IMG/VR virus record: IMGVR_UViG_3300027985_001356
Span: 1-53,100 of that record
DNA length: 53,100 nucleotides
Source: a virus
Reading direction: 5' to 3' (one strand)
In this document: positions 1 to 53,100 of the stretch, piece by piece
Position numbering within the stretch: position 1 is the stretch's first letter
How the letters are laid out: every line of letters starts with the position of its first letter
Position numbers and translations under genes: made by a program
Notes under the pieces: generated by a model
The model's input: only the letters and a program-made list of their open reading frames with translations
Told to the model about the DNA's origin: nothing
Database searches by the model: none

Positions 1-144
1 CTCGACCTGAATGCGAGACGCAAAAGCTTTTGAGGGATACCAGAACCCAATATGCGGGATTGCTGGCCGCATATCATGCGCTGGCTACACTGAGCGGCAA
101 GTGCGGTCCGACGCATGATGCACGTTGTTTAGCGTGCGTTCAGA
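1..144. repeat. Terminal direct repeat, left copy
   Basis: These 144 bases are identical to 52957-53100. The repeat lies inside a reading frame that runs from 52905 across the end of the window into position 161, so joining the ends restores one uninterrupted gene. This is what an assembled circular or terminally redundant phage genome looks like. Whether 144 bases is a true packaged repeat or only assembler overlap cannot be decided from sequence. Confidence 0.95.
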
Positions 145-161
145 AGGAGGCGGGGGAGTAG
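1..161 (+). CDS. 3' part of a Cys-rich small protein (starts at 52905)
   Basis: Continuation of the gene beginning with ATG at 52905; position 1 is the second base of a CCT codon. Joined, the product is 70 residues with an N-terminal CPCC cluster (Cys3, 5, 6) and later Cys22, 52, 60 and 63, the last two as a CxxC pair. The Cys pattern suggests a small zinc-binding protein; function unknown. Its TAG stop directly abuts the ATG of the next gene at 162, so the two are probably translated together. Confidence 0.75.
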   Translation, partial: RPECETQKLLRDTRTQYAGLLAAYHALATLSGKCGPTHDARCLACVQKEAGE

Positions 162-404
162 ATGACGAAATGCAATCCAGGAAGAATGGTCTGTGACAAC
201 TGCGGGGCTAAAGAGGGCGTCTTTAGGATCACGGAGTTGTTGTGGACCTGCATTGACTGCCAGGGCGGGCATTTTAATGAGTACAAGCCAGTGCGATGCA
301 GTGATCCGGACTGCTTGGCCCATAACAAGTTGCCTGAACGTTGGGCTCACACCCATAAAAGTCGCTGGAAGATGCCATCTGCTACGGGCAGGCTAGAAGA
401 ATGA
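162..404 (+). CDS. Small zinc-ribbon-like protein
   Basis: An 80-residue protein whose ATG immediately follows the preceding TAG, with GGAGG about 12 bases upstream (146-150) inside the end of the previous gene. It has CxxC pairs at Cys11/Cys14 and Cys30/Cys33 and a third Cys group (CSDPDC) near residue 46, a zinc-ribbon-type arrangement. It overlaps the next gene by four bases (ATGA). No enzymatic motif is visible; structural or nucleic-acid-binding roles are possible. Confidence 0.75.
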   Translation: MTKCNPGRMVCDNCGAKEGVFRITELLWTCIDCQGGHFNEYKPVRCSDPDCLAHNKLPERWAHTHKSRWKMPSATGRLEE

Positions 405-844
405 GATACCACTGGTACTACTTTCCCGGATACCTCTGGGCTTTGCCCGCAACCATTGTTGGGCTCCTGTTGGTTCTCATCTACCGGCCTAAGGTATGGC
501 GCTGGTCCGACGGATGTCTCGAGGCAATCACAAACAAGCCCATGATAGGCAAGCCTGCAGCGCAAACGCACGGATGGCTGATCTATTACCGTGACGACGT
601 GGTTCGGAGTAATCCCGGCCTGCGTGTCCATGAGCGGATTCACGTTCTGCAAGGATTTGTAGGCGGCCCTCTCTTCATGCTGGCCTATGTTCTCCACTTT
701 CTATGGCTATTTGCCATGACAGGATTCGGGGATTGGAAAACAGCCTACATGCGCATTTGGGCTGAGAGACAAGCCTTTCGTGCACAGCGGGAATTCAATT
801 CCGGGTTACGGCCTGGGGCCTGGGGAGGCCAGAGGACACGCTAA
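401..844 (+). CDS. Membrane-associated HExxH (gluzincin-like) protein
   Basis: 147 residues. Hydrophobic segments at about residues 12-28 and 88-107 flank HERIH (77-81), a zinc-metallopeptidase HExxH motif. AERQA near 121-125 offers Glu122 as a possible third ligand, as in minigluzincins that pair HExxH with a downstream ExxA. The start overlaps the previous stop (ATGA). Zinc peptidase activity and membrane location are inferred from motifs. The last 39 bases overlap the 3' end of the opposing gene at 806-1018. Homologues would be small phage 'HExxH' proteins of unknown substrate. Confidence 0.8.
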   Translation: MRYHWYYFPGYLWALPATIVGLLLVLIYRPKVWRWSDGCLEAITNKPMIGKPAAQTHGWLIYYRDDVVRSNPGLRVHERIHVLQGFVGGPLFMLAYVLHFLWLFAMTGFGDWKTAYMRIWAERQAFRAQREFNSGLRPGAWGGQRTR

Positions 845-1018
845 ATCATAGAGCATTGCCATCTGCTCCAAGAATACATCCTTGGGAACCGCAGTTTGTG
901 CAGAGATCCTTACGAGCTCTGCAGCTAATGCCGGGATGACATAGTCCGGAGATCTGCGTTCGATCGCCTGTTTGATTGCGGAGGATGCTAGCTCGACTCC
1001 TGTTGGCAAGATACTCAT
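806..1018 (-). CDS. Small hypothetical protein downstream of the baseplate-plug fusion
   Basis: A 70-residue acidic-to-neutral protein predicted to be mostly helical, with no recognised motif. Its start overlaps the stop of the upstream gene (1018), so it is the last gene of the leftward operon. Its 3' end runs 39 bases into the convergent HExxH gene. Being coupled to a tail protein gene it may be a chaperone or tail-fibre-assembly factor, but this is only positional inference. Confidence 0.6.
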   Translation of the reverse strand: MSILPTGVELASSAIKQAIERRSPDYVIPALAAELVRISAQTAVPKDVFLEQMAMLYDLACPLASPGPRP

Positions 1019-2115
1019 TAGTATTTCACCAGCCCAGGATACAAAAACTTAATCCAGTCTAGCACTTGCTGGTGTTCTGCGGATGCGTCGGTAATATATG
1101 TATCGGTTACGAAAATCTGTTTGACGTTCCCTTCGAGTTCTTGAAAGGAACCAATGCGGCCTACCTCGTTCCAGTTATGGGCGCCTGGCGCCCATGCTGT
1201 CGAGAACGTATTTTCAGCGTTGCCATCTACCGCGACAGTTAATGTGTTTGCGACGTCGTTGGCACTAAACCTTAGGAGGGTCCATCCCAAGACGGCAGAT
1301 CCTCCGATCTGGTTCCAGACTCCGGAAAAAATCCCTGGCCTTTGGTTTCCACCAGGGGAGGCGTGCGGAAAGAATCCTATGTTCCCCGTGTCGCTCCAAA
1401 AGAGGTTTTTGATCCCGGTATTGTTCGGGATCTCCATAAAGATATACGCGGTGGTATTTGCACCTATCCCTTTGGCGCTGGTGAACTGTAGGGCGTCCGT
1501 TTCGGCGGGGTCGTAAAATACAGTAGCGGTGCCATCAACATCCGGATCGACATACTTAGGATCTAGAGCCGTGGGGACGCCGTTGGTCAAATCGTTATTG
1601 CTGGGGCTCCTGTCTTCCCAATCGGTGACTCGCCCAGATAAGACTGTGGTACCAAAACTGGCATCAAACCATGCTGTTAGATTGAGCCCGAATATGGCGG
1701 ACGGATCACCTGGCGGAGGAAGCGGGGCTCCCAGGGTGGCTCTCACCGAGGTATTTGCTTGCTGTACTACTATAGATGCCTTTAGGGCGGCGATCTCAGC
1801 AGCATCTACGTAATTTAACAGGACGTCGACACCAAGCTGATTAAGTGTCGGGGGCTCAGTAACAACCCCTTGGTTGATGCTGATGATATTGCCGGCGGGA
1901 CGTGATGCCTCTTGCCACAACCTTAACAGCGACCATTCCGTTACGACCCTGATACCTGCGCGCAGAATCGTGTCATCAGTATCGAGGACTGTCATGTACC
2001 ATGAGTTATCTCGATCGTTGTAACGAAACTCGAGTTTGAACTCGACGCCGTCCAATTCTACTTCAAAATCGTAAAACGGAACATCTATCGTAAGAGGTAG
2101 CCTGTCAATTGCCAT
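1018..2115 (-). CDS. Baseplate plug domain fused to LamG-like domain
   Basis: 365 residues from the ATG at 2115; a TTG 21 codons upstream is less likely because the family motif starts just after this ATG. Residues about 1-85 match the phage baseplate-plug (DUF6983/Pam3 gp18-like) pattern: FYDFEVELDGVEFKLEFRYN, then W-Y-M-x-V and a C-terminal LRLWQ. After a linker, residues about 145-365 resemble a LamG/concanavalin lectin-like fold (LTAWFDAS, VTDWEDRS, VGRIGSFQ, WIKFLYPG), common in phage adhesins. The domains fit a structural tail protein that seals the hub and binds glycans. It lies on the strand opposite the tail module, which lacks another plug gene. Confidence 0.8.
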   Translation of the reverse strand: MAIDRLPLTIDVPFYDFEVELDGVEFKLEFRYNDRDNSWYMTVLDTDDTILRAGIRVVTEWSLLRLWQEASRPAGNIISINQGVVTEPPTLNQLGVDVLLNYVDAAEIAALKASIVVQQANTSVRATLGAPLPPPGDPSAIFGLNLTAWFDASFGTTVLSGRVTDWEDRSPSNNDLTNGVPTALDPKYVDPDVDGTATVFYDPAETDALQFTSAKGIGANTTAYIFMEIPNNTGIKNLFWSDTGNIGFFPHASPGGNQRPGIFSGVWNQIGGSAVLGWTLLRFSANDVANTLTVAVDGNAENTFSTAWAPGAHNWNEVGRIGSFQELEGNVKQIFVTDTYITDASAEHQQVLDWIKFLYPGLVKY

Positions 2116-2239
2116 ATATAGGCCTAAGAGCTTACACTTCGTCGAATCAGACAGCAAGAGAGAGGGGCAGGGCAGCAAAAAGGTATGAGCATAATCCGAC
2201 AGAATTGAACAGATTAAAGATTGCTGCTCCGCCCCCCCT

Positions 2240-2683
2240 TCATTCGATTGAATCGATGGAAAGATCGTCCATAAAGCCGTCGTAGACCATTTTGCCTAGT
2301 CCAAATATTCTAACCCATAGAAGGCATTCGCGCTCAGACGGGCTAAACTTGCTGTAGAGATTAATTCTCGATCCATCCCTCATTCGAGGAGATAGTATAT
2401 ACACGTACTCCTGAGAATCCCCACCAGCACCCAATGGTGGCTCTAGGTATATTCTCCCAGGCTCTGTTTTGAAACGAGCTACAAGGCTTGCGGCGCAACA
2501 TCTTGGCCCATTCCATATGTTCTTGTTGTCAGCCGCTGTCATGCCATTTGCGAAATATTTACCTCTCGCCCAGGCGCGAAGCTCCTTGCCATGGCCTGAT
2601 GGATACCCATCGTACTGTCGATATAGTGCGCAAATATTCTCTCCATCAAGGTCTTTAACGATAGTCAAACTTCTTGTTCCCAT
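2240..2683 (-). CDS. Conserved phage protein of the MGTRSLT family
   Basis: 147 residues beginning MGTRSLTIVKD and followed by LYRQYDGYPSGHGKEL, the signature of a widespread phage and mobile-element family of unknown function. A strong Shine-Dalgarno (AGGAG, 7 bases from ATG) precedes it. A short upstream frame (2655-2729) overlaps its first codons. No catalytic residues can be assigned. Confidence 0.85.
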   Translation of the reverse strand: MGTRSLTIVKDLDGENICALYRQYDGYPSGHGKELRAWARGKYFANGMTAADNKNIWNGPRCCAASLVARFKTEPGRIYLEPPLGAGGDSQEYVYILSPRMRDGSRINLYSKFSPSERECLLWVRIFGLGKMVYDGFMDDLSIDSIE

Positions 2684-2729
2684 TTTGGCTCCTAATATCC
2701 TGCAACTTCTGGTACGATCTTTTGGCCAT
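2655..2729 (-). CDS. Possible 24-residue leader peptide
   Basis: ATG at 2729 is preceded by AGAGGAG at ideal spacing. It encodes a 24-residue basic peptide (MAKRSYQKLQD...) that ends inside the first ten codons of the MGTRSLT-family gene in another frame. The strong ribosome-binding site and the overlap suggest translational coupling or a regulatory leader; it may equally be a chance frame in the 83-base gap. Confidence 0.35.
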   Translation of the reverse strand: MAKRSYQKLQDIRSQNGNKKFDYR

Positions 2730-2766
2730 TCTGTCTCCTCTGGGCCAGGGGGGGGAGTGCTGGGAT

Positions 2767-3195
2767 TTACCCTCTGGCCCTAAGGTCTATCGGTACTCCA
2801 TCCCGCTGCAGATGCGTATCAATCGCATTCTCAAAAGCATCCGAGAACATCCGGCGGACCTTCTTGACCGCCTGCGGTGCATGGATCGGCAGATGCCATA
2901 TCGTGGCGATATCAACGCTAACGACGCTGTCGATATGAAGTTTAAGCCCAACATGAGCCTTTGCCTCGTTGTGCCAAGAGCAAATCGCCCATTCAAACCT
3001 CACCCAGTCTGGCATGGAAAATTCCCCGAGGAATTGTTCTAGCTCTCCCTCTGTGCGGATTTCATCGTTCGAAAGCATGATGCTTCTGACCACACCATCG
3101 GATTCTCGTTGAGCGATTTTTCCGTCCGCTCCGAAGTGATGGAGCTTTACGGTGTTGCGGAATCTGGAGACTATGTGTTTATTTGCTTGGGCCAT
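2767..3195 (-). CDS. Hypothetical protein
   Basis: 142 residues with a good ribosome-binding site (AAGGAGAGG) before ATG 3195. The N-terminus MAQANK is shared with the next gene upstream (start 3495), although the rest is unrelated. The protein has several Trp and His residues (EWAICSWHNEAKAHVG) but no recognised motif. It belongs to the leftward accessory operon. Confidence 0.75.
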   Translation of the reverse strand: MAQANKHIVSRFRNTVKLHHFGADGKIAQRESDGVVRSIMLSNDEIRTEGELEQFLGEFSMPDWVRFEWAICSWHNEAKAHVGLKLHIDSVVSVDIATIWHLPIHAPQAVKKVRRMFSDAFENAIDTHLQRDGVPIDLRARG

Positions 3196-3225
3196 CCGGC
3201 CTCTCCTTTCTGGGTTGCTTATCTC

Positions 3226-3495
3226 TTAATAATCATTTGCCAATCGGTCCAAATGCTCTCGGAGCAAGTCCTGTTGCTCGATGTCGATCTTGTCTACCAG
3301 GAGATTGACATATCGTGACATAGCCCTAACCAGGGCGACAGTGTCGCTATGATAGTGTTCGGAGAATTCAGCGATGCTGCTAGCACAGTGGTAACAAACG
3401 TTACACACGGATAGTCCGCTTCGGATAGGAGAGACCGTGAGAGTATCGCTGTCACAGAACCCGCATTTCCTTTTTTCTTTGTTCGCTTGAGCCAT
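3226..3495 (-). CDS. Small zinc-ribbon protein
   Basis: 89 residues. CGFC at residues 11-14 and CNVCYHC about 20 residues later form a treble-clef or zinc-ribbon-like site; a helical tail follows. GGAGG lies before the start, which overlaps the upstream stop (TGATG). The N-terminal MAQANK matches the following gene in the operon. Function unknown; DNA or protein binding is likely. Confidence 0.75.
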   Translation of the reverse strand: MAQANKEKRKCGFCDSDTLTVSPIRSGLSVCNVCYHCASSIAEFSEHYHSDTVALVRAMSRYVNLLVDKIDIEQQDLLREHLDRLANDY

Positions 3496-3908
3496 CAGGA
3501 CACCTCCACATGAAGACCTACCCCAGGAGTGACAATCAAGTATGCGTCACTGCCCCGAATTATTCTCATCCAAGTTTCATAGTCTGCAGTGAAATTAGCA
3601 AATGTACTTGCTTTGTTTTCGACAAGCCATTTTGCTAACAACTCAGGCGTTTGACAAACTGGGGATATGGGCGTTCCTTCAGTGCATGTTTCATACATCT
3701 GCCAATGCGTGGCCTCTCCCTCGGGCCACTTAGGCATATAGTCCTCAGGGACTGGCTTTTTCGGCCAATCGTCTGGATTTTCTATCCAATCTTGGACATC
3801 GCCGTCAAACCATTCTGCACAATACAACGGTCTCTTGTGTCCATCCTCGTTCTTTGGATGCGTCCATGTTGGCGGTACTCTTCGAGCTTCTCTTCCCATA
3901 AGGTTCAC
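3495..3908 (-). CDS. Conserved phage protein (REARRVPP family)
   Basis: About 137 residues. The sequence REARRVPPTWTHPKNEDGH resembles a phage family of unknown role typified by REARRVPxxWxHPxxxDG. Translation may begin at GTG 3908 or at ATG 3899; AAGGGGGAG upstream fits either. Central Trp/Pro-rich segments (DWPKKPVPEDYMP, WPEGEATHWQMYE) are characteristic. It is within the leftward accessory operon. Confidence 0.8.
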   Translation of the reverse strand: MNLMGREARRVPPTWTHPKNEDGHKRPLYCAEWFDGDVQDWIENPDDWPKKPVPEDYMPKWPEGEATHWQMYETCTEGTPISPVCQTPELLAKWLVENKASTFANFTADYETWMRIIRGSDAYLIVTPGVGLHVEVS

Positions 3909-3920
3909 GCTCCCCCTTCT

Positions 3921-4163
3921 CTAGTCATCATCAACATCCGTTTGCAGGTGCAATACCTTCTCATCGTCATCTCTTCTAACAATTCTCATTCCGAGTAACA
4001 CGCCTGTTCCGTATTCTCCTTCGACACGGATCTCGATATCGGGCGCGAGGCACTTGAGTATCTTTCGAAGTTGCCCAACATTCATGGGTTCTCTTTTTAG
4101 GCATGGGGAGACCATGCTACAGCCAAAACCTAAGGGGAGTCGGTTCTCTGCCCTGCGTGGCAT
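3921..4163 (-). CDS. Small conserved phage protein
   Basis: 80 residues if started at ATG 4163, which overlaps the previous stop (ATGA). A second ATG at 4085 gives a 54-residue product beginning MNVGQLRKILKCLAPD, like a common phage family (MTVxxLxxxLxxLxPDxEV) of unknown function, so the shorter start is plausible. The C-terminus is very acidic (DVDDD). Confidence 0.6.
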   Translation of the reverse strand: MPRRAENRLPLGFGCSMVSPCLKREPMNVGQLRKILKCLAPDIEIRVEGEYGTGVLLGMRIVRRDDDEKVLHLQTDVDDD

Positions 4164-4501
4164 CAGAAACTCACGTCCATCGCTCGCAGGAGATTTTCTA
4201 TACGCTCGAGAACCCTGACCTTATCCGGCAGATCAGCACTTGCATCCCATTGATCTAGGTATTTCTTTATTTTAGGTATGTTCGAGAATTCTCGTGCTTT
4301 GACTAAGGCTTGATGACGCCGAAGTCTTTCTTCGTCGAGCTCATCTTGGCGATCCCATATGGCATCTAGCTCGCATTCTTCGATGCCAAGACATTCGCCC
4401 GGCCAGAGTTCGATTATCAGGGACTTGCGTTCCTCGGCTTTGGCATGACTTGAGAACGCTCCCCGTACTCGTTCGTAATCGGAGAGTATATAAATTTTCA
4501 T
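4163..4501 (-). CDS. Hypothetical protein with DUF7336-like N-terminus
   Basis: 112 residues. The start MKIYILSDYERVRGAFSSHAK resembles small phage proteins with a beta strand followed by a 'Fss..KAE' turn (DUF7336-like, by eye only). The remainder is strongly helical and charged. It overlaps the next gene by ATGA and follows 4505-4750 closely, so it is co-translated. Confidence 0.75.
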   Translation of the reverse strand: MKIYILSDYERVRGAFSSHAKAEERKSLIIELWPGECLGIEECELDAIWDRQDELDEERLRRHQALVKAREFSNIPKIKKYLDQWDASADLPDKVRVLERIENLLRAMDVSF

Positions 4502-4504
4502 CTC

Positions 4505-4750
4505 TTAGAGCCCCCTTTCAAAATCGTCCCATGCCTCTTTTAGGGATTCATCCACAACTTCGGATGCCTCATCTGCGAGTGCGTCGTATCGCGCCCGCTC
4601 GCCAGGGCGGATATCATCTCGACTCTGCAGAGCTGCCAGGGCGCCAGCCTCAAAGGCCTCAGCGAACATAGCTCGCAGTGACAAGGTCAAGTCTGCTCTT
4701 TGCTGCCCAATCAAGTTTGTGAGCTTGTCGAGTTGCTTGATCAGTATCAT
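4505..4750 (-). CDS. Hypothetical helical protein
   Basis: 81 residues, predicted all-helical, Ala/Glu-rich (AFEAGALAALQSRDD, ALADEASEVVDES). It overlaps the upstream gene by four bases. No motif recognised. Possibly a small regulatory or structural helix protein. Confidence 0.7.
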   Translation of the reverse strand: MILIKQLDKLTNLIGQQRADLTLSLRAMFAEAFEAGALAALQSRDDIRPGERARYDALADEASEVVDESLKEAWDDFERGL

Positions 4751-4908
4751 CTTCTTTCTCTCCTCTTTTCCGAGTGCAACTCTCTGATCGTGAGCTCGAC
4801 CCAGTCCGCGGCAGTCGCGGCGCTTTCAGATGCCTTCTTGACAGGAGTGCACGTGGCGAACTGCCTAAGCTGGGCTGCCACCCGTTTGAGTTCATCGCCT
4901 GGAGTCAT
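4747..4908 (-). CDS. Small hypothetical protein
   Basis: 53 residues from ATG 4908, chosen because GGAGAAG lies six bases upstream and ATGA overlaps the previous stop. The frame is open for 34 codons further upstream, but that part lies inside another gene. The protein is helical (DELKRVAAQLRQFA) with one Cys. Unknown function. Confidence 0.65.
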   Translation of the reverse strand: MTPGDELKRVAAQLRQFATCTPVKKASESAATAADWVELTIRELHSEKRRERR

Positions 4909-5333
4909 GATCGCTTCTCCGTTGTTAGGTCTTTTAGTACGAGCTTGTGCTGGATCGCATGTGCGGTCTCTCTCAGCATTCCCGCAGAGACCTTTGATCC
5001 ACACAGCCATAACTCATCACACATCTCCAATACCCGCAGCCCTCTCTGTATCTGCTGCTCACGCTCGGCCACGTTGCCGTCATCCCAGTTCTCACAGGAG
5101 AGAATCCATGGGGCCACAAATGTGTGCTTGGGGTGCTCTTCCTCTAGCTTTCGGATGACACTCCGAGCTTTTGCGAGGTTTGCTGTCACGTCACCAGATA
5201 CGGGATGGGCCACAAAAACGATGGGGTTGATGGTCCTGCTCCTCTTGGTCGGATAAACATGCCCGCAGAGCGGACATGGACCACCATACTCCTCGAGCCC
5301 CATCTTGAGCTTAATCATCGGGTCCATCGGCAT
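4905..5333 (-). CDS. DUF4406/DUF7768-type nucleoside deoxyribosyltransferase-like protein
   Basis: About 142 residues. An N-terminal CPLCGH zinc knuckle is followed by VFVAHPVSGDVTANLAKA, then FVAPWIL and CDELWLCGSKVSAGM. This is the pattern of phage DUF4406/DUF7768 proteins, which share the fold of nucleoside 2-deoxyribosyltransferases (G-D near the strand 1 turn, W-x-x-G near the end). Activity on nucleotides is inferred. The start is unclear: ATGs at 5333, 5327, 5318 and 5302 and a TTG at 5375 all lack good ribosome-binding sites. A candidate leftward promoter lies at 5391-5420. Confidence 0.75.
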   Translation of the reverse strand: MPMDPMIKLKMGLEEYGGPCPLCGHVYPTKRSRTINPIVFVAHPVSGDVTANLAKARSVIRKLEEEHPKHTFVAPWILSCENWDDGNVAEREQQIQRGLRVLEMCDELWLCGSKVSAGMLRETAHAIQHKLVLKDLTTEKRS

Positions 5334-5334
5334 G

Positions 5335-5348
5335 CGTATACGTATACG
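5335..5348. promoter_or_regulatory. Perfect 14-bp palindrome at the start of the leftward operon
   Basis: CGTATACGTATACG reads the same on both strands and contains two adjacent GTATAC blocks. It lies downstream of the leftward promoter, next to the possible starts of the DUF4406-like gene. A further GTATACG occurs at 5460-5466 inside the rightward promoter, so the same regulator could act on both sides. Confidence 0.45.
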
Positions 5349-5390
5349 TGACCAGTAAGTCGCTGGGAAGAGCAAAACGAATGCTGTTCT

Positions 5391-5420
5391 GTTTTATTTG
5401 TAAACTAGCCAGGATTTCAA
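5391..5420 (-). promoter_or_regulatory. Candidate sigma70 promoter, leftward
   Basis: On the minus strand TTGAAA (5420-5415) and TAAAAC (5396-5391) are separated by 18 bases. It would drive the leftward accessory operon from the DUF4406-like gene to 806. The stretch 5376-5484 holds no gene and appears to be a divergent promoter region. Confidence 0.4.
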
Positions 5421-5449
5421 GGGGTTATTGTGCCAAGAAAAATCCGTCA

Positions 5450-5478
5450 TTGACCCGGAGTATACGTATCGCTATACT
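5450..5478 (+). promoter_or_regulatory. Strong promoter with -10 box next to ATG (leaderless)
   Basis: TTGACC at 5450-5455 and TATACT at 5473-5478 are 17 bases apart. Only six bases (TCAATC) separate the -10 box from ATG 5485, so the expected transcription start is at the A of the start codon. There is no Shine-Dalgarno. The same layout occurs on the minus strand at 52363-52335. Confidence 0.65.
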
Positions 5479-5484
5479 TCAATC

Positions 5485-5667
5485 ATGCACACGAACCCGT
5501 TCGATTTACTGCTAAAGGCCAAGCAACGCGAACAATACGGAGATTGTCACCTCCGCTGTCAACGCCCCTGTATGCGTCCGCATGTCGATAAGGACCAAGG
5601 GTTGGGATGGTTTGGATCTTGGCTTTTTGGGGCTTACTGCTGGCTATGCCGGAAGGGTGTACTCTAG
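5485..5667 (+). CDS. Small Cys-rich protein, probably leaderless
   Basis: 60 residues with CHLRCQRPC, a following H, and a C-terminal CWLC, which can form a zinc site; a hydrophobic WFGSWLFGAY lies between. The ATG at 5485 is chosen because a good promoter ends six bases upstream. The frame is open upstream to 5428, but that region contains the promoter. Function unknown. Confidence 0.65.
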   Translation: MHTNPFDLLLKAKQREQYGDCHLRCQRPCMRPHVDKDQGLGWFGSWLFGAYCWLCRKGVL

Positions 5668-5683
5668 AGATAGTCTAGGGATT

Positions 5684-5693
5684 AGTGTACACT
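5684..5693. promoter_or_regulatory. 10-bp palindrome upstream of a ribbon-helix-helix gene
   Basis: AGTGTACACT is a perfect palindrome containing a possible -10 box (TACACT 5688-5693) for the gene at 5704; TAGAGA at 5665-5670 is a possible -35 with 17-base spacing. A second GTGTAC lies at 5657-5662. Autoregulation by the encoded ribbon-helix-helix-like protein is plausible. Confidence 0.4.
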
Positions 5694-5703
5694 CCGGCTC
5701 CTG

Positions 5704-5892
5704 ATGGCTAAGAAGAAGACTACGATCCAGATCGCGCGCCCCAGGCAAATGAACCTTAGGCTTGCCGAGCATGAATATAGTTTGATTCAGGGCGCAGTTC
5801 TTCGTTCGCAGCGAAGTCAAAGTGAATGGGCGCGCGATATGCTGCTAGCTGCCGCCGGGGTATGCCCTGGTTGTCATCAAGAAGTCGAATGA
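5704..5892 (+). CDS. Ribbon-helix-helix-like protein with C-terminal CxxC
   Basis: 62 residues. A basic N-terminus (MAKKKTT) and strand PRQMNLRLAEHEY are followed by helices IQGAVLRSQRSQSEWARDML, matching CopG/Arc-type ribbon-helix-helix proteins, which bind DNA as dimers. A short C-terminal CPGCH adds a possible metal site, unusual for the family. It overlaps the next gene by ATGA. Confidence 0.65.
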   Translation: MAKKKTTIQIARPRQMNLRLAEHEYSLIQGAVLRSQRSQSEWARDMLLAAAGVCPGCHQEVE

Positions 5893-6107
5893 TAAGTATG
5901 GGACCCATCGAAATATCCTGCCCTTTCTGTTTGGCGCCTGCAGGAACCCCCTGTTTTATCGTAGCCAAACAGTCCCATTGTGCGGGTGAAATCCTCACTC
6001 ACCGTGTGCGTGAACTCAAAGCCATGAAACAGGAGAATATTTATGGGAATGAAATCACGAAAAGGCCTACCCACTCTAACCCAACAAGTCGTAATGGTTC
6101 AGGGTGA
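5889..6107 (+). CDS. Small zinc-finger protein (CPxCxAxxGTPC type)
   Basis: 72 residues starting at an ATG overlapping the previous stop (ATGA). CPFCLAPAGTPC followed about 10 residues later by HCAGEILTHRVRELK matches a small-protein zinc finger of the form CPxCxAxxGxPC...HxxR, frequent in phages. The last 65 bases overlap the next gene in another frame, so the C-terminus past the zinc finger is probably not conserved. Confidence 0.65.
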   Translation: MISMGPIEISCPFCLAPAGTPCFIVAKQSHCAGEILTHRVRELKAMKQENIYGNEITKRPTHSNPTSRNGSG

Positions 6108-6237
6108 CGGAAAAGCGGACGGCAAGGACGAGGTCGTTTTTGCCTACGATCCAGTAGGCGTTAGGGATTCTAAGGACAGCCTGGATATTGCAAGGTTTAG
6201 AATAATCACCAGGCAAAAAAACAATGTATCCAAATAA
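6043..6237 (+). CDS. Small hypothetical protein
   Basis: 64 residues. A very good ribosome-binding site (AGGAGAA, five bases from ATG) supports the start although it lies 65 bases inside the previous gene. The sequence is beta-rich (QQVVMVQGDG, EVVFAYDPVG, ARFRIITRQ). Unknown function. Its end overlaps the next start by 14 bases. Confidence 0.65.
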   Translation: MGMKSRKGLPTLTQQVVMVQGDGKADGKDEVVFAYDPVGVRDSKDSLDIARFRIITRQKNNVSK

Positions 6238-6811
6238 GATATCCCCATCCAAATACGTCCCCATCCTCCATCTCTATCAAGCTGCAGCGTTGGAGGTCTG
6301 CATGACAACCCAGCCATGGACTTGTTGCTTGCAAGCGACGCGCGTTGCGATCGACGTTCTTGACGCCTTTGGTCTGACAGTCACTCCGCAGCCTGTTTAC
6401 TGCTACGTGTTCAACAGATCTGCATGGAGATGGGAAACATCCGGCTCTAGCAGTAAGAGGCCTGATGACGCGTACACCTCCGGGACAGATCCAAGCAAAT
6501 GCCCAGAGGGGGCATGGCCCGCGTACTTGATTGGGATCCACGAAGAGGCCATCATTGACGGAGCGATGAATCAATTTGGAGACGACAAGAAAGGTCTCTA
6601 TGTCGATGACGTATCAGTTTTCCCTTTCGAGCAAAACGACTGGCCTGCCTGTATCATTAACTCAAAAGGGACGGTGACATTTTATATTAAGGCAGAAAAT
6701 TCTCCATCCTTCGAAGATCTTCCAGGATTTCAGAGGACTGAGGCTAGTCAAGCTCTGGCGAGGCGAGTTCTTCATACCATGAAGGAGATAAAGGAACGTC
6801 TCATCATATGA
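6224..6811 (+). CDS. Possible transglutaminase/papain-fold protein
   Basis: 195 residues. A CC pair near residues 34-35 begins a long helix (CLQATRVAIDVLDAFGL), followed by beta segments and GAWPAYLIGIHEEAIIDGAMNQF, giving a Cys ... His ... Asp order like transglutaminase-like Cys proteases. This resembles uncharacterised bacterial proteins with C-xxATR-helix and W-x-x-HLV...D-x-x-x-DQ. The assignment is by pattern only. It is last in the rightward cluster and ends 10 bases from the convergent DUF3310 gene. Confidence 0.75.
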   Translation: MYPNKISPSKYVPILHLYQAAALEVCMTTQPWTCCLQATRVAIDVLDAFGLTVTPQPVYCYVFNRSAWRWETSGSSSKRPDDAYTSGTDPSKCPEGAWPAYLIGIHEEAIIDGAMNQFGDDKKGLYVDDVSVFPFEQNDWPACIINSKGTVTFYIKAENSPSFEDLPGFQRTEASQALARRVLHTMKEIKERLII

Positions 6812-6820
6812 GAGATGTTT

Positions 6821-7201
6821 TTAATCCTCAGGTTTGATTCCCTCGAGCGTCTCGCGCATCCACCGGATATAATCCTCAGCCTTCCTCGCCTCTTTGGCCG
6901 GGTCATCTTTCTCGCCCATCCGGTACAGGTATTTGATCGCAGTTAAGCGGCAGTATGCCGCAAACTCTTGTGGCGTGCTGATGGCTCGCATAACGTCGAT
7001 ACATTCGATGCCTCCACGGATGTAATGATCGACGGGGGGTCTGCTGTATTTGGGATCATCGATCTTGTTCACATAGACCTCGTCCTCACCCTGTTTGCAA
7101 GGGCATCGCGTAAAAGTCTCAGCGAGTTCGGCGCAGTTTTTACACCTCGCGAGTGAGGAGGCTGCATTTACCTTGATGGGGCCCAGCTCCTCCGCCGTCA
7201 T
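6821..7201 (-). CDS. DUF3310 protein (SaV-like)
   Basis: 126 residues. The C-terminal half, from VNKIDDPKYSRPPVDHYIRG through ECIDVMRAI to AIKYLYRMGEKDD and KAEDYIRWM, is a clear DUF3310 domain, often labelled nucleotide kinase in phages without biochemical proof. The N-terminus adds CKNC and CPC, a possible zinc site. It is the last gene of the leftward DNA-metabolism operon and overlaps the previous gene by four bases. Confidence 0.88.
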   Translation of the reverse strand: MTAEELGPIKVNAASSLARCKNCAELAETFTRCPCKQGEDEVYVNKIDDPKYSRPPVDHYIRGGIECIDVMRAISTPQEFAAYCRLTAIKYLYRMGEKDDPAKEARKAEDYIRWMRETLEGIKPED

Positions 7202-7494
7202 TTTGGCCTAACCTTTCTCCATTGTACTTTTGTCTCCGCTGAGACCCGCTGCAACGACTGCCATCCCCTGCCTCCGCTCAAGCGCACCATCGCGCTACCG
7301 TCTTTGTTCGCCCACGAGATTGTCGCTTTATAGCGATCGTCATCCTTTGTGTAGATCCAAACCTCGTCACCACCAAGGCAGTTTGCTACAGTCCCTACCC
7401 ATCCGACTTCGGCTCTTTTCCCTTCGGGCTTAGTTCTTCTATCAACCCAGAGCGCCCCCAATCTCTCCGCCTCGTCATCTGTTATAATAGTCAC
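7198..7494 (-). CDS. Hypothetical protein
   Basis: 98 residues from GTG 7494, chosen because GGAG lies six bases upstream and earlier starts would lie deep inside the neighbouring HTH gene. The sequence is SH3/Tudor-like beta-rich (GWVGTVANCLGGDEVWIYTKDDDRYKA is the core region). It overlaps the HTH gene's 3' end by 20 bases. Function unknown. Confidence 0.6.
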   Translation of the reverse strand: MTIITDDEAERLGALWVDRRTKPEGKRAEVGWVGTVANCLGGDEVWIYTKDDDRYKATISWANKDGSAMVRLSGGRGWQSLQRVSAETKVQWRKVRPK

Positions 7495-7645
7495 AGGGTG
7501 CTCCACAGTAGCGGGCCTGGGTGTAGATCTGATTGATTCTCGATGCCGACAGATTAAACCGTTCAGCAATCTCTCGCCTTGGCTTGCCCGCGGCAATTTC
7601 CTCGACGATCTTTCTGTCCCTTTCAATGATGGATTCTCGTCTCAT
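7475..7645 (-). CDS. Small helix-turn-helix protein
   Basis: A 56-residue protein whose ATG overlaps the stop of the RusA gene (ATGA). Residues about 12-43 (KIVEEIAAGKPRREIAERF, then NLSASRINQIY) form a sigma/LuxR-type HTH: helix, GKP turn, REIAERF, NLSASRI recognition helix. It ends with CGAPC. It would bind DNA, perhaps as a late or recombination-linked regulator. Its small size makes it easy to miss. Confidence 0.7.
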   Translation of the reverse strand: MRRESIIERDRKIVEEIAAGKPRREIAERFNLSASRINQIYTQARYCGAPCDYYNR

Positions 7646-8106
7646 AATTTCCATACCTCAACAACGACCCCAGGCTCAGGGCCTCGACCCTCTGTATCCT
7701 GCTTGGCCGGTGTATACTCATATTGCTTCACAGCCTCTATGCGAATCAATTGGCTGTCGTCCTCCCACACGTCGGCATCGGTCAAACTATCCTCACATGC
7801 GCGGACAAGTTTGGACAAATCTGGCTTCGTGATTTTTCCCTCTGGATACATTGAGCGACGATGGCCATTTTTGCGCAAATGAGAGCCTGGGATCGGAAAC
7901 GTAAACACGAACGAAGCACCAAGAGGCCCCACGAGCATCGTGAGCCCTTCTTTTTGCATAGCATTCTTCGCCACCATCGTGACTGATTTGCGCCAGGCTG
8001 CATGGCCTTTGGTGGTCTCGTAAAGTTTATGGCGCCTGGGGTCATAGCGATGATTTCCCTGGGAAACGGGGCAGCCGGGCACAGAGAATCGTAAAACTGT
8101 TTTCAT
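7642..8106 (-). CDS. rusA: RusA-type Holliday junction resolvase
   Basis: 154 residues from ATG 8106 (AGGG upstream, ATGA overlap with the previous gene). KPDLSKLVRACEDSL at residues 95-108 and VWEDDSQL at 113-120 carry the acidic residues expected for the RusA metal site (Asp96, Asp106, Asp117), although the usual KPDxDN is KPDLSK here. RusA enzymes are dimeric nucleases that cut Holliday junctions during phage recombination and DNA maturation. It lies in an operon with exonuclease and annealing protein genes. Confidence 0.88.
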   Translation of the reverse strand: MKTVLRFSVPGCPVSQGNHRYDPRRHKLYETTKGHAAWRKSVTMVAKNAMQKEGLTMLVGPLGASFVFTFPIPGSHLRKNGHRRSMYPEGKITKPDLSKLVRACEDSLTDADVWEDDSQLIRIEAVKQYEYTPAKQDTEGRGPEPGVVVEVWKL

Positions 8107-8360
8107 AGCAACCCTGCCAAAACAAAACCCATGACAACCCCGACTACAATATATCCTTTCGAAACACCCTCGGTGGATAATAACTGTCTCGTCCCGTTCC
8201 AGCATGCCCACTCGCTTAATTGCGCTCGTGTCATCCTCCAATGCTTGTTCGGATCAGGGCGCCATCCCCTATCTTTTGTTTTCCACGTGACCGGATTGAA
8301 TTTCGGCCGCAAGACAGTGGGCATAGACGCGGGTGTCAACAGCTTGAGGCTTGGTTGCAT
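8103..8360 (-). CDS. Small membrane-anchored hypothetical protein
   Basis: 85 residues from ATG 8360, with AAGGAA six bases upstream. A soluble Trp-rich part (WKTKDRGWRPDPNKHWRM) is followed by a C-terminal hydrophobic tail (GYIVVGVVMGFVLAGLL) that would form a tail-anchored membrane helix. Unknown function; its place between methyltransferase and resolvase suggests a role early in infection. Confidence 0.65.
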   Translation of the reverse strand: MQPSLKLLTPASMPTVLRPKFNPVTWKTKDRGWRPDPNKHWRMTRAQLSEWACWNGTRQLLSTEGVSKGYIVVGVVMGFVLAGLL

Positions 8361-8377
8361 AAGATGTTCCTTCCTTA

Positions 8378-9031
8378 TCAGCTTGTCCGCAGGATGACGC
8401 AATCTGTCGGTGGTGTTGCTGGTTCTACGTTGGTCCAAAATACTGCGCTATTGCCTGGGCATTCAGCAGGCTCTCCGTGTTTCCGTTCCTTGGTTTTCAA
8501 CTTGCCTTTGCGCTTGCCTGTCTGGTGGTACTTCGCTGGGATTGTCTCGCCTCCCCAAATAAATGAGATCCGATCTCTAGGCCAAATTAGCCAGCCTGGA
8601 AGGTGTCCGGGATGAGGCCTCAGGTGGCGGATTGATTCGATGTTGAATTGACACCATACAAAACGCATTCGACCTGCATGACGCTCTTGTTCGGCAAGAT
8701 ACTTCGCCCACCACCTCCTCCCCGATCCTCGCGAACCTGGATGATTGCAATACGTCACAGTCTCCCAACAGCTCTCTAAACCGCACAATCTCTCGGGTGT
8801 CCAATCAGTCGGACAGGGATCATAAACCCCATCAATGGGTGAACCAAGCGTCCTAGCAACCCAGTCCATCCACTCAGGCGGGGTCCACCAATCCGCAGAA
8901 TAATTCTGGTGACGGATGCTGATGTTTTCGGGGCCGGTTTTCTTTGTCATGAGTTTTTGCATCTTTCCGGGCAACCGCATCCGCTTTCTCAAGGACTCCG
9001 TATCCAACGGCACCTTTCTCATCTCGACCAT
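8378..9031 (-). CDS. DNA adenine methyltransferase-like protein (phage Dam type)
   Basis: 217 residues; ATG 9031 overlaps the loader stop (TGATG). ADWWTPPEWMDWVARTLG, YDPCPTDW, VTYCNHPGSRG and FVWCQFNIESIRHL resemble the phage DNA N-6-adenine methyltransferase family. In that family the catalytic motif is usually NPPYS or NPPGG; here it is NHPGS, with His for the first Pro. The enzyme would modify phage DNA, possibly against restriction. Activity is uncertain because of the altered motif. Confidence 0.7.
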   Translation of the reverse strand: MVEMRKVPLDTESLRKRMRLPGKMQKLMTKKTGPENISIRHQNYSADWWTPPEWMDWVARTLGSPIDGVYDPCPTDWTPERLCGLESCWETVTYCNHPGSRGSGRRWWAKYLAEQERHAGRMRFVWCQFNIESIRHLRPHPGHLPGWLIWPRDRISFIWGGETIPAKYHQTGKRKGKLKTKERKHGEPAECPGNSAVFWTNVEPATPPTDCVILRTS

Positions 9032-9702
9032 CACCCGCCCCTCCTATCGACATCGACAACAGATCTCCAGTTGGCCGATTCGCGAATCCTGGACAAGATG
9101 CGATGTCCATAGCGCTTACTGAACTCATCGGCATGCAGGTTCGTGGTTATAACTGTGCGCGCTTTCCTTCCTGCACAGAAATCAAATAACTCATCCAACC
9201 CAGAGATAAGCATCCCCTTTTTGTCCGCATACTCTGTCCCTAAATCATCCACGATAAGAGAGCTGGAGTTCTTCCATCTGCGTCGAAAGTCTTTATCGAA
9301 AGCCCCTGCGCCAAAAAATTCCGTCGCCCTCATAAAAAATGGAGACTTCCCCCCATGATCTCCTTGCCATCTCAAAGCTGCGAAAGTCTTCCCTGTCCCA
9401 GTTCCACCCGACAGGATTCTGATCTGTCTCTTGTCTTCCATGAACCCTTCCATCTGTTTCATGGCTTCACTGTTTGGATCGAAGGAATCCTCGTACACTC
9501 GCTCGCTGAGGAGGTCTGGCGCGTTTCCCTCTTGGAGGATGGTCGCACGCATCTCGTGTTCCCTTCTTGCCTGCTTTCGCGCTAACGCATCTCGCTGCGC
9601 TTGAACTTCCGCATCTCTAGCCTCCCACTCCTCATCTGTGAGTTGGGGGACAAGAACAGCTGGAAATAGCTGCTCCACACTGTCCGAAATAGGCTTACTC
9701 AT
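9031..9702 (-). CDS. DnaC-like helicase loader (AAA+ ATPase)
   Basis: 223 residues. Walker A GGTGTGKT at 99-106 and Walker B LIVDDLG at 149-155 are followed by sensor segment TVITTNLHADEF and an Arg-rich end, as in DnaC/IstB-like loaders. The N-terminal 50 residues form a charged helix. The start overlaps the upstream gene by four bases. It likely loads the host replicative helicase at the phage origin together with the organiser protein at 9699-10562; no phage helicase was seen. Confidence 0.9.
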   Translation of the reverse strand: MSKPISDSVEQLFPAVLVPQLTDEEWEARDAEVQAQRDALARKQARREHEMRATILQEGNAPDLLSERVYEDSFDPNSEAMKQMEGFMEDKRQIRILSGGTGTGKTFAALRWQGDHGGKSPFFMRATEFFGAGAFDKDFRRRWKNSSSLIVDDLGTEYADKKGMLISGLDELFDFCAGRKARTVITTNLHADEFSKRYGHRILSRIRESANWRSVVDVDRRGG

Positions 9703-10562
9703 AGCTTTACCTCTCCTCGCGGGTAAGAGTCGTGCGGATGCGGTTCTACTCGGCCAAACCGTACGTCATCATCCGCAGTCCTTTTGCCTTTGCGCTGCGA
9801 GATAGATATCTGGTCCCAGTTCCTGCGGAGACCTGTCGGAGATGAAATCACCCCTGACCAGAAGGTGTCCTCCAAGGCCCACGCGATCATATCCTCTATT
9901 GCTTCCCAGGAATGCTTATCTTGCTCATGCGCAATCCGGAGTTCGTCCGCCCACTTCAGCTCCCGCTTCGCACGCACAGCTGGCGCAAGCTTCGCCAGCT
10001 TGCCACCAGGAGCATTCGCGACAACCATGTCAGCAAGCTTCTTCGACAACCGGTGCGCATTGGCTGAGATTTTCGCGGGATCAAGAGATTTCTTTGGTTC
10101 CAACGTAGCATTATCACTTTGGTTACTGCCCGTAGTCTCCGTTTTGTTCCCGTCTGTTCCTTCGTTCCCGGAACGTTCGGAACCGTTCCCGTTTGTTTCG
10201 TTTTTATTTCTTTCTCTCCACTTACGTGTCCTCGGGGTACTCAGGTCGGAGAGGCGGTCCCATGATTTATCCCACCCAACGATTTCAATACCTTTGGGTG
10301 CGTGCGCGATCAGCCCAGCAAGTTGCGCTTTAGCGAGCCCCTCGGACATCAAGCGCTCACCTATGTCGCTCGCCTCGGTCAACAGCGTATAGCGGGCTAG
10401 GTACCTAGCGGACGACAGCTCATGAGGAACGAGCCCTGCGCAATTATGCGCCTTATTCAGCAACAGCAGATGCAGATAGGCTGTCGTTCCCCAGAATCCC
10501 GCGGCATCACATCTGGGGTCCTTTGGTAAGAACGCATTAATTTTTGCCCAACACGCGATCAT
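9699..10562 (-). CDS. Replisome organiser / replication initiation protein
   Basis: 287 residues from ATG 10562; GGGAGG and an ATGA overlap support this start over ATG 10574. The N-terminal part (WAKINAFLPKDPR, helical, winged-helix-like) precedes a low-complexity Asn/Thr/Gly linker (about 125-165). The C-terminal part (KWADELRIAHEQDKHSWEAI, WALEDTFWSGVISSPTGLRR) resembles phage O-like/DnaD-like replication proteins. It would bind the origin and recruit the DnaC-like loader encoded next. Confidence 0.8.
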   Translation of the reverse strand: MIACWAKINAFLPKDPRCDAAGFWGTTAYLHLLLLNKAHNCAGLVPHELSSARYLARYTLLTEASDIGERLMSEGLAKAQLAGLIAHAPKGIEIVGWDKSWDRLSDLSTPRTRKWRERNKNETNGNGSERSGNEGTDGNKTETTGSNQSDNATLEPKKSLDPAKISANAHRLSKKLADMVVANAPGGKLAKLAPAVRAKRELKWADELRIAHEQDKHSWEAIEDMIAWALEDTFWSGVISSPTGLRRNWDQISISQRKGKRTADDDVRFGRVEPHPHDSYPRGEVKL

Positions 10563-10804
10563 CTGGCCTCCCATGCCTTTTTCGTAAATGGGACTTTGCC
10601 TTTTGTCAGCTCAGCGATGGCCCAGCCTATTTTGATCCCAGGCCGAAAATCCCCAGTCGCGAGCGCATAGACCGTGGAGAGGCTGCATCCTAAGGCCTCG
10701 GCCACCTGAGCAGGGCTTTTGCTATGCTCCTGCATCCAGTTTCCAAAAGAAGTTTGCCAACTTCCCTCGCGGGGGTTGTAGCCTCTACGGTTTGATTTTT
10801 TCAT
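10559..10804 (-). CDS. Cro/CI-type HTH regulator
   Basis: 81 residues. PAQVAEALGCSLSTVYALATG at about 31-51 is a classic lambda-repressor-like HTH, followed by VPFTKKAWEAR. A basic N-terminus may also contact DNA. It heads the replication segment of the leftward operon, behind a gap with several inverted repeats that could be its operators. Too small to carry a dimerisation or cleavage domain, so Cro-like rather than CI-like. Confidence 0.85.
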   Translation of the reverse strand: MKKSNRRGYNPREGSWQTSFGNWMQEHSKSPAQVAEALGCSLSTVYALATGDFRPGIKIGWAIAELTKGKVPFTKKAWEAR

Positions 10805-10946
10805 CCTGCCCCCCCTTACTCACAAATCCCTGTATCACTGGAAATACAGTGCAGTCAAGAGTGGTTACAGGTAACAAAATATACTCAGTATAATTAAAAG
10901 GAAGTAGTCCTAACGATGTTCCACGTGCAACCAGAGCGCCTTGTTG
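10805..10946. promoter_or_regulatory. Operator/promoter region of the Cro-like gene
   Basis: No gene lies here. Three inverted repeats stand close together: CACTG-6-CAGTG (10838-10853), GTTAC-AG-GTAAC (10864-10875) and TATACT-C-AGTATA (10881-10893). On the minus strand TTGACT (10857-10852) is followed by a poor -10 (ATACAG or TACAGG) upstream of the HTH gene. On the plus strand TTACAG and TATAAT (10889-10894) are 18 bases apart. The region probably controls the replication genes. Confidence 0.5.
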
Positions 10947-11225
10947 TCAGAACGGCAAGTCATCAGTACTGGGGGGCACATCTGCTTTTTTCTCTGATGA
11001 AGGCTGAGAAGCCGACATCCCGGGGCAAGTTCCAAAATGGCAGTTATATCGGTCGCCCTCAGGTGAGTTTGGATAGGCCTTGTGCGCGATTGGGATGCCA
11101 TCTCCGAGATCTAGCCAGCAATCTCCATCCACTTTGGGGTCCTCATCCATTGCCATCCACTTATTATTTTTTGATTTTGCCCAGAAGATGGGCGCGGAGC
11201 ACTTGTTGCATGTTTTGATTTCCAT
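10947..11225 (-). CDS. Zinc-ribbon protein, paralogue A
   Basis: 92 residues. CNKCSAPIFWAKSKNNKWMA at 6-25 and HFGTCPG near residue 63 form a conserved small zinc protein: CxxCxxxIxWAxS, MxxDxxP, GxxxxxHxxTC. The gene at 14187-14549 encodes the same pattern (CKRCGSLILWARSK, HQETC). The family is common in phages; function unknown. A short Ser/Pro tail ends in DDLPF, reminiscent of the acidic tip of single-strand binding proteins that recruits partners. Confidence 0.8.
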   Translation of the reverse strand: MEIKTCNKCSAPIFWAKSKNNKWMAMDEDPKVDGDCWLDLGDGIPIAHKAYPNSPEGDRYNCHFGTCPGMSASQPSSEKKADVPPSTDDLPF

Positions 11226-11336
11226 CAGATTCCTCTCTGTGGTTCACAAAGTAGCATTATTACTTGACTCCTCCGATATCGACAGTGCCTTTGATGGTGA
11301 ACCACGACCAACGCACTGGGATGGAGATGTTTACGT
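11226..11336. other. 111-base gap with no confident gene
   Basis: On the minus strand one frame would give a 24-residue beta-rich peptide with no usable start codon, and another a short basic peptide beginning at the end of the annealing-protein gene. Neither is convincing. The sequence GAGAGGAA before ATG 11225 serves the zinc-ribbon gene. Confidence 0.4.
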
Positions 11337-12299
11337 CTAAGCATCTTTCACCTCCCCTGTCTCCGGATCGTGCCCAGGCTCCTTGTCCTTCTTGAGCTTA
11401 TCCTTGACGGCCTTAGTGCCTTTCGCGACGGGCTCAGATGGCGCCTTATCCTGATTCTTATGCTCAATCGTGGCCTGCCAGCTGGTCTCACCATCGCGGA
11501 TGGTCGTGTAGATTTGACGTAATTCTACAAGTTCACTGGGTGTAACCTTGCCCAAATCATGACCCAGGTACTCGGAGAGGTCCGCGGGGTTGATGTTTAA
11601 CTCTGCGAAGGCGTCCGCCAGGCGCCGCCTCTCGGCATCTGGGTCCTTAGCGGCCTGGTTACTGGCGGTCTTGCGAATCGCCTCCTCTGCTTCGTCTTGG
11701 AGCCACCCAGGGATCAGCCTGAGGCCATTGGTCCGGATTGCTTTAGAGACCAGCGCCCCCTGTTTGTTGAGAAGTTCATCGTCTGAGGCTCGGATGATGT
11801 AGACGGTTTGGCCATGGCTGCCTTTTCTCGTGCCCACGAGGTGTTGGCCCTGGCGGTGACTGTTTCGTTCTACGGTCTTTTGCACAGTGATTTGCGTCGT
11901 GTGGCTGGCGTTTCGCTGGTAGTCGGTGACTGTGACGGCGACGATCCGCTTTTCGTCATCGTCATAGACTGTGGTCTGGGACGATTTGATGTTTCCCATG
12001 ATCTGGATCGCTTGCTCGACGAACCGAATGGACAGGCCTTCGATGCCTTGCCCAATGGGCTTGCGATAGCGCGCGACTTTGGCGAAGGCTGGGCGTTTGC
12101 ATTCCCTGAGGAGCTCTGTGCGGACCTGGTCGAGGTTGCGCGGATTCTGCATGGCCATGAGGTAGCTGGCCTCTTCGGCCGCCTTAACGTGGGCTGCGAC
12201 GGCTGTGGCCGCGGTCTCGTGCATGGTGGTGATCTGCGAACCCTGAAATCCGTCTTGTTTGACGAGTGATACGGGTAGTGTTGAGTCGCTATTGTCCAT
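11337..12299 (-). CDS. Probable single-strand annealing protein (recombinase)
   Basis: 320 residues. The core has GLSIRFVEQAIQIMGN, a beta-rich stretch (TTVYDDDEKRIVAVTVTDYQ), and KQGALVSKAIRTNGLRLIPG. This resembles phage proteins with a GxSIRxxExxAxxxGNI motif encoded beside YqaJ exonucleases. The C-terminus is charged and disordered. Pairing with the exonuclease at 12468-13544 suggests a Red-beta/RecT-like annealing role, but it does not look like classical RecT, ERF or Rad52 sequences. The start overlaps the small gene upstream by 11 bases. Confidence 0.65.
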   Translation of the reverse strand: MDNSDSTLPVSLVKQDGFQGSQITTMHETAATAVAAHVKAAEEASYLMAMQNPRNLDQVRTELLRECKRPAFAKVARYRKPIGQGIEGLSIRFVEQAIQIMGNIKSSQTTVYDDDEKRIVAVTVTDYQRNASHTTQITVQKTVERNSHRQGQHLVGTRKGSHGQTVYIIRASDDELLNKQGALVSKAIRTNGLRLIPGWLQDEAEEAIRKTASNQAAKDPDAERRRLADAFAELNINPADLSEYLGHDLGKVTPSELVELRQIYTTIRDGETSWQATIEHKNQDKAPSEPVAKGTKAVKDKLKKDKEPGHDPETGEVKDA

Positions 12300-12471
12300 T
12301 CTTCATTCTCCGTTTAGTTCGTTCGAAAAGGTGATCATCCGTCTCCATCCATAAACCTTGCCACTTGTTCCAGGCGCAATGGTCGTTAGGCGCCTGTGCA
12401 GGTGGCGGGTCTCCGCCGTAGATTTCTCTGCATATTTTAGATTCTTCAAACTCTTTAAAAGGGTCTATCAT
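12289..12471 (-). CDS. Small hypothetical protein between exonuclease and annealing protein
   Basis: 60 residues from ATG 12471, overlapping the exonuclease stop (ATGA), with AGGAG eight bases upstream. Starts MIDPFKEFEESKICREI, ends with a basic KRRMKNGQ; two Cys and several Trp. Unknown; the position suggests a partner of the recombination proteins. Confidence 0.65.
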   Translation of the reverse strand: MIDPFKEFEESKICREIYGGDPPPAQAPNDHCAWNKWQGLWMETDDHLFERTKRRMKNGQ

Positions 12472-13544
12472 TTTCCCCAACTCCTAGGAACGTTGAAGGG
12501 ACGTGCGCCTGGCTTTGTTTTGGTGTGATCTTGTATTGCCTGATGCGCAACTCCCAAGAGCTGTCCAAACGCCGGGTCGTCTGCGACGCTGGCATTTAAT
12601 TCGATAGTATTCAAGAGCTCTTGATATGCTGCTTTCCAATCGATCTTCGTTGAATCCTTGTTCTTCTTCCAGGTGATGCGCTCAGGAACACCAGTCCCTG
12701 TTGGATTGATAATCCCCATTGCATCACCAATCGCTTCTTTGATTCGTTGTACTAGTCGTGCTTCTTTTTGCTCGAGCTCTTTCCGTTCCGATCTGGTTTC
12801 CCTGAGCACAGAGAGCACTTGGGATATCTCGGGTGTTGCCTCGATCATTCTCTGATCGTTTTTTGGGAACCGTCTGTTTAGGTAATCTCCATAGGAGTCC
12901 GAACCATCGGGCTCGAGCGGAATGCCTTCGATGATATGTTTCTGCCAAAAGGTTTTGGCTTTCTCGACCAACACTTCCTCAAGCTCTGGATCGCGCAGGA
13001 TGACATAGTCTGTTGGAACTCCATCGATGAACGCGGTCAAATCCCAACGAGTGATATCTGCATCGTAGTAGGCTCTGGCGACGTAGAGATTCCAGGCGCA
13101 TTGCGTAATCTCCCATGCGGGGACCTCATCCGTGCCAGGAGCGCCATAATGGTGTGAGAGCCATGATGCGTGGGTTTTGATTTCAAGACCGCTGACAGGA
13201 GGTGTTGAAGTTTCCACCGTTCCTTGCACGTGTATATTTTGCAGCATGAAGGGATAGGAAACTCCATCGGGGGTTGCTAGCGCCCATGGAATCTTTGGAT
13301 GCGACAAGGTCCCGGGGGTATCGATGGTGACTCCATGCCTTTGTGCGTAGTCATCCCTGATAGGGCCTTCCAGGAGATTGCCCCATTTGACCCGATCGGT
13401 TTCGACGAACGGCACACCTTCGCCCCTCTTATCTAATACGACATCGATAGCGCCCCCATAGGGACTCACGCCACAGATCTTCGCGATGTCGGTCGCAGTG
13501 ATGCCTTGTTGGCGTTGTTCGAGTTGCTTGTTGGTTAGTGCCAT
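12468..13544 (-). CDS. YqaJ/lambda-exonuclease-type recombinase nuclease
   Basis: 358 residues, GGAGGG before ATG. GITATDIAKICGVSPYGG, WGNLLEGPIRDDYAQ (Glu59), ATPDGV (Asp93) and LEIKTHAS (Glu121, Lys123) reproduce the YqaJ/lambda Exo active site E...D...ExK, followed by CAWNLYVAR. This family digests one DNA strand 5' to 3' and hands the single strand to an annealing protein. A C-terminal helical extension contains a charged coiled coil (about 255-285). Confidence 0.9.
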   Translation of the reverse strand: MALTNKQLEQRQQGITATDIAKICGVSPYGGAIDVVLDKRGEGVPFVETDRVKWGNLLEGPIRDDYAQRHGVTIDTPGTLSHPKIPWALATPDGVSYPFMLQNIHVQGTVETSTPPVSGLEIKTHASWLSHHYGAPGTDEVPAWEITQCAWNLYVARAYYDADITRWDLTAFIDGVPTDYVILRDPELEEVLVEKAKTFWQKHIIEGIPLEPDGSDSYGDYLNRRFPKNDQRMIEATPEISQVLSVLRETRSERKELEQKEARLVQRIKEAIGDAMGIINPTGTGVPERITWKKNKDSTKIDWKAAYQELLNTIELNASVADDPAFGQLLGVAHQAIQDHTKTKPGARPFNVPRSWGK

Positions 13545-13556
13545 CTATCCCTCCTG

Positions 13557-13751
13557 TTAGGTTTCACAAACGATTTCCATGCGGTGTGTTGGCCCGCAAC
13601 GATCACACTGGCAATAGAAACCTTCAAAGTCATCTGAGGCGTCCACGTCTGTGACTTCCTCGAATTCTGTTATCGCCGCTTCGCGATTTTTCCTGCCCAG
13701 TAGCAACAAGTACGAGTTCAATCTTGCGGGTTTTCTCAGCTTGAGGATCAA
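13557..13751 (-). CDS. Short Cys-containing frame, possibly the shifted end of the DUF7352-like gene
   Basis: The open frame runs from TTG 13751 to 13557 and overlaps the DUF7352-like gene by 122 bases. Only the part after about 13690 (REAAITEFEEVTDVD, then CQCDRCGPTH) looks like natural protein. There is no good independent start; GTG 13641 would give only 28 residues. One base removed from the five-A run near 13689-13693 would fuse it to the upstream gene. It may be a frameshifted C-terminus or a small zinc protein. Confidence 0.4.
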   Translation of the reverse strand: MILKLRKPARLNSYLLLLGRKNREAAITEFEEVTDVDASDDFEGFYCQCDRCGPTHRMEIVCET

Positions 13752-13926
13752 GTTCTACCCATACTGCGGGCATGGGACGGCCATCGGACATACCAGATGA
13801 GAAATCCCCAGCATCCATCCCTGCATGCACAAAACGGTGATGCTTTGGAAGGTGGATGACGCAAGAACTCACAGGCTGAGCAATGCGCCATTTCCAGATG
13901 ACGTTTTTTTCTCTCTCAGTTGGCAT
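13630..13926 (-). CDS. DUF7352-like protein
   Basis: 98 residues. VIWKWRIAQPVSSCVIHLPK, then PAVWVELDP and IELVLVATGQ match the DUF7352 pattern of small phage proteins (WKxxL...MPxGA...LWxxVDP...TG). The last 20 residues (from EKSRSGDNRIRG) are strikingly Arg-rich and unlike the family, while another frame over the same bases reads acidic and natural, so a frameshift is suspected. Function unknown. Confidence 0.65.
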   Translation of the reverse strand: MPTEREKNVIWKWRIAQPVSSCVIHLPKHHRFVHAGMDAGDFSSGMSDGRPMPAVWVELDPQAEKTRKIELVLVATGQEKSRSGDNRIRGSHRRGRLR

Positions 13927-14182
13927 CCGTCTGATGTCCTAACTCGATAACCCCTGCGCTGTAGTCGATATCGACGATCTGGAGCGGAGGTAGAAAATCC
14001 TTAACAGGAATACGATTCCCCCCAACGACACAATGAGGGGGCATCTCAAGGACCATGCCCACCTTCAAGAGTCTTATGAGTGCAGGTTCCTCGATTAGGA
14101 GTTCGATTGTCCCTCGGCACGTCATCCTCATCGCGAGAACCGCCACCGCCTCACTGGCATCAAACACGGGTATTTTTGTCAT
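13916..14182 (-). CDS. Hypothetical protein
   Basis: 88 residues, GAGGGTG upstream. The fold appears beta-rich (GTIELLIEE, GMVLEMPPHCVVGG, PPLQIVDIDYSAGVIEL). It overlaps the DUF7352-like gene by 11 bases. No motif known. Confidence 0.7.
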   Translation of the reverse strand: MTKIPVFDASEAVAVLAMRMTCRGTIELLIEEPALIRLLKVGMVLEMPPHCVVGGNRIPVKDFLPPLQIVDIDYSAGVIELGHQTDAN

Positions 14183-14186
14183 CGCA

Positions 14187-14549
14187 TCACCCTCTTCTTT
14201 TTTTGTCGTGGTTTATTTGCCTTTGCAGCTGTCCGAGTCTGCGCTCATTTCGCTCGAATTCCCTTTCTTCTTCGGTCTTTGGCTTGCAGGTCTCCTGGTG
14301 ACACTGCAACCGGGGAATCTCTGGATCTTCTCCCTCATCCACCCTTGCGATAGGCGCATCCTTACCCCTGTACAAAACGTGTGTTCCCGCCTGGCTTGGT
14401 TTTGTGTCCATAGGCATCCAGTTCCCAAGCTTGGATCTAGCCCACAAAATCAGTGAGCCACAGCGCTTACAAAGCGTCCGACGGAGATCGCGGAGAGATT
14501 CAATCGGCACCCCCTGCACCTGCTCTAATCCTCCTTTTTTCGACGCCAT
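14187..14549 (-). CDS. Zinc-ribbon protein, paralogue B
   Basis: 120 residues; first gene of the leftward DNA-metabolism operon, with AGGGGG six bases before ATG. CKRCGSLILWARSKLGNWMP, MDTKP and LQCHQETC match the product of 10947-11225, with an added N-terminal basic segment and a long charged C-terminal helix. Paralogy by duplication within the phage or by independent gain cannot be separated. Confidence 0.8.
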   Translation of the reverse strand: MASKKGGLEQVQGVPIESLRDLRRTLCKRCGSLILWARSKLGNWMPMDTKPSQAGTHVLYRGKDAPIARVDEGEDPEIPRLQCHQETCKPKTEEEREFERNERRLGQLQRQINHDKKRRG

Positions 14550-14640
14550 CTTTGACCCCCTATTCCGTTTTCAAAAATACGCATTTTGATACCCCCACCC
14601 TCCTCGCAACATGCTGGAATAAATAGGGAATCACATTGAA

Positions 14641-14670
14641 AATGTCCGAGCTCACCACAATAATGTCCGA
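14641..14670. repeat. Two direct repeats AATGTCCGA, 21 bases apart
   Basis: AATGTCCGA at 14641-14649 and 14662-14670. The 21-base period equals two helical turns, so a protein could bind both on one face of the DNA. They lie upstream of the leftward operon and could be operators or iterons. Confidence 0.5.
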
Positions 14671-14709
14671 TGAATCGCATTTCCGACGCTTGAACATCTC
14701 TCATAATCC

Positions 14710-14725
14710 TTCAACTTTTGTTGAA
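14710..14725. other. Perfect hairpin TTCAAC-TTTT-GTTGAA
   Basis: A six-base-pair stem with a four-base loop. On the plus strand it is followed by ACCTGC and six T, weakly like a terminator; it could also be an operator. It lies between the direct repeats and the TTGACA box. Confidence 0.35.
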
Positions 14726-14892
14726 ACCTGCTTTTTTCTGCTTGATATCATAGGTGTATTCCAAAAACCTACCACCTGCCCTTGACACGGATCGCGAGCC
14801 TTTTTACCCATTAAAAGCATGGTCTTCGACCATTGTTGCAAAAGCACTTGTTACAAAAACAATTTGCCAATCAGGGACTTTCAAAGTGTCAC

Positions 14893-15003
14893 GTGGGGGG
14901 CCGGCTTCTTGGGCCACCACAGCCAGCCCGGCAACTGAGGGCGTGGTCTTTCCGAGCGCAGCGAAGGAAACGGGATGCCCGCAGGGCTTTCTTTTGCTTG
15001 TAA
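14893..15003 (+). ncRNA. Possible structured RNA core
   Basis: A GC-rich block with local complementarity: GGGC/GCCC arms around CACCACAGCCA, ACCAC pairing with GTGGT, TTTCC pairing with GGAAA around CGCAGCG, and finally GCCC-GCA-GGGC followed by TTTCTTTT, terminator-like on the plus strand. A TTGACA box lies at 14782-14787, but its -10 (TACCCA) is weak. Transcription as an RNA is inference. Confidence 0.25.
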
Positions 15004-15200
15004 ACACAAACCACAACTTCAAATCACGCTTGGCTGTTTTTGGCGACAAACTCGCCCATGCCATCAGCCCAAGGATACAGAGACTGCTCTCCTCCTTCTC
15101 GCTCCGCTCGATTTCGGACTCGCGTCTCATACTCCAAACGCTAGCACAAAGTTTGACTATTTCCCAGTGCTGCTGGAAAAACTGTGATAGGGTTTGACGT

Positions 15201-15530
15201 ATGAGTGGCAGGGATGAGTGGTCGCAGGAGATCGCAGCTGACGTCGACGCGAGGACAGTCGATGTCTCTAGCTGTTGTGACTGGCCAGCGGAGTCCAAGG
15301 CTTCCTGCATTGAGTATTTGATGCTCGTGCGAACGACCTATGAGAAAATATGCCTAACGCACGACGTTTTGGGAAGCCAGGGCATTTGCGAGAGCTGCGC
15401 GAGGGAGAAGCAGTTGTTGACTATCGCTTTCGCAAATCGCGATCTGAGGTACTGGGATATGGTTCTATGCGTACCCTGTGTTGGCGTCCTGTTTGACTCT
15501 AACAAGGGAGGGTCACATGACCCCACTTAA
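15201..15530 (+). CDS. Cys-rich hypothetical protein
   Basis: 109 residues. Contains CC near residue 26, then CLTHDVLGSQGICESCAREK and VLCVPC, a zinc-binding layout of the treble-clef sort seen in DksA-like or HNH-associated knuckles. It is the first rightward gene after the non-coding island; TGATAGGGT ends seven bases before the ATG and may be an extended -10 giving a leaderless mRNA. AGGG could alternatively be the ribosome-binding site. Confidence 0.65.
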   Translation: MSGRDEWSQEIAADVDARTVDVSSCCDWPAESKASCIEYLMLVRTTYEKICLTHDVLGSQGICESCAREKQLLTIAFANRDLRYWDMVLCVPCVGVLFDSNKGGSHDPT

Positions 15531-15559
15531 TGATATGCTCCCTGTGATCTCATGGGGGG

Positions 15560-15889
15560 ATGGCCACAATGAAGGTAAGCGCTCAGCGTCTATTCCAGAC
15601 ATTTGTGCATATGCTGCCCTACGAGCTCGATCAAAAACAGCTCGAGATTTTCAGCCTACTTTGCGAGGCGATCGAGCTAGAGATCGAGCAGGGTCACTTG
15701 CAAGAGCAACGTCGCAATCGCAAAGGAACTATTCATGATGCGACCATCCAAAAGGTGCTCGAGCTCGATCTGGACTCAGAGAGCATCCCTCAGCCTTTGT
15801 TTGAAGATGCAGACACCTCACCCATCTGCAGGCATTGTGGCAAGCCATGCGAAAGGCTGGGGGTGTGTGAGGATTGTGGGATTGGGTGA
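15560..15889 (+). CDS. Hypothetical protein with C-terminal zinc ribbon
   Basis: 109 residues from ATG 15560; ATG 15569 fits the GGGGGG ribosome-binding site better. The first 55 residues are helical and charged, and the C-terminus CRHCGKPCERLGVCEDCG is a clear four-Cys zinc ribbon. Likely nucleic-acid or protein binding; unknown role. Confidence 0.7.
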   Translation: MATMKVSAQRLFQTFVHMLPYELDQKQLEIFSLLCEAIELEIEQGHLQEQRRNRKGTIHDATIQKVLELDLDSESIPQPLFEDADTSPICRHCGKPCERLGVCEDCGIG

Positions 15890-15892
15890 AGT

Positions 15893-16135
15893 ATGACCGA
15901 CGAATTTGAGGACGAATTTGAGAAGGCAGATCCATGCAAAAGATGCAACTCTACGAGCAAAGTATACGTTGCCAGCATGTCGTATTACGGAATCTGGGCG
16001 AAGTCGCCAGCGTATCTTGCGCCAGAGCCTGCTTTGGCGTGGGTCGAGCGGAAACAGTTTGATTCTCGTCCGGTCCGCCATTGCGTACAAGAACTCATTG
16101 TGCATGACAAAGACTGTCCGGGTGATACGGGATGA
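15893..16135 (+). CDS. Small Cys-containing hypothetical protein
   Basis: 80 residues. An acidic N-terminus (DEFEDEFEKADPC) leads to CKRC, and the C-terminus has C and HDKDC, so a CxxC...C...C zinc site is possible. Three bases separate it from the preceding stop. Function unknown. Confidence 0.65.
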   Translation: MTDEFEDEFEKADPCKRCNSTSKVYVASMSYYGIWAKSPAYLAPEPALAWVERKQFDSRPVRHCVQELIVHDKDCPGDTG

Positions 16136-16358
16136 GCAAGCGCAGCGATTGTTAAAGGGGATACGTTGGTTCTGAAACAGGAGTTTCCAGGATTGCTGTG
16201 GACATTTTAGACGGATAGGCAGCAGGTCTCTTTCCCATCGGGGCTACATGCAAGAGCACTACCCACGGAGAATGCCCTTACCACCCAACCAGTCATGATT
16301 CTGGCAGCCTGCCACCTATCCGGAGGCACTATTGCCCATGCGGATCGCCGCTGCAAGC
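16136..16358. other. Gene-free gap with a long imperfect inverted repeat
   Basis: No open frame with a credible start lies in these 223 bases. The main feature is the inverted repeat 16213-16226/16308-16321 described separately. Confidence 0.5.
16213..16321 (+). ncRNA. Candidate structured RNA element
   Basis: GGATAGGCAGCAGG (16213-16226) pairs with CCTGCCACCTATCC (16308-16321) at 12 of 14 positions, leaving a symmetric two-base internal loop. Inside, CTCTT (16228-16232) pairs with AAGAG (16252-16256). A long closing stem around an 81-base interior suggests a folded RNA or a protein-binding cruciform. No promoter or terminator is obvious. Confidence 0.3.
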
Positions 16359-16553
16359 TTAGACTTCCTCATCCTCCACATCCCTCAACGTCATCGAGAG
16401 CCTGATTTCAACGATGCCATCCAACCAGTCCCCGTTCTCATCCTTTGGGGTGAAAACATCAACATCTGCCGATAGATAGGAGTCGTTGAAGGCAGCGGCC
16501 ATCATCTTTTGGAGGTTGTACATGAAGTAGGAGGCTTCGCGTTTTTGTCTCAT
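16359..16553 (-). CDS. Small acidic hypothetical protein
   Basis: 64 residues on the strand opposite its neighbours. The composition (SADVDVFTPKDENGDWLDGI, then RLSMTLRDVEDEEV) looks like a real folded protein, but there is no good ribosome-binding site before ATG 16553. It might be a regulator of the late operon or an accessory gene inserted between two rightward genes. Confidence 0.5.
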   Translation of the reverse strand: MRQKREASYFMYNLQKMMAAAFNDSYLSADVDVFTPKDENGDWLDGIVEIRLSMTLRDVEDEEV

Positions 16554-16639
16554 ACTTAGTGCGCGCTACTTTTTTAGGGCGGATCGCTACCTCGGAGAGG
16601 TGATATGCTACGTTCCCGCTACCTAAAGGAGGTCCCTCA

Positions 16640-16879
16640 ATGATTCCGCACTACTTGCTGGTCAAGGCTGTCGATGGGGATGGTTACAGGACGATGCATG
16701 CCGAATTTTGCCCGTTCAAGATTCCGGAGAATATCTGCTTGGGCATGTATCCGAGTCTAGAACGGGCCATTCAAGAGGCGGAGCTGTTCCATGACAAAAT
16801 CAGGGTTTGCCATGTGTGCGCGTCGCTGAGGTCCCATTATGAGGACATGGACTACGAGACCTATGTTGAAGATTCCTAG
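16640..16879 (+). CDS. Hypothetical protein upstream of terminase
   Basis: 79 residues with a perfect GGAGGT ribosome-binding site. TGATATGCT at about 16600-16608 could be an extended -10 promoter. The protein contains CPF, CLG and CHVC, with acidic C-terminal YEDMDYETYVEDS. Unknown; it immediately precedes the terminase promoter. Confidence 0.7.
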   Translation: MIPHYLLVKAVDGDGYRTMHAEFCPFKIPENICLGMYPSLERAIQEAELFHDKIRVCHVCASLRSHYEDMDYETYVEDS

Positions 16880-16893
16880 AAAAGGCCTATAAT
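16866..16893 (+). promoter_or_regulatory. Late-type promoter for terminase, -10 adjacent to ATG
   Basis: TTGAAG (16866-16871) and a consensus TATAAT (16888-16893) are 16 bases apart. The start codon of the terminase small subunit lies nine bases after the box begins its end (eight-base gap), so the mRNA would begin about two bases before ATG. No Shine-Dalgarno is present. Confidence 0.6.
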
Positions 16894-16901
16894 TATTTGA
16901 C

Positions 16902-17297
16902 ATGTCGAGTGCTGATGGCAGCAAGAATCTCCAGCCGGAGAGGCCGAGAAAGAGAAAGCCAACGCCTGCGTCGTGGAAGAAAGGCCAGAGTGGCAATCCG
17001 GAAGGACGCAGGAAGGAGATTGGTCATGTCCGCGAGCTAGCTAGGCTCTATACCGAAGATGCTATGAGCGCTTTGGCGGAGATTGTTAGGGACAGCAGCG
17101 AGAACGCCTCAGCTCGCGTACGGGCTTGCGAGGTCCTTTTAGATAGGGGCTGGGGGCGCCCGCCGGCTGCCCTTGAGCTCACGGGGTTCGATGGCGGACC
17201 CATCCTTTTTGAGGAGGCTCAGAATGAACTCGAAAGCATCCTTGATAGCATCTCTGTCCGATGCCGAGAGGAAAGCCTGGGTATCGAGCCTCACTAA
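16902..17297 (+). CDS. Terminase small subunit (DUF5681)
   Basis: 131 residues. ASWKKGQSGNPEGRRKE at about 24-40 is the DUF5681 signature, often the DNA-binding part of small terminases; a helical region (ARLYTEDAMSALAEIV, ARVRACEVLLDRGWGRP) follows. It recognises the packaging site and positions the large subunit. The start lacks a ribosome-binding site and is probably leaderless. Its 3' end overlaps the large subunit by 74 bases. Confidence 0.85.
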   Translation: MSSADGSKNLQPERPRKRKPTPASWKKGQSGNPEGRRKEIGHVRELARLYTEDAMSALAEIVRDSSENASARVRACEVLLDRGWGRPPAALELTGFDGGPILFEEAQNELESILDSISVRCREESLGIEPH

Positions 17298-18549
17298 AGA
17301 GCAGGCGGCTGCGCTTCGATGGGAATGGGCGTTTTTTGCTAGGCCCGAACAGCTGGCGCCCGAAGGGAATTGGGACACTTGGTTAATTCTTTCCGGCAGG
17401 GGTTGGGGTAAGAGTCGGACGGGCGCGGAGTGGGTCCGCTCGCTTGCTGAGTCTGGCAAGGCAAAGCGGATTGCCTTAGTTGGTGCAACGGCTGCGGACG
17501 TTCGCGATGTGATGATCGAGGGCGAGAGTGGCATTATGTCGATATGTCCTCCTTGGGATCGGCCTCTCTATGAGCCCAGCAAAAGGCGTATCACCTGGCC
17601 TAATGGTGCGATGGCGACAGCGTACAGCGCAGATGAGCCAGACAGACTCCGTGGGCCTCAGCATGATGCGGCCTGGTGCGACGAAATTGCAGCATGGCGC
17701 TACGGGGAGGCCTGGGACCAATTGCGCTTCGGTCTACGCTTAGGCGATAGACCTCAAACCGTGGTCACGACAACTCCAAGACCAACGCAGATGATACGCG
17801 ATCTAATCAAGCACAAGACCACCGTTGTTACGAAGGGTTCTACCTATGACAACAGGATGAATCTTGCCCCGACATTCTTCAGCCAGATCATATCTAAGTA
17901 CGAAGGGACACGGATAGGAAGGCAGGAGCTTCATGCGGAGCTTTTGGATGATGTCCAAGGGGCACTGTGGCAGCACGCTGATATCGATAAGTGTAGAGTC
18001 TCTACTGTCCCCTTGCTACGCAGGGCCGTTGTGGCAATAGACCCTGCCGTAACAAGTGGTGAGCATTCGGACGAGACAGGAATTATCGTTGCTGGCATCG
18101 ACGAGAAACGCCAGGGTTACGTCATTGCCGATCTGAGTGGGCAGTATTCCCCCGGGGAATGGGCCAAGGTGGCGGTGGATGCGTATTATAAATACGATGC
18201 AGATCGGGTTGTTGCCGAGGTGAATAATGGCGGCGATCTGGTTGAATTCACCCTTCGGACGGTTGCTCAAAACGTTAGCTACAAAGATGTTCGTGCAACG
18301 CGCGGGAAGTTTACCAGGGCTGAGCCGATCGCCGCGCTATACGAACAGCATAAAATTCATCATGTTGGGATGTTTGCCAAGCTTGAAGACCAGATGTGCA
18401 CCTACGTTCCAGGGGGCAAGTCCCCCGATCGGATGGATGCTCTCGTGTGGGCATTCTTCGACCTCATCGTCAAGGAGGAGTCGTTTTCCATTGGCACATT
18501 TGGTAGCTCGGTGTTTTCCACGGGGTTACGTAATGGCAGACACGTGTGA
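17224..18549 (+). CDS. terL: Terminase large subunit
   Basis: 441 residues from ATG 17224, with GAGGAG eight bases upstream. The ATPase has Walker A SGRGWGKSRTG at about 57-67, a DEIAAW Walker B region (WCDEIAAWR), and a TTTPRPT coupling segment. The C-terminal nuclease has VAIDPAVTS near 270, EVNNGGDL and SPDRMDALVWAF. It cuts concatemers and drives DNA into the prohead as the packaging motor. Confidence 0.95.
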   Translation: MNSKASLIASLSDAERKAWVSSLTKEQAAALRWEWAFFARPEQLAPEGNWDTWLILSGRGWGKSRTGAEWVRSLAESGKAKRIALVGATAADVRDVMIEGESGIMSICPPWDRPLYEPSKRRITWPNGAMATAYSADEPDRLRGPQHDAAWCDEIAAWRYGEAWDQLRFGLRLGDRPQTVVTTTPRPTQMIRDLIKHKTTVVTKGSTYDNRMNLAPTFFSQIISKYEGTRIGRQELHAELLDDVQGALWQHADIDKCRVSTVPLLRRAVVAIDPAVTSGEHSDETGIIVAGIDEKRQGYVIADLSGQYSPGEWAKVAVDAYYKYDADRVVAEVNNGGDLVEFTLRTVAQNVSYKDVRATRGKFTRAEPIAALYEQHKIHHVGMFAKLEDQMCTYVPGGKSPDRMDALVWAFFDLIVKEESFSIGTFGSSVFSTGLRNGRHV

Positions 18550-18637
18550 ATAATGGCCTGATAACAGTGCCATAGACTGAGCAAGTTGGTAACGTAGGGG
18601 GGATGCTCGGGGATACAAGGAAAACTGGGGGTGCTTC
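18550..18637. other. 88-base gap between terminase and portal
   Basis: No gene and no clear promoter or terminator. The G-rich end (ACTGGGGGTGC) supplies a weak ribosome-binding site for the portal GTG. Confidence 0.4.
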
Positions 18638-20230
18638 GTGAGTCTTGCCAAGGTACACAAACAAGAGCCCAGCAAGGTTCGCCCCTTGGATGTTTTAGGA
18701 TCTACAGGGCTAAAGCACCACGCGGGAATCATAGACGAGGAGTTTCTTACTCGACTGCGTGGCGAGAACGCGATCAAGACCTATCGCGAGATGGTCCACA
18801 ACAGCCCCACGATTGCGGCTGCTCTCAATGCAATCAAGATGCTTATCGGGCAAGTCAAATGGCGGGTTGAGCCTGCTGATGAATCGGATGCTGCTATTGC
18901 AGAGGCGGAGGACACGGAATCAGCGCTCGAGGATATGAGCCACACCTTTTCGTCCTTCGTGAGCGAAGCACTCTCGATGATCTGGGCAGGATATGCGCCG
19001 TTTGAGATTATCTATAAGCTTCGTCGAGGGCCAGACCAAGACGATGCGTCACTCCGCAGTAAGTTCAATGATGGAAAGTGGGGCTGGCGCAAGGTTGAGA
19101 TCAGAGGGCAAGAGACACTCTCTAACTGGGTCTTTGATGATGAGGGTGGTCTTAACGGGATGGTGCAATGGGATACGCATGCACCCCAGACAGGGTCTGT
19201 CTTTATCCCCATTGATAAAATGCTCCTGTTTCGCACGAGCACGTTTAAAAATAACCCAGAGGGCCAATCCATGCTTAGGCCCGCGGTTATCCCGTATTGG
19301 TTTACCAAGCGTATCCAGGAGTTCGAGGCAATCGGGATTGAGCGCAACTTGGCCGGGATGCCCATCATGGAGGTTCCTCCCGAAATTCTAGTCGCAGATG
19401 CATCCGCAGAGCATAGGGCTACGCGCACCTTCCTTGAACAGTTCGTCACTCAGGTGAAGATGGATGAACGATGGGGTGGTCTTGTTCCCAGCGAGCTCAA
19501 GCCCGACGGCTCGCCTAGCGGATACAAGTTCAAACTGATGCAGTCCTCTGGGCGCAAGCTCGTGGACACAGACATCATCATCAAACGTTACCGCTCTGAG
19601 ATGCTGATGCTGTTCATGGCGCAGTTTTTGGTCATGGGGACCGAAAAGGTTGGGTCCTTCTCGCTGTCGAGCAACATGACCGCGATGTTTGGCACGGCGC
19701 TTGGGGCGATTATGGATAATATCGCCGATACCGCGAATCGGTTCCTGATCCCTAGAAGGCAGAGGCTCAACAAGAGACCTCAAGAGCTAGATCCTGTACT
19801 TGTCCATGGAGACATTGAAGGGCCTGAGCTCGACAAGGTCGCGGCCTATATCAACCAACTCGCGTCGGCAGGGATGATTGGTCCAAATCCTGCGCTCGAG
19901 CGAAAGCTGATGGAGATTGGCAACCTGCCCCAGCCCGAGGAAGATGAAGAGGTGCCCCCGGCCCTGTCTGAGAACACGATCAATTCGACGGGTCGCCAAT
20001 CCCTCTCTGCAGATCAGGTAAAGGCCATGATGGAAATCCTAAGGGCCCTTAAAGGGGGCTTGCTCGATAGGCCATCTGCCATCATGGCGCTATCAGCTGC
20101 GCTAGGGATTAGCGAAGAGCAGGCGGAGGGGTTTATTCCGGCAGAACCCGAAGATCCTCCTCAGCCTGAAACAATATTGCCCTCGCCTGAGGAGATTGCA
20201 GAGTTGGCCGTCGAGGATGAGAATGAGTAA
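18638..20230 (+). CDS. Portal protein
   Basis: 530 residues from GTG. ENAIKTYREMVHNSPTIAAA, ALSMIWAGYAPFEIIYK, RTSTFKNNPEGQSMLRPA and FTKRIQEFEAIGIERNLAG match the portal family related to Mu gp29/DUF935. The dodecameric portal is the DNA entry ring and binds terminase. The C-terminal 100 residues are acidic and Pro-rich, likely flexible. Confidence 0.92.
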   Translation: MSLAKVHKQEPSKVRPLDVLGSTGLKHHAGIIDEEFLTRLRGENAIKTYREMVHNSPTIAAALNAIKMLIGQVKWRVEPADESDAAIAEAEDTESALEDMSHTFSSFVSEALSMIWAGYAPFEIIYKLRRGPDQDDASLRSKFNDGKWGWRKVEIRGQETLSNWVFDDEGGLNGMVQWDTHAPQTGSVFIPIDKMLLFRTSTFKNNPEGQSMLRPAVIPYWFTKRIQEFEAIGIERNLAGMPIMEVPPEILVADASAEHRATRTFLEQFVTQVKMDERWGGLVPSELKPDGSPSGYKFKLMQSSGRKLVDTDIIIKRYRSEMLMLFMAQFLVMGTEKVGSFSLSSNMTAMFGTALGAIMDNIADTANRFLIPRRQRLNKRPQELDPVLVHGDIEGPELDKVAAYINQLASAGMIGPNPALERKLMEIGNLPQPEEDEEVPPALSENTINSTGRQSLSADQVKAMMEILRALKGGLLDRPSAIMALSAALGISEEQAEGFIPAEPEDPPQPETILPSPEEIAELAVEDENE

Positions 20231-20627
20231 AGCGCTGCCTCAGATGGACTTTGATACCATGGCTATTGCCGCCGAATATTGGGGGCTAAGCGTCTCATGG
20301 TATCAAAGGTTTTTTTGGACGAGAAAGCGACTTCGCAAGGCTATCGGGTCTGCGATTCGGTGCCATGGATCGTTAGTAGGAACTGACGAGCATATTGCCA
20401 ATGTGCTTAAACGTGCATGTGTCGGGATTCATAGTGTCATCGTAACAACGCCGGAGGCGGGCAAGGTTAGTGTTCATCTAAACCACAAATGGTGGGCATT
20501 CTTTTGGGCGCGCAAGAATAAGCGATTGGCCGCTTCGGCTGATATATATCCAGCAGGTATCAGAGTCCAGGTGACGAGCTGGAACCACGAACGGCCCTCC
20601 GAAGGAGCTAGCAGTGTCAACCCTTGA
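20223..20627 (+). CDS. Hypothetical basic protein between portal and MuF genes
   Basis: 134 residues from ATG 20223, with GAGG seven bases upstream and an eight-base overlap with portal. Many Trp, Arg and Lys (YWGLSVSWYQRFFWTRKRL, NHKWWAFFWARKNKR). No motif. It starts a block of small genes inside the head module that is not needed for a minimal capsid cluster. Confidence 0.65.
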   Translation: MSKALPQMDFDTMAIAAEYWGLSVSWYQRFFWTRKRLRKAIGSAIRCHGSLVGTDEHIANVLKRACVGIHSVIVTTPEAGKVSVHLNHKWWAFFWARKNKRLAASADIYPAGIRVQVTSWNHERPSEGASSVNP

Positions 20628-20787
20628 TGATACCAAGAAGCAGTTGGAAGAGGCGCGCGCGATAGCTGCTGTCCTTGCCCATTGTTATGACAATGACAAT
20701 CGGCCTCCGTTCCATATGCTTGAACGGGCTAGGCGGTGGCAACATAAGTCAAGGAGCAGCGACGATGGACACGAAAGCCTCCTCTAA
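20614..20787 (+). CDS. Small hypothetical protein
   Basis: 57 residues from GTG 20614 with AAGGAG six bases upstream. Begins VSTLDDTKKQLEEARAIAAV, helical, with one Cys and a basic MLERARRWQHK segment. It overlaps both neighbours (14 and 23 bases), typical of the compact block. Unknown. Confidence 0.6.
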   Translation: MSTLDDTKKQLEEARAIAAVLAHCYDNDNRPPFHMLERARRWQHKSRSSDDGHESLL

Positions 20788-20929
20788 CGTCGCCAAGGTC
20801 TGCTATTTCTGCCGCACGCAGTTCGATGCACTGGACAAGCATTGGTCAAACGCGCCAGTGAGCCCAACAGAGCGGGGCAATGTTTGTGTTAACTGTCACT
20901 ATAAGGTGACAGGCGGGGAGCTGCGGTGA
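20765..20929 (+). CDS. Small zinc-finger protein
   Basis: 54 residues from ATG 20765 (AAGGAG eight bases before). CYFC and CVNC separated by about 26 residues form a zinc ribbon. The frame is longer upstream, but the ribosome-binding site and the preceding gene favour this start. Confidence 0.65.
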   Translation: MDTKASSNVAKVCYFCRTQFDALDKHWSNAPVSPTERGNVCVNCHYKVTGGELR

Positions 20930-21159
20930 AAATCTTCACAGGCAAAACCATTCTATATATTGGCGAAGATGACTCCTTCAGGGAGAAGCGTTGTCATATC
21001 TGCAAAGCGAGCAACCCCCTTCATGCCGTGGTTGGCGTCCGTAATACCCATGAGGATTCAGAACACTTTGGCAAATGGCACGTCTTCTGTGGTGATAAGA
21101 TTGTTTGGCTGAGCCAGGAGGAGATTGATCGGGACTTTGTTGAGGTGAATGGGGGATGA
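20926..21159 (+). CDS. Small Cys/His protein
   Basis: 77 residues from GTG (GTGA overlap; GGGGAG upstream). RCHICKASNPLHAVVG and HVFCGDK give CxxC...H...C, a possible zinc site. Unknown function. Confidence 0.65.
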   Translation: MKIFTGKTILYIGEDDSFREKRCHICKASNPLHAVVGVRNTHEDSEHFGKWHVFCGDKIVWLSQEEIDRDFVEVNGG

Positions 21160-21162
21160 ACA

Positions 21163-21360
21163 GTGGCAACCAAGCCTAAAGAGTCGCACTGGGGCGAAGA
21201 TGTTCCCACGTTTGACGCGGCATTCTACAAAGAGTGGCTAAATAACGAATTCAAGCGTGGCATGCGCGACATGCTCGCCAATGCTTTATGGGAAGACGCA
21301 ATAGTTCAAGCAGACGTGGACAGATATTTGGACCAATGGCGCAAGGTTGAGGGAGAGTGA
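21163..21360 (+). CDS. Small hypothetical protein
   Basis: 65 residues from GTG with GGGGGATG upstream. The protein is helical (FYKEWLNNEFKRGMRDMLAN, VDRYLDQWRKV). It abuts the next gene exactly. No motif recognised. Confidence 0.65.
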   Translation: MATKPKESHWGEDVPTFDAAFYKEWLNNEFKRGMRDMLANALWEDAIVQADVDRYLDQWRKVEGE

Positions 21361-21546
21361 ATGTTTTCTGAGAATTATTGCTTGTGCGTGAATCAGTGCG
21401 AACAATGCGGGGCCTGCTGCAGGTATGAGTGCGAGCATCGCGGCTCCCACATAAGGACGCTCTCGACAACATCCGACAGCATTGGTTGCGTGGTCGAGTC
21501 ACTAACATCAGACAGGTGCATCCTGGATGCATCGGGCTCCCAGTGA
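21361..21546 (+). CDS. Small Cys-rich protein
   Basis: 61 residues. CLCVNQCEQCGACCRYECEH packs eight Cys into 19 residues near the N-terminus, suggesting a metal cluster or tight zinc knuckle. GGAGAG lies before ATG. Its end overlaps the MuF-like gene by 20 bases if that gene starts at 21527. Confidence 0.65.
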   Translation: MFSENYCLCVNQCEQCGACCRYECEHRGSHIRTLSTTSDSIGCVVESLTSDRCILDASGSQ

Positions 21547-22516
21547 CATGTCCCTGATCACCAAAGCGAACCGTCGCGTCAAACAGCCCGCATGGCAACG
21601 TGGTCTTAAAGTCCCCGACAAAGAGCAACGAGACGCATTGGCAATCACGGCCAATCACGAACAGAAGTTCTCGCGTGCGTTTCTGAAACTTCTCAGAGAT
21701 CTGCTCACCCCCGACATGCTTAGGCAGATTGGTAAACTGGTGAGATCTGATCTGAGGCCAAACGAGATCATCGATCAAATCCCCTTCTTCGACCCAGACA
21801 ATCCTAAGACCTTCGCCATCTGGCAGGGGTTCGCGCACAAAATGGAGGGGGTCTACACTAAGGTAATTGAAGAATCCGTCCAGAATGAAAATCGTAAGCG
21901 TGGCTGGAAAGTGGACGTGTTCAAGGTTGAGGCGCCAGAGCTGCCAGCGAATGCAACCCCTGCGGATTTCGTGCGAATCAGGTCGCTTACGCGCGTGGTC
22001 GATATTTCGGACAAGGAGAGGGAGCGAATTCGCGAAATCCTTATCAGGGGGCTCGAGCGTAGGGTGGTTCCATCGTCGATGATCGAGGAGATAGAGGACA
22101 CCGTGGGGCTTACTGTTCTACAGGCAGCCCGTGTGGAGCGTAGAGTTGCGGCTGCCGCGGCCGTAGGGGCCAAGGGCGACCAACTACGCAAGATACGACA
22201 GGACCTAGCCGCGGGGCTCAGGAGACAGCGAGCACGTACTATCGCTAGGACCGAGGCCAACGATGCAATATCCCGAGGTCTCACTGAATCGTGGAAGCGT
22301 GCGGCTGATGCAGGTCTGAGCCCGCCTGGAACAAAGAAGCGTTGGGTTGCCATGGCTGGAGATGATCGAATTAGCGAAATCTGCGAGGATCTGGATGGGC
22401 AAGAAGTGGGATTGAATGAGAATTTTTCATCAGGGGCAGGTGAAGGGTTCACGGGGGAAGGGCCTCCTGCTCATCCTAATTGCAGATCTACTATGGTGCT
22501 GGTGTTTCCATCATGA
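21527..22516 (+). CDS. MuF-like minor head protein
   Basis: 329 residues from ATG 21527 (AGGTG upstream); ATG 21548 is an alternative. RTIARTEANDAISRGL at about 233-248, KRWVAMAGDDRISEICEDLD and GEGPPAHPNCRSTM are hallmark segments of the Mu F / SPP1 gp7 family, minor capsid proteins attached to portal and sometimes injected. The helical N-terminal 130 residues probably contact the portal. No extra C-terminal toxin domain. Confidence 0.9.
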   Translation: MHRAPSDMSLITKANRRVKQPAWQRGLKVPDKEQRDALAITANHEQKFSRAFLKLLRDLLTPDMLRQIGKLVRSDLRPNEIIDQIPFFDPDNPKTFAIWQGFAHKMEGVYTKVIEESVQNENRKRGWKVDVFKVEAPELPANATPADFVRIRSLTRVVDISDKERERIREILIRGLERRVVPSSMIEEIEDTVGLTVLQAARVERRVAAAAAVGAKGDQLRKIRQDLAAGLRRQRARTIARTEANDAISRGLTESWKRAADAGLSPPGTKKRWVAMAGDDRISEICEDLDGQEVGLNENFSSGAGEGFTGEGPPAHPNCRSTMVLVFPS

Positions 22517-22629
22517 TGGTTTTCCTAAACCGCATCTGGTGTGCCCTTGTAGGCAGACACGTCTGGGCCTTGAATCTTGCCGAGAAGGAAGCGTGGTGTG
22601 AAAAGTGCCAAACGAGGATGAGATGGTGA
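22513..22629 (+). CDS. 38-residue Trp/Cys-rich peptide
   Basis: ATG 22513 overlaps the MuF stop (ATGA). The peptide begins MMVFLNRIWCALVG and ends WCEKCQTRMRW, so it has a hydrophobic start and a CxxC end. It ends four bases before the polyvalent gene. Its short length makes it tentative. Confidence 0.45.
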   Translation: MMVFLNRIWCALVGRHVWALNLAEKEAWCEKCQTRMRW

Positions 22630-22633
22630 GAAG

Positions 22634-24997
22634 ATGCCACTAGTCGAAGCATGTTCTGTTGATGCGTTCCGCGAAAATATTCGCACTGAGATTAAAGCTG
22701 GAAAGAGTCCAAGCCAGGCCACTGCAATTGCCAGGCGAGTGCTTGATGATTCGTGCAAAAGGGAGGGGAAGCCAGTGCCTGATGAGATAGCCAAAGAGAA
22801 TAAGGCCAAGAAAGAAAATAAGCCCAATAGTCGAGAGTATTTGGAGGCTGCCCTTGAGCAAGCAAAGAAGCTTCTGCCTGGATGGATGTTCGCTGCGATT
22901 CATGCGGCGGCATTTCCCGCATCGGGTGGTAGGGCTGCCCGGAATCGCAGGCTTGAGGCAGCGGAAAAGCTATGGATCGAAAAAAAGGCAATCTCCTCAC
23001 TGTCCAATCAAGAGCTGAAGTCAATGCTTCACAAGCTCAACGTCACCTTTGCAGCGAACACAAGGCAGAAGAAAGACGTCAATGCTGTCCTGTCTCGGGT
23101 CAAGTCTGTTGTAGCCGAGATGAAAAAGCGAAAGATGGAAGTGAAGGGCAGAGCTGTTGACGCTATTGCCAAAGCAGAAACATCTGTTATTTCTGTCGAC
23201 GGTCCACAGGAATGGGGCGAGCTAAAGAAGGGTTTCCAGAATGGTGAGCCTGAGGGCGGAATGCATGCCCATGGTCTGGATAGGCAAAACTCCAAGACCC
23301 TGATGGACGGCGAGCACTTGCATCTCTTTGTGATCCCCGGCACCGGCGAGATGGTGTTAACCCTTGAAGACGGCGCCCATGCGCATGGTATTTCCAAGGA
23401 AGGCAACACAACCGAGTCTGATGGTACGCATTCGCACCGGGTTCCCATGATGGACGGGTCTGTACTTGAGACCACGCTCGGGGGTGCGCATGCGCACGAG
23501 CTAATGATCGAAACCAGTGGTTTTGGGGGATTGCACCAACATGTTTTGAAGTTGCAGGATGGGACGGAAATACCCTCTCTGTCACCAGCGGAGTTTGTCG
23601 CCAGGTTTGTCGATTTCTCCAGCATTGCTGCGCATCCGATCCACTCATCTCGAGATGTTGCCAATGCCCTGAATGAGGCGAGTGATTTGCGCGATCAGTT
23701 ATTCCCTTCAGCTGGGTTCCCTACCCCAGATCAACTCGTGGAAGATTTCGCCAAAGGCAAAGAGCGGCCCCCGCTACCCAACACCTGTTGGGAAGTAGTC
23801 CGGTTAGCCAAGGACGGGGCCTTTTGTGCGCTGTCTGATATGGACGACCCGGTTCTTGTACAGAATTCTATAGGGCTGGATTTGGCCGTTGGCGATGTGG
23901 TGGAGTTGGATGCGCATGCCCAAATTGTCGCGTATTCAAAGTCTTCCGAGCCTCACAGTTTCGAGGAAGCGAACACATTAGCCACCTATGTAAGCATAGT
24001 GGAGAAGTCGCTAGAGAACATCCCTTTTGCCGGCCCGCAAGGAGCGCCACTTGTATTTGTATCGGCGACACCGACAAATCTAGAGTTCGCGCGAAAGGAA
24101 GGTCTTGCGGGTCAAGATGGTGAGATTTTCCAGGAGAAATACCTGTCTCCTTTAGGGCTTACAAAGAAGGATGTTGGTATTGGGTTTGCGATCCCCGTGC
24201 GATGCCCTGAGCCTAACAATGATCATATCGATCTGTGGCGCGATTCGTTGTTGAAATCACTATCGATATACGACAGTGCAAAGGTTGTTGCTTTGGGGAG
24301 ATGGGCAAAGGAGGCGCTGGGGCCTATTGCTAGCTTTTCACTTCCCCATCCTGCTGCTGTTCGGCGCCATGGCGACAGAGGTGAAGTGCAACGCAAGCTC
24401 AAGTCCATCCGCAAAGTACTTGACAACAAAGATGTAACCATTGATTCTAAACCAAGTTCTAGCTCTTCGCCGATGCAAGGTGAATCTGGGGCGACCCTCG
24501 CTGATTCCATAAGTGAGCTGAGCCAAGGCGGAAGCCTTCGCGTGTCGGTAGCAAAGTCGTTACCCGAGAAGCAAATTGTTTATGGAGTCATCCTGGATCC
24601 GTATCAGGTTGATTTGCACAACGACTGGATACCGCCCGCGGAGATAGAGGCCACCGCTCATGACTTCCTTACGAAGTCGCGCGTTGTTGGCCTTCGCCAT
24701 GCTGGGAAGGCGGAAGCCGAAGTTGTGGAGAGCTGGGTTGAGGTATATCCGACAAAAGAAGACAGAGAGCTTGCTTTGCAGAATCTGCCCCACCGAGCGA
24801 ATCGGCGGGAATTCGGCGGTGACGTGCTTCACTCGGGGGCTTGGGTCGCGGGGGTTAAGCTAACAGATGAACTCTGGGAGCTGCATAAGCGCGGCGAGCT
24901 GGATGCTTTCAGCATTGGCGGTTTCAGCTTTAAGACGCAGGTCTCTACGGATGCGATGCCCGAAGTTGAGTTCATCGATCTCGCTCCGCAGGCATAA
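22634..24997 (+). CDS. Polyvalent protein: His-rich repeats, UDG-like domain, XkdF-type protease
   Basis: 787 residues. Residues 14-37 carry NIRTEIKAGKSPSQATAIAR, a motif seen at ends of many phage proteins. About 207-302 contains repeated His pairs (MHAHGL, HLHLF, AHAHGI, THSHRV, AHAHEL, LHQHVL), likely metal-binding beta repeats. About 470-597 resembles uracil-DNA glycosylases: VSATPTNLEFARKEGLAGQ, ALGRWAKEALG and LPHPAAVRRHGD. About 642-767 (KQIVYGVILDPYQVD, VGLRHAG, AFSIGGFSF) is XkdF-type prohead protease (Peptidase S78-like). It would mature the capsid and may carry a DNA-directed domain into the head. Upstream of scaffold and capsid genes. Confidence 0.85.
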   Translation: MPLVEACSVDAFRENIRTEIKAGKSPSQATAIARRVLDDSCKREGKPVPDEIAKENKAKKENKPNSREYLEAALEQAKKLLPGWMFAAIHAAAFPASGGRAARNRRLEAAEKLWIEKKAISSLSNQELKSMLHKLNVTFAANTRQKKDVNAVLSRVKSVVAEMKKRKMEVKGRAVDAIAKAETSVISVDGPQEWGELKKGFQNGEPEGGMHAHGLDRQNSKTLMDGEHLHLFVIPGTGEMVLTLEDGAHAHGISKEGNTTESDGTHSHRVPMMDGSVLETTLGGAHAHELMIETSGFGGLHQHVLKLQDGTEIPSLSPAEFVARFVDFSSIAAHPIHSSRDVANALNEASDLRDQLFPSAGFPTPDQLVEDFAKGKERPPLPNTCWEVVRLAKDGAFCALSDMDDPVLVQNSIGLDLAVGDVVELDAHAQIVAYSKSSEPHSFEEANTLATYVSIVEKSLENIPFAGPQGAPLVFVSATPTNLEFARKEGLAGQDGEIFQEKYLSPLGLTKKDVGIGFAIPVRCPEPNNDHIDLWRDSLLKSLSIYDSAKVVALGRWAKEALGPIASFSLPHPAAVRRHGDRGEVQRKLKSIRKVLDNKDVTIDSKPSSSSSPMQGESGATLADSISELSQGGSLRVSVAKSLPEKQIVYGVILDPYQVDLHNDWIPPAEIEATAHDFLTKSRVVGLRHAGKAEAEVVESWVEVYPTKEDRELALQNLPHRANRREFGGDVLHSGAWVAGVKLTDELWELHKRGELDAFSIGGFSFKTQVSTDAMPEVEFIDLAPQA

Positions 24998-25021
24998 CCC
25001 AAACATAGATAGGGGGCATGA

Positions 25022-25912
25022 ATGCCCACAGTCGTGAACATGCTCACCGCCGTTCAAACGGCAGAGGTGAGTCTCGTTAAGCGTGGCGCTAACAATAAGC
25101 GCTTCGCCCTAACCAAATCCAAGGAGCAGCAGATGCCAATTCAGGAGCTAGCCAAGACGGTTATCGAAACTGAAGCGGAAGGCGAAGGCAAGCTGATTGA
25201 GACTCTCAAGGCCGCTGGAGCGGATGAGGAAACAATCGGTATCTCGGTCGCAAATTTCCGACTTCAGAGCGGGTTCAAGGACAAACTGAGCAAGGAAGCG
25301 TTTCGCGCTGTCGCAGAGGCTTCAGGGTTTGAGGTCGCGAAGGCCAAAAAAACCGAAGATGAGGAAGATGAAGAGGAGGGCAATCCGTTCGCCTCTAAGA
25401 AAAAAACGACCAAAGAGGAGGGGGAACCCATGACAGAAGAAATGCGAAAAGCATTTGACGAGCAACAGGCGGAGCTAGTCGAGTTACGAAAAGCCGCTGC
25501 GGAAAAGGACGCTCGTATCGAGAGGATCGAAAAAGCGGCTCAACTTAAAGAATACGTTGCCAAGTGCGCGTCTGACTATGCCCATGTTCCTGGCTCTAGC
25601 GCCGAGGAAATGGGAGAGATGCTGCAGAAGGCATATTCTGTCGATGAAGATCTGGGCAAGAGGTTGGAAAAACAGTGGGCGGAAGCTTCCGAGGCAATCA
25701 AAAAGTCCGAGCTTATCCGTTCTCGCGGCATCAATGCTGTAAGCGATGGTAGCGGAACTGCTTGGGGCAAAATGGAGGCATTCGCCAAAGAGCTCACGGT
25801 GAAGAACGAGGGTCTTTCCGAAGGCAAGGCGATGAGGCTTGTCATGGAACAGCACCCGGAACTGTACCAAGAATACCTCAACGAGAATCCAGCGCAGCTG
25901 GGTCGTCGATAG
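25022..25912 (+). CDS. Scaffold-like capsid assembly protein
   Basis: 296 residues; AGGGGG before ATG. The N-terminus AEVSLVKRGANNKRFALTK is a motif usually found at the end of XkdF-type proteases or start of their scaffold. The middle is very acidic (TEDEEDEEEG), followed by a coiled coil (about 140-180) and a soluble helical end. It should guide capsid assembly and be removed by the protease encoded just upstream. Confidence 0.78.
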   Translation: MPTVVNMLTAVQTAEVSLVKRGANNKRFALTKSKEQQMPIQELAKTVIETEAEGEGKLIETLKAAGADEETIGISVANFRLQSGFKDKLSKEAFRAVAEASGFEVAKAKKTEDEEDEEEGNPFASKKKTTKEEGEPMTEEMRKAFDEQQAELVELRKAAAEKDARIERIEKAAQLKEYVAKCASDYAHVPGSSAEEMGEMLQKAYSVDEDLGKRLEKQWAEASEAIKKSELIRSRGINAVSDGSGTAWGKMEAFAKELTVKNEGLSEGKAMRLVMEQHPELYQEYLNENPAQLGRR

Positions 25913-25926
25913 AAAGGAATTGAATC

Positions 25927-26301
25927 ATGGCATATGATAATGCGAGATATACCCTGCCCGGGATTAGCGCGGGTGCGGATCTGACAGCAGCGCAGCATAG
26001 GTTTGTGTCTATTGATGCAACCGGACGCGCTGTTCTTACGGCAGCAGGCGCGCGTGTTGATGGCGTCGTGGACAACAAGCCCAATCTTGATGAAGCAGCC
26101 GCTGTCCTTGGATACGGATCCGTTGCGAAGGTAGAAGCGAGTGCCGCAATTGCTGCGGGTGCTTCTGTTGCGTCTGCTGCAAACGGTCAGGCTGTTACAG
26201 CAACTCTTAATGCTTTCATTGCTGGTGTATGCGTCGAGGCCGCAGGCGCCGCGGGTGAGCTTTGTTCCATCTACCTAGCCTCTCATGGACAGTCGCCGTA
26301 A
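25927..26301 (+). CDS. Capsid decoration protein (DUF2190-like)
   Basis: 124 residues, Ala/Gly/Val-rich. GISAGADLTAAQHRFVSIDA, GVVDNKP and KVEASAAIAAGASVA fit the DUF2190 capsid-cement proteins, which bind the shell surface as trimers. It lies directly before the major capsid gene, the usual place. Confidence 0.85.
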   Translation: MAYDNARYTLPGISAGADLTAAQHRFVSIDATGRAVLTAAGARVDGVVDNKPNLDEAAAVLGYGSVAKVEASAAIAAGASVASAANGQAVTATLNAFIAGVCVEAAGAAGELCSIYLASHGQSP

Positions 26302-26340
26302 TTCTTGGCTTCTGAACAACTAAAGAAAGGATAGAGAACA

Positions 26341-27309
26341 ATGCCTCAACCAACAGCATCAGATGTACATGTTAACAGACCGCTCACCAATGTCAGCGAA
26401 GCGTTCTTGCAAGATCTTACCGGCTTCGTTGCTCGTAAAGTGTTCCCTGTTGTTCCTGTTTCCAAGCAGAGCGACCGCTATTTTAAGTATGACAAGAAAC
26501 AGTGGTTTCGAACCGACGCCAAAGTTCGTGCACCGTCGACGGAATCCGCTGGGTCCGGGTTCACGATCGACAACACTCCTACGTATTTTGCGAAAGTCGT
26601 CGCTCTGCATAAGGATGTTGACGATCAGATCCGAGCCAACTCGGATGCACCAATCAACCCCGACAATGACGCGACGGAGTTTGTCACTCGTCAGCTAATG
26701 CTCCAACAGGAGCAGGATTGGGCTGCGAAGTATTTCACCACAGGCGTATGGACTGGGTCGACCACCGGGACCGACGTAACCCCAGGTGTTCTCTGGGATG
26801 TTCCGGCAACCTCGAATCCTATCGAAGATTTGCGGGCGCAAATTACCGCAGTAGGCAGGAATTCGGGACTCGAAGCAAACACGCTGGTTCTAGGGAAAGA
26901 AGTTTGGGACGTTCTTCAGGATCATCCCGACTTTCTCGAGCGCATTAAGTTCACCCAGACAGCGATCGTTGCACCCGATCTACTGGCTGCAGTTCTGGGC
27001 CTTGATAGAGTGCTTGTGGCGAAGGCTGTCCAAGACACTGCTGCAGAGGGTGCGGCTGCGAGCCATGCGTTTGTGCATGGCAAGAACGCTCTCGTCACCT
27101 ATTCAGCTCCGCGCCCAAGCCTGATGAAGCCAAGCGGGGGGTATACCTTCGCGTGGACGGGTCTTCTTGGAGCCAACAGCTCAGGGATGCGCATTAAGCG
27201 ATTCCGGATGGTTGAGTTGTCGTCTGACCGTATCGAGGGTGAGAGTGCATATGACCACAAGGTCGTGTCGCCCGAGGCCGGCGCTTTCTTGAGCGCTGTT
27301 ATTTCGTAA
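26341..27309 (+). CDS. Major capsid protein
   Basis: 322 residues. VNRPLTNVSEAFLQDLTGFV, ARKVFPVVPVSKQSDRYFKY, NTLVLGKEVWDVLQDHPDF, IKRFRMVE and YDHKVVSPEAGAFL are typical of the HK97-fold capsid family found in Mu-like and related myoviruses. AAAGGA lies before ATG. A strong terminator follows, which could raise the level of this gene's transcript relative to downstream genes. Confidence 0.92.
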   Translation: MPQPTASDVHVNRPLTNVSEAFLQDLTGFVARKVFPVVPVSKQSDRYFKYDKKQWFRTDAKVRAPSTESAGSGFTIDNTPTYFAKVVALHKDVDDQIRANSDAPINPDNDATEFVTRQLMLQQEQDWAAKYFTTGVWTGSTTGTDVTPGVLWDVPATSNPIEDLRAQITAVGRNSGLEANTLVLGKEVWDVLQDHPDFLERIKFTQTAIVAPDLLAAVLGLDRVLVAKAVQDTAAEGAAASHAFVHGKNALVTYSAPRPSLMKPSGGYTFAWTGLLGANSSGMRIKRFRMVELSSDRIEGESAYDHKVVSPEAGAFLSAVIS

Positions 27310-27317
27310 TTGGTTCG

Positions 27318-27359
27318 TATGGGGGCGTGAGCCATTTTCGTTCAGCTCACGTCCCCATA
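27318..27359 (+). terminator. Strong intrinsic terminator after major capsid gene
   Basis: A 15-base-pair stem with one G-T wobble pairs 27318-27332 (TATGGGGGCGTGAGC) with 27345-27359 (GCTCACGTCCCCATA), with a 12-base loop, followed by TTTTTC. It is the clearest terminator in the window. Confidence 0.85.
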
Positions 27360-27377
27360 TTTTCAAGGAGATGACCC

Positions 27378-27818
27378 ATGTACAAAGCACTCCGTCCCTT
27401 TAAATATCAGACCGCCAGCGGCGAAATTAAGATAACGGTCCCGGGGCAGTCTATCCCCGAGGCTAGCGGCTGGAAGAATCTCAAGATATTTCTTGAGCGT
27501 AGGTGGATTTGTAAAGAAGGTGAAGAACCGAACAGGCGGCATTATTCAGCAAAGGTTCCCAAGACGGCACCGACAGTTAAAGCTGTGCCGAAAACGAGCC
27601 CCGTCAAGGTTGCCACTAAGGTTGCAACTAAGGTTTCCACCGAGCCTGTTGTTAGAAAGAAGGACAAAGAGACCAGGGAGGCGACTCCTCGAAAGCATAC
27701 TTCCCGAGATCTTGAGTCCATGTCGAAAAAAGAACTCCAGAGTCTCGCCAAGTCTCTGGATGTGGATCCGCATCAGCCTAAAGCCGACCTTGTAGCATCT
27801 GTCTTGGCTGCCCAATGA
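27378..27818 (+). CDS. Hypothetical head protein with C-terminal SAP/Rho-N-like motif
   Basis: 146 residues. A beta-rich start (ALRPFKYQTASGEIKITVPG) is followed by a Lys/Thr/Val-rich low-complexity linker with tandem KVATKVATKV. The end (DLESMSKKELQSLAKSLDVD, then KADLVASVLAA) fits a SAP/LEM/Rho-N-type helix-hairpin used for DNA or protein contacts. It overlaps the connector gene by four bases. Exact role unknown. Confidence 0.7.
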   Translation: MYKALRPFKYQTASGEIKITVPGQSIPEASGWKNLKIFLERRWICKEGEEPNRRHYSAKVPKTAPTVKAVPKTSPVKVATKVATKVSTEPVVRKKDKETREATPRKHTSRDLESMSKKELQSLAKSLDVDPHQPKADLVASVLAAQ

Positions 27819-28282
27819 GCGGACTCCGCCAAAGATTCACGTATTCGGGTGACCCGGCGAATTCTCCAAGGGACGCAGTGCGTTTCTTGGTTGGCGATAC
27901 GAATTTGTTGCGGCCTTTATTGGATGATCGTGAGATCGACTACGCGATTGCCCAGAACCCGAACCCGAATCTTGCGGCGGCGCTTTTATCAGAACATCTG
28001 TTTGGCAAGTTTGCTGCGCAGGCAGATATTACAGTGGGGCCAGTCTCAAAGTCTTTCAGCAAGGCTGCGGAACTGATGAAGGCTAAGGCGGATCAGCTGC
28101 GTGCTGAGGCATGCCGGAACGCCCGCCCGTCTTTCCCTGCGATAGCAGTATCGAGCAAAAGAGTGCTGGAAGAGAATACAGACCTTACGAAGCCATCATT
28201 TGTTATAGGGCTAGCAGACAACCCTTTCGCCGTCCAACTCAACCACAGTTTAGATAACGCTAAATTCCATGGCTTTAGTTGA
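27815..28282 (+). CDS. Head-tail connector (adaptor-like)
   Basis: 155 residues. RDAVRFLVGDTNLLRPLLDD, EIDYAIAQNP, then helix ELMKAKADQLRAEA match head-completion adaptors that assemble under the portal. Its position after the capsid protein and before the gp10-like protein supports this. Confidence 0.8.
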   Translation: MSGLRQRFTYSGDPANSPRDAVRFLVGDTNLLRPLLDDREIDYAIAQNPNPNLAAALLSEHLFGKFAAQADITVGPVSKSFSKAAELMKAKADQLRAEACRNARPSFPAIAVSSKRVLEENTDLTKPSFVIGLADNPFAVQLNHSLDNAKFHGFS

Positions 28283-28721
28283 TAAGGATACCGGCTGGAA
28301 GAAGTTCAAGAAATCCCTCCGAAGAATGGGAGGGCTTGAAGTAGTCGTGGGAATTCCCGGGGAGATTGATTTTTCTCGACCGACGACGGCTGCCATTGGT
28401 GCGGTGCATGAGTTTGGATCGACGGATGGGACAATCCCGGAGCGGTCGTTTATCCGGTCTACCTTTGACCAGAATGAGCGCAAATACGACAGGGCGCTAC
28501 AGAAAGAGATAACGAGGGCGATCAAGACTCGCAGTGGCAGCGAGGGGGCCTTGTTTGTTGTTGGAGAGCAAGCCCGTGCTGATGTTATCAACCGGATTGT
28601 AAGCCGAGAAATTAAGCAAGACTTGAAGCCCGCGACGATTGCCCGTAAAGGATCTGATACAGCGCTTGTCGATACTGGCAACCTGGTTGGCTCAATCGAG
28701 GCAAAGGTACGTAAGCGATGA
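28269..28721 (+). CDS. HK97 gp10-like / tail completion protein
   Basis: 150 residues. EVVVGIPGEIDFSRPTTAAI, GAVHEFGSTDGTIPERSFIR and ALVDTGNLVGSIEAKV are a classic gp10/Gp22-like neck protein pattern (HEFG, IPxRxF, DTGxLxxSI). It joins the neck to the tail. It overlaps the genes on both sides. Confidence 0.85.
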   Translation: MALVDKDTGWKKFKKSLRRMGGLEVVVGIPGEIDFSRPTTAAIGAVHEFGSTDGTIPERSFIRSTFDQNERKYDRALQKEITRAIKTRSGSEGALFVVGEQARADVINRIVSREIKQDLKPATIARKGSDTALVDTGNLVGSIEAKVRKR

Positions 28722-29080
28722 TCGTCGGCGACCTGTCAGGGGCAGTCTTGGATTGCTCTGTCGAGGCGTTACTAATTCGCCATCTCGCTGTTAATTACGA
28801 AAAGGGGCGAAAGCAGGAGGCCTTGACAGAAGAGTGCGAGATTCACGCCAGCATTTCGCCTATGACCGCAAGAGACTTAAAGAGATTCCCCGAGGGCCAA
28901 TTGGCAGAGGGGACAGTTTTAATCATCACGCCTACCGAGTTGTTCACCGTGAGAACCAGCACCTGTCAGATAGCGGATGTTGTTCGCTACAAGGGTATTG
29001 ATTACCAGATCTCCACCGTCAACGACTGGTTTGATCTGGGTGGGTTTTATGAGGCGGTAGGAACGAGGTTGCCAAGATGA
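28718..29080 (+). CDS. Head closure / stopper-like protein
   Basis: 120 residues. The order of genes and sequence features (RDLKRFPEGQLAEGTVLIIT, VRYKGIDYQISTVNDWFDLG) fit the stopper family, in which a beta barrel seals the capsid exit. Overlaps by four bases on each side. Confidence 0.75.
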   Translation: MIVGDLSGAVLDCSVEALLIRHLAVNYEKGRKQEALTEECEIHASISPMTARDLKRFPEGQLAEGTVLIITPTELFTVRTSTCQIADVVRYKGIDYQISTVNDWFDLGGFYEAVGTRLPR

Positions 29081-29688
29081 TTGACTGGGCCGCCATAGAG
29101 TGCGCTCTGTTTGATTGGGTAAACCTATCGTTTGATGGAAGCACGAATGATGTATCGCTCGATACGGGCCAGATTGTCTGGAAAGACCAGAATATTCCAC
29201 AGCCAGTGTATCCATATATTGCGCTAAAGAAGAATTCGGTGATCCGTGTTGGCGGAAAGGATGAGATTAGAACATCTACCGATCTGACCAAGCCGCAAGG
29301 TCAGGAGATTGCGCTTACTACAAATGGAGTCCGCGAGTTTACGTTGGGGATTGAAGCCTTTGTTGATGAACAAGCGGGGGCGAATAAACCCAATTGCGAT
29401 GCGATGTATATGCTCAGTATCTTGCAGGGAAGTTTGAGCCAGCAGACGACTCAGGAGACTTTTTGTCTCGCTGGTCTCTCTGTTATCGAAGAATTGGCCG
29501 TTGTCGATTTGAGTGAAGTAGTCAACGGTCGGTTTATCAGTCGGGCGTCGATGGACGTTCGTTTCCGCACCACCTTCAGCTGTATTGAGCGTACTGGGTA
29601 TATCGATACGGTCAGGATTAAATCAGTGCCCTGCGATCCAAGCGGGCCTAACGATGTTTCCGGCGTGGATATCACGGTGGGGACGTAA
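29077..29688 (+). CDS. Tail/neck terminator (LIC_12616-like)
   Basis: 203 residues. IVWKDQNIPQPVYPYIALKK near the N-terminus, GVREFTLGIEAF and RASMDVRFRT match the LIC_12616 family, considered neck/tail terminators of myoviruses that cap tube polymerisation. It directly precedes the sheath gene. Confidence 0.8.
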   Translation: MIDWAAIECALFDWVNLSFDGSTNDVSLDTGQIVWKDQNIPQPVYPYIALKKNSVIRVGGKDEIRTSTDLTKPQGQEIALTTNGVREFTLGIEAFVDEQAGANKPNCDAMYMLSILQGSLSQQTTQETFCLAGLSVIEELAVVDLSEVVNGRFISRASMDVRFRTTFSCIERTGYIDTVRIKSVPCDPSGPNDVSGVDITVGT

Positions 29689-29705
29689 AGAAAGAGGGGA
29701 ATGCT

Positions 29706-31085
29706 ATGAGTCTCCAGGATATTGTCAATGTGCAGATCAGCAAGCAGACTGCCACAGTTTCACGGGTGGGATTCGGCGTTCCGCTGATCCTCACGTATCA
29801 CACAAAGGATGCCGGAAGGGTCCTGGAATTTACCAGCGCATCCAGTATGCTCGTTGCCGCGGGAGGCCCGTTTGCAACGACCGATATGGCGTACGTATTG
29901 GCGAATGCGGCTTTTTCTCAAGACCCAAGACCGGACAGGGTCCTGATTGGGCGTCGAGTAAACCCAACAATCAGAACAGTCACTATCACGCCCCGATCTG
30001 GGGTGATTTCGGGGGAGACGTATCCGCTGAACAATACAGCGTATACCGTTACGATCAATGGGACGCCGTTTACATTCACAACGGATGCAACCGCTACGGT
30101 TGCAGAGATTACGTTGGGTCTAACTGGGCTTATCAACGGCGGGACGGAAAACGTCTTAGCGACGGATAATACAACGAGTATTACAATCGCAAAGGCCGCA
30201 ACACCTGGTGGTATCGCAACTGCGGGCGTGCCCTTTACGATCGCCCAAGATCGTAGACTGATGGAAATTGAAGATGTAACCCCAGCGGCAGCAGGTGGGG
30301 ACCTGGCGTCCGAAATAGCGGCAATTCAAGCCGTGAACGATGACTGGTACGGAATCGCTGGAGACTGGTGGGGAACCGTGGAGAATACCGCCGTTGCCAA
30401 TGCCATCGAGGGATTGCCAAAGCTTCACATTGCGGCGACACCGGATGACAATACATACGATGTGGCGGTTACAACGGATATCGGTTCAGACTTGCAAGCC
30501 CTGGCGTTAGCGCGCACCGCTATCTATCATCATCCTCAGCCAGAGCTGGGAATTGCTGCCGCTGTTCTAGGTAAGAACCTTCCTAAAGATCCAGGAAGTA
30601 TCACCTGGAAGTTTAAGACCTTAGCCGGCATTCCGGTTACCGAATACACCGCGGGCGAAAAGACGACATTGGGTAACAAGAATATCGAACGATATATCAG
30701 GATCGCCGGTGTCAATATCACTTGCGATGGTAAGACAAGCTCTGGCGAGTTTATTGATGTTACTCGTTTTATAGACTGGCTGACCGCTCGGATGCAGGAG
30801 AACGTATTTTTCCGTTTGGCAAATTCTGACAAAATCCCATACACGAATCCGGGGATCGGGGTTGCCGAGAACGAGGTGCGGGGGACGTTGAATCTTGGGA
30901 TTAGTGTTGGCGGCTTGGCGGCAGATCCTCCGCCGATTGTGACAGTTCCTAACGCAATTGTCGGATCTCCCAACGGAGTCTCTGCAGTAGACAAAGCGAA
31001 TCGCCTCCTGTCGAGCATTGAGTTCTGTGCAACCTTGGCAGGCGCCATTCATGCTGTCGAAATCAACGGCAAGGTAACAGTCTAA
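29706..31085 (+). CDS. Tail sheath protein (DUF3383)
   Basis: 459 residues. VNVQISKQTATVSRVGFGVP, DPRPDRVLIGRR, TEYTAGEKTTLGNKNIERY, FIDWLTARMQENVFFRL and IPYTNPGI are clear DUF3383 sheath features. The sheath contracts to drive the tube into the host. Good ribosome-binding site (GGGAATGCT). Confidence 0.92.
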   Translation: MSLQDIVNVQISKQTATVSRVGFGVPLILTYHTKDAGRVLEFTSASSMLVAAGGPFATTDMAYVLANAAFSQDPRPDRVLIGRRVNPTIRTVTITPRSGVISGETYPLNNTAYTVTINGTPFTFTTDATATVAEITLGLTGLINGGTENVLATDNTTSITIAKAATPGGIATAGVPFTIAQDRRLMEIEDVTPAAAGGDLASEIAAIQAVNDDWYGIAGDWWGTVENTAVANAIEGLPKLHIAATPDDNTYDVAVTTDIGSDLQALALARTAIYHHPQPELGIAAAVLGKNLPKDPGSITWKFKTLAGIPVTEYTAGEKTTLGNKNIERYIRIAGVNITCDGKTSSGEFIDVTRFIDWLTARMQENVFFRLANSDKIPYTNPGIGVAENEVRGTLNLGISVGGLAADPPPIVTVPNAIVGSPNGVSAVDKANRLLSSIEFCATLAGAIHAVEINGKVTV

Positions 31086-31100
31086 GAAAGGGAATGAATC

Positions 31101-31523
31101 ATGAGCGTAAAAACATATGATCCTGGTTCTGTTTCGATCGTGTTCGCAGGCATTCCCTTCGAAGGATTCGCTGATGGCACGTTTGTAACAGTGGGAAGAG
31201 ATAACCCATCATTCAACTCGATCGTTGGCAGTGATGGTGAGGGCGCCCGGGCGAAATCGAACGATCAGTCGGGCACTGCAACCGTCACGCTGATGCAGTC
31301 ATCCGTGACGAACGATTTGCTCTCTGAGGTGGTGAGGCAGGACGAGTTGACAGGGGATGGGGTTCACCCTCTGCTAATCAAGGACAATTCCGGGGCGTCG
31401 ATCTACCAAGCGGAGACCGCCTGGCTGGAGAAGCCCGCGGATGGCGAATTTGCTCGGGAAATCACAAATCGCGAGTGGGTGATTAAGACGGACAAGCTCC
31501 TTGTCCTAACTGGTGGCAATTAG
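31101..31523 (+). CDS. Tail tube protein (DUF3277)
   Basis: 140 residues. TYDPGSVSIVFAGIPFEGFA, VTVGRDNPSFNSIVGSDGEG and ATVTLMQSSVTNDLLS match DUF3277 inner tube proteins. Two hairpins follow its stop codon, suggesting that tube and downstream tail chaperone levels are set separately. Confidence 0.9.
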   Translation: MSVKTYDPGSVSIVFAGIPFEGFADGTFVTVGRDNPSFNSIVGSDGEGARAKSNDQSGTATVTLMQSSVTNDLLSEVVRQDELTGDGVHPLLIKDNSGASIYQAETAWLEKPADGEFAREITNREWVIKTDKLLVLTGGN

Positions 31524-31621
31524 CACGCGCCCCTGCGTGTTTGGGGATCTGGGTGGCTCCGCGGCTGCCCAGGTCCCTGGTTTGCTTGACGTGTGTCATA
31601 GAAGGCGAGTAAAACCTACTT
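31524..31621 (+). promoter_or_regulatory. Hairpins and possible promoter before tail chaperone
   Basis: CACGC-6-GCGTG (31524-31539) followed by TTTGGGG is a weak terminator. A second eight-base-pair stem pairs 31546-31553 with 31668-like arm at 31568-31575. TTGACG (31586-31591) and TAAAAC (31610-31615) are 18 bases apart, with six bases to the chaperone ATG. Promoter and termination functions are inferred. Confidence 0.4.
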
Positions 31622-32119
31622 ATGCAAACAGATGGCGTGGTGTCCGAGGATATCGATGGGTTCAAATATCGCGTATATATGCTGGACCCCCTCACTGCTG
31701 CCGATATCTTGGCTGATTTAGGGCAGTTACTAGGCCCATCGTTAGGTTCATTAGGCGGTGTCTTGGCGACCCAAAAGGGCGGCACGATTGAGAATCTGAT
31801 GGAAGGATTCGAAGAAGGCGAGGGTGATTCTGTCGCCTCTGCCTTGGAGAAGGCAATTAAAGAGTTCTTCAGCCGTTTCTCCAAGGAGAAGCAACGAGAA
31901 CTCATTGGGGCAATGATGAAAAAGACCATGATCGTCATGCCTGACGGAAAAGAACCGCCATTGACCGGCCTGTTCAATACGCACTTTCAGGGTAGGACAA
32001 AAGCCATGTACCAGTGGTTCTTTTTCGCCCTAAAGGTCCAGTTCAAGGATTTTTTTTCTGGTCTGGACGGCGGTATAGGCCGCGTGATCGGCCAAGCAGT
32101 GGGGCGAGTAGCCGGGTAG
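31622..32119 (+). CDS. Tail assembly chaperone (G-type product)
   Basis: 165 residues. Helical protein between tube and tape-measure genes; KEFFSRFSKEKQRELIGAMM, GLFNTHFQGRTKAMYQWFFF resemble DUF6631-like chaperones of myoviruses. AAGGCGAG lies about 12 bases before ATG, a poor spacing. A run of eight T at 32050-32057 near its end can shift ribosomes to the -1 frame to make a longer product. Confidence 0.82.
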   Translation: MQTDGVVSEDIDGFKYRVYMLDPLTAADILADLGQLLGPSLGSLGGVLATQKGGTIENLMEGFEEGEGDSVASALEKAIKEFFSRFSKEKQRELIGAMMKKTMIVMPDGKEPPLTGLFNTHFQGRTKAMYQWFFFALKVQFKDFFSGLDGGIGRVIGQAVGRVAG

Positions 32120-32319
32120 TAATCCCAGAGCATCTTCTGAAATACTCGTGTGTCTGGAGATTGGTGAATCGCGGGATAGCCGAGTATAGTGATATCATGC
32201 AGCATTGGGATATCAACGAGGTGATGACGGCCAATGAATGGCTCGATATCCGCGATGATATGGAATGGCTCGATGCTGAAGAGCAGAGACAGCAGATGAA
32301 GAAGGCCTCGCGGAGGTAG
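31622..32319 (+). CDS. Tail assembly chaperone -1 frameshift product (GT-type)
   Basis: The slippery heptamer T TTT TTT (32050-32056, frame-0 reading GAT TTT TTT) allows a -1 shift, after which translation continues TTC TGG ... to TAG 32317-32319. The fusion has 145 residues from the first frame and 87 from the second (232 in total). The second part (VVIPEHLLKYSCVWRLVNRG, WDINEVMTANEWLDIRDDME) has no start of its own and is helical and acidic like lambda T domains, which bind the tape measure. Confidence 0.8.
32050..32056 (+). promoter_or_regulatory. Programmed -1 frameshift site
   Basis: T TTT TTT in the correct frame within an eight-T run. Downstream GC-rich sequence (GGACGGCGG) could form a stimulatory structure. 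The -1 frame is open for 87 codons and stops just before the tape measure. Confidence 0.75.
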
Positions 32320-32322
32320 TTT

Positions 32323-33846
32323 ATGGCACTGCGCGAACTGCTATTAAAGCTTGGTATAGATGTTGATAAGGGTGGTGTAAGAAACGCCGATGCCGCGCTC
32401 GGCAGCCTCAAAAAGGCCGCGGTTGCAGCAGGTGCTGCTTTTGTAGCATTCAAAGCGATCAGTGCCATCAAGGGTGTTGTTGACGATGTTCGCGCGATGG
32501 GCGACGAGATCGATAAGACCTCTCGCCAAATAGGGATTGGCGCCGAAGCCCTGCAGGAATTGCGATTTGCTGGTGGCCTTGCCGGTGCAAGCAGTGCCGA
32601 AGTCTCCACCTCCCTCAAGAAGCTTCAGAAGAACGCCTTTGAAGCAGCCCGTGGCACCAAGACCATGGTCGATGACTTCGCCAAGCTTGGCATTAACGTC
32701 AAGGATGCCAATGGGAACCTGAAGTCTGGCGAGCAGCTGATCAACGAAGTTGCAGACGGTATGCAGGGGCTCAGCAATGATACGGAGCGTGCTGCATTAG
32801 CTCAGACTGTCATGGGTCGCGCCGGGGCTAAGCTGGTACCCCTTCTCGTCCAAGGTTCTGAGGGAATCAATAAGATGCGTCTTGAGGCGCGCGAGCTCGG
32901 CGGCGTGATGGATCAGGAGCTCATTGATGCCACAGCAAAGCTTACCGATGACCAGGCCAGGCTAGGGCAGGCTTGGCAGGGGCTCAAGAATGGAATTGCC
33001 AAAGAGGTAATCCCCATCTTTCTGAAGGTTGTCAATGCGATGATCAAGATCGCAAAGGTAATTCGTGGCCCCGTCATCGCTGCCATAAGTGTGATTTCCA
33101 ATATCGTCGGTGGATTTATTGAGGCGATGGAGTTTCTCAATGAGAAATTCGGAGGGTTAGGTACTGTAATTGGCATCGTCACGACAGGGTTGGGTGCTCT
33201 TGGTGCTGCGATGCTCTTGTTTGGTCGTAAGGCTGTGTTTGCAGCGATACGTGTGGCAGCAGCATGGGCGTTGGCAAATCTCCCATTAGTCTTGATGATT
33301 GGCATCATTGGACTGATCTTGCTGATCATTGACGACGTCGTTACGTTTTTTCGTGGTGGTGACTCGCTGATAGGCAGGTTTATCGACAAGATAAGAGGCT
33401 GGGTCAAGGAGGTTGGGGGATTCACCAACTTTGTAAGCGAGCTGTTTAGGAAGTTTTTGACAAAGGTCCTTGGATTCTCGGATGCAACGGCCACCAAGAT
33501 TACAGACGTATTCGAAGTGGTTGTGGAAACAATATCCGACATTATCAGCTCCGTCGGAAAGGCTATAGGTCTTGTACAGGAGTTACTTGGTCTCACGGAT
33601 GATAACGAGGGGCGCGTAGGCGCCGTATCAAGACAGAGAGAATTACGTCGTAGGCGCGCATTCAATGCTGCCGCGGCCACAAGGCAAACGACGCAGAATC
33701 AATCAAATAATACTTCGATCAACGTGAGTGTTGATGCTCGAGGGCAAACGAACCCAGCGGCGATCGCAAATACTGTCTCCAATAAAATATCACGCGCCCA
33801 ATCAAACCGGCAGTCTGCCCAACCCTTTGCTACGGCCCCAAGATAA
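32323..33846 (+). CDS. Tape measure protein
   Basis: 507 residues. The start ELLLKLGIDVDKGGVRNADA, AALGSLKKAAVAAGAAFVAF, EIDKTSRQIGIGAEALQEL and TMVDDFAKLGI are typical. A hydrophobic cluster at about 240-345 includes membrane-like helices (GLGALGAAMLLFGRKAVFAA, ALANLPLVLMIGIIGLILLI). The length predicts a short tail of roughly 75 nm by the usual 0.15 nm per residue. The C-terminus is Gln/Asn-rich. Confidence 0.92.
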   Translation: MALRELLLKLGIDVDKGGVRNADAALGSLKKAAVAAGAAFVAFKAISAIKGVVDDVRAMGDEIDKTSRQIGIGAEALQELRFAGGLAGASSAEVSTSLKKLQKNAFEAARGTKTMVDDFAKLGINVKDANGNLKSGEQLINEVADGMQGLSNDTERAALAQTVMGRAGAKLVPLLVQGSEGINKMRLEARELGGVMDQELIDATAKLTDDQARLGQAWQGLKNGIAKEVIPIFLKVVNAMIKIAKVIRGPVIAAISVISNIVGGFIEAMEFLNEKFGGLGTVIGIVTTGLGALGAAMLLFGRKAVFAAIRVAAAWALANLPLVLMIGIIGLILLIIDDVVTFFRGGDSLIGRFIDKIRGWVKEVGGFTNFVSELFRKFLTKVLGFSDATATKITDVFEVVVETISDIISSVGKAIGLVQELLGLTDDNEGRVGAVSRQRELRRRRAFNAAAATRQTTQNQSNNTSINVSVDARGQTNPAAIANTVSNKISRAQSNRQSAQPFATAPR

Positions 33847-34472
33847 TGGCGACTTTCGTAGATAGAATTAATAACCAAAGGCGGCGTGTTATTGTGAGCT
33901 GGGAAGACAACCCTAGCCAGGTTGTCGAATTCGACGCGGTCACAAGAGAAGGTCATAGTAACCCCGCCGGAACAACAGATCATCCAGTTGAAGGGGGCGT
34001 TGATTTCACAGATCATTATCGTCGTCTTCAAGATGAGCTGACGATATCCGGCGTCGTTACCGACACTCCTATCGTTGTGGATGCATCGACCAATGCAGGA
34101 GCGCCAAATACTGGGGGAGATACGAAAGAGAGGGCCATTAGCGCTTACAATTTCCTCCTTCAAACTCGAGATCAGGCAAAGCTCGTCACAGTGATGACGT
34201 CATTGCGGGAATACCGCAATATGGTGATCACGCAACTCAATGTTTCAAGGGACGCTGAAACATCAAGGATATTGCAAGCCGAGATTAGCTTTCGGGAAAT
34301 CATCATCGCAGTAACCGAGCAAGTCGAGGCCCCCACCCCTGCTGTAACTGCCGCTCCTGCACGAAACAAAAAGCGCCCACAAGGGAAGCGCACTAAGCAA
34401 GCGGAGACTGAGGCAAACAAAGAAAAGAGCAGCAAAAGTGTCCTAGCTGGCCTTGCCGATAGCATCTTTTAA
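33846..34472 (+). CDS. Baseplate protein with Dit-like N-terminus
   Basis: 208 residues; start overlaps the tape-measure stop. NQRRRVIVSWEDNPSQVVEF, GGVDFTDHYRRLQDELTISG and REYRNMVITQLNVSRDAETS match myovirus proteins with a Dit-like N-terminal domain that link the tube to the hub. The C-terminal 50 residues are Lys-rich and disordered. Confidence 0.78.
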   Translation: MATFVDRINNQRRRVIVSWEDNPSQVVEFDAVTREGHSNPAGTTDHPVEGGVDFTDHYRRLQDELTISGVVTDTPIVVDASTNAGAPNTGGDTKERAISAYNFLLQTRDQAKLVTVMTSLREYRNMVITQLNVSRDAETSRILQAEISFREIIIAVTEQVEAPTPAVTAAPARNKKRPQGKRTKQAETEANKEKSSKSVLAGLADSIF

Positions 34473-34490
34473 GCGACGAAAGAGGGGGTT

Positions 34491-35378
34491 TTGGCCGATA
34501 AAGTTTTCAAGCGAGATGTAGTTATCACAGTAGGCACTCTTCGCATTGCCTCGAGGTTGCTGGATACGACTCGCGAACAGTTAGGGATATCCACCGAGGA
34601 GATCACCAATATCCTCAAGGCAGAATTCAACATTACCAAGACGCTCAAAAAGGAGCCTAATAAGTGTGAGCTGTCTATCTACAATCTGAAAAAGTCGAGC
34701 CGAATCGCGTTCCAGGCGCGAAAGCAACAGGTTGTTGTTGAGGCCGGTTATCTCGATAATACATCCCAGTTGTTCTCGGGAACACTCGAATATGCCTCGA
34801 GTGTCCATGATGGCCTCGACTGGATTACGACGCTACAAGCCTCAGATGGCACGAAGCAGATGAAGTCTGCCCGTATCAACACTTCGATCAAAGGGCCTGC
34901 GAAAGTCAAAGACGTCCTTAGCACGGCTGCTGCTGCGATGGGGTTGAATCCAGGGAACCTTGCCCGCACGGTGGCAAAAGGTGCCCTGCGTGGGAATCTT
35001 ACAGAGTTTACCAATGGGATTGTCCTGTCTGGCAAAGCTGAGAAAGTATTGGGCGGTATAGCTGAGTCGATGGGTTACTCGTTCTCCGTTCAGGACGGCC
35101 AGCTAATATTCCTCGGCAAGAACGACTCCCTGGGAACCACGGTTCCTGTCATATCACCGTCTACGGGGATGGTAGGCTCCCCGGAGCCAGGAGAGGACGG
35201 CTTTATCAATGTGCGAACGATGATCCAGCCAAATCTTTTGCCAGGTCATAGGATCCGGATAGAATCAGCCTCGGTGCAGGGGTTCTATCGAATAGAACAA
35301 ACTGATTTCTCAGGAGATACCTGGGGGCAAAACTGGTATGCAGATCTAGAATGTCGCCCGCTAGGAGGCGCTTCGTGA
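34491..35378 (+). CDS. Baseplate hub protein (gp27/gpD-like)
   Basis: 295 residues; TTG start after GAGGGGG is the only reasonable option. FNITKTLKKEPNKCELSIYN, FSGTLEYASSVHDGLDWITT and GHRIRIESASVQGFYRIEQT fit hub proteins of this myovirus group, which form the trimeric junction between tube and spike. A four-base overlap connects it to the spike gene. Confidence 0.83.
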   Translation: MADKVFKRDVVITVGTLRIASRLLDTTREQLGISTEEITNILKAEFNITKTLKKEPNKCELSIYNLKKSSRIAFQARKQQVVVEAGYLDNTSQLFSGTLEYASSVHDGLDWITTLQASDGTKQMKSARINTSIKGPAKVKDVLSTAAAAMGLNPGNLARTVAKGALRGNLTEFTNGIVLSGKAEKVLGGIAESMGYSFSVQDGQLIFLGKNDSLGTTVPVISPSTGMVGSPEPGEDGFINVRTMIQPNLLPGHRIRIESASVQGFYRIEQTDFSGDTWGQNWYADLECRPLGGAS

Positions 35379-36073
35379 GTGCCGTTTCCAGAAGCCCTGA
35401 GCTCGAAGAGCTTTTGACCCTGGCAATCAATTCGTTCCTCGAGGATGTTCATACCGGCCTACCGGGGAGAGTGGATGAGTACTTCCCGGAAACCCAGAAG
35501 GCGAACATCAAGCCTCTCATCAAGCGCAGGATTATTCACGAGGACGGATCTGAGCTCCTAGAAGAGTTGCCCGTTATCCCCGACGTTCCGATTGCTTTTG
35601 ATAGAACTGGAAAGTTTTTCATCACCTTCCCTGTGGCGAAGGGGGATCTGGTTAGGCTTCATTTCCTCGAGCGCAGCATAGATAATTATCTTTCTGGAAT
35701 AGGCGATGATACAGATCCAGACGAGTTCAGGCGGCATGACCTGTCTGATGCAATTGCTGTTCCTGGGCTCTATCCATTCAGGAGGTCGATCAAAGACATC
35801 AATTCCGTCAATCTCGTCATGGGTCACGATGAAGGCGGGATCCAGATACATTTGACACCAAACGGAACCATGGAGGTGAAGGTTACGGGGGAATCCGAGG
35901 AGGCCGTTGCTTTGGGGAATGCTCTCCAGTCATTCTGGAATAACTCATTCAAACCAACATTTGACGCGCACATCCATCCAACAGGAGTAGGCCCATCAGG
36001 TCCGCCCGCGTCTCCAGCCCCGGCCTTTGATGCAAAAATCATCTCCAAGGTTCTTTTGGTCAAGGGGCCGTGA
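35375..36073 (+). CDS. Baseplate spike protein (Gp138 N-terminal domain)
   Basis: 232 residues from GTG 35375 (GGAGG upstream, GTGA overlap). VHTGLPGRVDEYFPETQKAN, FDRTGKFFITFPVAKGDLVR, LHFLERSIDNYLSG form the Gp138/gpV-like OB-fold, followed by a repetitive beta needle and HIHPTGVGPSGPP at the tip, an HxH iron-site motif known from tail spikes. It pierces the host envelope. Confidence 0.87.
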   Translation: MSAVSRSPELEELLTLAINSFLEDVHTGLPGRVDEYFPETQKANIKPLIKRRIIHEDGSELLEELPVIPDVPIAFDRTGKFFITFPVAKGDLVRLHFLERSIDNYLSGIGDDTDPDEFRRHDLSDAIAVPGLYPFRRSIKDINSVNLVMGHDEGGIQIHLTPNGTMEVKVTGESEEAVALGNALQSFWNNSFKPTFDAHIHPTGVGPSGPPASPAPAFDAKIISKVLLVKGP

Positions 36074-36576
36074 TGGCGTTTAACGTGACAAAGCTAACCG
36101 CCATGTTCGCGGGCCCTCCTACGGTTATCGAATCCGAGGTTATTGATTTCATGGCCACGAAATGGCTCGATTTCTTCTCCGATTCCACTGTTGCAGGATT
36201 CTCGGCGAACGTAGGTGCGTTGAGTGCGGCGGATGCAGCATTCCGAGCGGCGGCCGTAGGGATTTCGGCCTCTGGTCAAGGGGCCACGAAGATGCAAGAT
36301 GCGATGACGGCGTTCTGGGTCGCCGCAATGTCGGCTGCTCCTACTGTTTGGGTTACCGCTCCGGCGATCGTCCCCGGAACAGGCGTTATCCCGTCCGGGC
36401 TGAGCGGGATGGCGTCGTCCTTGTCCCCAGTGTTCGCGTCCAACGTCGCCAGCTCGGCAAGTTTGGCGGCGGCATCTGCCGCGTTAGGGCCCGCAATTAT
36501 TGGCGCCCAATCCGGGGCGACAGTCACTTTAGGACCACCGCCGCCTGGCGGAACTCCATTGGTACCAGTACTCTAA
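36073..36576 (+). CDS. Ala-rich hypothetical baseplate protein
   Basis: 167 residues, extremely rich in Ala, Ser, Gly and Pro with a PPPPGGTP tail. ATG 36073 (TGATG overlap) fits AAGGGG upstream; GTG 36070 is also open. Located between spike and gp25-like genes. Weak membrane-like segments might indicate a structural or membrane-interacting baseplate component. Not identified. Confidence 0.7.
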   Translation: MAFNVTKLTAMFAGPPTVIESEVIDFMATKWLDFFSDSTVAGFSANVGALSAADAAFRAAAVGISASGQGATKMQDAMTAFWVAAMSAAPTVWVTAPAIVPGTGVIPSGLSGMASSLSPVFASNVASSASLAAASAALGPAIIGAQSGATVTLGPPPPGGTPLVPVL

Positions 36577-36592
36577 GAATAAAGGGGGGGGT

Positions 36593-36958
36593 GTGTCAGA
36601 TTTTGCGCTTGATAGCGAAGGAGACCTAGACCTAACGGGCAACCAACTCAACATCGTCATAGACGATGCGGCTATCGTTCAGCATTTAGAGATACGGTTT
36701 AAGTTCATCTTAGGGGAATGGTTTCTCGACACCAGGGTGGGGATCCATTATTTTGGTGAGATCCTGATCAAGAACCCGGATTTAACCCGAGTGCGTAGCC
36801 TTTTCCGGCAGACAATCTTGACCACCCCAGGCATCGCCCAGCTAGAGCAATTCAGTCTTGACTTCGACGGTGCTACAAGAAAGTTATCCCATAATTTCCT
36901 TGCTCGAAAGACCGATGGGGAGCTTCTCGAGTTTAATAAGGAGTTCATTATCCAATGA
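36593..36958 (+). CDS. gpW/gp25-like baseplate wedge protein
   Basis: 121 residues from GTG. DLDLTGNQLNIVIDDAAIVQ, GEWFLDTRVGIHYFGEILIK and RSLFRQTILTTPGI are canonical gp25/gpW lysozyme-related wedge features. It binds the sheath initiator and overlaps the baseplate J gene by four bases. Confidence 0.92.
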   Translation: MSDFALDSEGDLDLTGNQLNIVIDDAAIVQHLEIRFKFILGEWFLDTRVGIHYFGEILIKNPDLTRVRSLFRQTILTTPGIAQLEQFSLDFDGATRKLSHNFLARKTDGELLEFNKEFIIQ

Positions 36959-39177
36959 CCTTTGGAGTTACACCGCAAGGTTTTAATATCAAGACTCTCG
37001 AGGTCATCCTCGACGAAATCCAGCAATCGCAGAGATCCGCCTTCGGCCCTGCATTTAACACTCAGGCAGACAGTGCGGCTGGGCAGTTAAATGGGATATT
37101 TGGCGACAAGCTAGCAGAGGCGTGGGAAGTACTGCTAGCGGTCTATCGTGCACTGCATGTCGATTCGGCAACCGGAGAGTCTCAGGATGCTGTCGCCGCA
37201 CTGACAGGGGCAACCCGCCTAGGTGCTGCACCGAGCACTGTTACGCTTAAACTAAATTTAGACCCCGCAACGACGGTCCCCATCCTAAGTGTTGTAAGCA
37301 TTGGCCCCGGTGGTGCCAGATGGGTAACCCAGGCAGCCGCAACGAACGCCGGATCCGATCAGGCAACGATCGAAGTGGAGGCCAACTCAGAGGATTCCGC
37401 CCCTATCGTCGGCAATGCGTATTCTATCGATACCATTGCGACGCCCATATCTGGATGGTCCGCAAAGGCAGCTGTCACAAACCTGAATGCAGAGCCTTTC
37501 GCGCTCGTTGATCTTCAGACACTCCTGATCCAGGTTGATGAAGGAGCCACGCAGACTGTTGTATTCAATACTGCCGATTTCGTTTCCATCGGTGCGGCAA
37601 CAGCCCAAGAGGTGATTGATGCAATCAAGGCAGACACCACAGGGATCGACGGGCTTGATGTCACAGGGTTTATTCGGCTCTTCAGTGAGCTTGATGGTAG
37701 CGGCAGCGCGTTACGCATTGTCGGCGGGACGGCTTTTGAGGCGTTGGGTTTTTCTCAAGAGCTCATCAAAGGATTTAATCCGTCAACAGCTGCAAAGATA
37801 ATTAACGCGACCAATGAAACCTACAACATGAGCGGCAGTCCAACGCTGTTTGTGGCAGTAGACGGGACCAGCTCTCAAACAATCACGTTCGTCGATGCAG
37901 ACTTTGGCACCGCAGCGACAGGGAGTATCCAGGCCATTGCCGCGAGCCTTTTGGCTGTCGGGGTGGATACAGATGGCTTTGTCTTAGACGATGGTGTCAA
38001 TCCGGCAGTAACGTTTACGTTCGACGATGACGCCAGCGTAGTAGAGACAGCGACGCTGCGCGCAATTGCTCATAACGGTACACAGGCCGCAAGTCAGATG
38101 CGGACTCTGATTGTCACAGCGATCAATGCAGCGCCAACATTGGCGATTACTGCAAGCCCTGGAATATCGAACTCGGTCATAGATCTTGTAAACGATGCCA
38201 CTGGGGTGGCTGGCAATGTGGCGATCACTGAAACTGTAGCGGATGTTACTTTTACGGTGACAGGAATGGCCGGGGGCGTGAACGATACGCCAGCGACAGC
38301 AACAGCAATCCAGGTAGCGAGGGCTATTACCAACAATCTAGTCGGAGGAGTCGCTTACGAAGTTGGCGGGAAAGTCCAGATAGAATCCCTGGTTGTAGGC
38401 GCCAACAGTCTCATCGAGGTCACAGGAGGCTCTGCTAATACGGTGCTTGGTTATACCGTTAACGACCTGCAGGGTGGGACGATTGGCGATGCCGAGCTGG
38501 GACGGAACATAGAGACTCATGCAGAATTCCGAATCCGAAGAGAGCAGCTACTTAGACTTGCAGGCGCCGGTACGCTAGAGGCAACGCGTTCCGCAGTCTT
38601 GAACGTGTCCAATGTCGTTCAGGCGTTCGTCTTCGAGAATTTCACAAATTTCGTAGATGCCTTTGGGCGTCCCGGTAAGTCATTTGAGGTTGTGGTGCAG
38701 GGTGGCGATGATACCGAAATCGCCCAGACCATTTTCGACAAAAAGCCTCTTGGCATTGAGTCATACAAGGTTCCAGGCCCCAATGGGGTCACAGTTGCGA
38801 TCATAGATTCGCAAGGGGTGTCTGTCGATATCAATTTCAGCCGGCCTGATACAATACAAATGCACGTCATCGCTGATATTGTAGTATCTGCCGCTGAGTT
38901 TGGCGGGGGCAGTCAGGTGGACGGCGAACAGCAAGTCCGCGAGGCGATTTTGGCAGTGGGTGACAGTCTCCAGATTGGGCAAGATATTGTGATCCTGTCC
39001 TTTCGGTGTGCTCCGCTTGCATCTGCGGTGGGCGGAGTCGCGGGTGTTCTGGATGTTACATCAATGTTAATTGAGAATGTAGATCCTCCTACGAATGCTG
39101 ATAATATCGGAATCTCTGATAGGTCGTTGGCAACGTTTGCAATTGCCGACATCGACCTCAACGTGACCTTTGTCTAA
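36955..39177 (+). CDS. Baseplate J-like protein with inserted repeats
   Basis: 740 residues. The start (GFNIKTLEVILDEIQQSQRS, FGDKLAEAWEVLLAVYRALH, GATRLGAAPSTV) and end (AEFRIRREQLLRLAGAGT, DDTEIAQTIFDKKPLGI, LASAVGGVAGVLDVTSMLI) are those of baseplate J/gp6 proteins. About 190-500 is an insertion with repeated 'QTVVFNTADF / QTITFVDADF' units and an Ig-like part, longer than typical J proteins. It forms the wedge ring and bears fibres. Confidence 0.9.
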   Translation: MTFGVTPQGFNIKTLEVILDEIQQSQRSAFGPAFNTQADSAAGQLNGIFGDKLAEAWEVLLAVYRALHVDSATGESQDAVAALTGATRLGAAPSTVTLKLNLDPATTVPILSVVSIGPGGARWVTQAAATNAGSDQATIEVEANSEDSAPIVGNAYSIDTIATPISGWSAKAAVTNLNAEPFALVDLQTLLIQVDEGATQTVVFNTADFVSIGAATAQEVIDAIKADTTGIDGLDVTGFIRLFSELDGSGSALRIVGGTAFEALGFSQELIKGFNPSTAAKIINATNETYNMSGSPTLFVAVDGTSSQTITFVDADFGTAATGSIQAIAASLLAVGVDTDGFVLDDGVNPAVTFTFDDDASVVETATLRAIAHNGTQAASQMRTLIVTAINAAPTLAITASPGISNSVIDLVNDATGVAGNVAITETVADVTFTVTGMAGGVNDTPATATAIQVARAITNNLVGGVAYEVGGKVQIESLVVGANSLIEVTGGSANTVLGYTVNDLQGGTIGDAELGRNIETHAEFRIRREQLLRLAGAGTLEATRSAVLNVSNVVQAFVFENFTNFVDAFGRPGKSFEVVVQGGDDTEIAQTIFDKKPLGIESYKVPGPNGVTVAIIDSQGVSVDINFSRPDTIQMHVIADIVVSAAEFGGGSQVDGEQQVREAILAVGDSLQIGQDIVILSFRCAPLASAVGGVAGVLDVTSMLIENVDPPTNADNIGISDRSLATFAIADIDLNVTFV

Positions 39178-39743
39178 TGGCCTATTCGAAAAAAGATACG
39201 CACGTTGAAGAGGGTCTGGCGAACCTGATTTCGCAATTCGAAGACAAGAAAAAGATCCGCGATCTGCTCACGGGGTACTTGTCTCAAATCCAAAACATAG
39301 AAGACGCCGCTTCTGGCGTTATACGCATCCTGGACAAAGACAGCGCGGTAGGAAAGCAGCTAGACCTCATAGGTGCTCTGGTTGGCGAGCCCAGATCTGG
39401 CCGGACCGATGCCAACTATCTTGTGGCGATCAACGCTCGTATCGCCCTGAATAATTCCGAAGCAACCCGGAATGAGGTTATTAATATTGCCATCCTTGTG
39501 GCTGGCTCCCCCATTACTGTTACTGTCACGGAACAGTATCCAGCTGCTTTTGATATGGTCATCGACGGAGACATTGACCCATCTCTGGTTAAAACCACCA
39601 GGATGGCAGCTTTTATCTCGAGCGCTAGAGGTGAGGGGATAAAAGGGGTGCTGATCTTCCAGGTGGCGGGTTCTTTTCAGTATGATGGTGTTGGTTCTGT
39701 CGGGTTTGATGATGGAAAATACGCGATGGCTTTGGACGCATAG
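39177..39743 (+). CDS. Baseplate/tail protein (DUF2612, gpI-like)
   Basis: 188 residues; start overlaps baseplate J's stop by one base. LLTGYLSQIQNIEDAASGVI, LDLIGALVGEPRSGRTDANY and RIALNNSEATRNEVI match DUF2612, which connects baseplate to fibres. Confidence 0.88.
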   Translation: MAYSKKDTHVEEGLANLISQFEDKKKIRDLLTGYLSQIQNIEDAASGVIRILDKDSAVGKQLDLIGALVGEPRSGRTDANYLVAINARIALNNSEATRNEVINIAILVAGSPITVTVTEQYPAAFDMVIDGDIDPSLVKTTRMAAFISSARGEGIKGVLIFQVAGSFQYDGVGSVGFDDGKYAMALDA

Positions 39744-39751
39744 GACTTTTT

Positions 39752-40897
39752 ATGGCGACTTTTACAAAACCAATCAAAATACCAAGATGGGCTGATACAG
39801 GTACTATTGTCGAGCCCTCTGAGCCTCAGAAGGATTCCGGTTGGACCTTCCAACAGGTCCCCCCATCGTCCATGGAAAACTGGAAGGAGAATCTGACAGG
39901 GCAATGGTTCAAATGGATTGACGAAAGAATGAACGATGGCGGAACAGCTGATACGTTCGTTCTCAGAAACCCAGCGGCGGCGAATGACTTCTTTGCTGTT
40001 TCGAGAACTGCGGATGTCATCTCGATTAACTTCTCCGGCTCCAATGATTTGGTGTTTGATGTTACGGCTGCTTCGGAGTTTTTTGATATCCGTGTAGCTG
40101 GGGCTACCGCATCCACTCGTCATAGGTCAGATCGGGTGAATGTCCCAGGAGCTTTAGTTGTAGGAAGCGCTGATGGCGCTGGGATCGCGGCAGGTGTGAT
40201 ATCCGCATCGGTAGGATTTAATCTTGGCGGGACAGTTACCCCTAGGGCTGGAGTAGGGATAGCGACTGAGGCGCTCGTTGTGGGGACTGATCTGGATTAC
40301 CCCGATCTCTTCGATAGCGATGAGGGTATTATCATCAATGATATTAATTTCCGAATCCACGGAGGAGGAACGACCTTTCCAACTTTTGCCTTTGATAGCC
40401 TAGATTCGCTTACGTACGATCGCAATAACGATCGACTAATATTATCCATTGCTAGTAACACTTGGGGGTTTGATAGTACGTCTATCACACCTTTTTCCAT
40501 CGGAACCAGAGATCTAGGTACCCCCACTTTCTATCTCAACGAACTGAATGCCGAACGGTTCACCCCGCGAGGAAGCACCGTTGAAGATCCGGTAAATACT
40601 AGGTTTGAATATGGCAAAGCTAATCTTCCAACGCTCCTAGCTAAGCTGAACAGCACCACAGCTGCCGTGATCGGGACGAGCTGGAATGTTGCGAGCACGT
40701 CAAAGCCCGCTACAGGCAGATACGTTATCACTCCAACCGAAGCTGTTAGCAGTGACTCGGTAATTGTATCAGCGGTAACTCTGGGTATCGGACGATGGGC
40801 AACCGCATTCGTGACTGGCGGGACCGTCGAGATCAATGTATGGCTAGACAATGCTACCTTGTCTGATTCTCCACCGTCAGTTGTAGTCTACGGATAG
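39752..40897 (+). CDS. Tail fibre protein
   Basis: 381 residues. PRWADTGTIVEPSEPQKDSG and NLTGQWFKWIDERM are a common N-terminal baseplate-attachment sequence in myophages. The rest is beta-rich repeats (SNDLVFDVTAASEFFDIRVA, VVGSADGAGIAAG), typical of trimeric fibres. Confidence 0.83.
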   Translation: MATFTKPIKIPRWADTGTIVEPSEPQKDSGWTFQQVPPSSMENWKENLTGQWFKWIDERMNDGGTADTFVLRNPAAANDFFAVSRTADVISINFSGSNDLVFDVTAASEFFDIRVAGATASTRHRSDRVNVPGALVVGSADGAGIAAGVISASVGFNLGGTVTPRAGVGIATEALVVGTDLDYPDLFDSDEGIIINDINFRIHGGGTTFPTFAFDSLDSLTYDRNNDRLILSIASNTWGFDSTSITPFSIGTRDLGTPTFYLNELNAERFTPRGSTVEDPVNTRFEYGKANLPTLLAKLNSTTAAVIGTSWNVASTSKPATGRYVITPTEAVSSDSVIVSAVTLGIGRWATAFVTGGTVEINVWLDNATLSDSPPSVVVYG

Positions 40898-40919
40898 AAG
40901 AAAGGGACCCATCCCCCAC

Positions 40920-41252
40920 ATGTCAAATCTTTTAATTATATCGATGAGCAGCAATCAGATAATGACCTACTTTCGTCCTGATCAGAACTATTCTAATTTG
41001 GCGGAGATTGCGGAGGCTTGCAGGGTGCAGCACTTTCCTCTCGAGTCTGTCTCTAAGTATGCTCTGTGCGATACGGAAGAGACTGAAAGGGTGGTTGATG
41101 GCGGCAAAAATCTGCTTACGGGTAGCGTTTCCGGCGGGGGCGACTTCTCCATAAAATTAAAAAGCGCCGTAACAACTGAGACCATTATCCCGCCGTCTGG
41201 CGTATCTGTCGCAGATATCCCCAGTACTGACAATGTCGTTTGTTACACCTAA
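40920..41252 (+). CDS. Hypothetical protein in fibre region
   Basis: 110 residues. Begins MSNLLIISMSSNQIMTYFRP; has two Cys and a C-terminal beta region (GSVSGGGDFSIKLKSAVTTE). A ribosome-binding site is weak (GAAAGGGACCC). Possibly a fibre chaperone or small adhesin; no motif. Confidence 0.65.
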   Translation: MSNLLIISMSSNQIMTYFRPDQNYSNLAEIAEACRVQHFPLESVSKYALCDTEETERVVDGGKNLLTGSVSGGGDFSIKLKSAVTTETIIPPSGVSVADIPSTDNVVCYT

Positions 41253-41264
41253 GAAGGAGACGCT

Positions 41265-41537
41265 ATGCAGCCAGCCCCTCAAATAGCCCCTACGTTAGAC
41301 CCAGATAAGATTGTAGCGGAGTTGCTCGAAGGCAAGTTGACAACAAAGAGCGAAATACTGAATTACTTCGTGGGCCAGGTTAGATCTTTACTTGAGGATG
41401 GAGCGAAAGCGCAATCCGAATACAACACGGTATTGCAACGAAAGACAGAGCTCGAGGAAAAGGCAACGGGCATTAGAGCGTCTCTTCGCAAGTACCGCGA
41501 TGACATCAAAAACCATCTAGACCAGCTGGAAAAATGA
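41265..41537 (+). CDS. Small coiled-coil protein
   Basis: 90 residues. GAAGGAG lies before ATG. Mostly helix, with a coiled coil from about 40 to 90 (KAQSEYNTVLQRKTELEEKA). It overlaps the next gene by four bases. Possibly a fibre-assembly or structural helical spacer. Confidence 0.7.
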   Translation: MQPAPQIAPTLDPDKIVAELLEGKLTTKSEILNYFVGQVRSLLEDGAKAQSEYNTVLQRKTELEEKATGIRASLRKYRDDIKNHLDQLEK

Positions 41538-41845
41538 GCGCACTCCCCAAATTCCCTGTTTGTTTCGTCGAGAATGACGAGAAGCCTGCGCTTGTCGCGA
41601 CATTGGTGGGGCAAGATCTAACAGGGTATACGATTACGCTGCATGTCCTTAGGCCTGATGGCACGGTCCTGATTAAGAGCGCCACGCCAATCGACCTAGT
41701 TCAAGGACACTTTCAGTTTGTATGGATCGCTGGCGATCTACAGGCAGGCTTCAATCAGGAGGTTGAAATCCAGTTTGTAGATCTGAGTTCCAAGCCACTT
41801 ACGAGCGGCCTGTTTCTCATAGACGTGAGGAAGGAAATCGCGTAA
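41534..41845 (+). CDS. BppU-like adhesin adaptor, copy A
   Basis: 103 residues. VCFVENDEKPALVATLVGQD, LTGYTITLHVLRPDGTVLIK, FQFVWIAGDLQAG and a KEIA ending match the N-terminal domain of lactococcal BppU-type baseplate proteins, an Ig-like fold. The gene at 46063-46386 encodes a homologous protein, also followed by an adhesin. Its stop overlaps the next ATG. Confidence 0.8.
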   Translation: MSALPKFPVCFVENDEKPALVATLVGQDLTGYTITLHVLRPDGTVLIKSATPIDLVQGHFQFVWIAGDLQAGFNQEVEIQFVDLSSKPLTSGLFLIDVRKEIA

Positions 41846-42480
41846 TGGCCGATGGTCTCATAGATTTGATTCTTACAGCAGATGACACCGCTTTGAATCT
41901 AAGCGCAGAGACACAGCAGCTGGTCATATCCATCCCCTCCCCTCTGGCCGCTGGAGAAATCAATACGGGCGCCAACGTTGGAGGCGGGGCCGAGGTCTTC
42001 AGGGACAAGGTAGGAAATGTCTTAAACCTGCGGACCCTGATAGGGAACTCCCCCATTTCGGTCGCTCAGGTTGGGGATACGGTTGAGATCAGTACCAGTG
42101 TTGGATCGAGCCAGGTCACCGTTGACACGGTTGATCCAACAGTTAATGACGATGCTTTGAATGGGTTCTCTGTTGGGAACTTTTGGGTCAATACCACGAC
42201 AGATTTCGTTTTTGTCTTGGTCGATGCGACCACAGGGGCAGCGATCTGGGATCAATTCGCAGGTCCTGTCTGGCAAGAGGATGAGTTCATCGCTACTGCA
42301 GCTCAGATTACATTCATCCTGAGCCAGGCCCCCAGGGATCCGGAATCCTTTGGCCTCTATGTAAATGGAGTACTGATCAACGATGTTGTAAACTACACCC
42401 TCTCCGGGGTGACGGTGACATGGTTAAATATCCTTTTTGTCATGGGGGCAGGGGACGAGGTAATCGCAAAGTATCGGTAA
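41845..42480 (+). CDS. Tail fibre / adhesin protein A
   Basis: 211 residues. NVLNLRTLIGNSPISVAQVG, WVNTTTDFVFVLVDATTG (a common collagen-less fibre repeat) and a C-terminal module FGLYVNGVLINDVVNYTLSG ... VIAKYR, resembling the end of the 453-residue fibre that follows. Probably a receptor-binding or shaft protein. Confidence 0.78.
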   Translation: MADGLIDLILTADDTALNLSAETQQLVISIPSPLAAGEINTGANVGGGAEVFRDKVGNVLNLRTLIGNSPISVAQVGDTVEISTSVGSSQVTVDTVDPTVNDDALNGFSVGNFWVNTTTDFVFVLVDATTGAAIWDQFAGPVWQEDEFIATAAQITFILSQAPRDPESFGLYVNGVLINDVVNYTLSGVTVTWLNILFVMGAGDEVIAKYR

Positions 42481-42512
42481 GTCTATTCCGATCGAATAAG
42501 GAGTTTTGAAAA

Positions 42513-43874
42513 ATGGCCAGAATCAGAGGTAAACAGCTAGAGAACGCTACTGTAACAGCCACACAGGTAGACGTTACCAATGGGACTATTTCCACGATAA
42601 ACGCCGGGGATGCCGCTGTCGAGGGTGCTGGCTCCGGACTGTCCAGGCGTGATCATCAACATGCCGTCGCAACTGGGGCTGCCACCGCTCAGATTGACAT
42701 CGGCGATGCAGCGGCAGAGGGGTCGAGCGCAAACCTGGCGCGCGAAGACCATCAGCACGCTCTCCCCGCACCTGCCGCCCCTGCGGACGTCACAAAATCA
42801 GCTGCAGCAGCCGGTGCCGCTACTACCGTAGCCAGAGCAGACCATAAACACGACGTCTCAACAGCGGCAGCGATTGAGCTCACGGATTCGACGAACGCAG
42901 AGGGTACAGCGACCTCTCTGGCCAGATCTGATCATACGCATGCGCATGGAGTCAGGGGCGGGGGAACCCTCCACGCTGTTGCTACCGGCGGTTCCGCCGG
43001 GTTTATGTCGGCAGCAGACAAAACCAAGCTCGATAGCCTTGAAGAGCTGAGCGCCATTGATGCGAAAGAGTCGGTGCGTATCAAAACACAGGTGAACGAC
43101 TCTTTGTCTGGACTTGCAGCCAGAGATGGGATCACCCCAGTAGCTGGAGACAGGGTGTTAGTACCAGAGCAGACGACCGCGTCCGAAGACGGTATCTACA
43201 TTGCCGCGGCTGGCGCCTGGTCACGCTCTGCTGACATGCCGACAGGGACCGAAGCTCGTGGTGTAAGGGTATGGGTCGAAGAGGGGACCGTAGATGGACA
43301 GAGGCTGTATGCATGTGACAATGTCGACGGGTCGGATGTCGTCGGCACGGATGGGTTGACGTTTGCGTTGATCGGAGCCGGGTCACCACGCGGAGCCGGG
43401 GCTGGTCTCATTCTCAACGGCAATAATCTCGACGTGGTTGCGGCCAACGGATCAATCACTGTAAACGCTGATGATATCACCGTTGGTGTTCTTCAGAACG
43501 ACGCGATGCACGGAAACCTGGGTGGCGGCGCGCTCCACGCTGATGCCACCACCTCTGTCGACGGTTTCATGTCTGCGGCGGATAAGACGAAGCTCGACGG
43601 GGTTGCTACTGGCGCAGAAGTCAATACTACTCCAAATCAGGAATCTGTTACCACACAGGTGATAACTGGTACCGATACAGCAATTACCGATACGCTAAAC
43701 GCAACGCCAAGTAGCAATGCCGAAGTGAAATTATTTTTGAACCAAGTCTTTCAAGAGCAAGGGGCTGGGCGGGACTATACGATTTCTGGGACAACGATCA
43801 CTTGGCTCGCCAGCACTGGAACCGCGGTAGATATGGATACGAGTGATAGGTTGGTTGCTGTCTATAGAAGCTAA
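42513..43874 (+). CDS. Tail fibre with repeated HxH metal-binding motifs
   Basis: 453 residues. Four repeats of the type S/A-x-x-x-R-x-DHxHA (RRDHQHA, REDHQHA, RADHKHD, RSDHTHAHG) form a shaft that in trimeric fibres coordinates iron along the axis. SADKTKLDSL and SAAADKTKLDGV-like caps and a C-terminal beta module (DYTISGTTITWLASTG) follow. It is a long tail fibre in the receptor-binding cluster. Confidence 0.86.
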   Translation: MARIRGKQLENATVTATQVDVTNGTISTINAGDAAVEGAGSGLSRRDHQHAVATGAATAQIDIGDAAAEGSSANLAREDHQHALPAPAAPADVTKSAAAAGAATTVARADHKHDVSTAAAIELTDSTNAEGTATSLARSDHTHAHGVRGGGTLHAVATGGSAGFMSAADKTKLDSLEELSAIDAKESVRIKTQVNDSLSGLAARDGITPVAGDRVLVPEQTTASEDGIYIAAAGAWSRSADMPTGTEARGVRVWVEEGTVDGQRLYACDNVDGSDVVGTDGLTFALIGAGSPRGAGAGLILNGNNLDVVAANGSITVNADDITVGVLQNDAMHGNLGGGALHADATTSVDGFMSAADKTKLDGVATGAEVNTTPNQESVTTQVITGTDTAITDTLNATPSSNAEVKLFLNQVFQEQGAGRDYTISGTTITWLASTGTAVDMDTSDRLVAVYRS

Positions 43875-44389
43875 TGGCCAAAATTAGACTAAAACAGCTT
43901 GACCAAGACGGGGCCACCAACGGCCAGGTCGTCGCCTGGAACAATACAAATGGAGTATGGGAGCCTACCACTGGTGGTGGTGGTGGGCTCAACAATGTTG
44001 TGGAGGACACGACACCCCAGCTCGGGGGGACACTGGATTGCCAGAGTAACGAGATCGACAACGTTGAACTCATCACCTACGAGGCCGAGCATGATAATGG
44101 CGACAGCGGGACAGCGGACACGATCGACTGGAACAATGGACAGAAGCAGCGGAGTAGGCTTACGGGGAATGTGACATACACATTTACAGCACCGCCTGGC
44201 CCTGGTAACTTTATTCTAAAGACTACCCAGGATACCACCGGAGGAAGGACTATAACCTGGCCAGGGACGGTGCTATGGCCAGGAGGTACGGCACCTGTTG
44301 GCACAAGTCCGGCGAACTCTGTAGACATTTGGTCTTTTTATTACGACGGGACAAACTATTACGCCGTGATGTCTGCAAATTACTCATAA
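43874..44389 (+). CDS. Tail fibre protein
   Basis: 171 residues; start overlaps the previous stop by one base. MAKIRLKQLDQDGATNGQVV, AWNNTNGVWEPTTGGGGG and LTGNVTYTFTAPPGPGNFIL are standard tail-fibre segments, with a C-terminal pattern (DIWSFYYDGTNYYAV) of adhesin tips. Confidence 0.83.
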   Translation: MAKIRLKQLDQDGATNGQVVAWNNTNGVWEPTTGGGGGLNNVVEDTTPQLGGTLDCQSNEIDNVELITYEAEHDNGDSGTADTIDWNNGQKQRSRLTGNVTYTFTAPPGPGNFILKTTQDTTGGRTITWPGTVLWPGGTAPVGTSPANSVDIWSFYYDGTNYYAVMSANYS

Positions 44390-44409
44390 GAGATGGAGGG
44401 ATAATTGTT

Positions 44410-44871
44410 ATGGCAAACGAAATCTTCGTGGTGTTCGTAAACAGTGACAGCTCGCTAAGCCCTGTCCGCGTCCTGGCAACAAACTTTGCATCTCTGGCAG
44501 ATCCTAGGCCTATGATCATGGCGAAATTTCGCAGGCCCAACACGAGCGGCGCTGGATATTTTGAAGATGAATATTCGGGGTGGCCCTGCTTTGCGATCAA
44601 ACGATACCAGGCGAAGGCGGGAACCAGTGGTGGACATACCATTACTCGCTGCCGGGAAAAGGAAGGCCCAACTCCATCTGAGGCACGCGAAGTCCATTAC
44701 GACGACGATGAATCAAACGGAAGGCAAGTAGTCTGGCCAAATAGCATCCCGCAGGCCGCAGTGGGTGGGACCGGAGTCCTCCTGCTAGGTTACGATTTGG
44801 ACGCACCAGACTGGTCATCGTTACTGGAAACAGCTAGAGCACTTAACGCAGACGACACCCCGCTAACGTGA
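44410..44871 (+). CDS. Hypothetical fibre-region protein
   Basis: 153 residues from ATG 44410; GGAGGG upstream supports this over earlier starts. Residues about 75-110 (GHTITRCREKEGPTPSEARE) are charged; GGTGVLLLGYDLDAPDWSSL near the end. No match recognised. Likely structural because of its place between fibre genes. Confidence 0.65.
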   Translation: MANEIFVVFVNSDSSLSPVRVLATNFASLADPRPMIMAKFRRPNTSGAGYFEDEYSGWPCFAIKRYQAKAGTSGGHTITRCREKEGPTPSEAREVHYDDDESNGRQVVWPNSIPQAAVGGTGVLLLGYDLDAPDWSSLLETARALNADDTPLT

Positions 44872-44874
44872 ACC

Positions 44875-46053
44875 ATGAGGGTCTTGGTTCAATGGGCTAG
44901 GTCCGTGGCGGCGGACTGGGAAGTGATGGATTCTGCGGACTGGGTAAACCTTCCAAAAAAATCACTCCCAACCAACGCGGGCAGCCAATCTGTTGATTCC
45001 GCCGCCGGATGGATTAATGCTGTAAATATCCAGGGGGTAATTTTTGCCGCCGACATGGTCTCCGTAGAACATCGCGCAGATGGCGGTGTGCGCGTGATCA
45101 TGGTTAATGATGATTTGAGATTCTGGGCCGGGATGCGATATGCGCGCGTGGTCGACATCCCGCCGCTGGGTGTGGATGTCAACCTCGGAGGTGCGATCAA
45201 CACGCTGTCAACGCAAACAGCGTACGGCGAACAGGGTTTCCTGGATATCGCTCTAGCCAATCCATCTACTAGGACACAGTACAAGCCATGGAAAGATTTT
45301 GAATATCCGCCGGAGGCTCTCCGGAGATATGGCGTCATGCTGCCAGACGAACTTTATAATAGCCATATCGACGCCCAGTCATTGCACGGATGGAGGGAGT
45401 GGGTCGAACACCTTCCAGATTCGGAAATTGAAAACGGCAGGTTAAAGTCCCAGCGAGATCAGGGGCGCTACGTCAAAGCGATAGGCACAAGAACATTTTA
45501 TCACAATGTTGCTGCCGCCACCATTGGTGCATATACCGCCACCAACGAAAATGACCTGGGTACTAGCGCGGCAGGAACTACAGACCAAGCTAGCGGTAAT
45601 ATCGGACTAACCGGACTTCTAGTATGGGCGTCGGCTACGGCATCCCCATCTGGCCCGGATGCACAGCACTGGCCATCGGGTAATTATCGCCATCAGATAG
45701 ACTGCACAGTGACAACCCCTGATTTAAACTTCGGGTGTCTCGATCAGGACTCAGCAACAGGCGGGTTCGCCAGGATTAACAGCGCAAGAACTGCCGAGCT
45801 TGAGCGGAAACAACAGCAGGAATCTGCGTTCTCGCTTACGGGATTACACTTGGCGACCACCGGAAGCGTAGGATGGGAGGCAGGTGCTACCAGTAACCAG
45901 GTGGCCATATTGATTACTGGAAAAAAGGTTGCAGGCCACGGAAACGATTCGATGACATTGCAGCTTGGGGAGACTGATGATTTTATTGATGGACCATGGG
46001 ACCCGATCGATCGCATTCATCCACTGAACGCTTTTGCGGGAATAAACAGTTAG
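44875..46053 (+). CDS. Hypothetical structural protein (fibre region)
   Basis: 392 residues. N-terminal WVNLPKKSLPT and GVIFAADMVSVEHRADGGVR (beta-rich), middle helix-rich, and a C-terminal region DGPWDPIDRIHPLNAFAG. It overlaps nothing and lies three bases after the previous gene. Possibly a tail tip or adhesin body. Confidence 0.68.
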   Translation: MRVLVQWARSVAADWEVMDSADWVNLPKKSLPTNAGSQSVDSAAGWINAVNIQGVIFAADMVSVEHRADGGVRVIMVNDDLRFWAGMRYARVVDIPPLGVDVNLGGAINTLSTQTAYGEQGFLDIALANPSTRTQYKPWKDFEYPPEALRRYGVMLPDELYNSHIDAQSLHGWREWVEHLPDSEIENGRLKSQRDQGRYVKAIGTRTFYHNVAAATIGAYTATNENDLGTSAAGTTDQASGNIGLTGLLVWASATASPSGPDAQHWPSGNYRHQIDCTVTTPDLNFGCLDQDSATGGFARINSARTAELERKQQQESAFSLTGLHLATTGSVGWEAGATSNQVAILITGKKVAGHGNDSMTLQLGETDDFIDGPWDPIDRIHPLNAFAGINS

Positions 46054-46062
46054 GACCAACGA

Positions 46063-46386
46063 ATGGCAAAAGGATCTTCTGTACTAGAATTTGTCGAAAA
46101 TGACCTCCTCCCCTTCCTCGATGTTGAGTGGGAAGACCAGGATATTACAGGGTTTGACATCAAGCTCCATATCCGTAAGCCCAATGGTCTGACAGTCACA
46201 AAGACGGCTGTGATCGACGATGCAAATGCTGGCAACGTGGTTGGGGTTGCGAGATTTCATTTTGAATGGACGGCAGGAGACCTGATTGCTGGTGAGAGCT
46301 CTGCTGAGATCGAAGTTTTCGATGCTCTTCTCAAGAATGAGACGTTCCAAGGATTGGTTTTAAAAGTCTCAAAGGAAATCGCATGA
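46063..46386 (+). CDS. BppU-like adhesin adaptor, copy B
   Basis: 107 residues. LEFVENDLLPFLDVEWEDQD, ITGFDIKLHIRKPNGLTVTK, FHFEWTAGDLIAG, ending SKEIA: the same order as copy A at 41534-41845. It precedes and overlaps the tailspike gene (ATGA). Duplication of the adaptor suggests two receptor-binding cassettes. Confidence 0.8.
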   Translation: MAKGSSVLEFVENDLLPFLDVEWEDQDITGFDIKLHIRKPNGLTVTKTAVIDDANAGNVVGVARFHFEWTAGDLIAGESSAEIEVFDALLKNETFQGLVLKVSKEIA

Positions 46387-47738
46387 GCAAAACAGTACGC
46401 CTTACCAAAGGCACAAAGACCCTGGTTATCAAAACTGTGCGCTCTGGTGGGGCGGGTGCCGGTGCAGCCTCTAATGCCTTTATCTATCAGCCAGGAGGAG
46501 GTGGTATTGGTCCATCTGTCTTTGGGGATTGGGCGACTCTAATGTTGGCACTGGATGCCGCAAGGACGGCGGGGGGGCTTCCGCCTGGAGGAAAATTCCA
46601 AATATTATTTGATAATAGCATCACGTCTCCTGCGGTTATTCCAGCCGGGACGTACGACATGACAAACGTAGAATGGAGAGGCACGGGCGGGGCCACTTTC
46701 TTCGTATCAGTTAGCATCCCGGAGGGGGCTATATTCACTGGGCTAAGAGAAATTCGTCATTTTTTGGCTATCGACTTCACCGGGACCACACCCCCTGTCT
46801 CTGATTTCTCAAATTTTGAGAGCTTTTTTATAGAGGACGAGGTCAAGCTATCCTGTTCAGGCGCGGGCCCTTTCTGCCGCATTACTTCGGCGATTACGGT
46901 TTTCTTCTTTATTAATGAGAATTTCGCCGGGCTTGGTACGGGTGGTCCGTGCATTGATGCATCGGTTTCGGGTTCTACGATCAGCGTATTTAGTGCGGGC
47001 GGGTCCATCGTAGCGGACACTTTCTCGGGCGTAGCTGGTTCCACCCTTTCGATCACTCCGCGCGATACCAATGCGATTGTCTCATCTGTTCATCCTCAGT
47101 TCCTCGGGTCCTTTACAACAAACTACGAAGGGATTCTGAGGCAGCATGTTCGTCCGCCTCGGACTACGGCAGTATCTACCCCTACTTCTGGGCAACTGTA
47201 TCTGATGGACACTACATCAGCCGCCATCTCCCAAACGCTACCAGCGGTTACAACATTCTTTCCTGGCGACATGCTTACTTTTATAAAGACCGCAGGCGCC
47301 AACCCTATAACCATTTCCCCGGGCGGCAGCGATACTATCAGCGGTGGCACTGCCCCTGTGGTGCTGTCGGACCCGGTGGACTCGGTCGTATTCATTCGCG
47401 GCCATCTCACGACTGCGGATTGGCACGTCTTAAAACAGCCGATTGGCCCAAGGTGGAATGTTACTGCTGTCGCGACATCAGTCGTAACGGCTCAGCTTGG
47501 TGATTTGCAGCGATGTGACCCGTCCGGTGGTGCATTTGCCGTCAATTTGCCAGCTGTTACCGCAGGGAATGAGGGTGCCGAGATCATTGTTAAGAACGTG
47601 ACTGCATCAGTAAACGCAATCACGATCACCCCAGCTGGCGCAGATACGATTGACGGTGCTGCTACACTCGTTATTAACACGGCACGTGGTGTGGCACGGA
47701 TTGTGTCCAACGGTGTGAGCGATTGGATGATCGCATGA
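46383..47738 (+). CDS. Tailspike/adhesin with beta-rich repeats
   Basis: 451 residues. A polar N-terminus leads to a probable beta-helix (about 65-240) and then two tandem modules near the C-terminus (GDMLTFIKTAGANPITISPG and GAEIIVKNVTASVNAITITP), each about 70 residues long. This is typical of adhesins with C-terminal beta-sandwiches. It would bind or depolymerise surface glycans. Confidence 0.78.
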   Translation: MSKTVRLTKGTKTLVIKTVRSGGAGAGAASNAFIYQPGGGGIGPSVFGDWATLMLALDAARTAGGLPPGGKFQILFDNSITSPAVIPAGTYDMTNVEWRGTGGATFFVSVSIPEGAIFTGLREIRHFLAIDFTGTTPPVSDFSNFESFFIEDEVKLSCSGAGPFCRITSAITVFFFINENFAGLGTGGPCIDASVSGSTISVFSAGGSIVADTFSGVAGSTLSITPRDTNAIVSSVHPQFLGSFTTNYEGILRQHVRPPRTTAVSTPTSGQLYLMDTTSAAISQTLPAVTTFFPGDMLTFIKTAGANPITISPGGSDTISGGTAPVVLSDPVDSVVFIRGHLTTADWHVLKQPIGPRWNVTAVATSVVTAQLGDLQRCDPSGGAFAVNLPAVTAGNEGAEIIVKNVTASVNAITITPAGADTIDGAATLVINTARGVARIVSNGVSDWMIA

Positions 47739-48100
47739 CCTCCGGCGGACCTCCTCCGCGGGGAGGGAGAATGCCCACTGATCCTGGGTATAACTCTCCA
47801 GAGCTCAATGCATTACGCATTGATCAGCTCCAGCATGAGAGCGACAATTTACGACGGAAAGACTCCGAGGTTGCGATTAAGCTAGAGGAGATTGGCAAGC
47901 AACTTACGAGCCACATGGAAAGAATCAAACAACTCAAAGAGTCAAGAGATAAGATAGGCGCTCGAGTCGGTTGTATAGAGGGCTCGGTCTCCGATCTGAT
48001 AGGATGGAAGAAACTGCTTTTGTTTATTGGGGGGGTTGGGTCTCTAGGGTTAGGGGCGCTCATAAAATCTCTCATTGATTCGCTCGCTAACGGAGGATGA
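47735..48100 (+). CDS. XhlA-like holin/lysis protein
   Basis: 121 residues from ATG overlapping the tailspike stop. A soluble N-terminus with a coiled coil (LQHESDNLRRKDSEVAIKLE, EIGKQLTSHMERIKQL) and one C-terminal membrane helix (KKLLLFIGGVGSLGLGALIK) give the XhlA/hemolysin layout, often encoded next to holins. First gene of the lysis module. Confidence 0.78.
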   Translation: MTSGGPPPRGGRMPTDPGYNSPELNALRIDQLQHESDNLRRKDSEVAIKLEEIGKQLTSHMERIKQLKESRDKIGARVGCIEGSVSDLIGWKKLLLFIGGVGSLGLGALIKSLIDSLANGG

Positions 48101-48104
48101 AGAA

Positions 48105-48335
48105 ATGGACAAGATGAAACCTGGATGGAAGACCACGGAATTTTGGCTGCTTGTTGTTGTGATGTTCATCACTACATTGACGGCCGCTGGCGTGATCGGC
48201 GAAGGGACGAAAATTGAAGCAATCGTGGCACTTGCAGGCCAGGTGCTAGGCGGGCTTGGGTATGGGCAATTCCGGGCTTCGGTCAAAAAGGAGTTTGAGA
48301 AACGCCTAGGCGGCAACCTTCTTAATAAGGAGTAA
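48105..48335 (+). CDS. Holin
   Basis: 76 residues from ATG 48105 (GGAGG upstream). GWKTTEFWLLVVVMFITTLT followed by EAIVALAGQVLGGLGYGQFR and a basic end give two membrane segments. The sequence WKTTEFWL plus GLGYxxxR is common in phage holins. It permeabilises the inner membrane for the endolysin. Confidence 0.85.
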   Translation: MDKMKPGWKTTEFWLLVVVMFITTLTAAGVIGEGTKIEAIVALAGQVLGGLGYGQFRASVKKEFEKRLGGNLLNKE

Positions 48336-48337
48336 AA

Positions 48338-48562
48338 ATGTGGCCAGCAATTGCCATTGCTCTTAGCGCCATCATTGGCGCCGGGATGGTGCTTCTGTTT
48401 TATCGTGTCCGTTCACAGCGTATTGTTGCCGATGATATCAAGCGTGACATTGAAACAAAAATGAGTGGGTGGATTGCTCGCGAGCTGCAACGTCATAGTG
48501 ATCAGAAAGACCAGGAAGCATTTAGCGACTTTGATGACTTCTTTGGGAAGGATGGCAAGTGA
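48338..48562 (+). CDS. Small membrane protein of the lysis module
   Basis: 74 residues. One N-terminal helix (IAIALSAIIGAGMVLLFYRV) then a charged cytoplasmic or periplasmic tail (DIKRDIETKMSGWIAREL). AAGGAG lies before ATG. It could be an antiholin, spanin-like or other lysis helper; the topology alone does not decide. Confidence 0.7.
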   Translation: MWPAIAIALSAIIGAGMVLLFYRVRSQRIVADDIKRDIETKMSGWIARELQRHSDQKDQEAFSDFDDFFGKDGK

Positions 48563-48921
48563 GGAGTATTGTTGCTATTATCGTCGTCCTTTGTCTTTTG
48601 GGGGGAGCAGCAGTTGCGGATGACGCTCGGATACTCCCAAAGGGGACATCTGTTGTAGTCAAGCATCCGTCTGAGACAGCACCTCACGAATTTGTCATTC
48701 GGGACCAGACGCATTTTATCATTTCCAGGATGCAACTCGACAAGGCGAACGCCGTCGCGAGTGCGAGCAAGAAGCTCCAACAGTCATTGGTTGACTGCCA
48801 GAAAGATCTGGTTGCAGAAAGAAATAAAGATCGGGGCAGAACCTGGGTATCTGCGGTAAAATGGACGAGTATAGGGCTAGTGATTGCCGGGGCTTTTTAT
48901 CTTGGGACTAGAGTGCGATGA
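48559..48921 (+). CDS. Exported/membrane protein of the lysis module
   Basis: 120 residues from GTG (GTGA overlap). A cleavable-type N-terminal signal (SIVAIIVVLCLLGGAAVADD), a periplasmic helical middle (ASASKKLQQSLVDCQKDLVA), and a C-terminal hydrophobic helix (WTSIGLVIAGAFYLGTRV). Such an arrangement fits a spanin- or Rz-like factor joining membranes, but no sequence match is visible. Confidence 0.68.
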   Translation: MRSIVAIIVVLCLLGGAAVADDARILPKGTSVVVKHPSETAPHEFVIRDQTHFIISRMQLDKANAVASASKKLQQSLVDCQKDLVAERNKDRGRTWVSAVKWTSIGLVIAGAFYLGTRVR

Positions 48922-49111
48922 AAATTCTGAGCTGCAGAGAGCTCAAGCTGAAATCCGATGGCTCCGGGACGAATTCCGGAGCTTGCAGTATATCGTGTGC
49001 ACTCAGAGTCGCAGCTTCGAGGTGTGGAAGGCTGTCATTCGCGAGGCTCTTCGCAAATCAGAGATAAGATACCCAATCCCTCGTACAGGTGGAGACCCAT
49101 GGAGTGGCTAG
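48902..49111 (+). CDS. Small coiled-coil protein, start uncertain
   Basis: 69 residues if started at TTG 48902 (GGGG eight bases upstream); TTG 48884 would add six residues. NSELQRAQAEIRWLRDEFRS is a coiled coil. Its end overlaps the endolysin start by 13 bases. Function unknown; may be a lysis accessory protein. Confidence 0.5.
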   Translation: MGLECDENSELQRAQAEIRWLRDEFRSLQYIVCTQSRSFEVWKAVIREALRKSEIRYPIPRTGGDPWSG

Positions 49112-49782
49112 CTAGATTTGTGCATTGGTTGATCGCAAAGCGCGACAAGACAATTGCTCCGCCGCCAGAGCCAAAGGTGGACCCATCTGAGACAACGCTA
49201 GTGGATGCGCCGGCGATCATAAGAGCGCTGGAATGGAAGCCATTCGTAGGGCCCTTGGACGCCTTGCCAAGGAATCGGAGAGAGGTTTATGAAATCTTTG
49301 GTAACCCAGGCTCGGGCACAGTCGATAAGAAGTGGAAGAAGGAAAATATCAGGACATATCGGGACCTGCCTGGAATCCCGCGAAAATGGTACTTTCAGTT
49401 TCACAGGCTGGCAGAGCCAAACCTGAGAGAGGGGTTGCGACGAGCCCGGATTGCCGCGCCAGATTACGAGATTACGAGGGCAGGTGGGTTTGTGTTTCGC
49501 CATATCAGACATGACTCGTCCCGGCCTCTATCGAAACACAGCTGGGGAATCGCCATCGACATCAACCCAAAGCAAAACTCTGCAAAGTATTTCAGGCCGC
49601 GTGGTACAGCACCTGAAATGTGGAGTGAAGAGTGGTTGAAGATCTGGCCCAACGGTGTTCCAAAAGCATGGGTAGAAGCTATGCAGAGCGCCGGATTTGT
49701 CTGGGGCGGAAACTGGGATAGTGACGAAACGTCTACCGATCATACCTTCATTGACAACATGCATTGCGAGATTTCCGGGTAG
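49099..49782 (+). CDS. M15 peptidoglycan endopeptidase (endolysin)
   Basis: 227 residues from ATG 49099 (GGTGGAG upstream). The zinc site has His147 and Asp154 (SKHSWGIAIDIN) and His222 near DNMHCE, as in VanY/L-alanyl-D-glutamate or D-Ala peptidases. The first 20 residues (WLARFVHWLIAKRD) are hydrophobic, possibly a membrane anchor or signal-arrest segment. It degrades peptide cross-links to release progeny. Confidence 0.9.
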   Translation: MEWLARFVHWLIAKRDKTIAPPPEPKVDPSETTLVDAPAIIRALEWKPFVGPLDALPRNRREVYEIFGNPGSGTVDKKWKKENIRTYRDLPGIPRKWYFQFHRLAEPNLREGLRRARIAAPDYEITRAGGFVFRHIRHDSSRPLSKHSWGIAIDINPKQNSAKYFRPRGTAPEMWSEEWLKIWPNGVPKAWVEAMQSAGFVWGGNWDSDETSTDHTFIDNMHCEISG

Positions 49783-49835
49783 CGTATAAGTTTGGTTTAC
49801 GCCCTTAAGATCAGCGCCTGGACGGTCGTACCCTT

Positions 49836-49853
49836 GGGGGGCGCAAGCCCCCT
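49836..49853 (+). other. GC-rich hairpin after lysis genes
   Basis: GGGGGC-GCAA-GCCCCC (49837-49852) forms a stable GNRA-loop hairpin, with one more wobble pair. It is followed by TTGGGGG, not a T tract, so it is a questionable intrinsic terminator. It stands between the endolysin gene and the next promoter. Confidence 0.4.
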
Positions 49854-49869
49854 TGGGGGGGCTACCTCG

Positions 49870-49878
49870 TGGTATACT
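49870..49878 (+). promoter_or_regulatory. Extended -10 promoter TGGTATACT
   Basis: TGGTATACT is a TGn extended -10 box and is identical to 52412-52420. It would drive the small genes at 49962-50193 after a leader of roughly 77 bases. No strong -35 was seen. Confidence 0.45.
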
Positions 49879-49961
49879 CTCCCTGAGTCGTCACCCTCTT
49901 TCCTGTGGGCGAATATCGTAGGGGATCATAATCTGCCGAGGGTGGCGGCTCACCAAACCTT

Positions 49962-50033
49962 ATGAACCTACTCATCTTCTTATTCTGCGGCCTGCTTGCG
50001 TCCTGGATGTTCTGGACAAGCCTGCGTGGCTAA
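49962..50033 (+). CDS. Possible 23-residue membrane peptide
   Basis: The peptide MNLLIFLFCGLLASWMFWTS plus three residues is almost entirely hydrophobic. There is no good ribosome-binding site. Such tiny membrane peptides exist in phages, for instance as regulators of transporters, but the call is uncertain. Its end overlaps the following Cys-rich frame. Confidence 0.3.
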   Translation: MNLLIFLFCGLLASWMFWTSLRG

Positions 50034-50193
50034 TGTCCTGGACAACCTAGATTCTCGCCTTGTCGTCTATCACCCATGCGCAATGTGTGGGCTTATGACC
50101 AATTTTAAGCACTTAGCTGCAAGCAGATGGCCTAAACAGCAAGGCCCCTTGTGGCTCTGCACTGATTGCTGGATCTATTTCCGAAACTTGTAA
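50026..50193 (+). CDS. Small zinc-finger protein
   Basis: 55 residues from GTG 50026; TTG 49996 is an alternative. CAMC and CTDC separated by 28 residues form a clear zinc ribbon (HPCAMCGLMTNFKHLA, LWLCTDCWIYF). Ribosome-binding site is weak. Function unknown. Confidence 0.6.
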   Translation: MANVLDNLDSRLVVYHPCAMCGLMTNFKHLAASRWPKQQGPLWLCTDCWIYFRNL

Positions 50194-50232
50194 TCTGTGA
50201 TATTGGCACGCATACTGCATTGTTTGGGTGTC

Positions 50233-50478
50233 ATGATGATCTGCGATGAATTACAGAAGAGATGGAAAGCGCATCAGCGAGATGCTGTTGAACACCGGTT
50301 GCAGCAGCGTGACGAGCTAATCCGCTTGCGGCCAGTAAATCCAGATGACATCGCGGAGAGGAGGGCGACAATCATAGGTTCTGTCTCTGTCGTCCGAGTA
50401 TTCCCCGACATGGCAAGACAGGCCCAGATCTCGGATAGCCCTCACGAGTCTTGTCGCTTCCTCTGGGAAGATCTTTAG
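50233..50478 (+). CDS. Doubtful rightward frame
   Basis: 81 residues from ATG 50233. The first third (LQKRWKAHQRDAVEHRLQQR) looks like a natural helix, but the last 162 bases are antisense to the better-supported gene at 50317-50667. It might be a real small gene with a long convergent overlap, or a decayed fragment. Confidence 0.25.
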   Translation: MMICDELQKRWKAHQRDAVEHRLQQRDELIRLRPVNPDDIAERRATIIGSVSVVRVFPDMARQAQISDSPHESCRFLWEDL

Positions 50479-50667
50479 AGTGGGGTGGAAGACGTCACCA
50501 TCATCAGTCAATATGCGTGTATAAAGCTGATCGTTATCGATTAGATCGTTTTTTATCTTGTCCATGATGTCTGTCAGCCGTTTTCTGAATACCGCTTCAC
50601 GTGACAGATTGCTTTCTATTCTGGCTCTAATGATATTTCTTAAGGCCATCTTATTTGTATTTGCCAT
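50317..50667 (-). CDS. Hypothetical protein
   Basis: 116 residues with a strong GGAGG before ATG. Helical start (NIIRARIESNLSREAVFRKR) and LYTRILTDDGDVFHPTLKIF, HVGEYSDDRDRTYDC, WIYWPQ near the end. Last gene of the leftward group 52328-50317. Unknown function. Confidence 0.7.
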   Translation of the reverse strand: MANTNKMALRNIIRARIESNLSREAVFRKRLTDIMDKIKNDLIDNDQLYTRILTDDGDVFHPTLKIFPEEATRLVRAIRDLGLSCHVGEYSDDRDRTYDCRPPLRDVIWIYWPQAD

Positions 50668-50678
50668 TTCTATCCTCC

Positions 50679-51362
50679 TTAGAGTCCCGCAGGTTCGATA
50701 ACTATAGCCTGGCGATAGCCAGCAAGCGTTTTGTACTTTGTGGTCCCTGAGATCGTGAAGTACGAAGCTGTCATTGCTGTAATTCCCGCCCCTTGGATGA
50801 CTGTCTCGGTATGCTTGGGCAGTATGAGCACCACGCCATTTAAGTGAGGACTCCTAAATAATGCGAAATCTCCGTCGACTACTTGAAACGCGATGATTTC
50901 CTTGTCGTATTCGTAATCGAGCTGGACCAAATAATCCTTGAGGTTTTCGAGTGTCTCGGATCCGTCCATGACTGCGCGAATGTTGAAGGTTAGGCCTGCG
51001 TCAAAGATTACCCCCTTGTATCCAAGCTTCTTCGCACGAGCTACGAGCTCTGCTTTTTCTTTGTCCCTTCTGGCTTTCAGCTGCGCAAGTGCTGCGGCCT
51101 GTGCCGCTCGCAGCTCAAGCCTTTTCTTCTCATTGGCCTCGGCGATTTGCTCACGTCGGGCCTTCTCGTCATCGAATCGTGACTCTCTATCCATTTGGCG
51201 TTGTTCTCTGGCACGACGCTCCGCCTCTCTGTTCTGTGCGGCCTGTGCCTCTAGGGCCTCGTAGTCACGCAGGGCTCTATCGTGCTTGCGTTGCTTTTGC
51301 ATCCCGATGCACGATGTGGTGAGAGTGACAGCAATGGCTGTGATTATTGATTTGTTGAACAT
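50679..51362 (-). CDS. Predicted lipoprotein with coiled coil
   Basis: 227 residues; AAGGAA before ATG. The N-terminal 18 residues end in TSC, a probable lipobox with Cys18, so the mature protein would be membrane anchored. Residues about 22-115 are a long Arg/Glu/Ala coiled coil, and the last 105 form a globular part (VIFDAGLTFNIRAVM, EIIAFQVVDGDFALF). Phage lipoproteins often block superinfection or alter the host surface, but this is inference. Confidence 0.75.
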   Translation of the reverse strand: MFNKSIITAIAVTLTTSCIGMQKQRKHDRALRDYEALEAQAAQNREAERRAREQRQMDRESRFDDEKARREQIAEANEKKRLELRAAQAAALAQLKARRDKEKAELVARAKKLGYKGVIFDAGLTFNIRAVMDGSETLENLKDYLVQLDYEYDKEIIAFQVVDGDFALFRSPHLNGVVLILPKHTETVIQGAGITAMTASYFTISGTTKYKTLAGYRQAIVIEPAGL

Positions 51363-51646
51363 GTCTGTTCGTTCCTTTCTTGATGTTGATACGTCATGTC
51401 TTGGCCGTTGAACGATCTATCAGTCCTTGCGATTACCGATACGAATTGAAGCCAGCGGCATTGAGTTGCTCTGGATTCGAGAGGGATGTTTAGCGCCTCA
51501 TCGGAGATGACAAGCACGATATCCCTGTTTTCTCGCAGGATTTGGTAAGCCTCATTTTCATCGATGGCCGTGAGAACATCGTGGGTTTTGAACGAGGGAT
51601 GGCGGTGAAGATTAGAGGCTTGGGCATTTACGAGTAGGATTTTCAT
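51344..51646 (-). CDS. Small protein resembling part of a receiver domain
   Basis: 100 residues from ATG 51646 (AGGAG upstream). MKILLVNAQ, VLTAIDENEAYQILREN and DIVLVISDEALNIPL recall the strand-helix order of response-regulator receivers, but the acidic pocket is absent. The overlap of 19 bases with the lipoprotein gene suggests coupling. Role unknown. Confidence 0.6.
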   Translation of the reverse strand: MKILLVNAQASNLHRHPSFKTHDVLTAIDENEAYQILRENRDIVLVISDEALNIPLESRATQCRWLQFVSVIARTDRSFNGQDMTYQHQERNEQTCSTNQ

Positions 51647-51700
51647 TTTTGGGGGGCTCCTGTGGTTTTTTGTAAGGGGACTAAGCTGCGCGCTCACCTG

Positions 51701-51931
51701 CTAAACACCGGCGTCTATTTTGGCAACAAGTTCATCGAGCTCAGACTGCGACAACCAGTGGCCGTGGTGGGGCGTCCTACCAACCCATACGGCGCCGTCT
51801 TCGGCGATTTCGACGTGCGCGCAGTTGGTTGCTTGCACAATCCAGTCCTCAAGAGTTTCGTCGGGGCTTTCATTGCAGCGGCAATCGGTAATCCAGTCGC
51901 TATCTAAGGTGCCTGCGTTTTCGTGATTCAT
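51701..51931 (-). CDS. Small acidic protein
   Basis: 76 residues from ATG 51931 with GGAGAAACCG upstream. CRCNESPDETLEDWIVQATN and HVEIAEDGAVWVGRTPHHGH, ending SQSELDELVAKIDAG; acidic with a pair of Cys. Unknown; the size and charge suit a DNA-mimic or regulator, without evidence. Confidence 0.65.
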   Translation of the reverse strand: MNHENAGTLDSDWITDCRCNESPDETLEDWIVQATNCAHVEIAEDGAVWVGRTPHHGHWLSQSELDELVAKIDAGV

Positions 51932-51956
51932 CGGTTTCTCCTTGGTTTTTCGGGGA

Positions 51957-52328
51957 TTAAGCTGCACGCTTGTTGATCTGTAGGTCACTGCTAGAAAACG
52001 AGACGTCATCGCTCCACTCGCAGGCAGCGTCTGCCCAGAAGTCCGCTGAATCCACGCTAACGGGCTGAGGAAGCTGAGGAGCAGAGCGGCGGGTAATAAC
52101 TACAGTCGGCTCTGCTGGGACGCTGTCGCTCTCTGGGGCCTTGGCGCTGCGCCATCCCTCGCCCCATTCATCCTGTGCGTCGTTCCAGAAAGCATTTTCT
52201 GCGCGAATCTCGGCAATGGCTGCTGCGGAGGTGGCGGGGAGCTGGAAGTAGCGCGACCGGTATCCTACCTGTGTGCTGTGTGCGGGCTTTCTTCCGAAGG
52301 GTGAGCATCCTGTTTTCGTTGTGTCCAT
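51957..52328 (-). CDS. Hypothetical protein, probably leaderless
   Basis: 123 residues. The C-terminal 80 residues have repeated acidic/Trp segments (ENAFWNDAQDEWGEGW and ADFWADAACEWSDDVSF), an internal near-repeat of F-W-x-D-A-x-x-E-W. Its ATG lies six bases downstream of the -10 box of the divergent promoter. It heads the leftward accessory group 52328-50317. Confidence 0.68.
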   Translation of the reverse strand: MDTTKTGCSPFGRKPAHSTQVGYRSRYFQLPATSAAAIAEIRAENAFWNDAQDEWGEGWRSAKAPESDSVPAEPTVVITRRSAPQLPQPVSVDSADFWADAACEWSDDVSFSSSDLQINKRAA

Positions 52329-52334
52329 GATTCC

Positions 52335-52363
52335 AATCTACATCGTTTGGTAACCAAGGTCAA
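52335..52363 (-). promoter_or_regulatory. Leftward promoter with -10 next to ATG (leaderless)
   Basis: On the minus strand TTGACC (52363-52358) and TAGATT (52340-52335) are 17 bases apart. GGAATC then ATG follows, so the start of transcription is expected at the start codon. The spacer contains the palindrome TTGGT-A-ACCAA (52347-52357). Confidence 0.65.
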
Positions 52364-52415
52364 CAAGAAATGAACCAAGAGGTGACCGATTGGTCCTACA
52401 TGGTACCTTTTTGGT
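52353..52415. promoter_or_regulatory. Mirror-symmetric operator array
   Basis: ACCAA at 52353-52357 and 52374-52378, and TTGGT at 52390-52394 and 52411-52415, with gaps of 16, 11 and 16 bases, give a perfect symmetry about 52384. A fifth half-site TTGGT lies at 52347-52351. Identical half-sites are spaced by 21 bases, two helical turns. It fits cooperative binding of the ribbon-helix-helix protein encoded at 52439. Confidence 0.6.
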
Positions 52416-52420
52416 ATACT
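52412..52420 (+). promoter_or_regulatory. Rightward extended -10 promoter TGGTATACT
   Basis: TGGTATACT at 52412-52420 matches the box at 49870-49878. It partly overlaps the last TTGGT operator site (52411-52415), so a bound repressor would block it. It drives the operon that runs across the window ends to 844. Confidence 0.55.
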
Positions 52421-52438
52421 TTGCAATCAGGATGTGTC

Positions 52439-52612
52439 ATGATGGATACCATGGATAAAGACAAAGAAGAAAGACGGATCAATATCCGGATCTTGCAGAG
52501 GGACTACGATCTAATCAGGGATGCCGCGCGCCTCAAGGGGCTATCTGCGAGTGCCTATGCTCGGATGGTTATTATAGAGGTTGCGAGGCAGGCTCTCGGG
52601 GAGGCAGCGTGA
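52439..52612 (+). CDS. Ribbon-helix-helix (CopG/Arc-like) regulator
   Basis: 57 residues from ATG 52439 (AGGAT upstream; ATG 52442 also possible). RRINIRILQRDYDLIRDAAR and LKGLSASAYARMVIIEV are a clear CopG/TacA-antitoxin-type ribbon-helix-helix: strand RINIRI, helix A, turn, GLSASAYARM helix B. It should bind the symmetric array upstream as dimers and repress both divergent promoters. No partner toxin is evident. Confidence 0.82.
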   Translation: MMDTMDKDKEERRINIRILQRDYDLIRDAARLKGLSASAYARMVIIEVARQALGEAA

Positions 52613-52905
52613 GCGATCGGTTGCAGTTGTGGTGGCTCTCTTTTGTTGGAGATGGTTTTTTGGGCGTATCTATCGTCCTGGCTGTCGATTTCATCACCGC
52701 AGTGACTACTGCACATATGCTCGGCATCAATCCGGGGGGCGAAGTTAAGGGGCACCCTTGGAGTGGTGAGAAGTCTGTCCCAGACAGCTATGTAGGACGT
52801 CTTTTGAGCACCGCTGAGCTCGATGAGTTAATGGAGGTTATCGGATCGCGGAGGTGCACCCCGGAGGAAGTTGATCAGGTTTTCGGCAAAGGCGAGGAGA
52901 TATAA
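52609..52905 (+). CDS. Conserved phage protein (LGINPGGEV family)
   Basis: 98 residues from GTG (GTGA overlap). LWWLSFVGDGFLGVSIVLAV and DFITAVTTAHMLGINPGGEV form the signature of a small phage family of unknown function with a beta-alpha start. The C-terminus is helical (SYVGRLLSTAELDELMEVIG). It shares its last base with the next ATG (TAATG). Confidence 0.78.
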   Translation: MSDRLQLWWLSFVGDGFLGVSIVLAVDFITAVTTAHMLGINPGGEVKGHPWSGEKSVPDSYVGRLLSTAELDELMEVIGSRRCTPEEVDQVFGKGEEI

Positions 52906-53100
52906 TGGCCTGTCCATGCTGCCAGCGATACGCTCCCAAACGTCGTGACGGCGCGCCTCGACCTGAATGCGAGACGCAAAAGCTTTTGAGGGATACCAGA
53001 ACCCAATATGCGGGATTGCTGGCCGCATATCATGCGCTGGCTACACTGAGCGGCAAGTGCGGTCCGACGCATGATGCACGTTGTTTAGCGTGCGTTCAGA
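52905..53100 (+). CDS. 5' part of a Cys-rich small protein (continues at 1-161)
   Basis: ATG 52905 shares a base with the previous stop (TAATG). The open frame passes the end of the window and finishes at 161 once the terminal repeats are merged. The product and its CPCC motif are described at 1-161. Confidence 0.75.
   Translation, partial: MACPCCQRYAPKRRDGAPRPECETQKLLRDTRTQYAGLLAAYHALATLSGKCGPTHDARCLACVQ
52957..53100. repeat. Terminal direct repeat, right copy
   Basis: Identical to 1-144. See the left copy; together they show that the window covers a whole circular or terminally redundant molecule. Confidence 0.95.

Follow-up and report, generated by a model that had tools for sequence, protein, structure and literature searches.

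The largest intergenic gap of a myovirus-like phage genome is probably an ordinary divergent promoter or leader region

The intergenic island of the phage genome analyzed here, which lies between two gene sets read apart, is probably an ordinary divergent promoter or leader region of a myovirus-like phage. The window, i.e. the whole stretch of 53,100 nt that was analyzed (Table 1), begins and ends with the same 144 bases in direct orientation (1-144 = 52957-53100), which indicates that the genome is probably complete and circularly permuted. The phage is myovirus-like, given the genes for portal, tail sheath, tape measure, and baseplate proteins found with PHROGs and that for the large terminase subunit (terL, named from annotated matches). 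In the reading that we favor, leftward transcription would start in the AT-rich left half of the island and run into the early set, rightward transcription would serve a short run of small genes of unknown function (15201-16135), and the terminase and structural genes would have a separate promoter, at terS (start at 16902, named by position); a 45-aa leader ORF may lie at the left end of the island as well.

The early set, on the minus strand left of the island, comprises small genes and genes for RecE-like and RecT proteins, an HTH protein, an O/DnaD-like initiator, a DnaC-like loader, and a RusA-like resolvase. The gene at 11337-12299 (PHROG 3657, function unknown) is the one we take to be RecT, from its place beside RecE and from the character of the family. 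On the other side, the three small plus-strand ORFs probably form one short operon; no family was found for them and their coding scores are weak. By eye, the proteins of 14187-14549 and 10947-11225 (-) are similar (CxxC, then W-A-K/R-S-K ... W-M-x-M-D) and are perhaps paralogues. The gene at 1018-2178 (-), on the early strand, has its match in PHROG 349, a family of virion structural proteins (E 2.6e-16). The 787-aa product of 22634-24997 (+) matches, in its C-terminal part, PHROGs annotated as DNA methyltransferase and as head maturation protease, the first of which names seems to be mistaken. Finally, a 64-aa minus-strand ORF amid the plus-strand part (16359-16553), with a strong coding score (4.43) and no family found, forms another divergent junction together with 16640.

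Table 1 Coordinates of the island, of its candidate elements, and of the genes and sites discussed with it
Feature	Position	Strand	Remark
Whole window	1-53,100		53,100 nt; IMG/VR record IMGVR_UViG_3300027985_001356
Initiator gene, O/DnaD-like	9699-10574		DnaC-like loader gene adjacent
Seven GGAAC/GTTCC copies within 93 bases	10097-10189		Linker of the initiator gene; iteron-like array
Cro/C1-like HTH gene	10559-10804		3.7 kb from the island
First minus-strand early gene	14187-14549	-	Small Cys-containing protein, PHROG 5984 (unknown function), E 2.3e-7
Intergenic island	14550-15200		651 bases between divergent gene sets
45-aa ORF	14560-14697	-	Candidate leader ORF just before the early set
AT-rich stretch	14561-14760		May hold the promoter of the minus-strand set
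Sigma-70-like site TTGAAA-17-AATAAT	14636-14664	+	Candidate promoter of the plus set 15201-16135
16-bp dyad TTCAAC-TTTT-GTTGAA	14710-14725		Candidate operator or leader hairpin
Open minus frame	14804-15130	-	Possible lineage-specific gene; coding score 1.97
Two TTGTTnCAA copies 15 bases apart	14833-14856	+	Candidate operator half-sites
Three small plus ORFs	15201-15530, 15560-15889, 15893-16135	+	From the ORF list
Promoter-like site TTGAAG-16-TATAAT	16866-16893	+	Candidate, directly before terS

The island is bounded by ORF starts at 14549 (-) and 15201 (+) and is the largest gap in our hand-made gene list, the next being 380, 225, 223, and 213 bases long. This agrees with an earlier note on this DNA, which had described a non-coding island of 650 bases where two operons diverge. 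The AT-rich part and the GC-rich core reported in that note are equally real: the 200 bases from 14561 contain 60.5% A+T, compared with a genome mean of 47.9%, and in 200-base windows only a stretch near 50500 equals or exceeds them, while G+C reaches 57% in the 200 bases from 14881.

We infer that the island holds a promoter, because the minus-strand set beginning at 14549 needs one and the island is the only free DNA before it. Its left half, one of the genome's most AT-rich parts, and the presence of one sigma-70-like site are consistent with such a role. Nevertheless, promoter-like sites are no commoner than chance, with one found in the island against 0.7 expected (none on the minus strand at that threshold) and six against five genome-wide. 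The island is also long for promoters alone, at 651 bases. The plus-strand flank, 15201-15530, which is read away from 14187-14549 (-), has a weak coding score. A further promoter-like site precedes terS, and the nearest relative by terL and portal, a 5.2-kb IMG/VR contig (L002; 69% identity in terL and 79% in portal), carries TTGAAA-16-TATGAT at the equivalent position, which suggests that the terminase and structural operon has its own promoter, independent of the island. The early set and the three small plus ORFs would then be all that the island serves. The weight of this site lies in its position and its conservation in one relative, because such sites occur at chance frequency genome-wide. 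Only 8 bases separate the end of its -10 element from the ATG of terS (16866-16904), and the terS message may be leaderless.

Relatives were sought at the level of both DNA and protein, and no close one turned up in the collections searched. Megablast of 10000-22000 against 50,697 phage records gave no match, and 14400-15600 gave only 11 short matches to them (2% coverage, E 1 or worse), which we take as chance; plasmids gave no match. Among viral contigs, the RecE and 14187-14549 proteins found no relatives, RecT found one (L082, 66%), portal two, and terL 206, of which 80 were kept and 27 of these examined for junctions; a profile search of genome contigs with a RecT alignment found none. 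The island is retained in none of the relatives, so that conservation is shown for no part of it. Junctions from minus to plus strand are nevertheless common upstream of terL, occurring in 23 of the 27 relatives, the other four having none in the available sequence. Their gaps range from -23 to 613 bases, five of the 27 exceeding 300, with genes called by ORF length only. By this comparison, the size of the island is ordinary for the gap at a divergent junction, if at the top of the range.

In L002, a minus-strand gene likewise diverges from the terminase side, but the junction is short and lies directly at terS, whereas the window has about 2.3 kb extra (14550-16900), the island included; the 403 bases before terS in L002 had no blastn match in the window. 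In L082, the early genes recur in unchanged order, co-directional with the preceding lysin gene. The early module of the window (800-14549) thus shares the gene order of L082 and has the opposite orientation relative to the lysin gene, so that no island is expected in L082.

Divergent early promoter regions are known from tailed phages, for example the pL/pR region of lambda. As there, two gene sets leave an AT-rich gap, with recombination and replication genes on one side. The window differs in that no repressor gene was found in or next to the gap, in that it has no recognizable operator array, and in that a separate promoter apparently serves its structural genes. For a lysogeny switch of the CI/Cro type, we found neither an adjacent repressor gene nor operator repeats beyond chance; the only HTH gene recognized is the distant Cro/C1-like one, and none of the 37 distinct proteins compared with PHROGs was recognized as an integrase. 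The proposal of a genetic switch therefore holds in so far as we favor a divergent promoter region, and fails with respect to a flanking repressor, an integrase, and dyads above chance.

Repeats that might act as operators were compared with shuffled sequences. The TTGTTnCAA repeats noticed earlier are indeed concentrated here, two of the three genome copies lying in the island (14833 and 14848) and the third at 48450, and they may serve as half-sites. The 16-bp dyad, which may be an operator as well, has a single genome copy at up to 3 mismatches, and such dyads occur at chance frequency. What had been called phased repeats comes down to one 9-mer pair, AATGTCCGA, at 14641 and 14662, and equally many close 9-mer pairs occur in 43 of 300 shuffles; the repeat search found no direct or inverted repeats of 12 or more bases in the island, nor a direct repeat family of 11 or more (seed 7). 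Perfect hairpins with arms of at least 6 number three (14571-14589, 14710-14725, and 14819-14833), a count reached in 32 of 200 shuffles, and none has arms of 7 or more, so the several perfect hairpins of the earlier note are not above chance. Inverted repeats with arms of at least 5 are more frequent (13 against 5.6 expected; 3 of 200 shuffles reach 13). Of the features that had been noticed in the island, only its base composition and this slight excess of 5-base inverted repeats go beyond chance.

The GC-rich core and the few short hairpins could also point to a structured small RNA or leader. The Rfam covariance-model search that had been recommended was run on the whole window and gave no match at the gathering score, the sole match below it being to a human-type family (E 0.2, 15.6 bits against a cut-off of 65). 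Folding energies are ordinary, all z values lying between -1.8 and 0.6 (whole island, -1.2 on the plus and -1.8 on the minus strand; GC core, 0.25 and 0.13). From these two results we rejected an RNA gene, and a structured RNA in the island is highly improbable.

The replication origin of the phage is another function proposed for the island, to which the AT-rich part and the minimum of the cumulative GC skew would fit. The skew check does place this minimum at 15165, but the signal is confounded, because gene direction switches at that point and the skew follows it here. All 512 5-mers were scanned for local clusters, which corrects for our having picked GGAAC after seeing the linker repeats. 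The strongest cluster of the genome is the GGAAC/GTTCC array of the initiator gene (P 1.8e-9, compared with 1.2e-7 for the best of 20 simulated genomes), whereas the best cluster of the island ranks 24 of 512, and neither GGAAC nor iterons are found in it. In the positive control, the lambdoid phage ev207, the O-gene cluster (CCCTC, 38285-38352) ranks first for 5-, 6-, and 7-mers; in the initiator gene of the window, GGAAC and CGGGAAC rank first among 5-mers and 7-mers, respectively, and the best 6-mer only ninth. Two of the seven copies are inverted, and the Gly-Asn-rich linker accounts for part of the array, because five of the seven share one codon phase, the other two lying in other phases. 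The initiator gene of L082 has no matching top cluster, the best GGAAC clusters of that contig lying elsewhere, so this one relative does not confirm the origin claim for the initiator gene.

The initiator matches lambdoid O proteins, and the origin of lambda lies inside O, with 19-bp iterons and an adjoining A-T-rich part (PMC4488673). The window resembles this arrangement in its O/DnaD-like initiator with an adjacent loader gene, and differs in having its iteron-like cluster in the initiator gene rather than in the island, which contains no initiator-binding repeat array and lies 4 kb from that gene. Judged from these word clusters, the array in the initiator gene is more likely than the island to be the origin, which would be of the lambda type. 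On the iteron scan and the ev207 control, we rejected an origin in the island, which we regard as very unlikely.

Part of the island might instead be coding. Two long frames overlap it, 14804-15310 on the minus and 14754-15197 on the plus strand, and an equal openness on both strands was reached in only 2-4 of 500 shuffles, for three slightly differing stretches. The description of the island as non-coding is thus right in that it holds no recognized gene, and is qualified by these frames. The minus frame, open for 168 codons, is matched in length in 12-40 of 500 shuffles, and its more than chance length speaks against the reading of the island as a promoter and leader region. With a periodic Markov model trained on 39 genes, it scores 0.28 in full and 1.97-2.98 depending on the start, above 94-97% of spurious ORFs; at 1.97, from the ATG at 15130, 4.8-6% of spurious ORFs are as good (n = 104 for 4.8%) and 12.8% of known genes are no better. 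The neighbors counted as genes score lower (-1.01 for 14187-14549 and -1.40 for 15201-15530), so this statistic cannot decide. Three ATG starts tested in the frame all lack a Shine-Dalgarno sequence, whereas 19 of 27 known genes have one with four or more matching bases.

Homologues of the minus-frame product were absent from PHROGs, Pfam, NCBIfam, PDB sequences, the 50,697 phage records, and IMG/VR contigs, and from the 80 terL loci; the best matches, below threshold, had E 0.069 in Pfam and E 0.6 in PDB sequences. A conserved protein in this frame, which the earlier note had named as evidence against its island, is rejected, no homologue having been found in these collections; the coding statistics are nevertheless compatible with a gene. 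A lineage-specific minus-strand gene filling the right two thirds, in the frame ending at 14804 with a start near 15130 or 15064, would explain the openness of the frame and a score that beats most spurious ORFs as well as the neighbors; given the missing homologues and Shine-Dalgarno sequences, we hold it to be rather unlikely. If it were true, the real gap would shrink to about 70 bases on the right and about 250 on the left.

The 45-aa ORF at the left end has an ATG start with AAGGA 7 nt upstream and ends 10 bases before the start of the early gene. A comparable ATG-started ORF near the gap end occurs in 4 of 400 shuffles, in a post hoc test, and its coding score is weak, 16.6% of spurious ORFs being as good. 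We find it doubtful that an undescribed lineage-specific product, either an orphan protein from the minus frame (14804-15130) or a regulatory leader with this 45-aa peptide, controls the early set.

The divergent promoter or leader region that we favor is what would be expected of the largest gap at the early gene junction of a compact phage genome, and it is of little import alone. The analysis has, however, two by-products: it gives the origin a testable location within the initiator gene, and it points to a promoter-like site at terS that is conserved in L002 and would separate the structural operon from the island.

Follow-up and report, generated by a model that had tools for sequence, protein, structure and literature searches.

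A uracil-DNA-glycosylase-fold domain within a capsid protease polyprotein of environmental phages

Phages and conjugative elements encode polyvalent proteins, whose domains include a C-terminal assemblin-like capsid peptidase, Pol-beta nucleotidyltransferase, methylase and 2H domains, and which constitute a described precedent for proteins of this kind (PMC5512222); the main text of the survey in question makes no mention of uracil-DNA glycosylase (UDG), DNA ligase or XkdF. SPN3US provides examples of head proteins that its prohead protease matures and that are probably ejected, while prohead protease propeptides often exit the head (PMC10052503). With regard to the glycosylases, prior dissection of Thermus UDGa assigned the role of leaving-group, catalytic histidine to H155, the exclusion of thymine to E47 and the binding of uracil to N80 plus F54, single changes at E41, F54 or N80 costing roughly 17- to 900-fold, and established the correspondence of N80 to N123 of E. 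coli UDG (PMC5387724); the substitution N123D converts the latter enzyme to one that excises cytosine and proves toxic in E. coli (PMC3989344). DNA glycosylases have joined the conflict between phages and bacteria on the bacterial side, the example being Brig1, which attacks the modified bases of T4 (PMC11078745).

The whole stretch of DNA analysed, referred to throughout as the window, comprises 53,100 nucleotides of the IMG/VR virus record IMGVR_UViG_3300027985_001356, and contains a single unbroken plus-strand ORF (22634-24997; ATG 22634, stop 24997) coding for a protein of 787 aa (Table 1). A first-pass annotation of the bare sequence had placed the motif NIRTEIKAGKSPSQATAIA, six HxH repeats, a UDG-like segment and an XkdF protease together in this one protein, close to a MuF gene: all of these sequence claims hold, the residue ranges then proposed (200-310, 465-600 and 640-770) were correct to within a few residues, and MuF is the product of the adjoining upstream gene. 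The motif NIRTEIKAGKSPSQATAIA occupies aa 15-33, and thus falls within the match to the N-terminal phage family phrog_2423.

Table 1. Positions in the window of the polyprotein gene, its domains and the neighbouring head genes
Feature	Residues	Position	Strand	Basis or remark
Terminase large subunit		17173..18549	+	
Mu-type portal protein		18638..20230	+	
MuF head morphogenesis protein		21527..22516	+	PF04233, E 2.4e-13; directly upstream of polyprotein gene
Polyprotein gene		22634..24997	+	Helical N-terminus, HxH repeats, UDG-fold domain, XkdF prohead protease
N-terminal phage head-gene motif	1-34	22634..22735	+	phrog_2423, E 5.9e-11; confident helices in model
REYLE-type helical domain	62-182	22817..23179	+	Profile search
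HxH-repeat domain	196-316	23219..23581	+	Weakly YmaF-like
Small beta-rich region	375-455	23756..23998	+	Profile search, AlphaFold2 model
UDG-superfamily domain	461-600	24014..24433	+	Pfam, profiles, AlphaFold2, Foldseek
H572	572	24347..24349	+	Corresponds to the catalytic H155 in Thermus UDGa
Disordered Ser-rich linker	601-632	24434..24529	+	Model, divergence between close relatives; candidate processing site
XkdF / Peptidase_S78_2 prohead protease	639-766	24548..24931	+	PF14550 match
Probable scaffold		25022..25912	+	First 58 residues match head maturation protease family phrog_3017, E 6.1e-5; putative function
Head cement / scaffolding family protein		25927..26301	+	
Major capsid protein		26341..27309	+	phrog_1005, E 2e-84

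The match of the C-terminal domain to PF14550 was well above the relevant curated cut-off (E 3.5e-18; 66.3 bits against 24), H689 and S760 were invariant across a 13-row alignment, and the domain was modelled by AlphaFold2 with pLDDT values mostly of 85-98, apart from two ten-residue blocks near 69. The location of the polyprotein gene between the portal and MuF genes on one side and those for the scaffold, cement and major capsid proteins on the other is the slot expected of a prohead protease, and the homologues in L106, L119 and L131 are likewise flanked by portal or MuF plus capsid genes. Elsewhere in the window, the capsid gene is followed by one for a small protein (27378-27818) whose C-terminus weakly resembles SAP/Rho_N and which matches phrog_3281 (endonuclease VII), and the left end carries a Pam3 gp18-type baseplate plug gene (1018-2178, minus strand), the other tail genes being located far off at the right end. 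Among the other window genes scanned, a set that took in only part of the small ORFs, families of nucleotide metabolism such as dUTPase and thymidylate synthase were not recognised.

Searching the PDB with the full 787-aa protein using phmmer gave no UDG match, and recognition of the glycosylase-like region required profiles. PF03167 matched aa 467-582 with an E-value of 5.3e-6 and a score of 27.0 bits, the curated cut-off being 24.3, a family profile built from ten sequences retrieved from the PDB both 4zbx, at 5e-14, and 1ui0, the Thermus UDGa, at 7e-12, and family-4 UDGs were already the top match of a domain model built from only four sequences. In the full-length AlphaFold2 model, generated from a 55-row alignment, the pLDDT values were 93-98 for aa 461-600, below 50 in the linker (601-630) and low in the HxH region. 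Foldseek comparison of this model with the PDB returned 1l9g (2.3e-7; TM-score on target 0.65) and 1ui0 (4.3e-7), with TM-scores of ~0.62-0.65 for the family-4 UDGs, which ranked first and were followed by UdgX and then by TDG and MUG. The UDG core, on whose presence in a predicted structure the first-pass annotation had staked its assignment, is thus present at aa 461-600 with family-4 UDGs as the best PDB matches, and the region was confirmed by fold as a UDG-superfamily domain.

Residues of this domain were mapped onto those of Thermus UDGa as dissected previously (PMC5387724), and the equivalent positions compared in 86 members of the family. Motif 1 corresponds to SATPTNLE (aa 477-484) and motif 2 to LPHPAAVRR (aa 570-578). 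In place of the GE(A/G)PG of motif 1, with its E41-G42 pair, the window protein reads S477-A478-T479-P480-T481, and the equivalents of E41, F54 and N80 are A478, L491 and F518 respectively. The catalytic histidine is retained as H572 in the window and as His in 84 of the 86 members, the pocket acid equivalent to E47 is E484 in the window and E or D in all 86, and the G56 position is invariant. Because E41, F54 and N80 are replaced by A, L and F, ordinary uracil excision by the window protein is doubtful, and the window copy probably has either an altered base specificity or a weak activity. Family-4 UDGs carry the four cysteines of a 4Fe-4S cluster; with C524 as the single Cys within aa 461-600, the window domain would contain no such cluster, and judged by its residues it is not a family-4 enzyme.

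The position equivalent to N80 was occupied by N in 17 of the 86 members (mostly large proteins), by an aromatic residue in 11 and by D in 51 shorter ones, the D-type assignment being tentative in that these proteins have a shortened core aligned at this position through the profile, and most of those tested went unseen by the Pfam UDG model. In many short relatives the core is trimmed, being lost after beta-2, and the domain falls below Pfam UDG recognition. The identity of the residue at the N80 position switches several times on the protease tree, which suggests that the choice of base may have shifted repeatedly. In L072 and L087, the His-Pro of motif 2 is replaced (LPTTEEL), and these UDG-like domains are probably dead copies.

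Comparison of the window protein with its relatives gave pN values of 0.14-0.25 for the UDG domain against pS values of 0.65-0.83, the synonymous sites being near saturation, and dN/dS values of 0.06-0.11 for the protease domain. The linker (aa 601-632), with a dN/dS of 0.5-1.0, is nearly unconstrained between close relatives, and is the one exception to purifying selection over the whole protein. A maintained UDG domain followed by a freely varying linker fits either a processing site or a simple tether.

Of the regions preceding the UDG domain, the REYLE-type domain occurs in roughly half of the fusion family, taking up an N-terminal position in the large members. The six HxH motifs of the next domain are at aa 211, 228, 249, 266, 286 and 301; when the residues of the 787-aa protein were shuffled 10,000 times, at least six such motifs were recorded in only 2 cases. 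All 12 of the relevant histidines are unchanged in the three closest relatives, and the equivalent region of the relative L023 matched Pfam YmaF with an E-value of 0.0016; metal binding by this domain is a possibility. The beta-rich region may possibly represent the remnant of a ligase OB fold, as judged by eye alone.

Scans of IMG/VR conducted with the protease domain alone, and separately with the UDG domain, yielded ~100 distinct ORFs in total. Of the 60 distinct ORFs retrieved with the protease domain whose 5' side could be read, 59 had a UDG-like domain upstream, and this domain was N-terminal of XkdF in each of 88 fused proteins. Full-length relatives of the window protein (L002-L004) shared 58-77% identity with it, and the HxH domain is common to these nearest architectures and to L023, while L006 combines HxH and protease without a UDG domain. 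The related XkdF proteases L005 and L017 also have no UDG domain and are sisters on the protease tree, suggesting that in this pair it was either lost or never gained. In the shorter fusions L116, L131, L064 and L030, DUF3721 and/or DUF5824-like domains are N-terminal of the UDG-like domain. A viral structure library returned two long matches, A0A516MCN4 (824 alignment columns) and A0A516KYX7 (491). Among the phage isolates searched, tblastn detected no fusion, UDG, XkdF, ligase and methyltransferase being matched only apart from one another; genome contigs gave no match to the full-length alignment and one partial match, on a short Bacillota MAG contig, to the XkdF alignment. A search of open-access papers in their main texts found nothing in which uracil-DNA glycosylase is combined with XkdF or a head maturation protease.

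An ATP-dependent DNA ligase was recognised in 17 large relatives (Pfam E-values down to 1.5e-25), with the adenylation motif KxDG or KxNG plus EGxVxK, and most of these ligase-bearing proteins also contain a GSx(8-9)DxD nucleotidyltransferase signature, as well as a putative LigD-phosphoesterase-like domain. It is this signature, together with a third Asp, that identifies a putative Pol-beta-type nucleotidyltransferase, a search of the PDB by profile having given no match. In 20 large proteins, ~230-270 residues separate the UDG and protease domains; the LigD 3'-phosphoesterase model (LigD_N) matched in 13 of the 19 aligned (best 8.4e-5), L016 and L102 falling below the curated cut-off, and the catalytic motif HxDxR (H-G-D-L-R) is conserved in this LigD-like region, which is absent from the window protein. 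Some large relatives add a SAM methyltransferase or 2H phosphoesterase, and L024:3932-6055 has a P-loop kinase (AAA_33, 1.9e-11) in the slot taken elsewhere by ligase or HxH domains. These extra domains appear mostly to provide activities for the healing and sealing of DNA or RNA ends; no AP endonuclease was recognised among them. L102:113-3838 and L106:5862-9662, as also L108, L112, L120 and L137, have very similar UDG/ligase cassettes but end in clearly different XkdF subfamilies, the L102 protease scoring 113 bits against Pfam XkdF and only 68 against the window-type profile, which suggests that the protease was swapped behind the cassette. The ligase-UDG proteins of L107, L135 and L137 are split over two overlapping frames, as the result of a frameshift that may be either a sequencing error or real.

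Given the observed architecture, fold, gene position, family-wide conservation and purifying selection, we infer the following sequence of events. The C-terminal XkdF domain is the prohead protease, and the N-terminal regions probably target the polyprotein to the interior of the prohead, which it would enter as a protease plus passenger, the glycosylase-fold domain being tied on by the disordered linker. At maturation, the protease probably cuts this linker, and the freed domain would be retained in the virion with the packaged DNA, acting on bases while still in the head or, if so delivered, soon after ejection. Across the family at large, the domain would be one part of a kit for base and strand-break repair, or for DNA counter-defence, other members of which could include the ligase, Pol-beta-type nucleotidyltransferase, LigD-like phosphoesterase and kinase. 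To the central proposition, that the glycosylase-fold domain of a head polyprotein acts on the bases of DNA within a repair or counter-defence kit, we would assign an even chance. The first-pass annotation had likewise envisaged a polyvalent protein entering the cell with the DNA: conservation of the architecture in ~90 phage contigs, and its extension by ligase and end-processing domains in large relatives, fit that idea, while the activity of the UDG-fold domain, its base substrate and its entry into the cell are points that we infer.

A serious if somewhat improbable alternative is that the UDG-fold domain has ceased to be an enzyme, and would serve either as a DNA-binding or structural module anchoring the protease to the scaffold or to packaged DNA, or as a degraded propeptide that leaves the head. 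The replacement of the uracil-pocket residues in the window clade is in keeping with such a role, as are the truncated cores of the short relatives and the missing histidine in two members; furthermore, the frequent departure of propeptides from heads (PMC10052503) implies that the domain might never be delivered. However, loss of catalysis accords poorly with the near-universal leaving-group His and the pocket acid present in every member compared, and with the large relatives, in which the equivalents of E47, N80 and H155 are all kept, catalytic DNA ligase motifs being present alongside.

There is a slim chance that the domain is instead a base-specific weapon or counter-defence, the reprogrammed pocket of a head-delivered glycosylase being directed at cytosine, modified cytosine or other bases in the DNA of the host or a competitor. 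The presence of N, D or an aromatic residue, with several changes on the protease tree, at the very position that discriminates uracil from cytosine, the toxicity conferred by the corresponding N123D substitution (PMC3989344) and the precedent of Brig1 (PMC11078745) all point in this direction. However, the window protein has F rather than D at that position, the D-type cores are shortened and aligned there only via the profile, the 51 D-type sequences are related rather than independent, and the ligase and phosphoesterase partners suggest repair over attack.

The chance that the fusion arose from an assembly error or misread frame is negligible and this explanation was rejected, no sign of either having been found for the window and only a few relatives being frameshift-split, against an identical domain order in 88 fused proteins, conserved synteny and purifying selection over the whole protein bar the linker. 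An ordinary stand-alone UDG beside a protease gene was also considered and rejected.

Returning to a head polyprotein whose glycosylase-fold domain would act on DNA, its occurrence in the capsid proteases of dozens of related environmental phages, in some cases together with ligase and DNA-end enzymes, suggests that the head may carry a DNA repair or attack kit. The most far-reaching version, which we regard as unlikely, is that of a self-processing base-excision machine in which a glycosylase with a repeatedly changed base-choice residue (N, D or aromatic), a ligase, a nucleotidyltransferase and end-healing enzymes would be released by the protease and delivered with the genome, there to repair damaged phage DNA or to excise cytosine or modified bases from host or rival DNA. 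In a protease subfamily that is widespread in environmental viromes, nearly all of the capsid proteases incorporate a glycosylase fold, which if active would allow the phage to introduce a base-excision kit of its own into the cell ahead of any gene expression. The fusion makes testable the notion of cargo delivered by a capsid protease polyprotein, and natural variants at the residue that switches uracil to cytosine specificity could be of use for base-editing enzymes.

When compared with known systems, the window domain resembles the family-4 UDGs (Thermus UDGa 1ui0, Sulfolobus 4zbx and Thermotoga 1l9g) in its fold, in the HPA of motif 2 with its leaving-group His and in the acid equivalent to E47, but differs from them in having SATPT rather than GE(G/A)PG as motif 1, in the replacement of F54 and N80, in being without a 4Fe-4S cluster and in being embedded in a capsid protease. 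Its protease domain and place in the head operon are those of other XkdF / Peptidase_S78_2 proteins (PBSX XkdF, HHTV-2 gp38 and Limnohabitans phage DC31), although the DC31 homologue has only ~264 aa, as against 787, and was matched only behind the UDG domain of the query. In Rhizobium phage proteins such as those of RHph_Y1_11 and RHph_I4 (phrog_1530), a DNA enzyme is similarly annotated in combination with an XkdF-like prohead protease, but as a methyltransferase rather than a glycosylase. In phiLo (9qhs) and several phage PolA proteins, a phage UDG-superfamily domain is likewise part of a fusion, in that case with a family-A DNA polymerase, a replication enzyme, whereas the window fusion is a head protein. 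As in the polyvalent proteins (Iyer et al. 2017, PMC5512222), several unrelated domains are combined in one phage protein near MuF or portal genes, and the XkdF domain, like the assemblin-like peptidase, is C-terminal, the likeness here being one of position. Polyvalent proteins themselves are already described, and the window protein differs from those named in the main text of that survey in having a UDG-superfamily domain, assigned by fold, within a capsid protease polyprotein.
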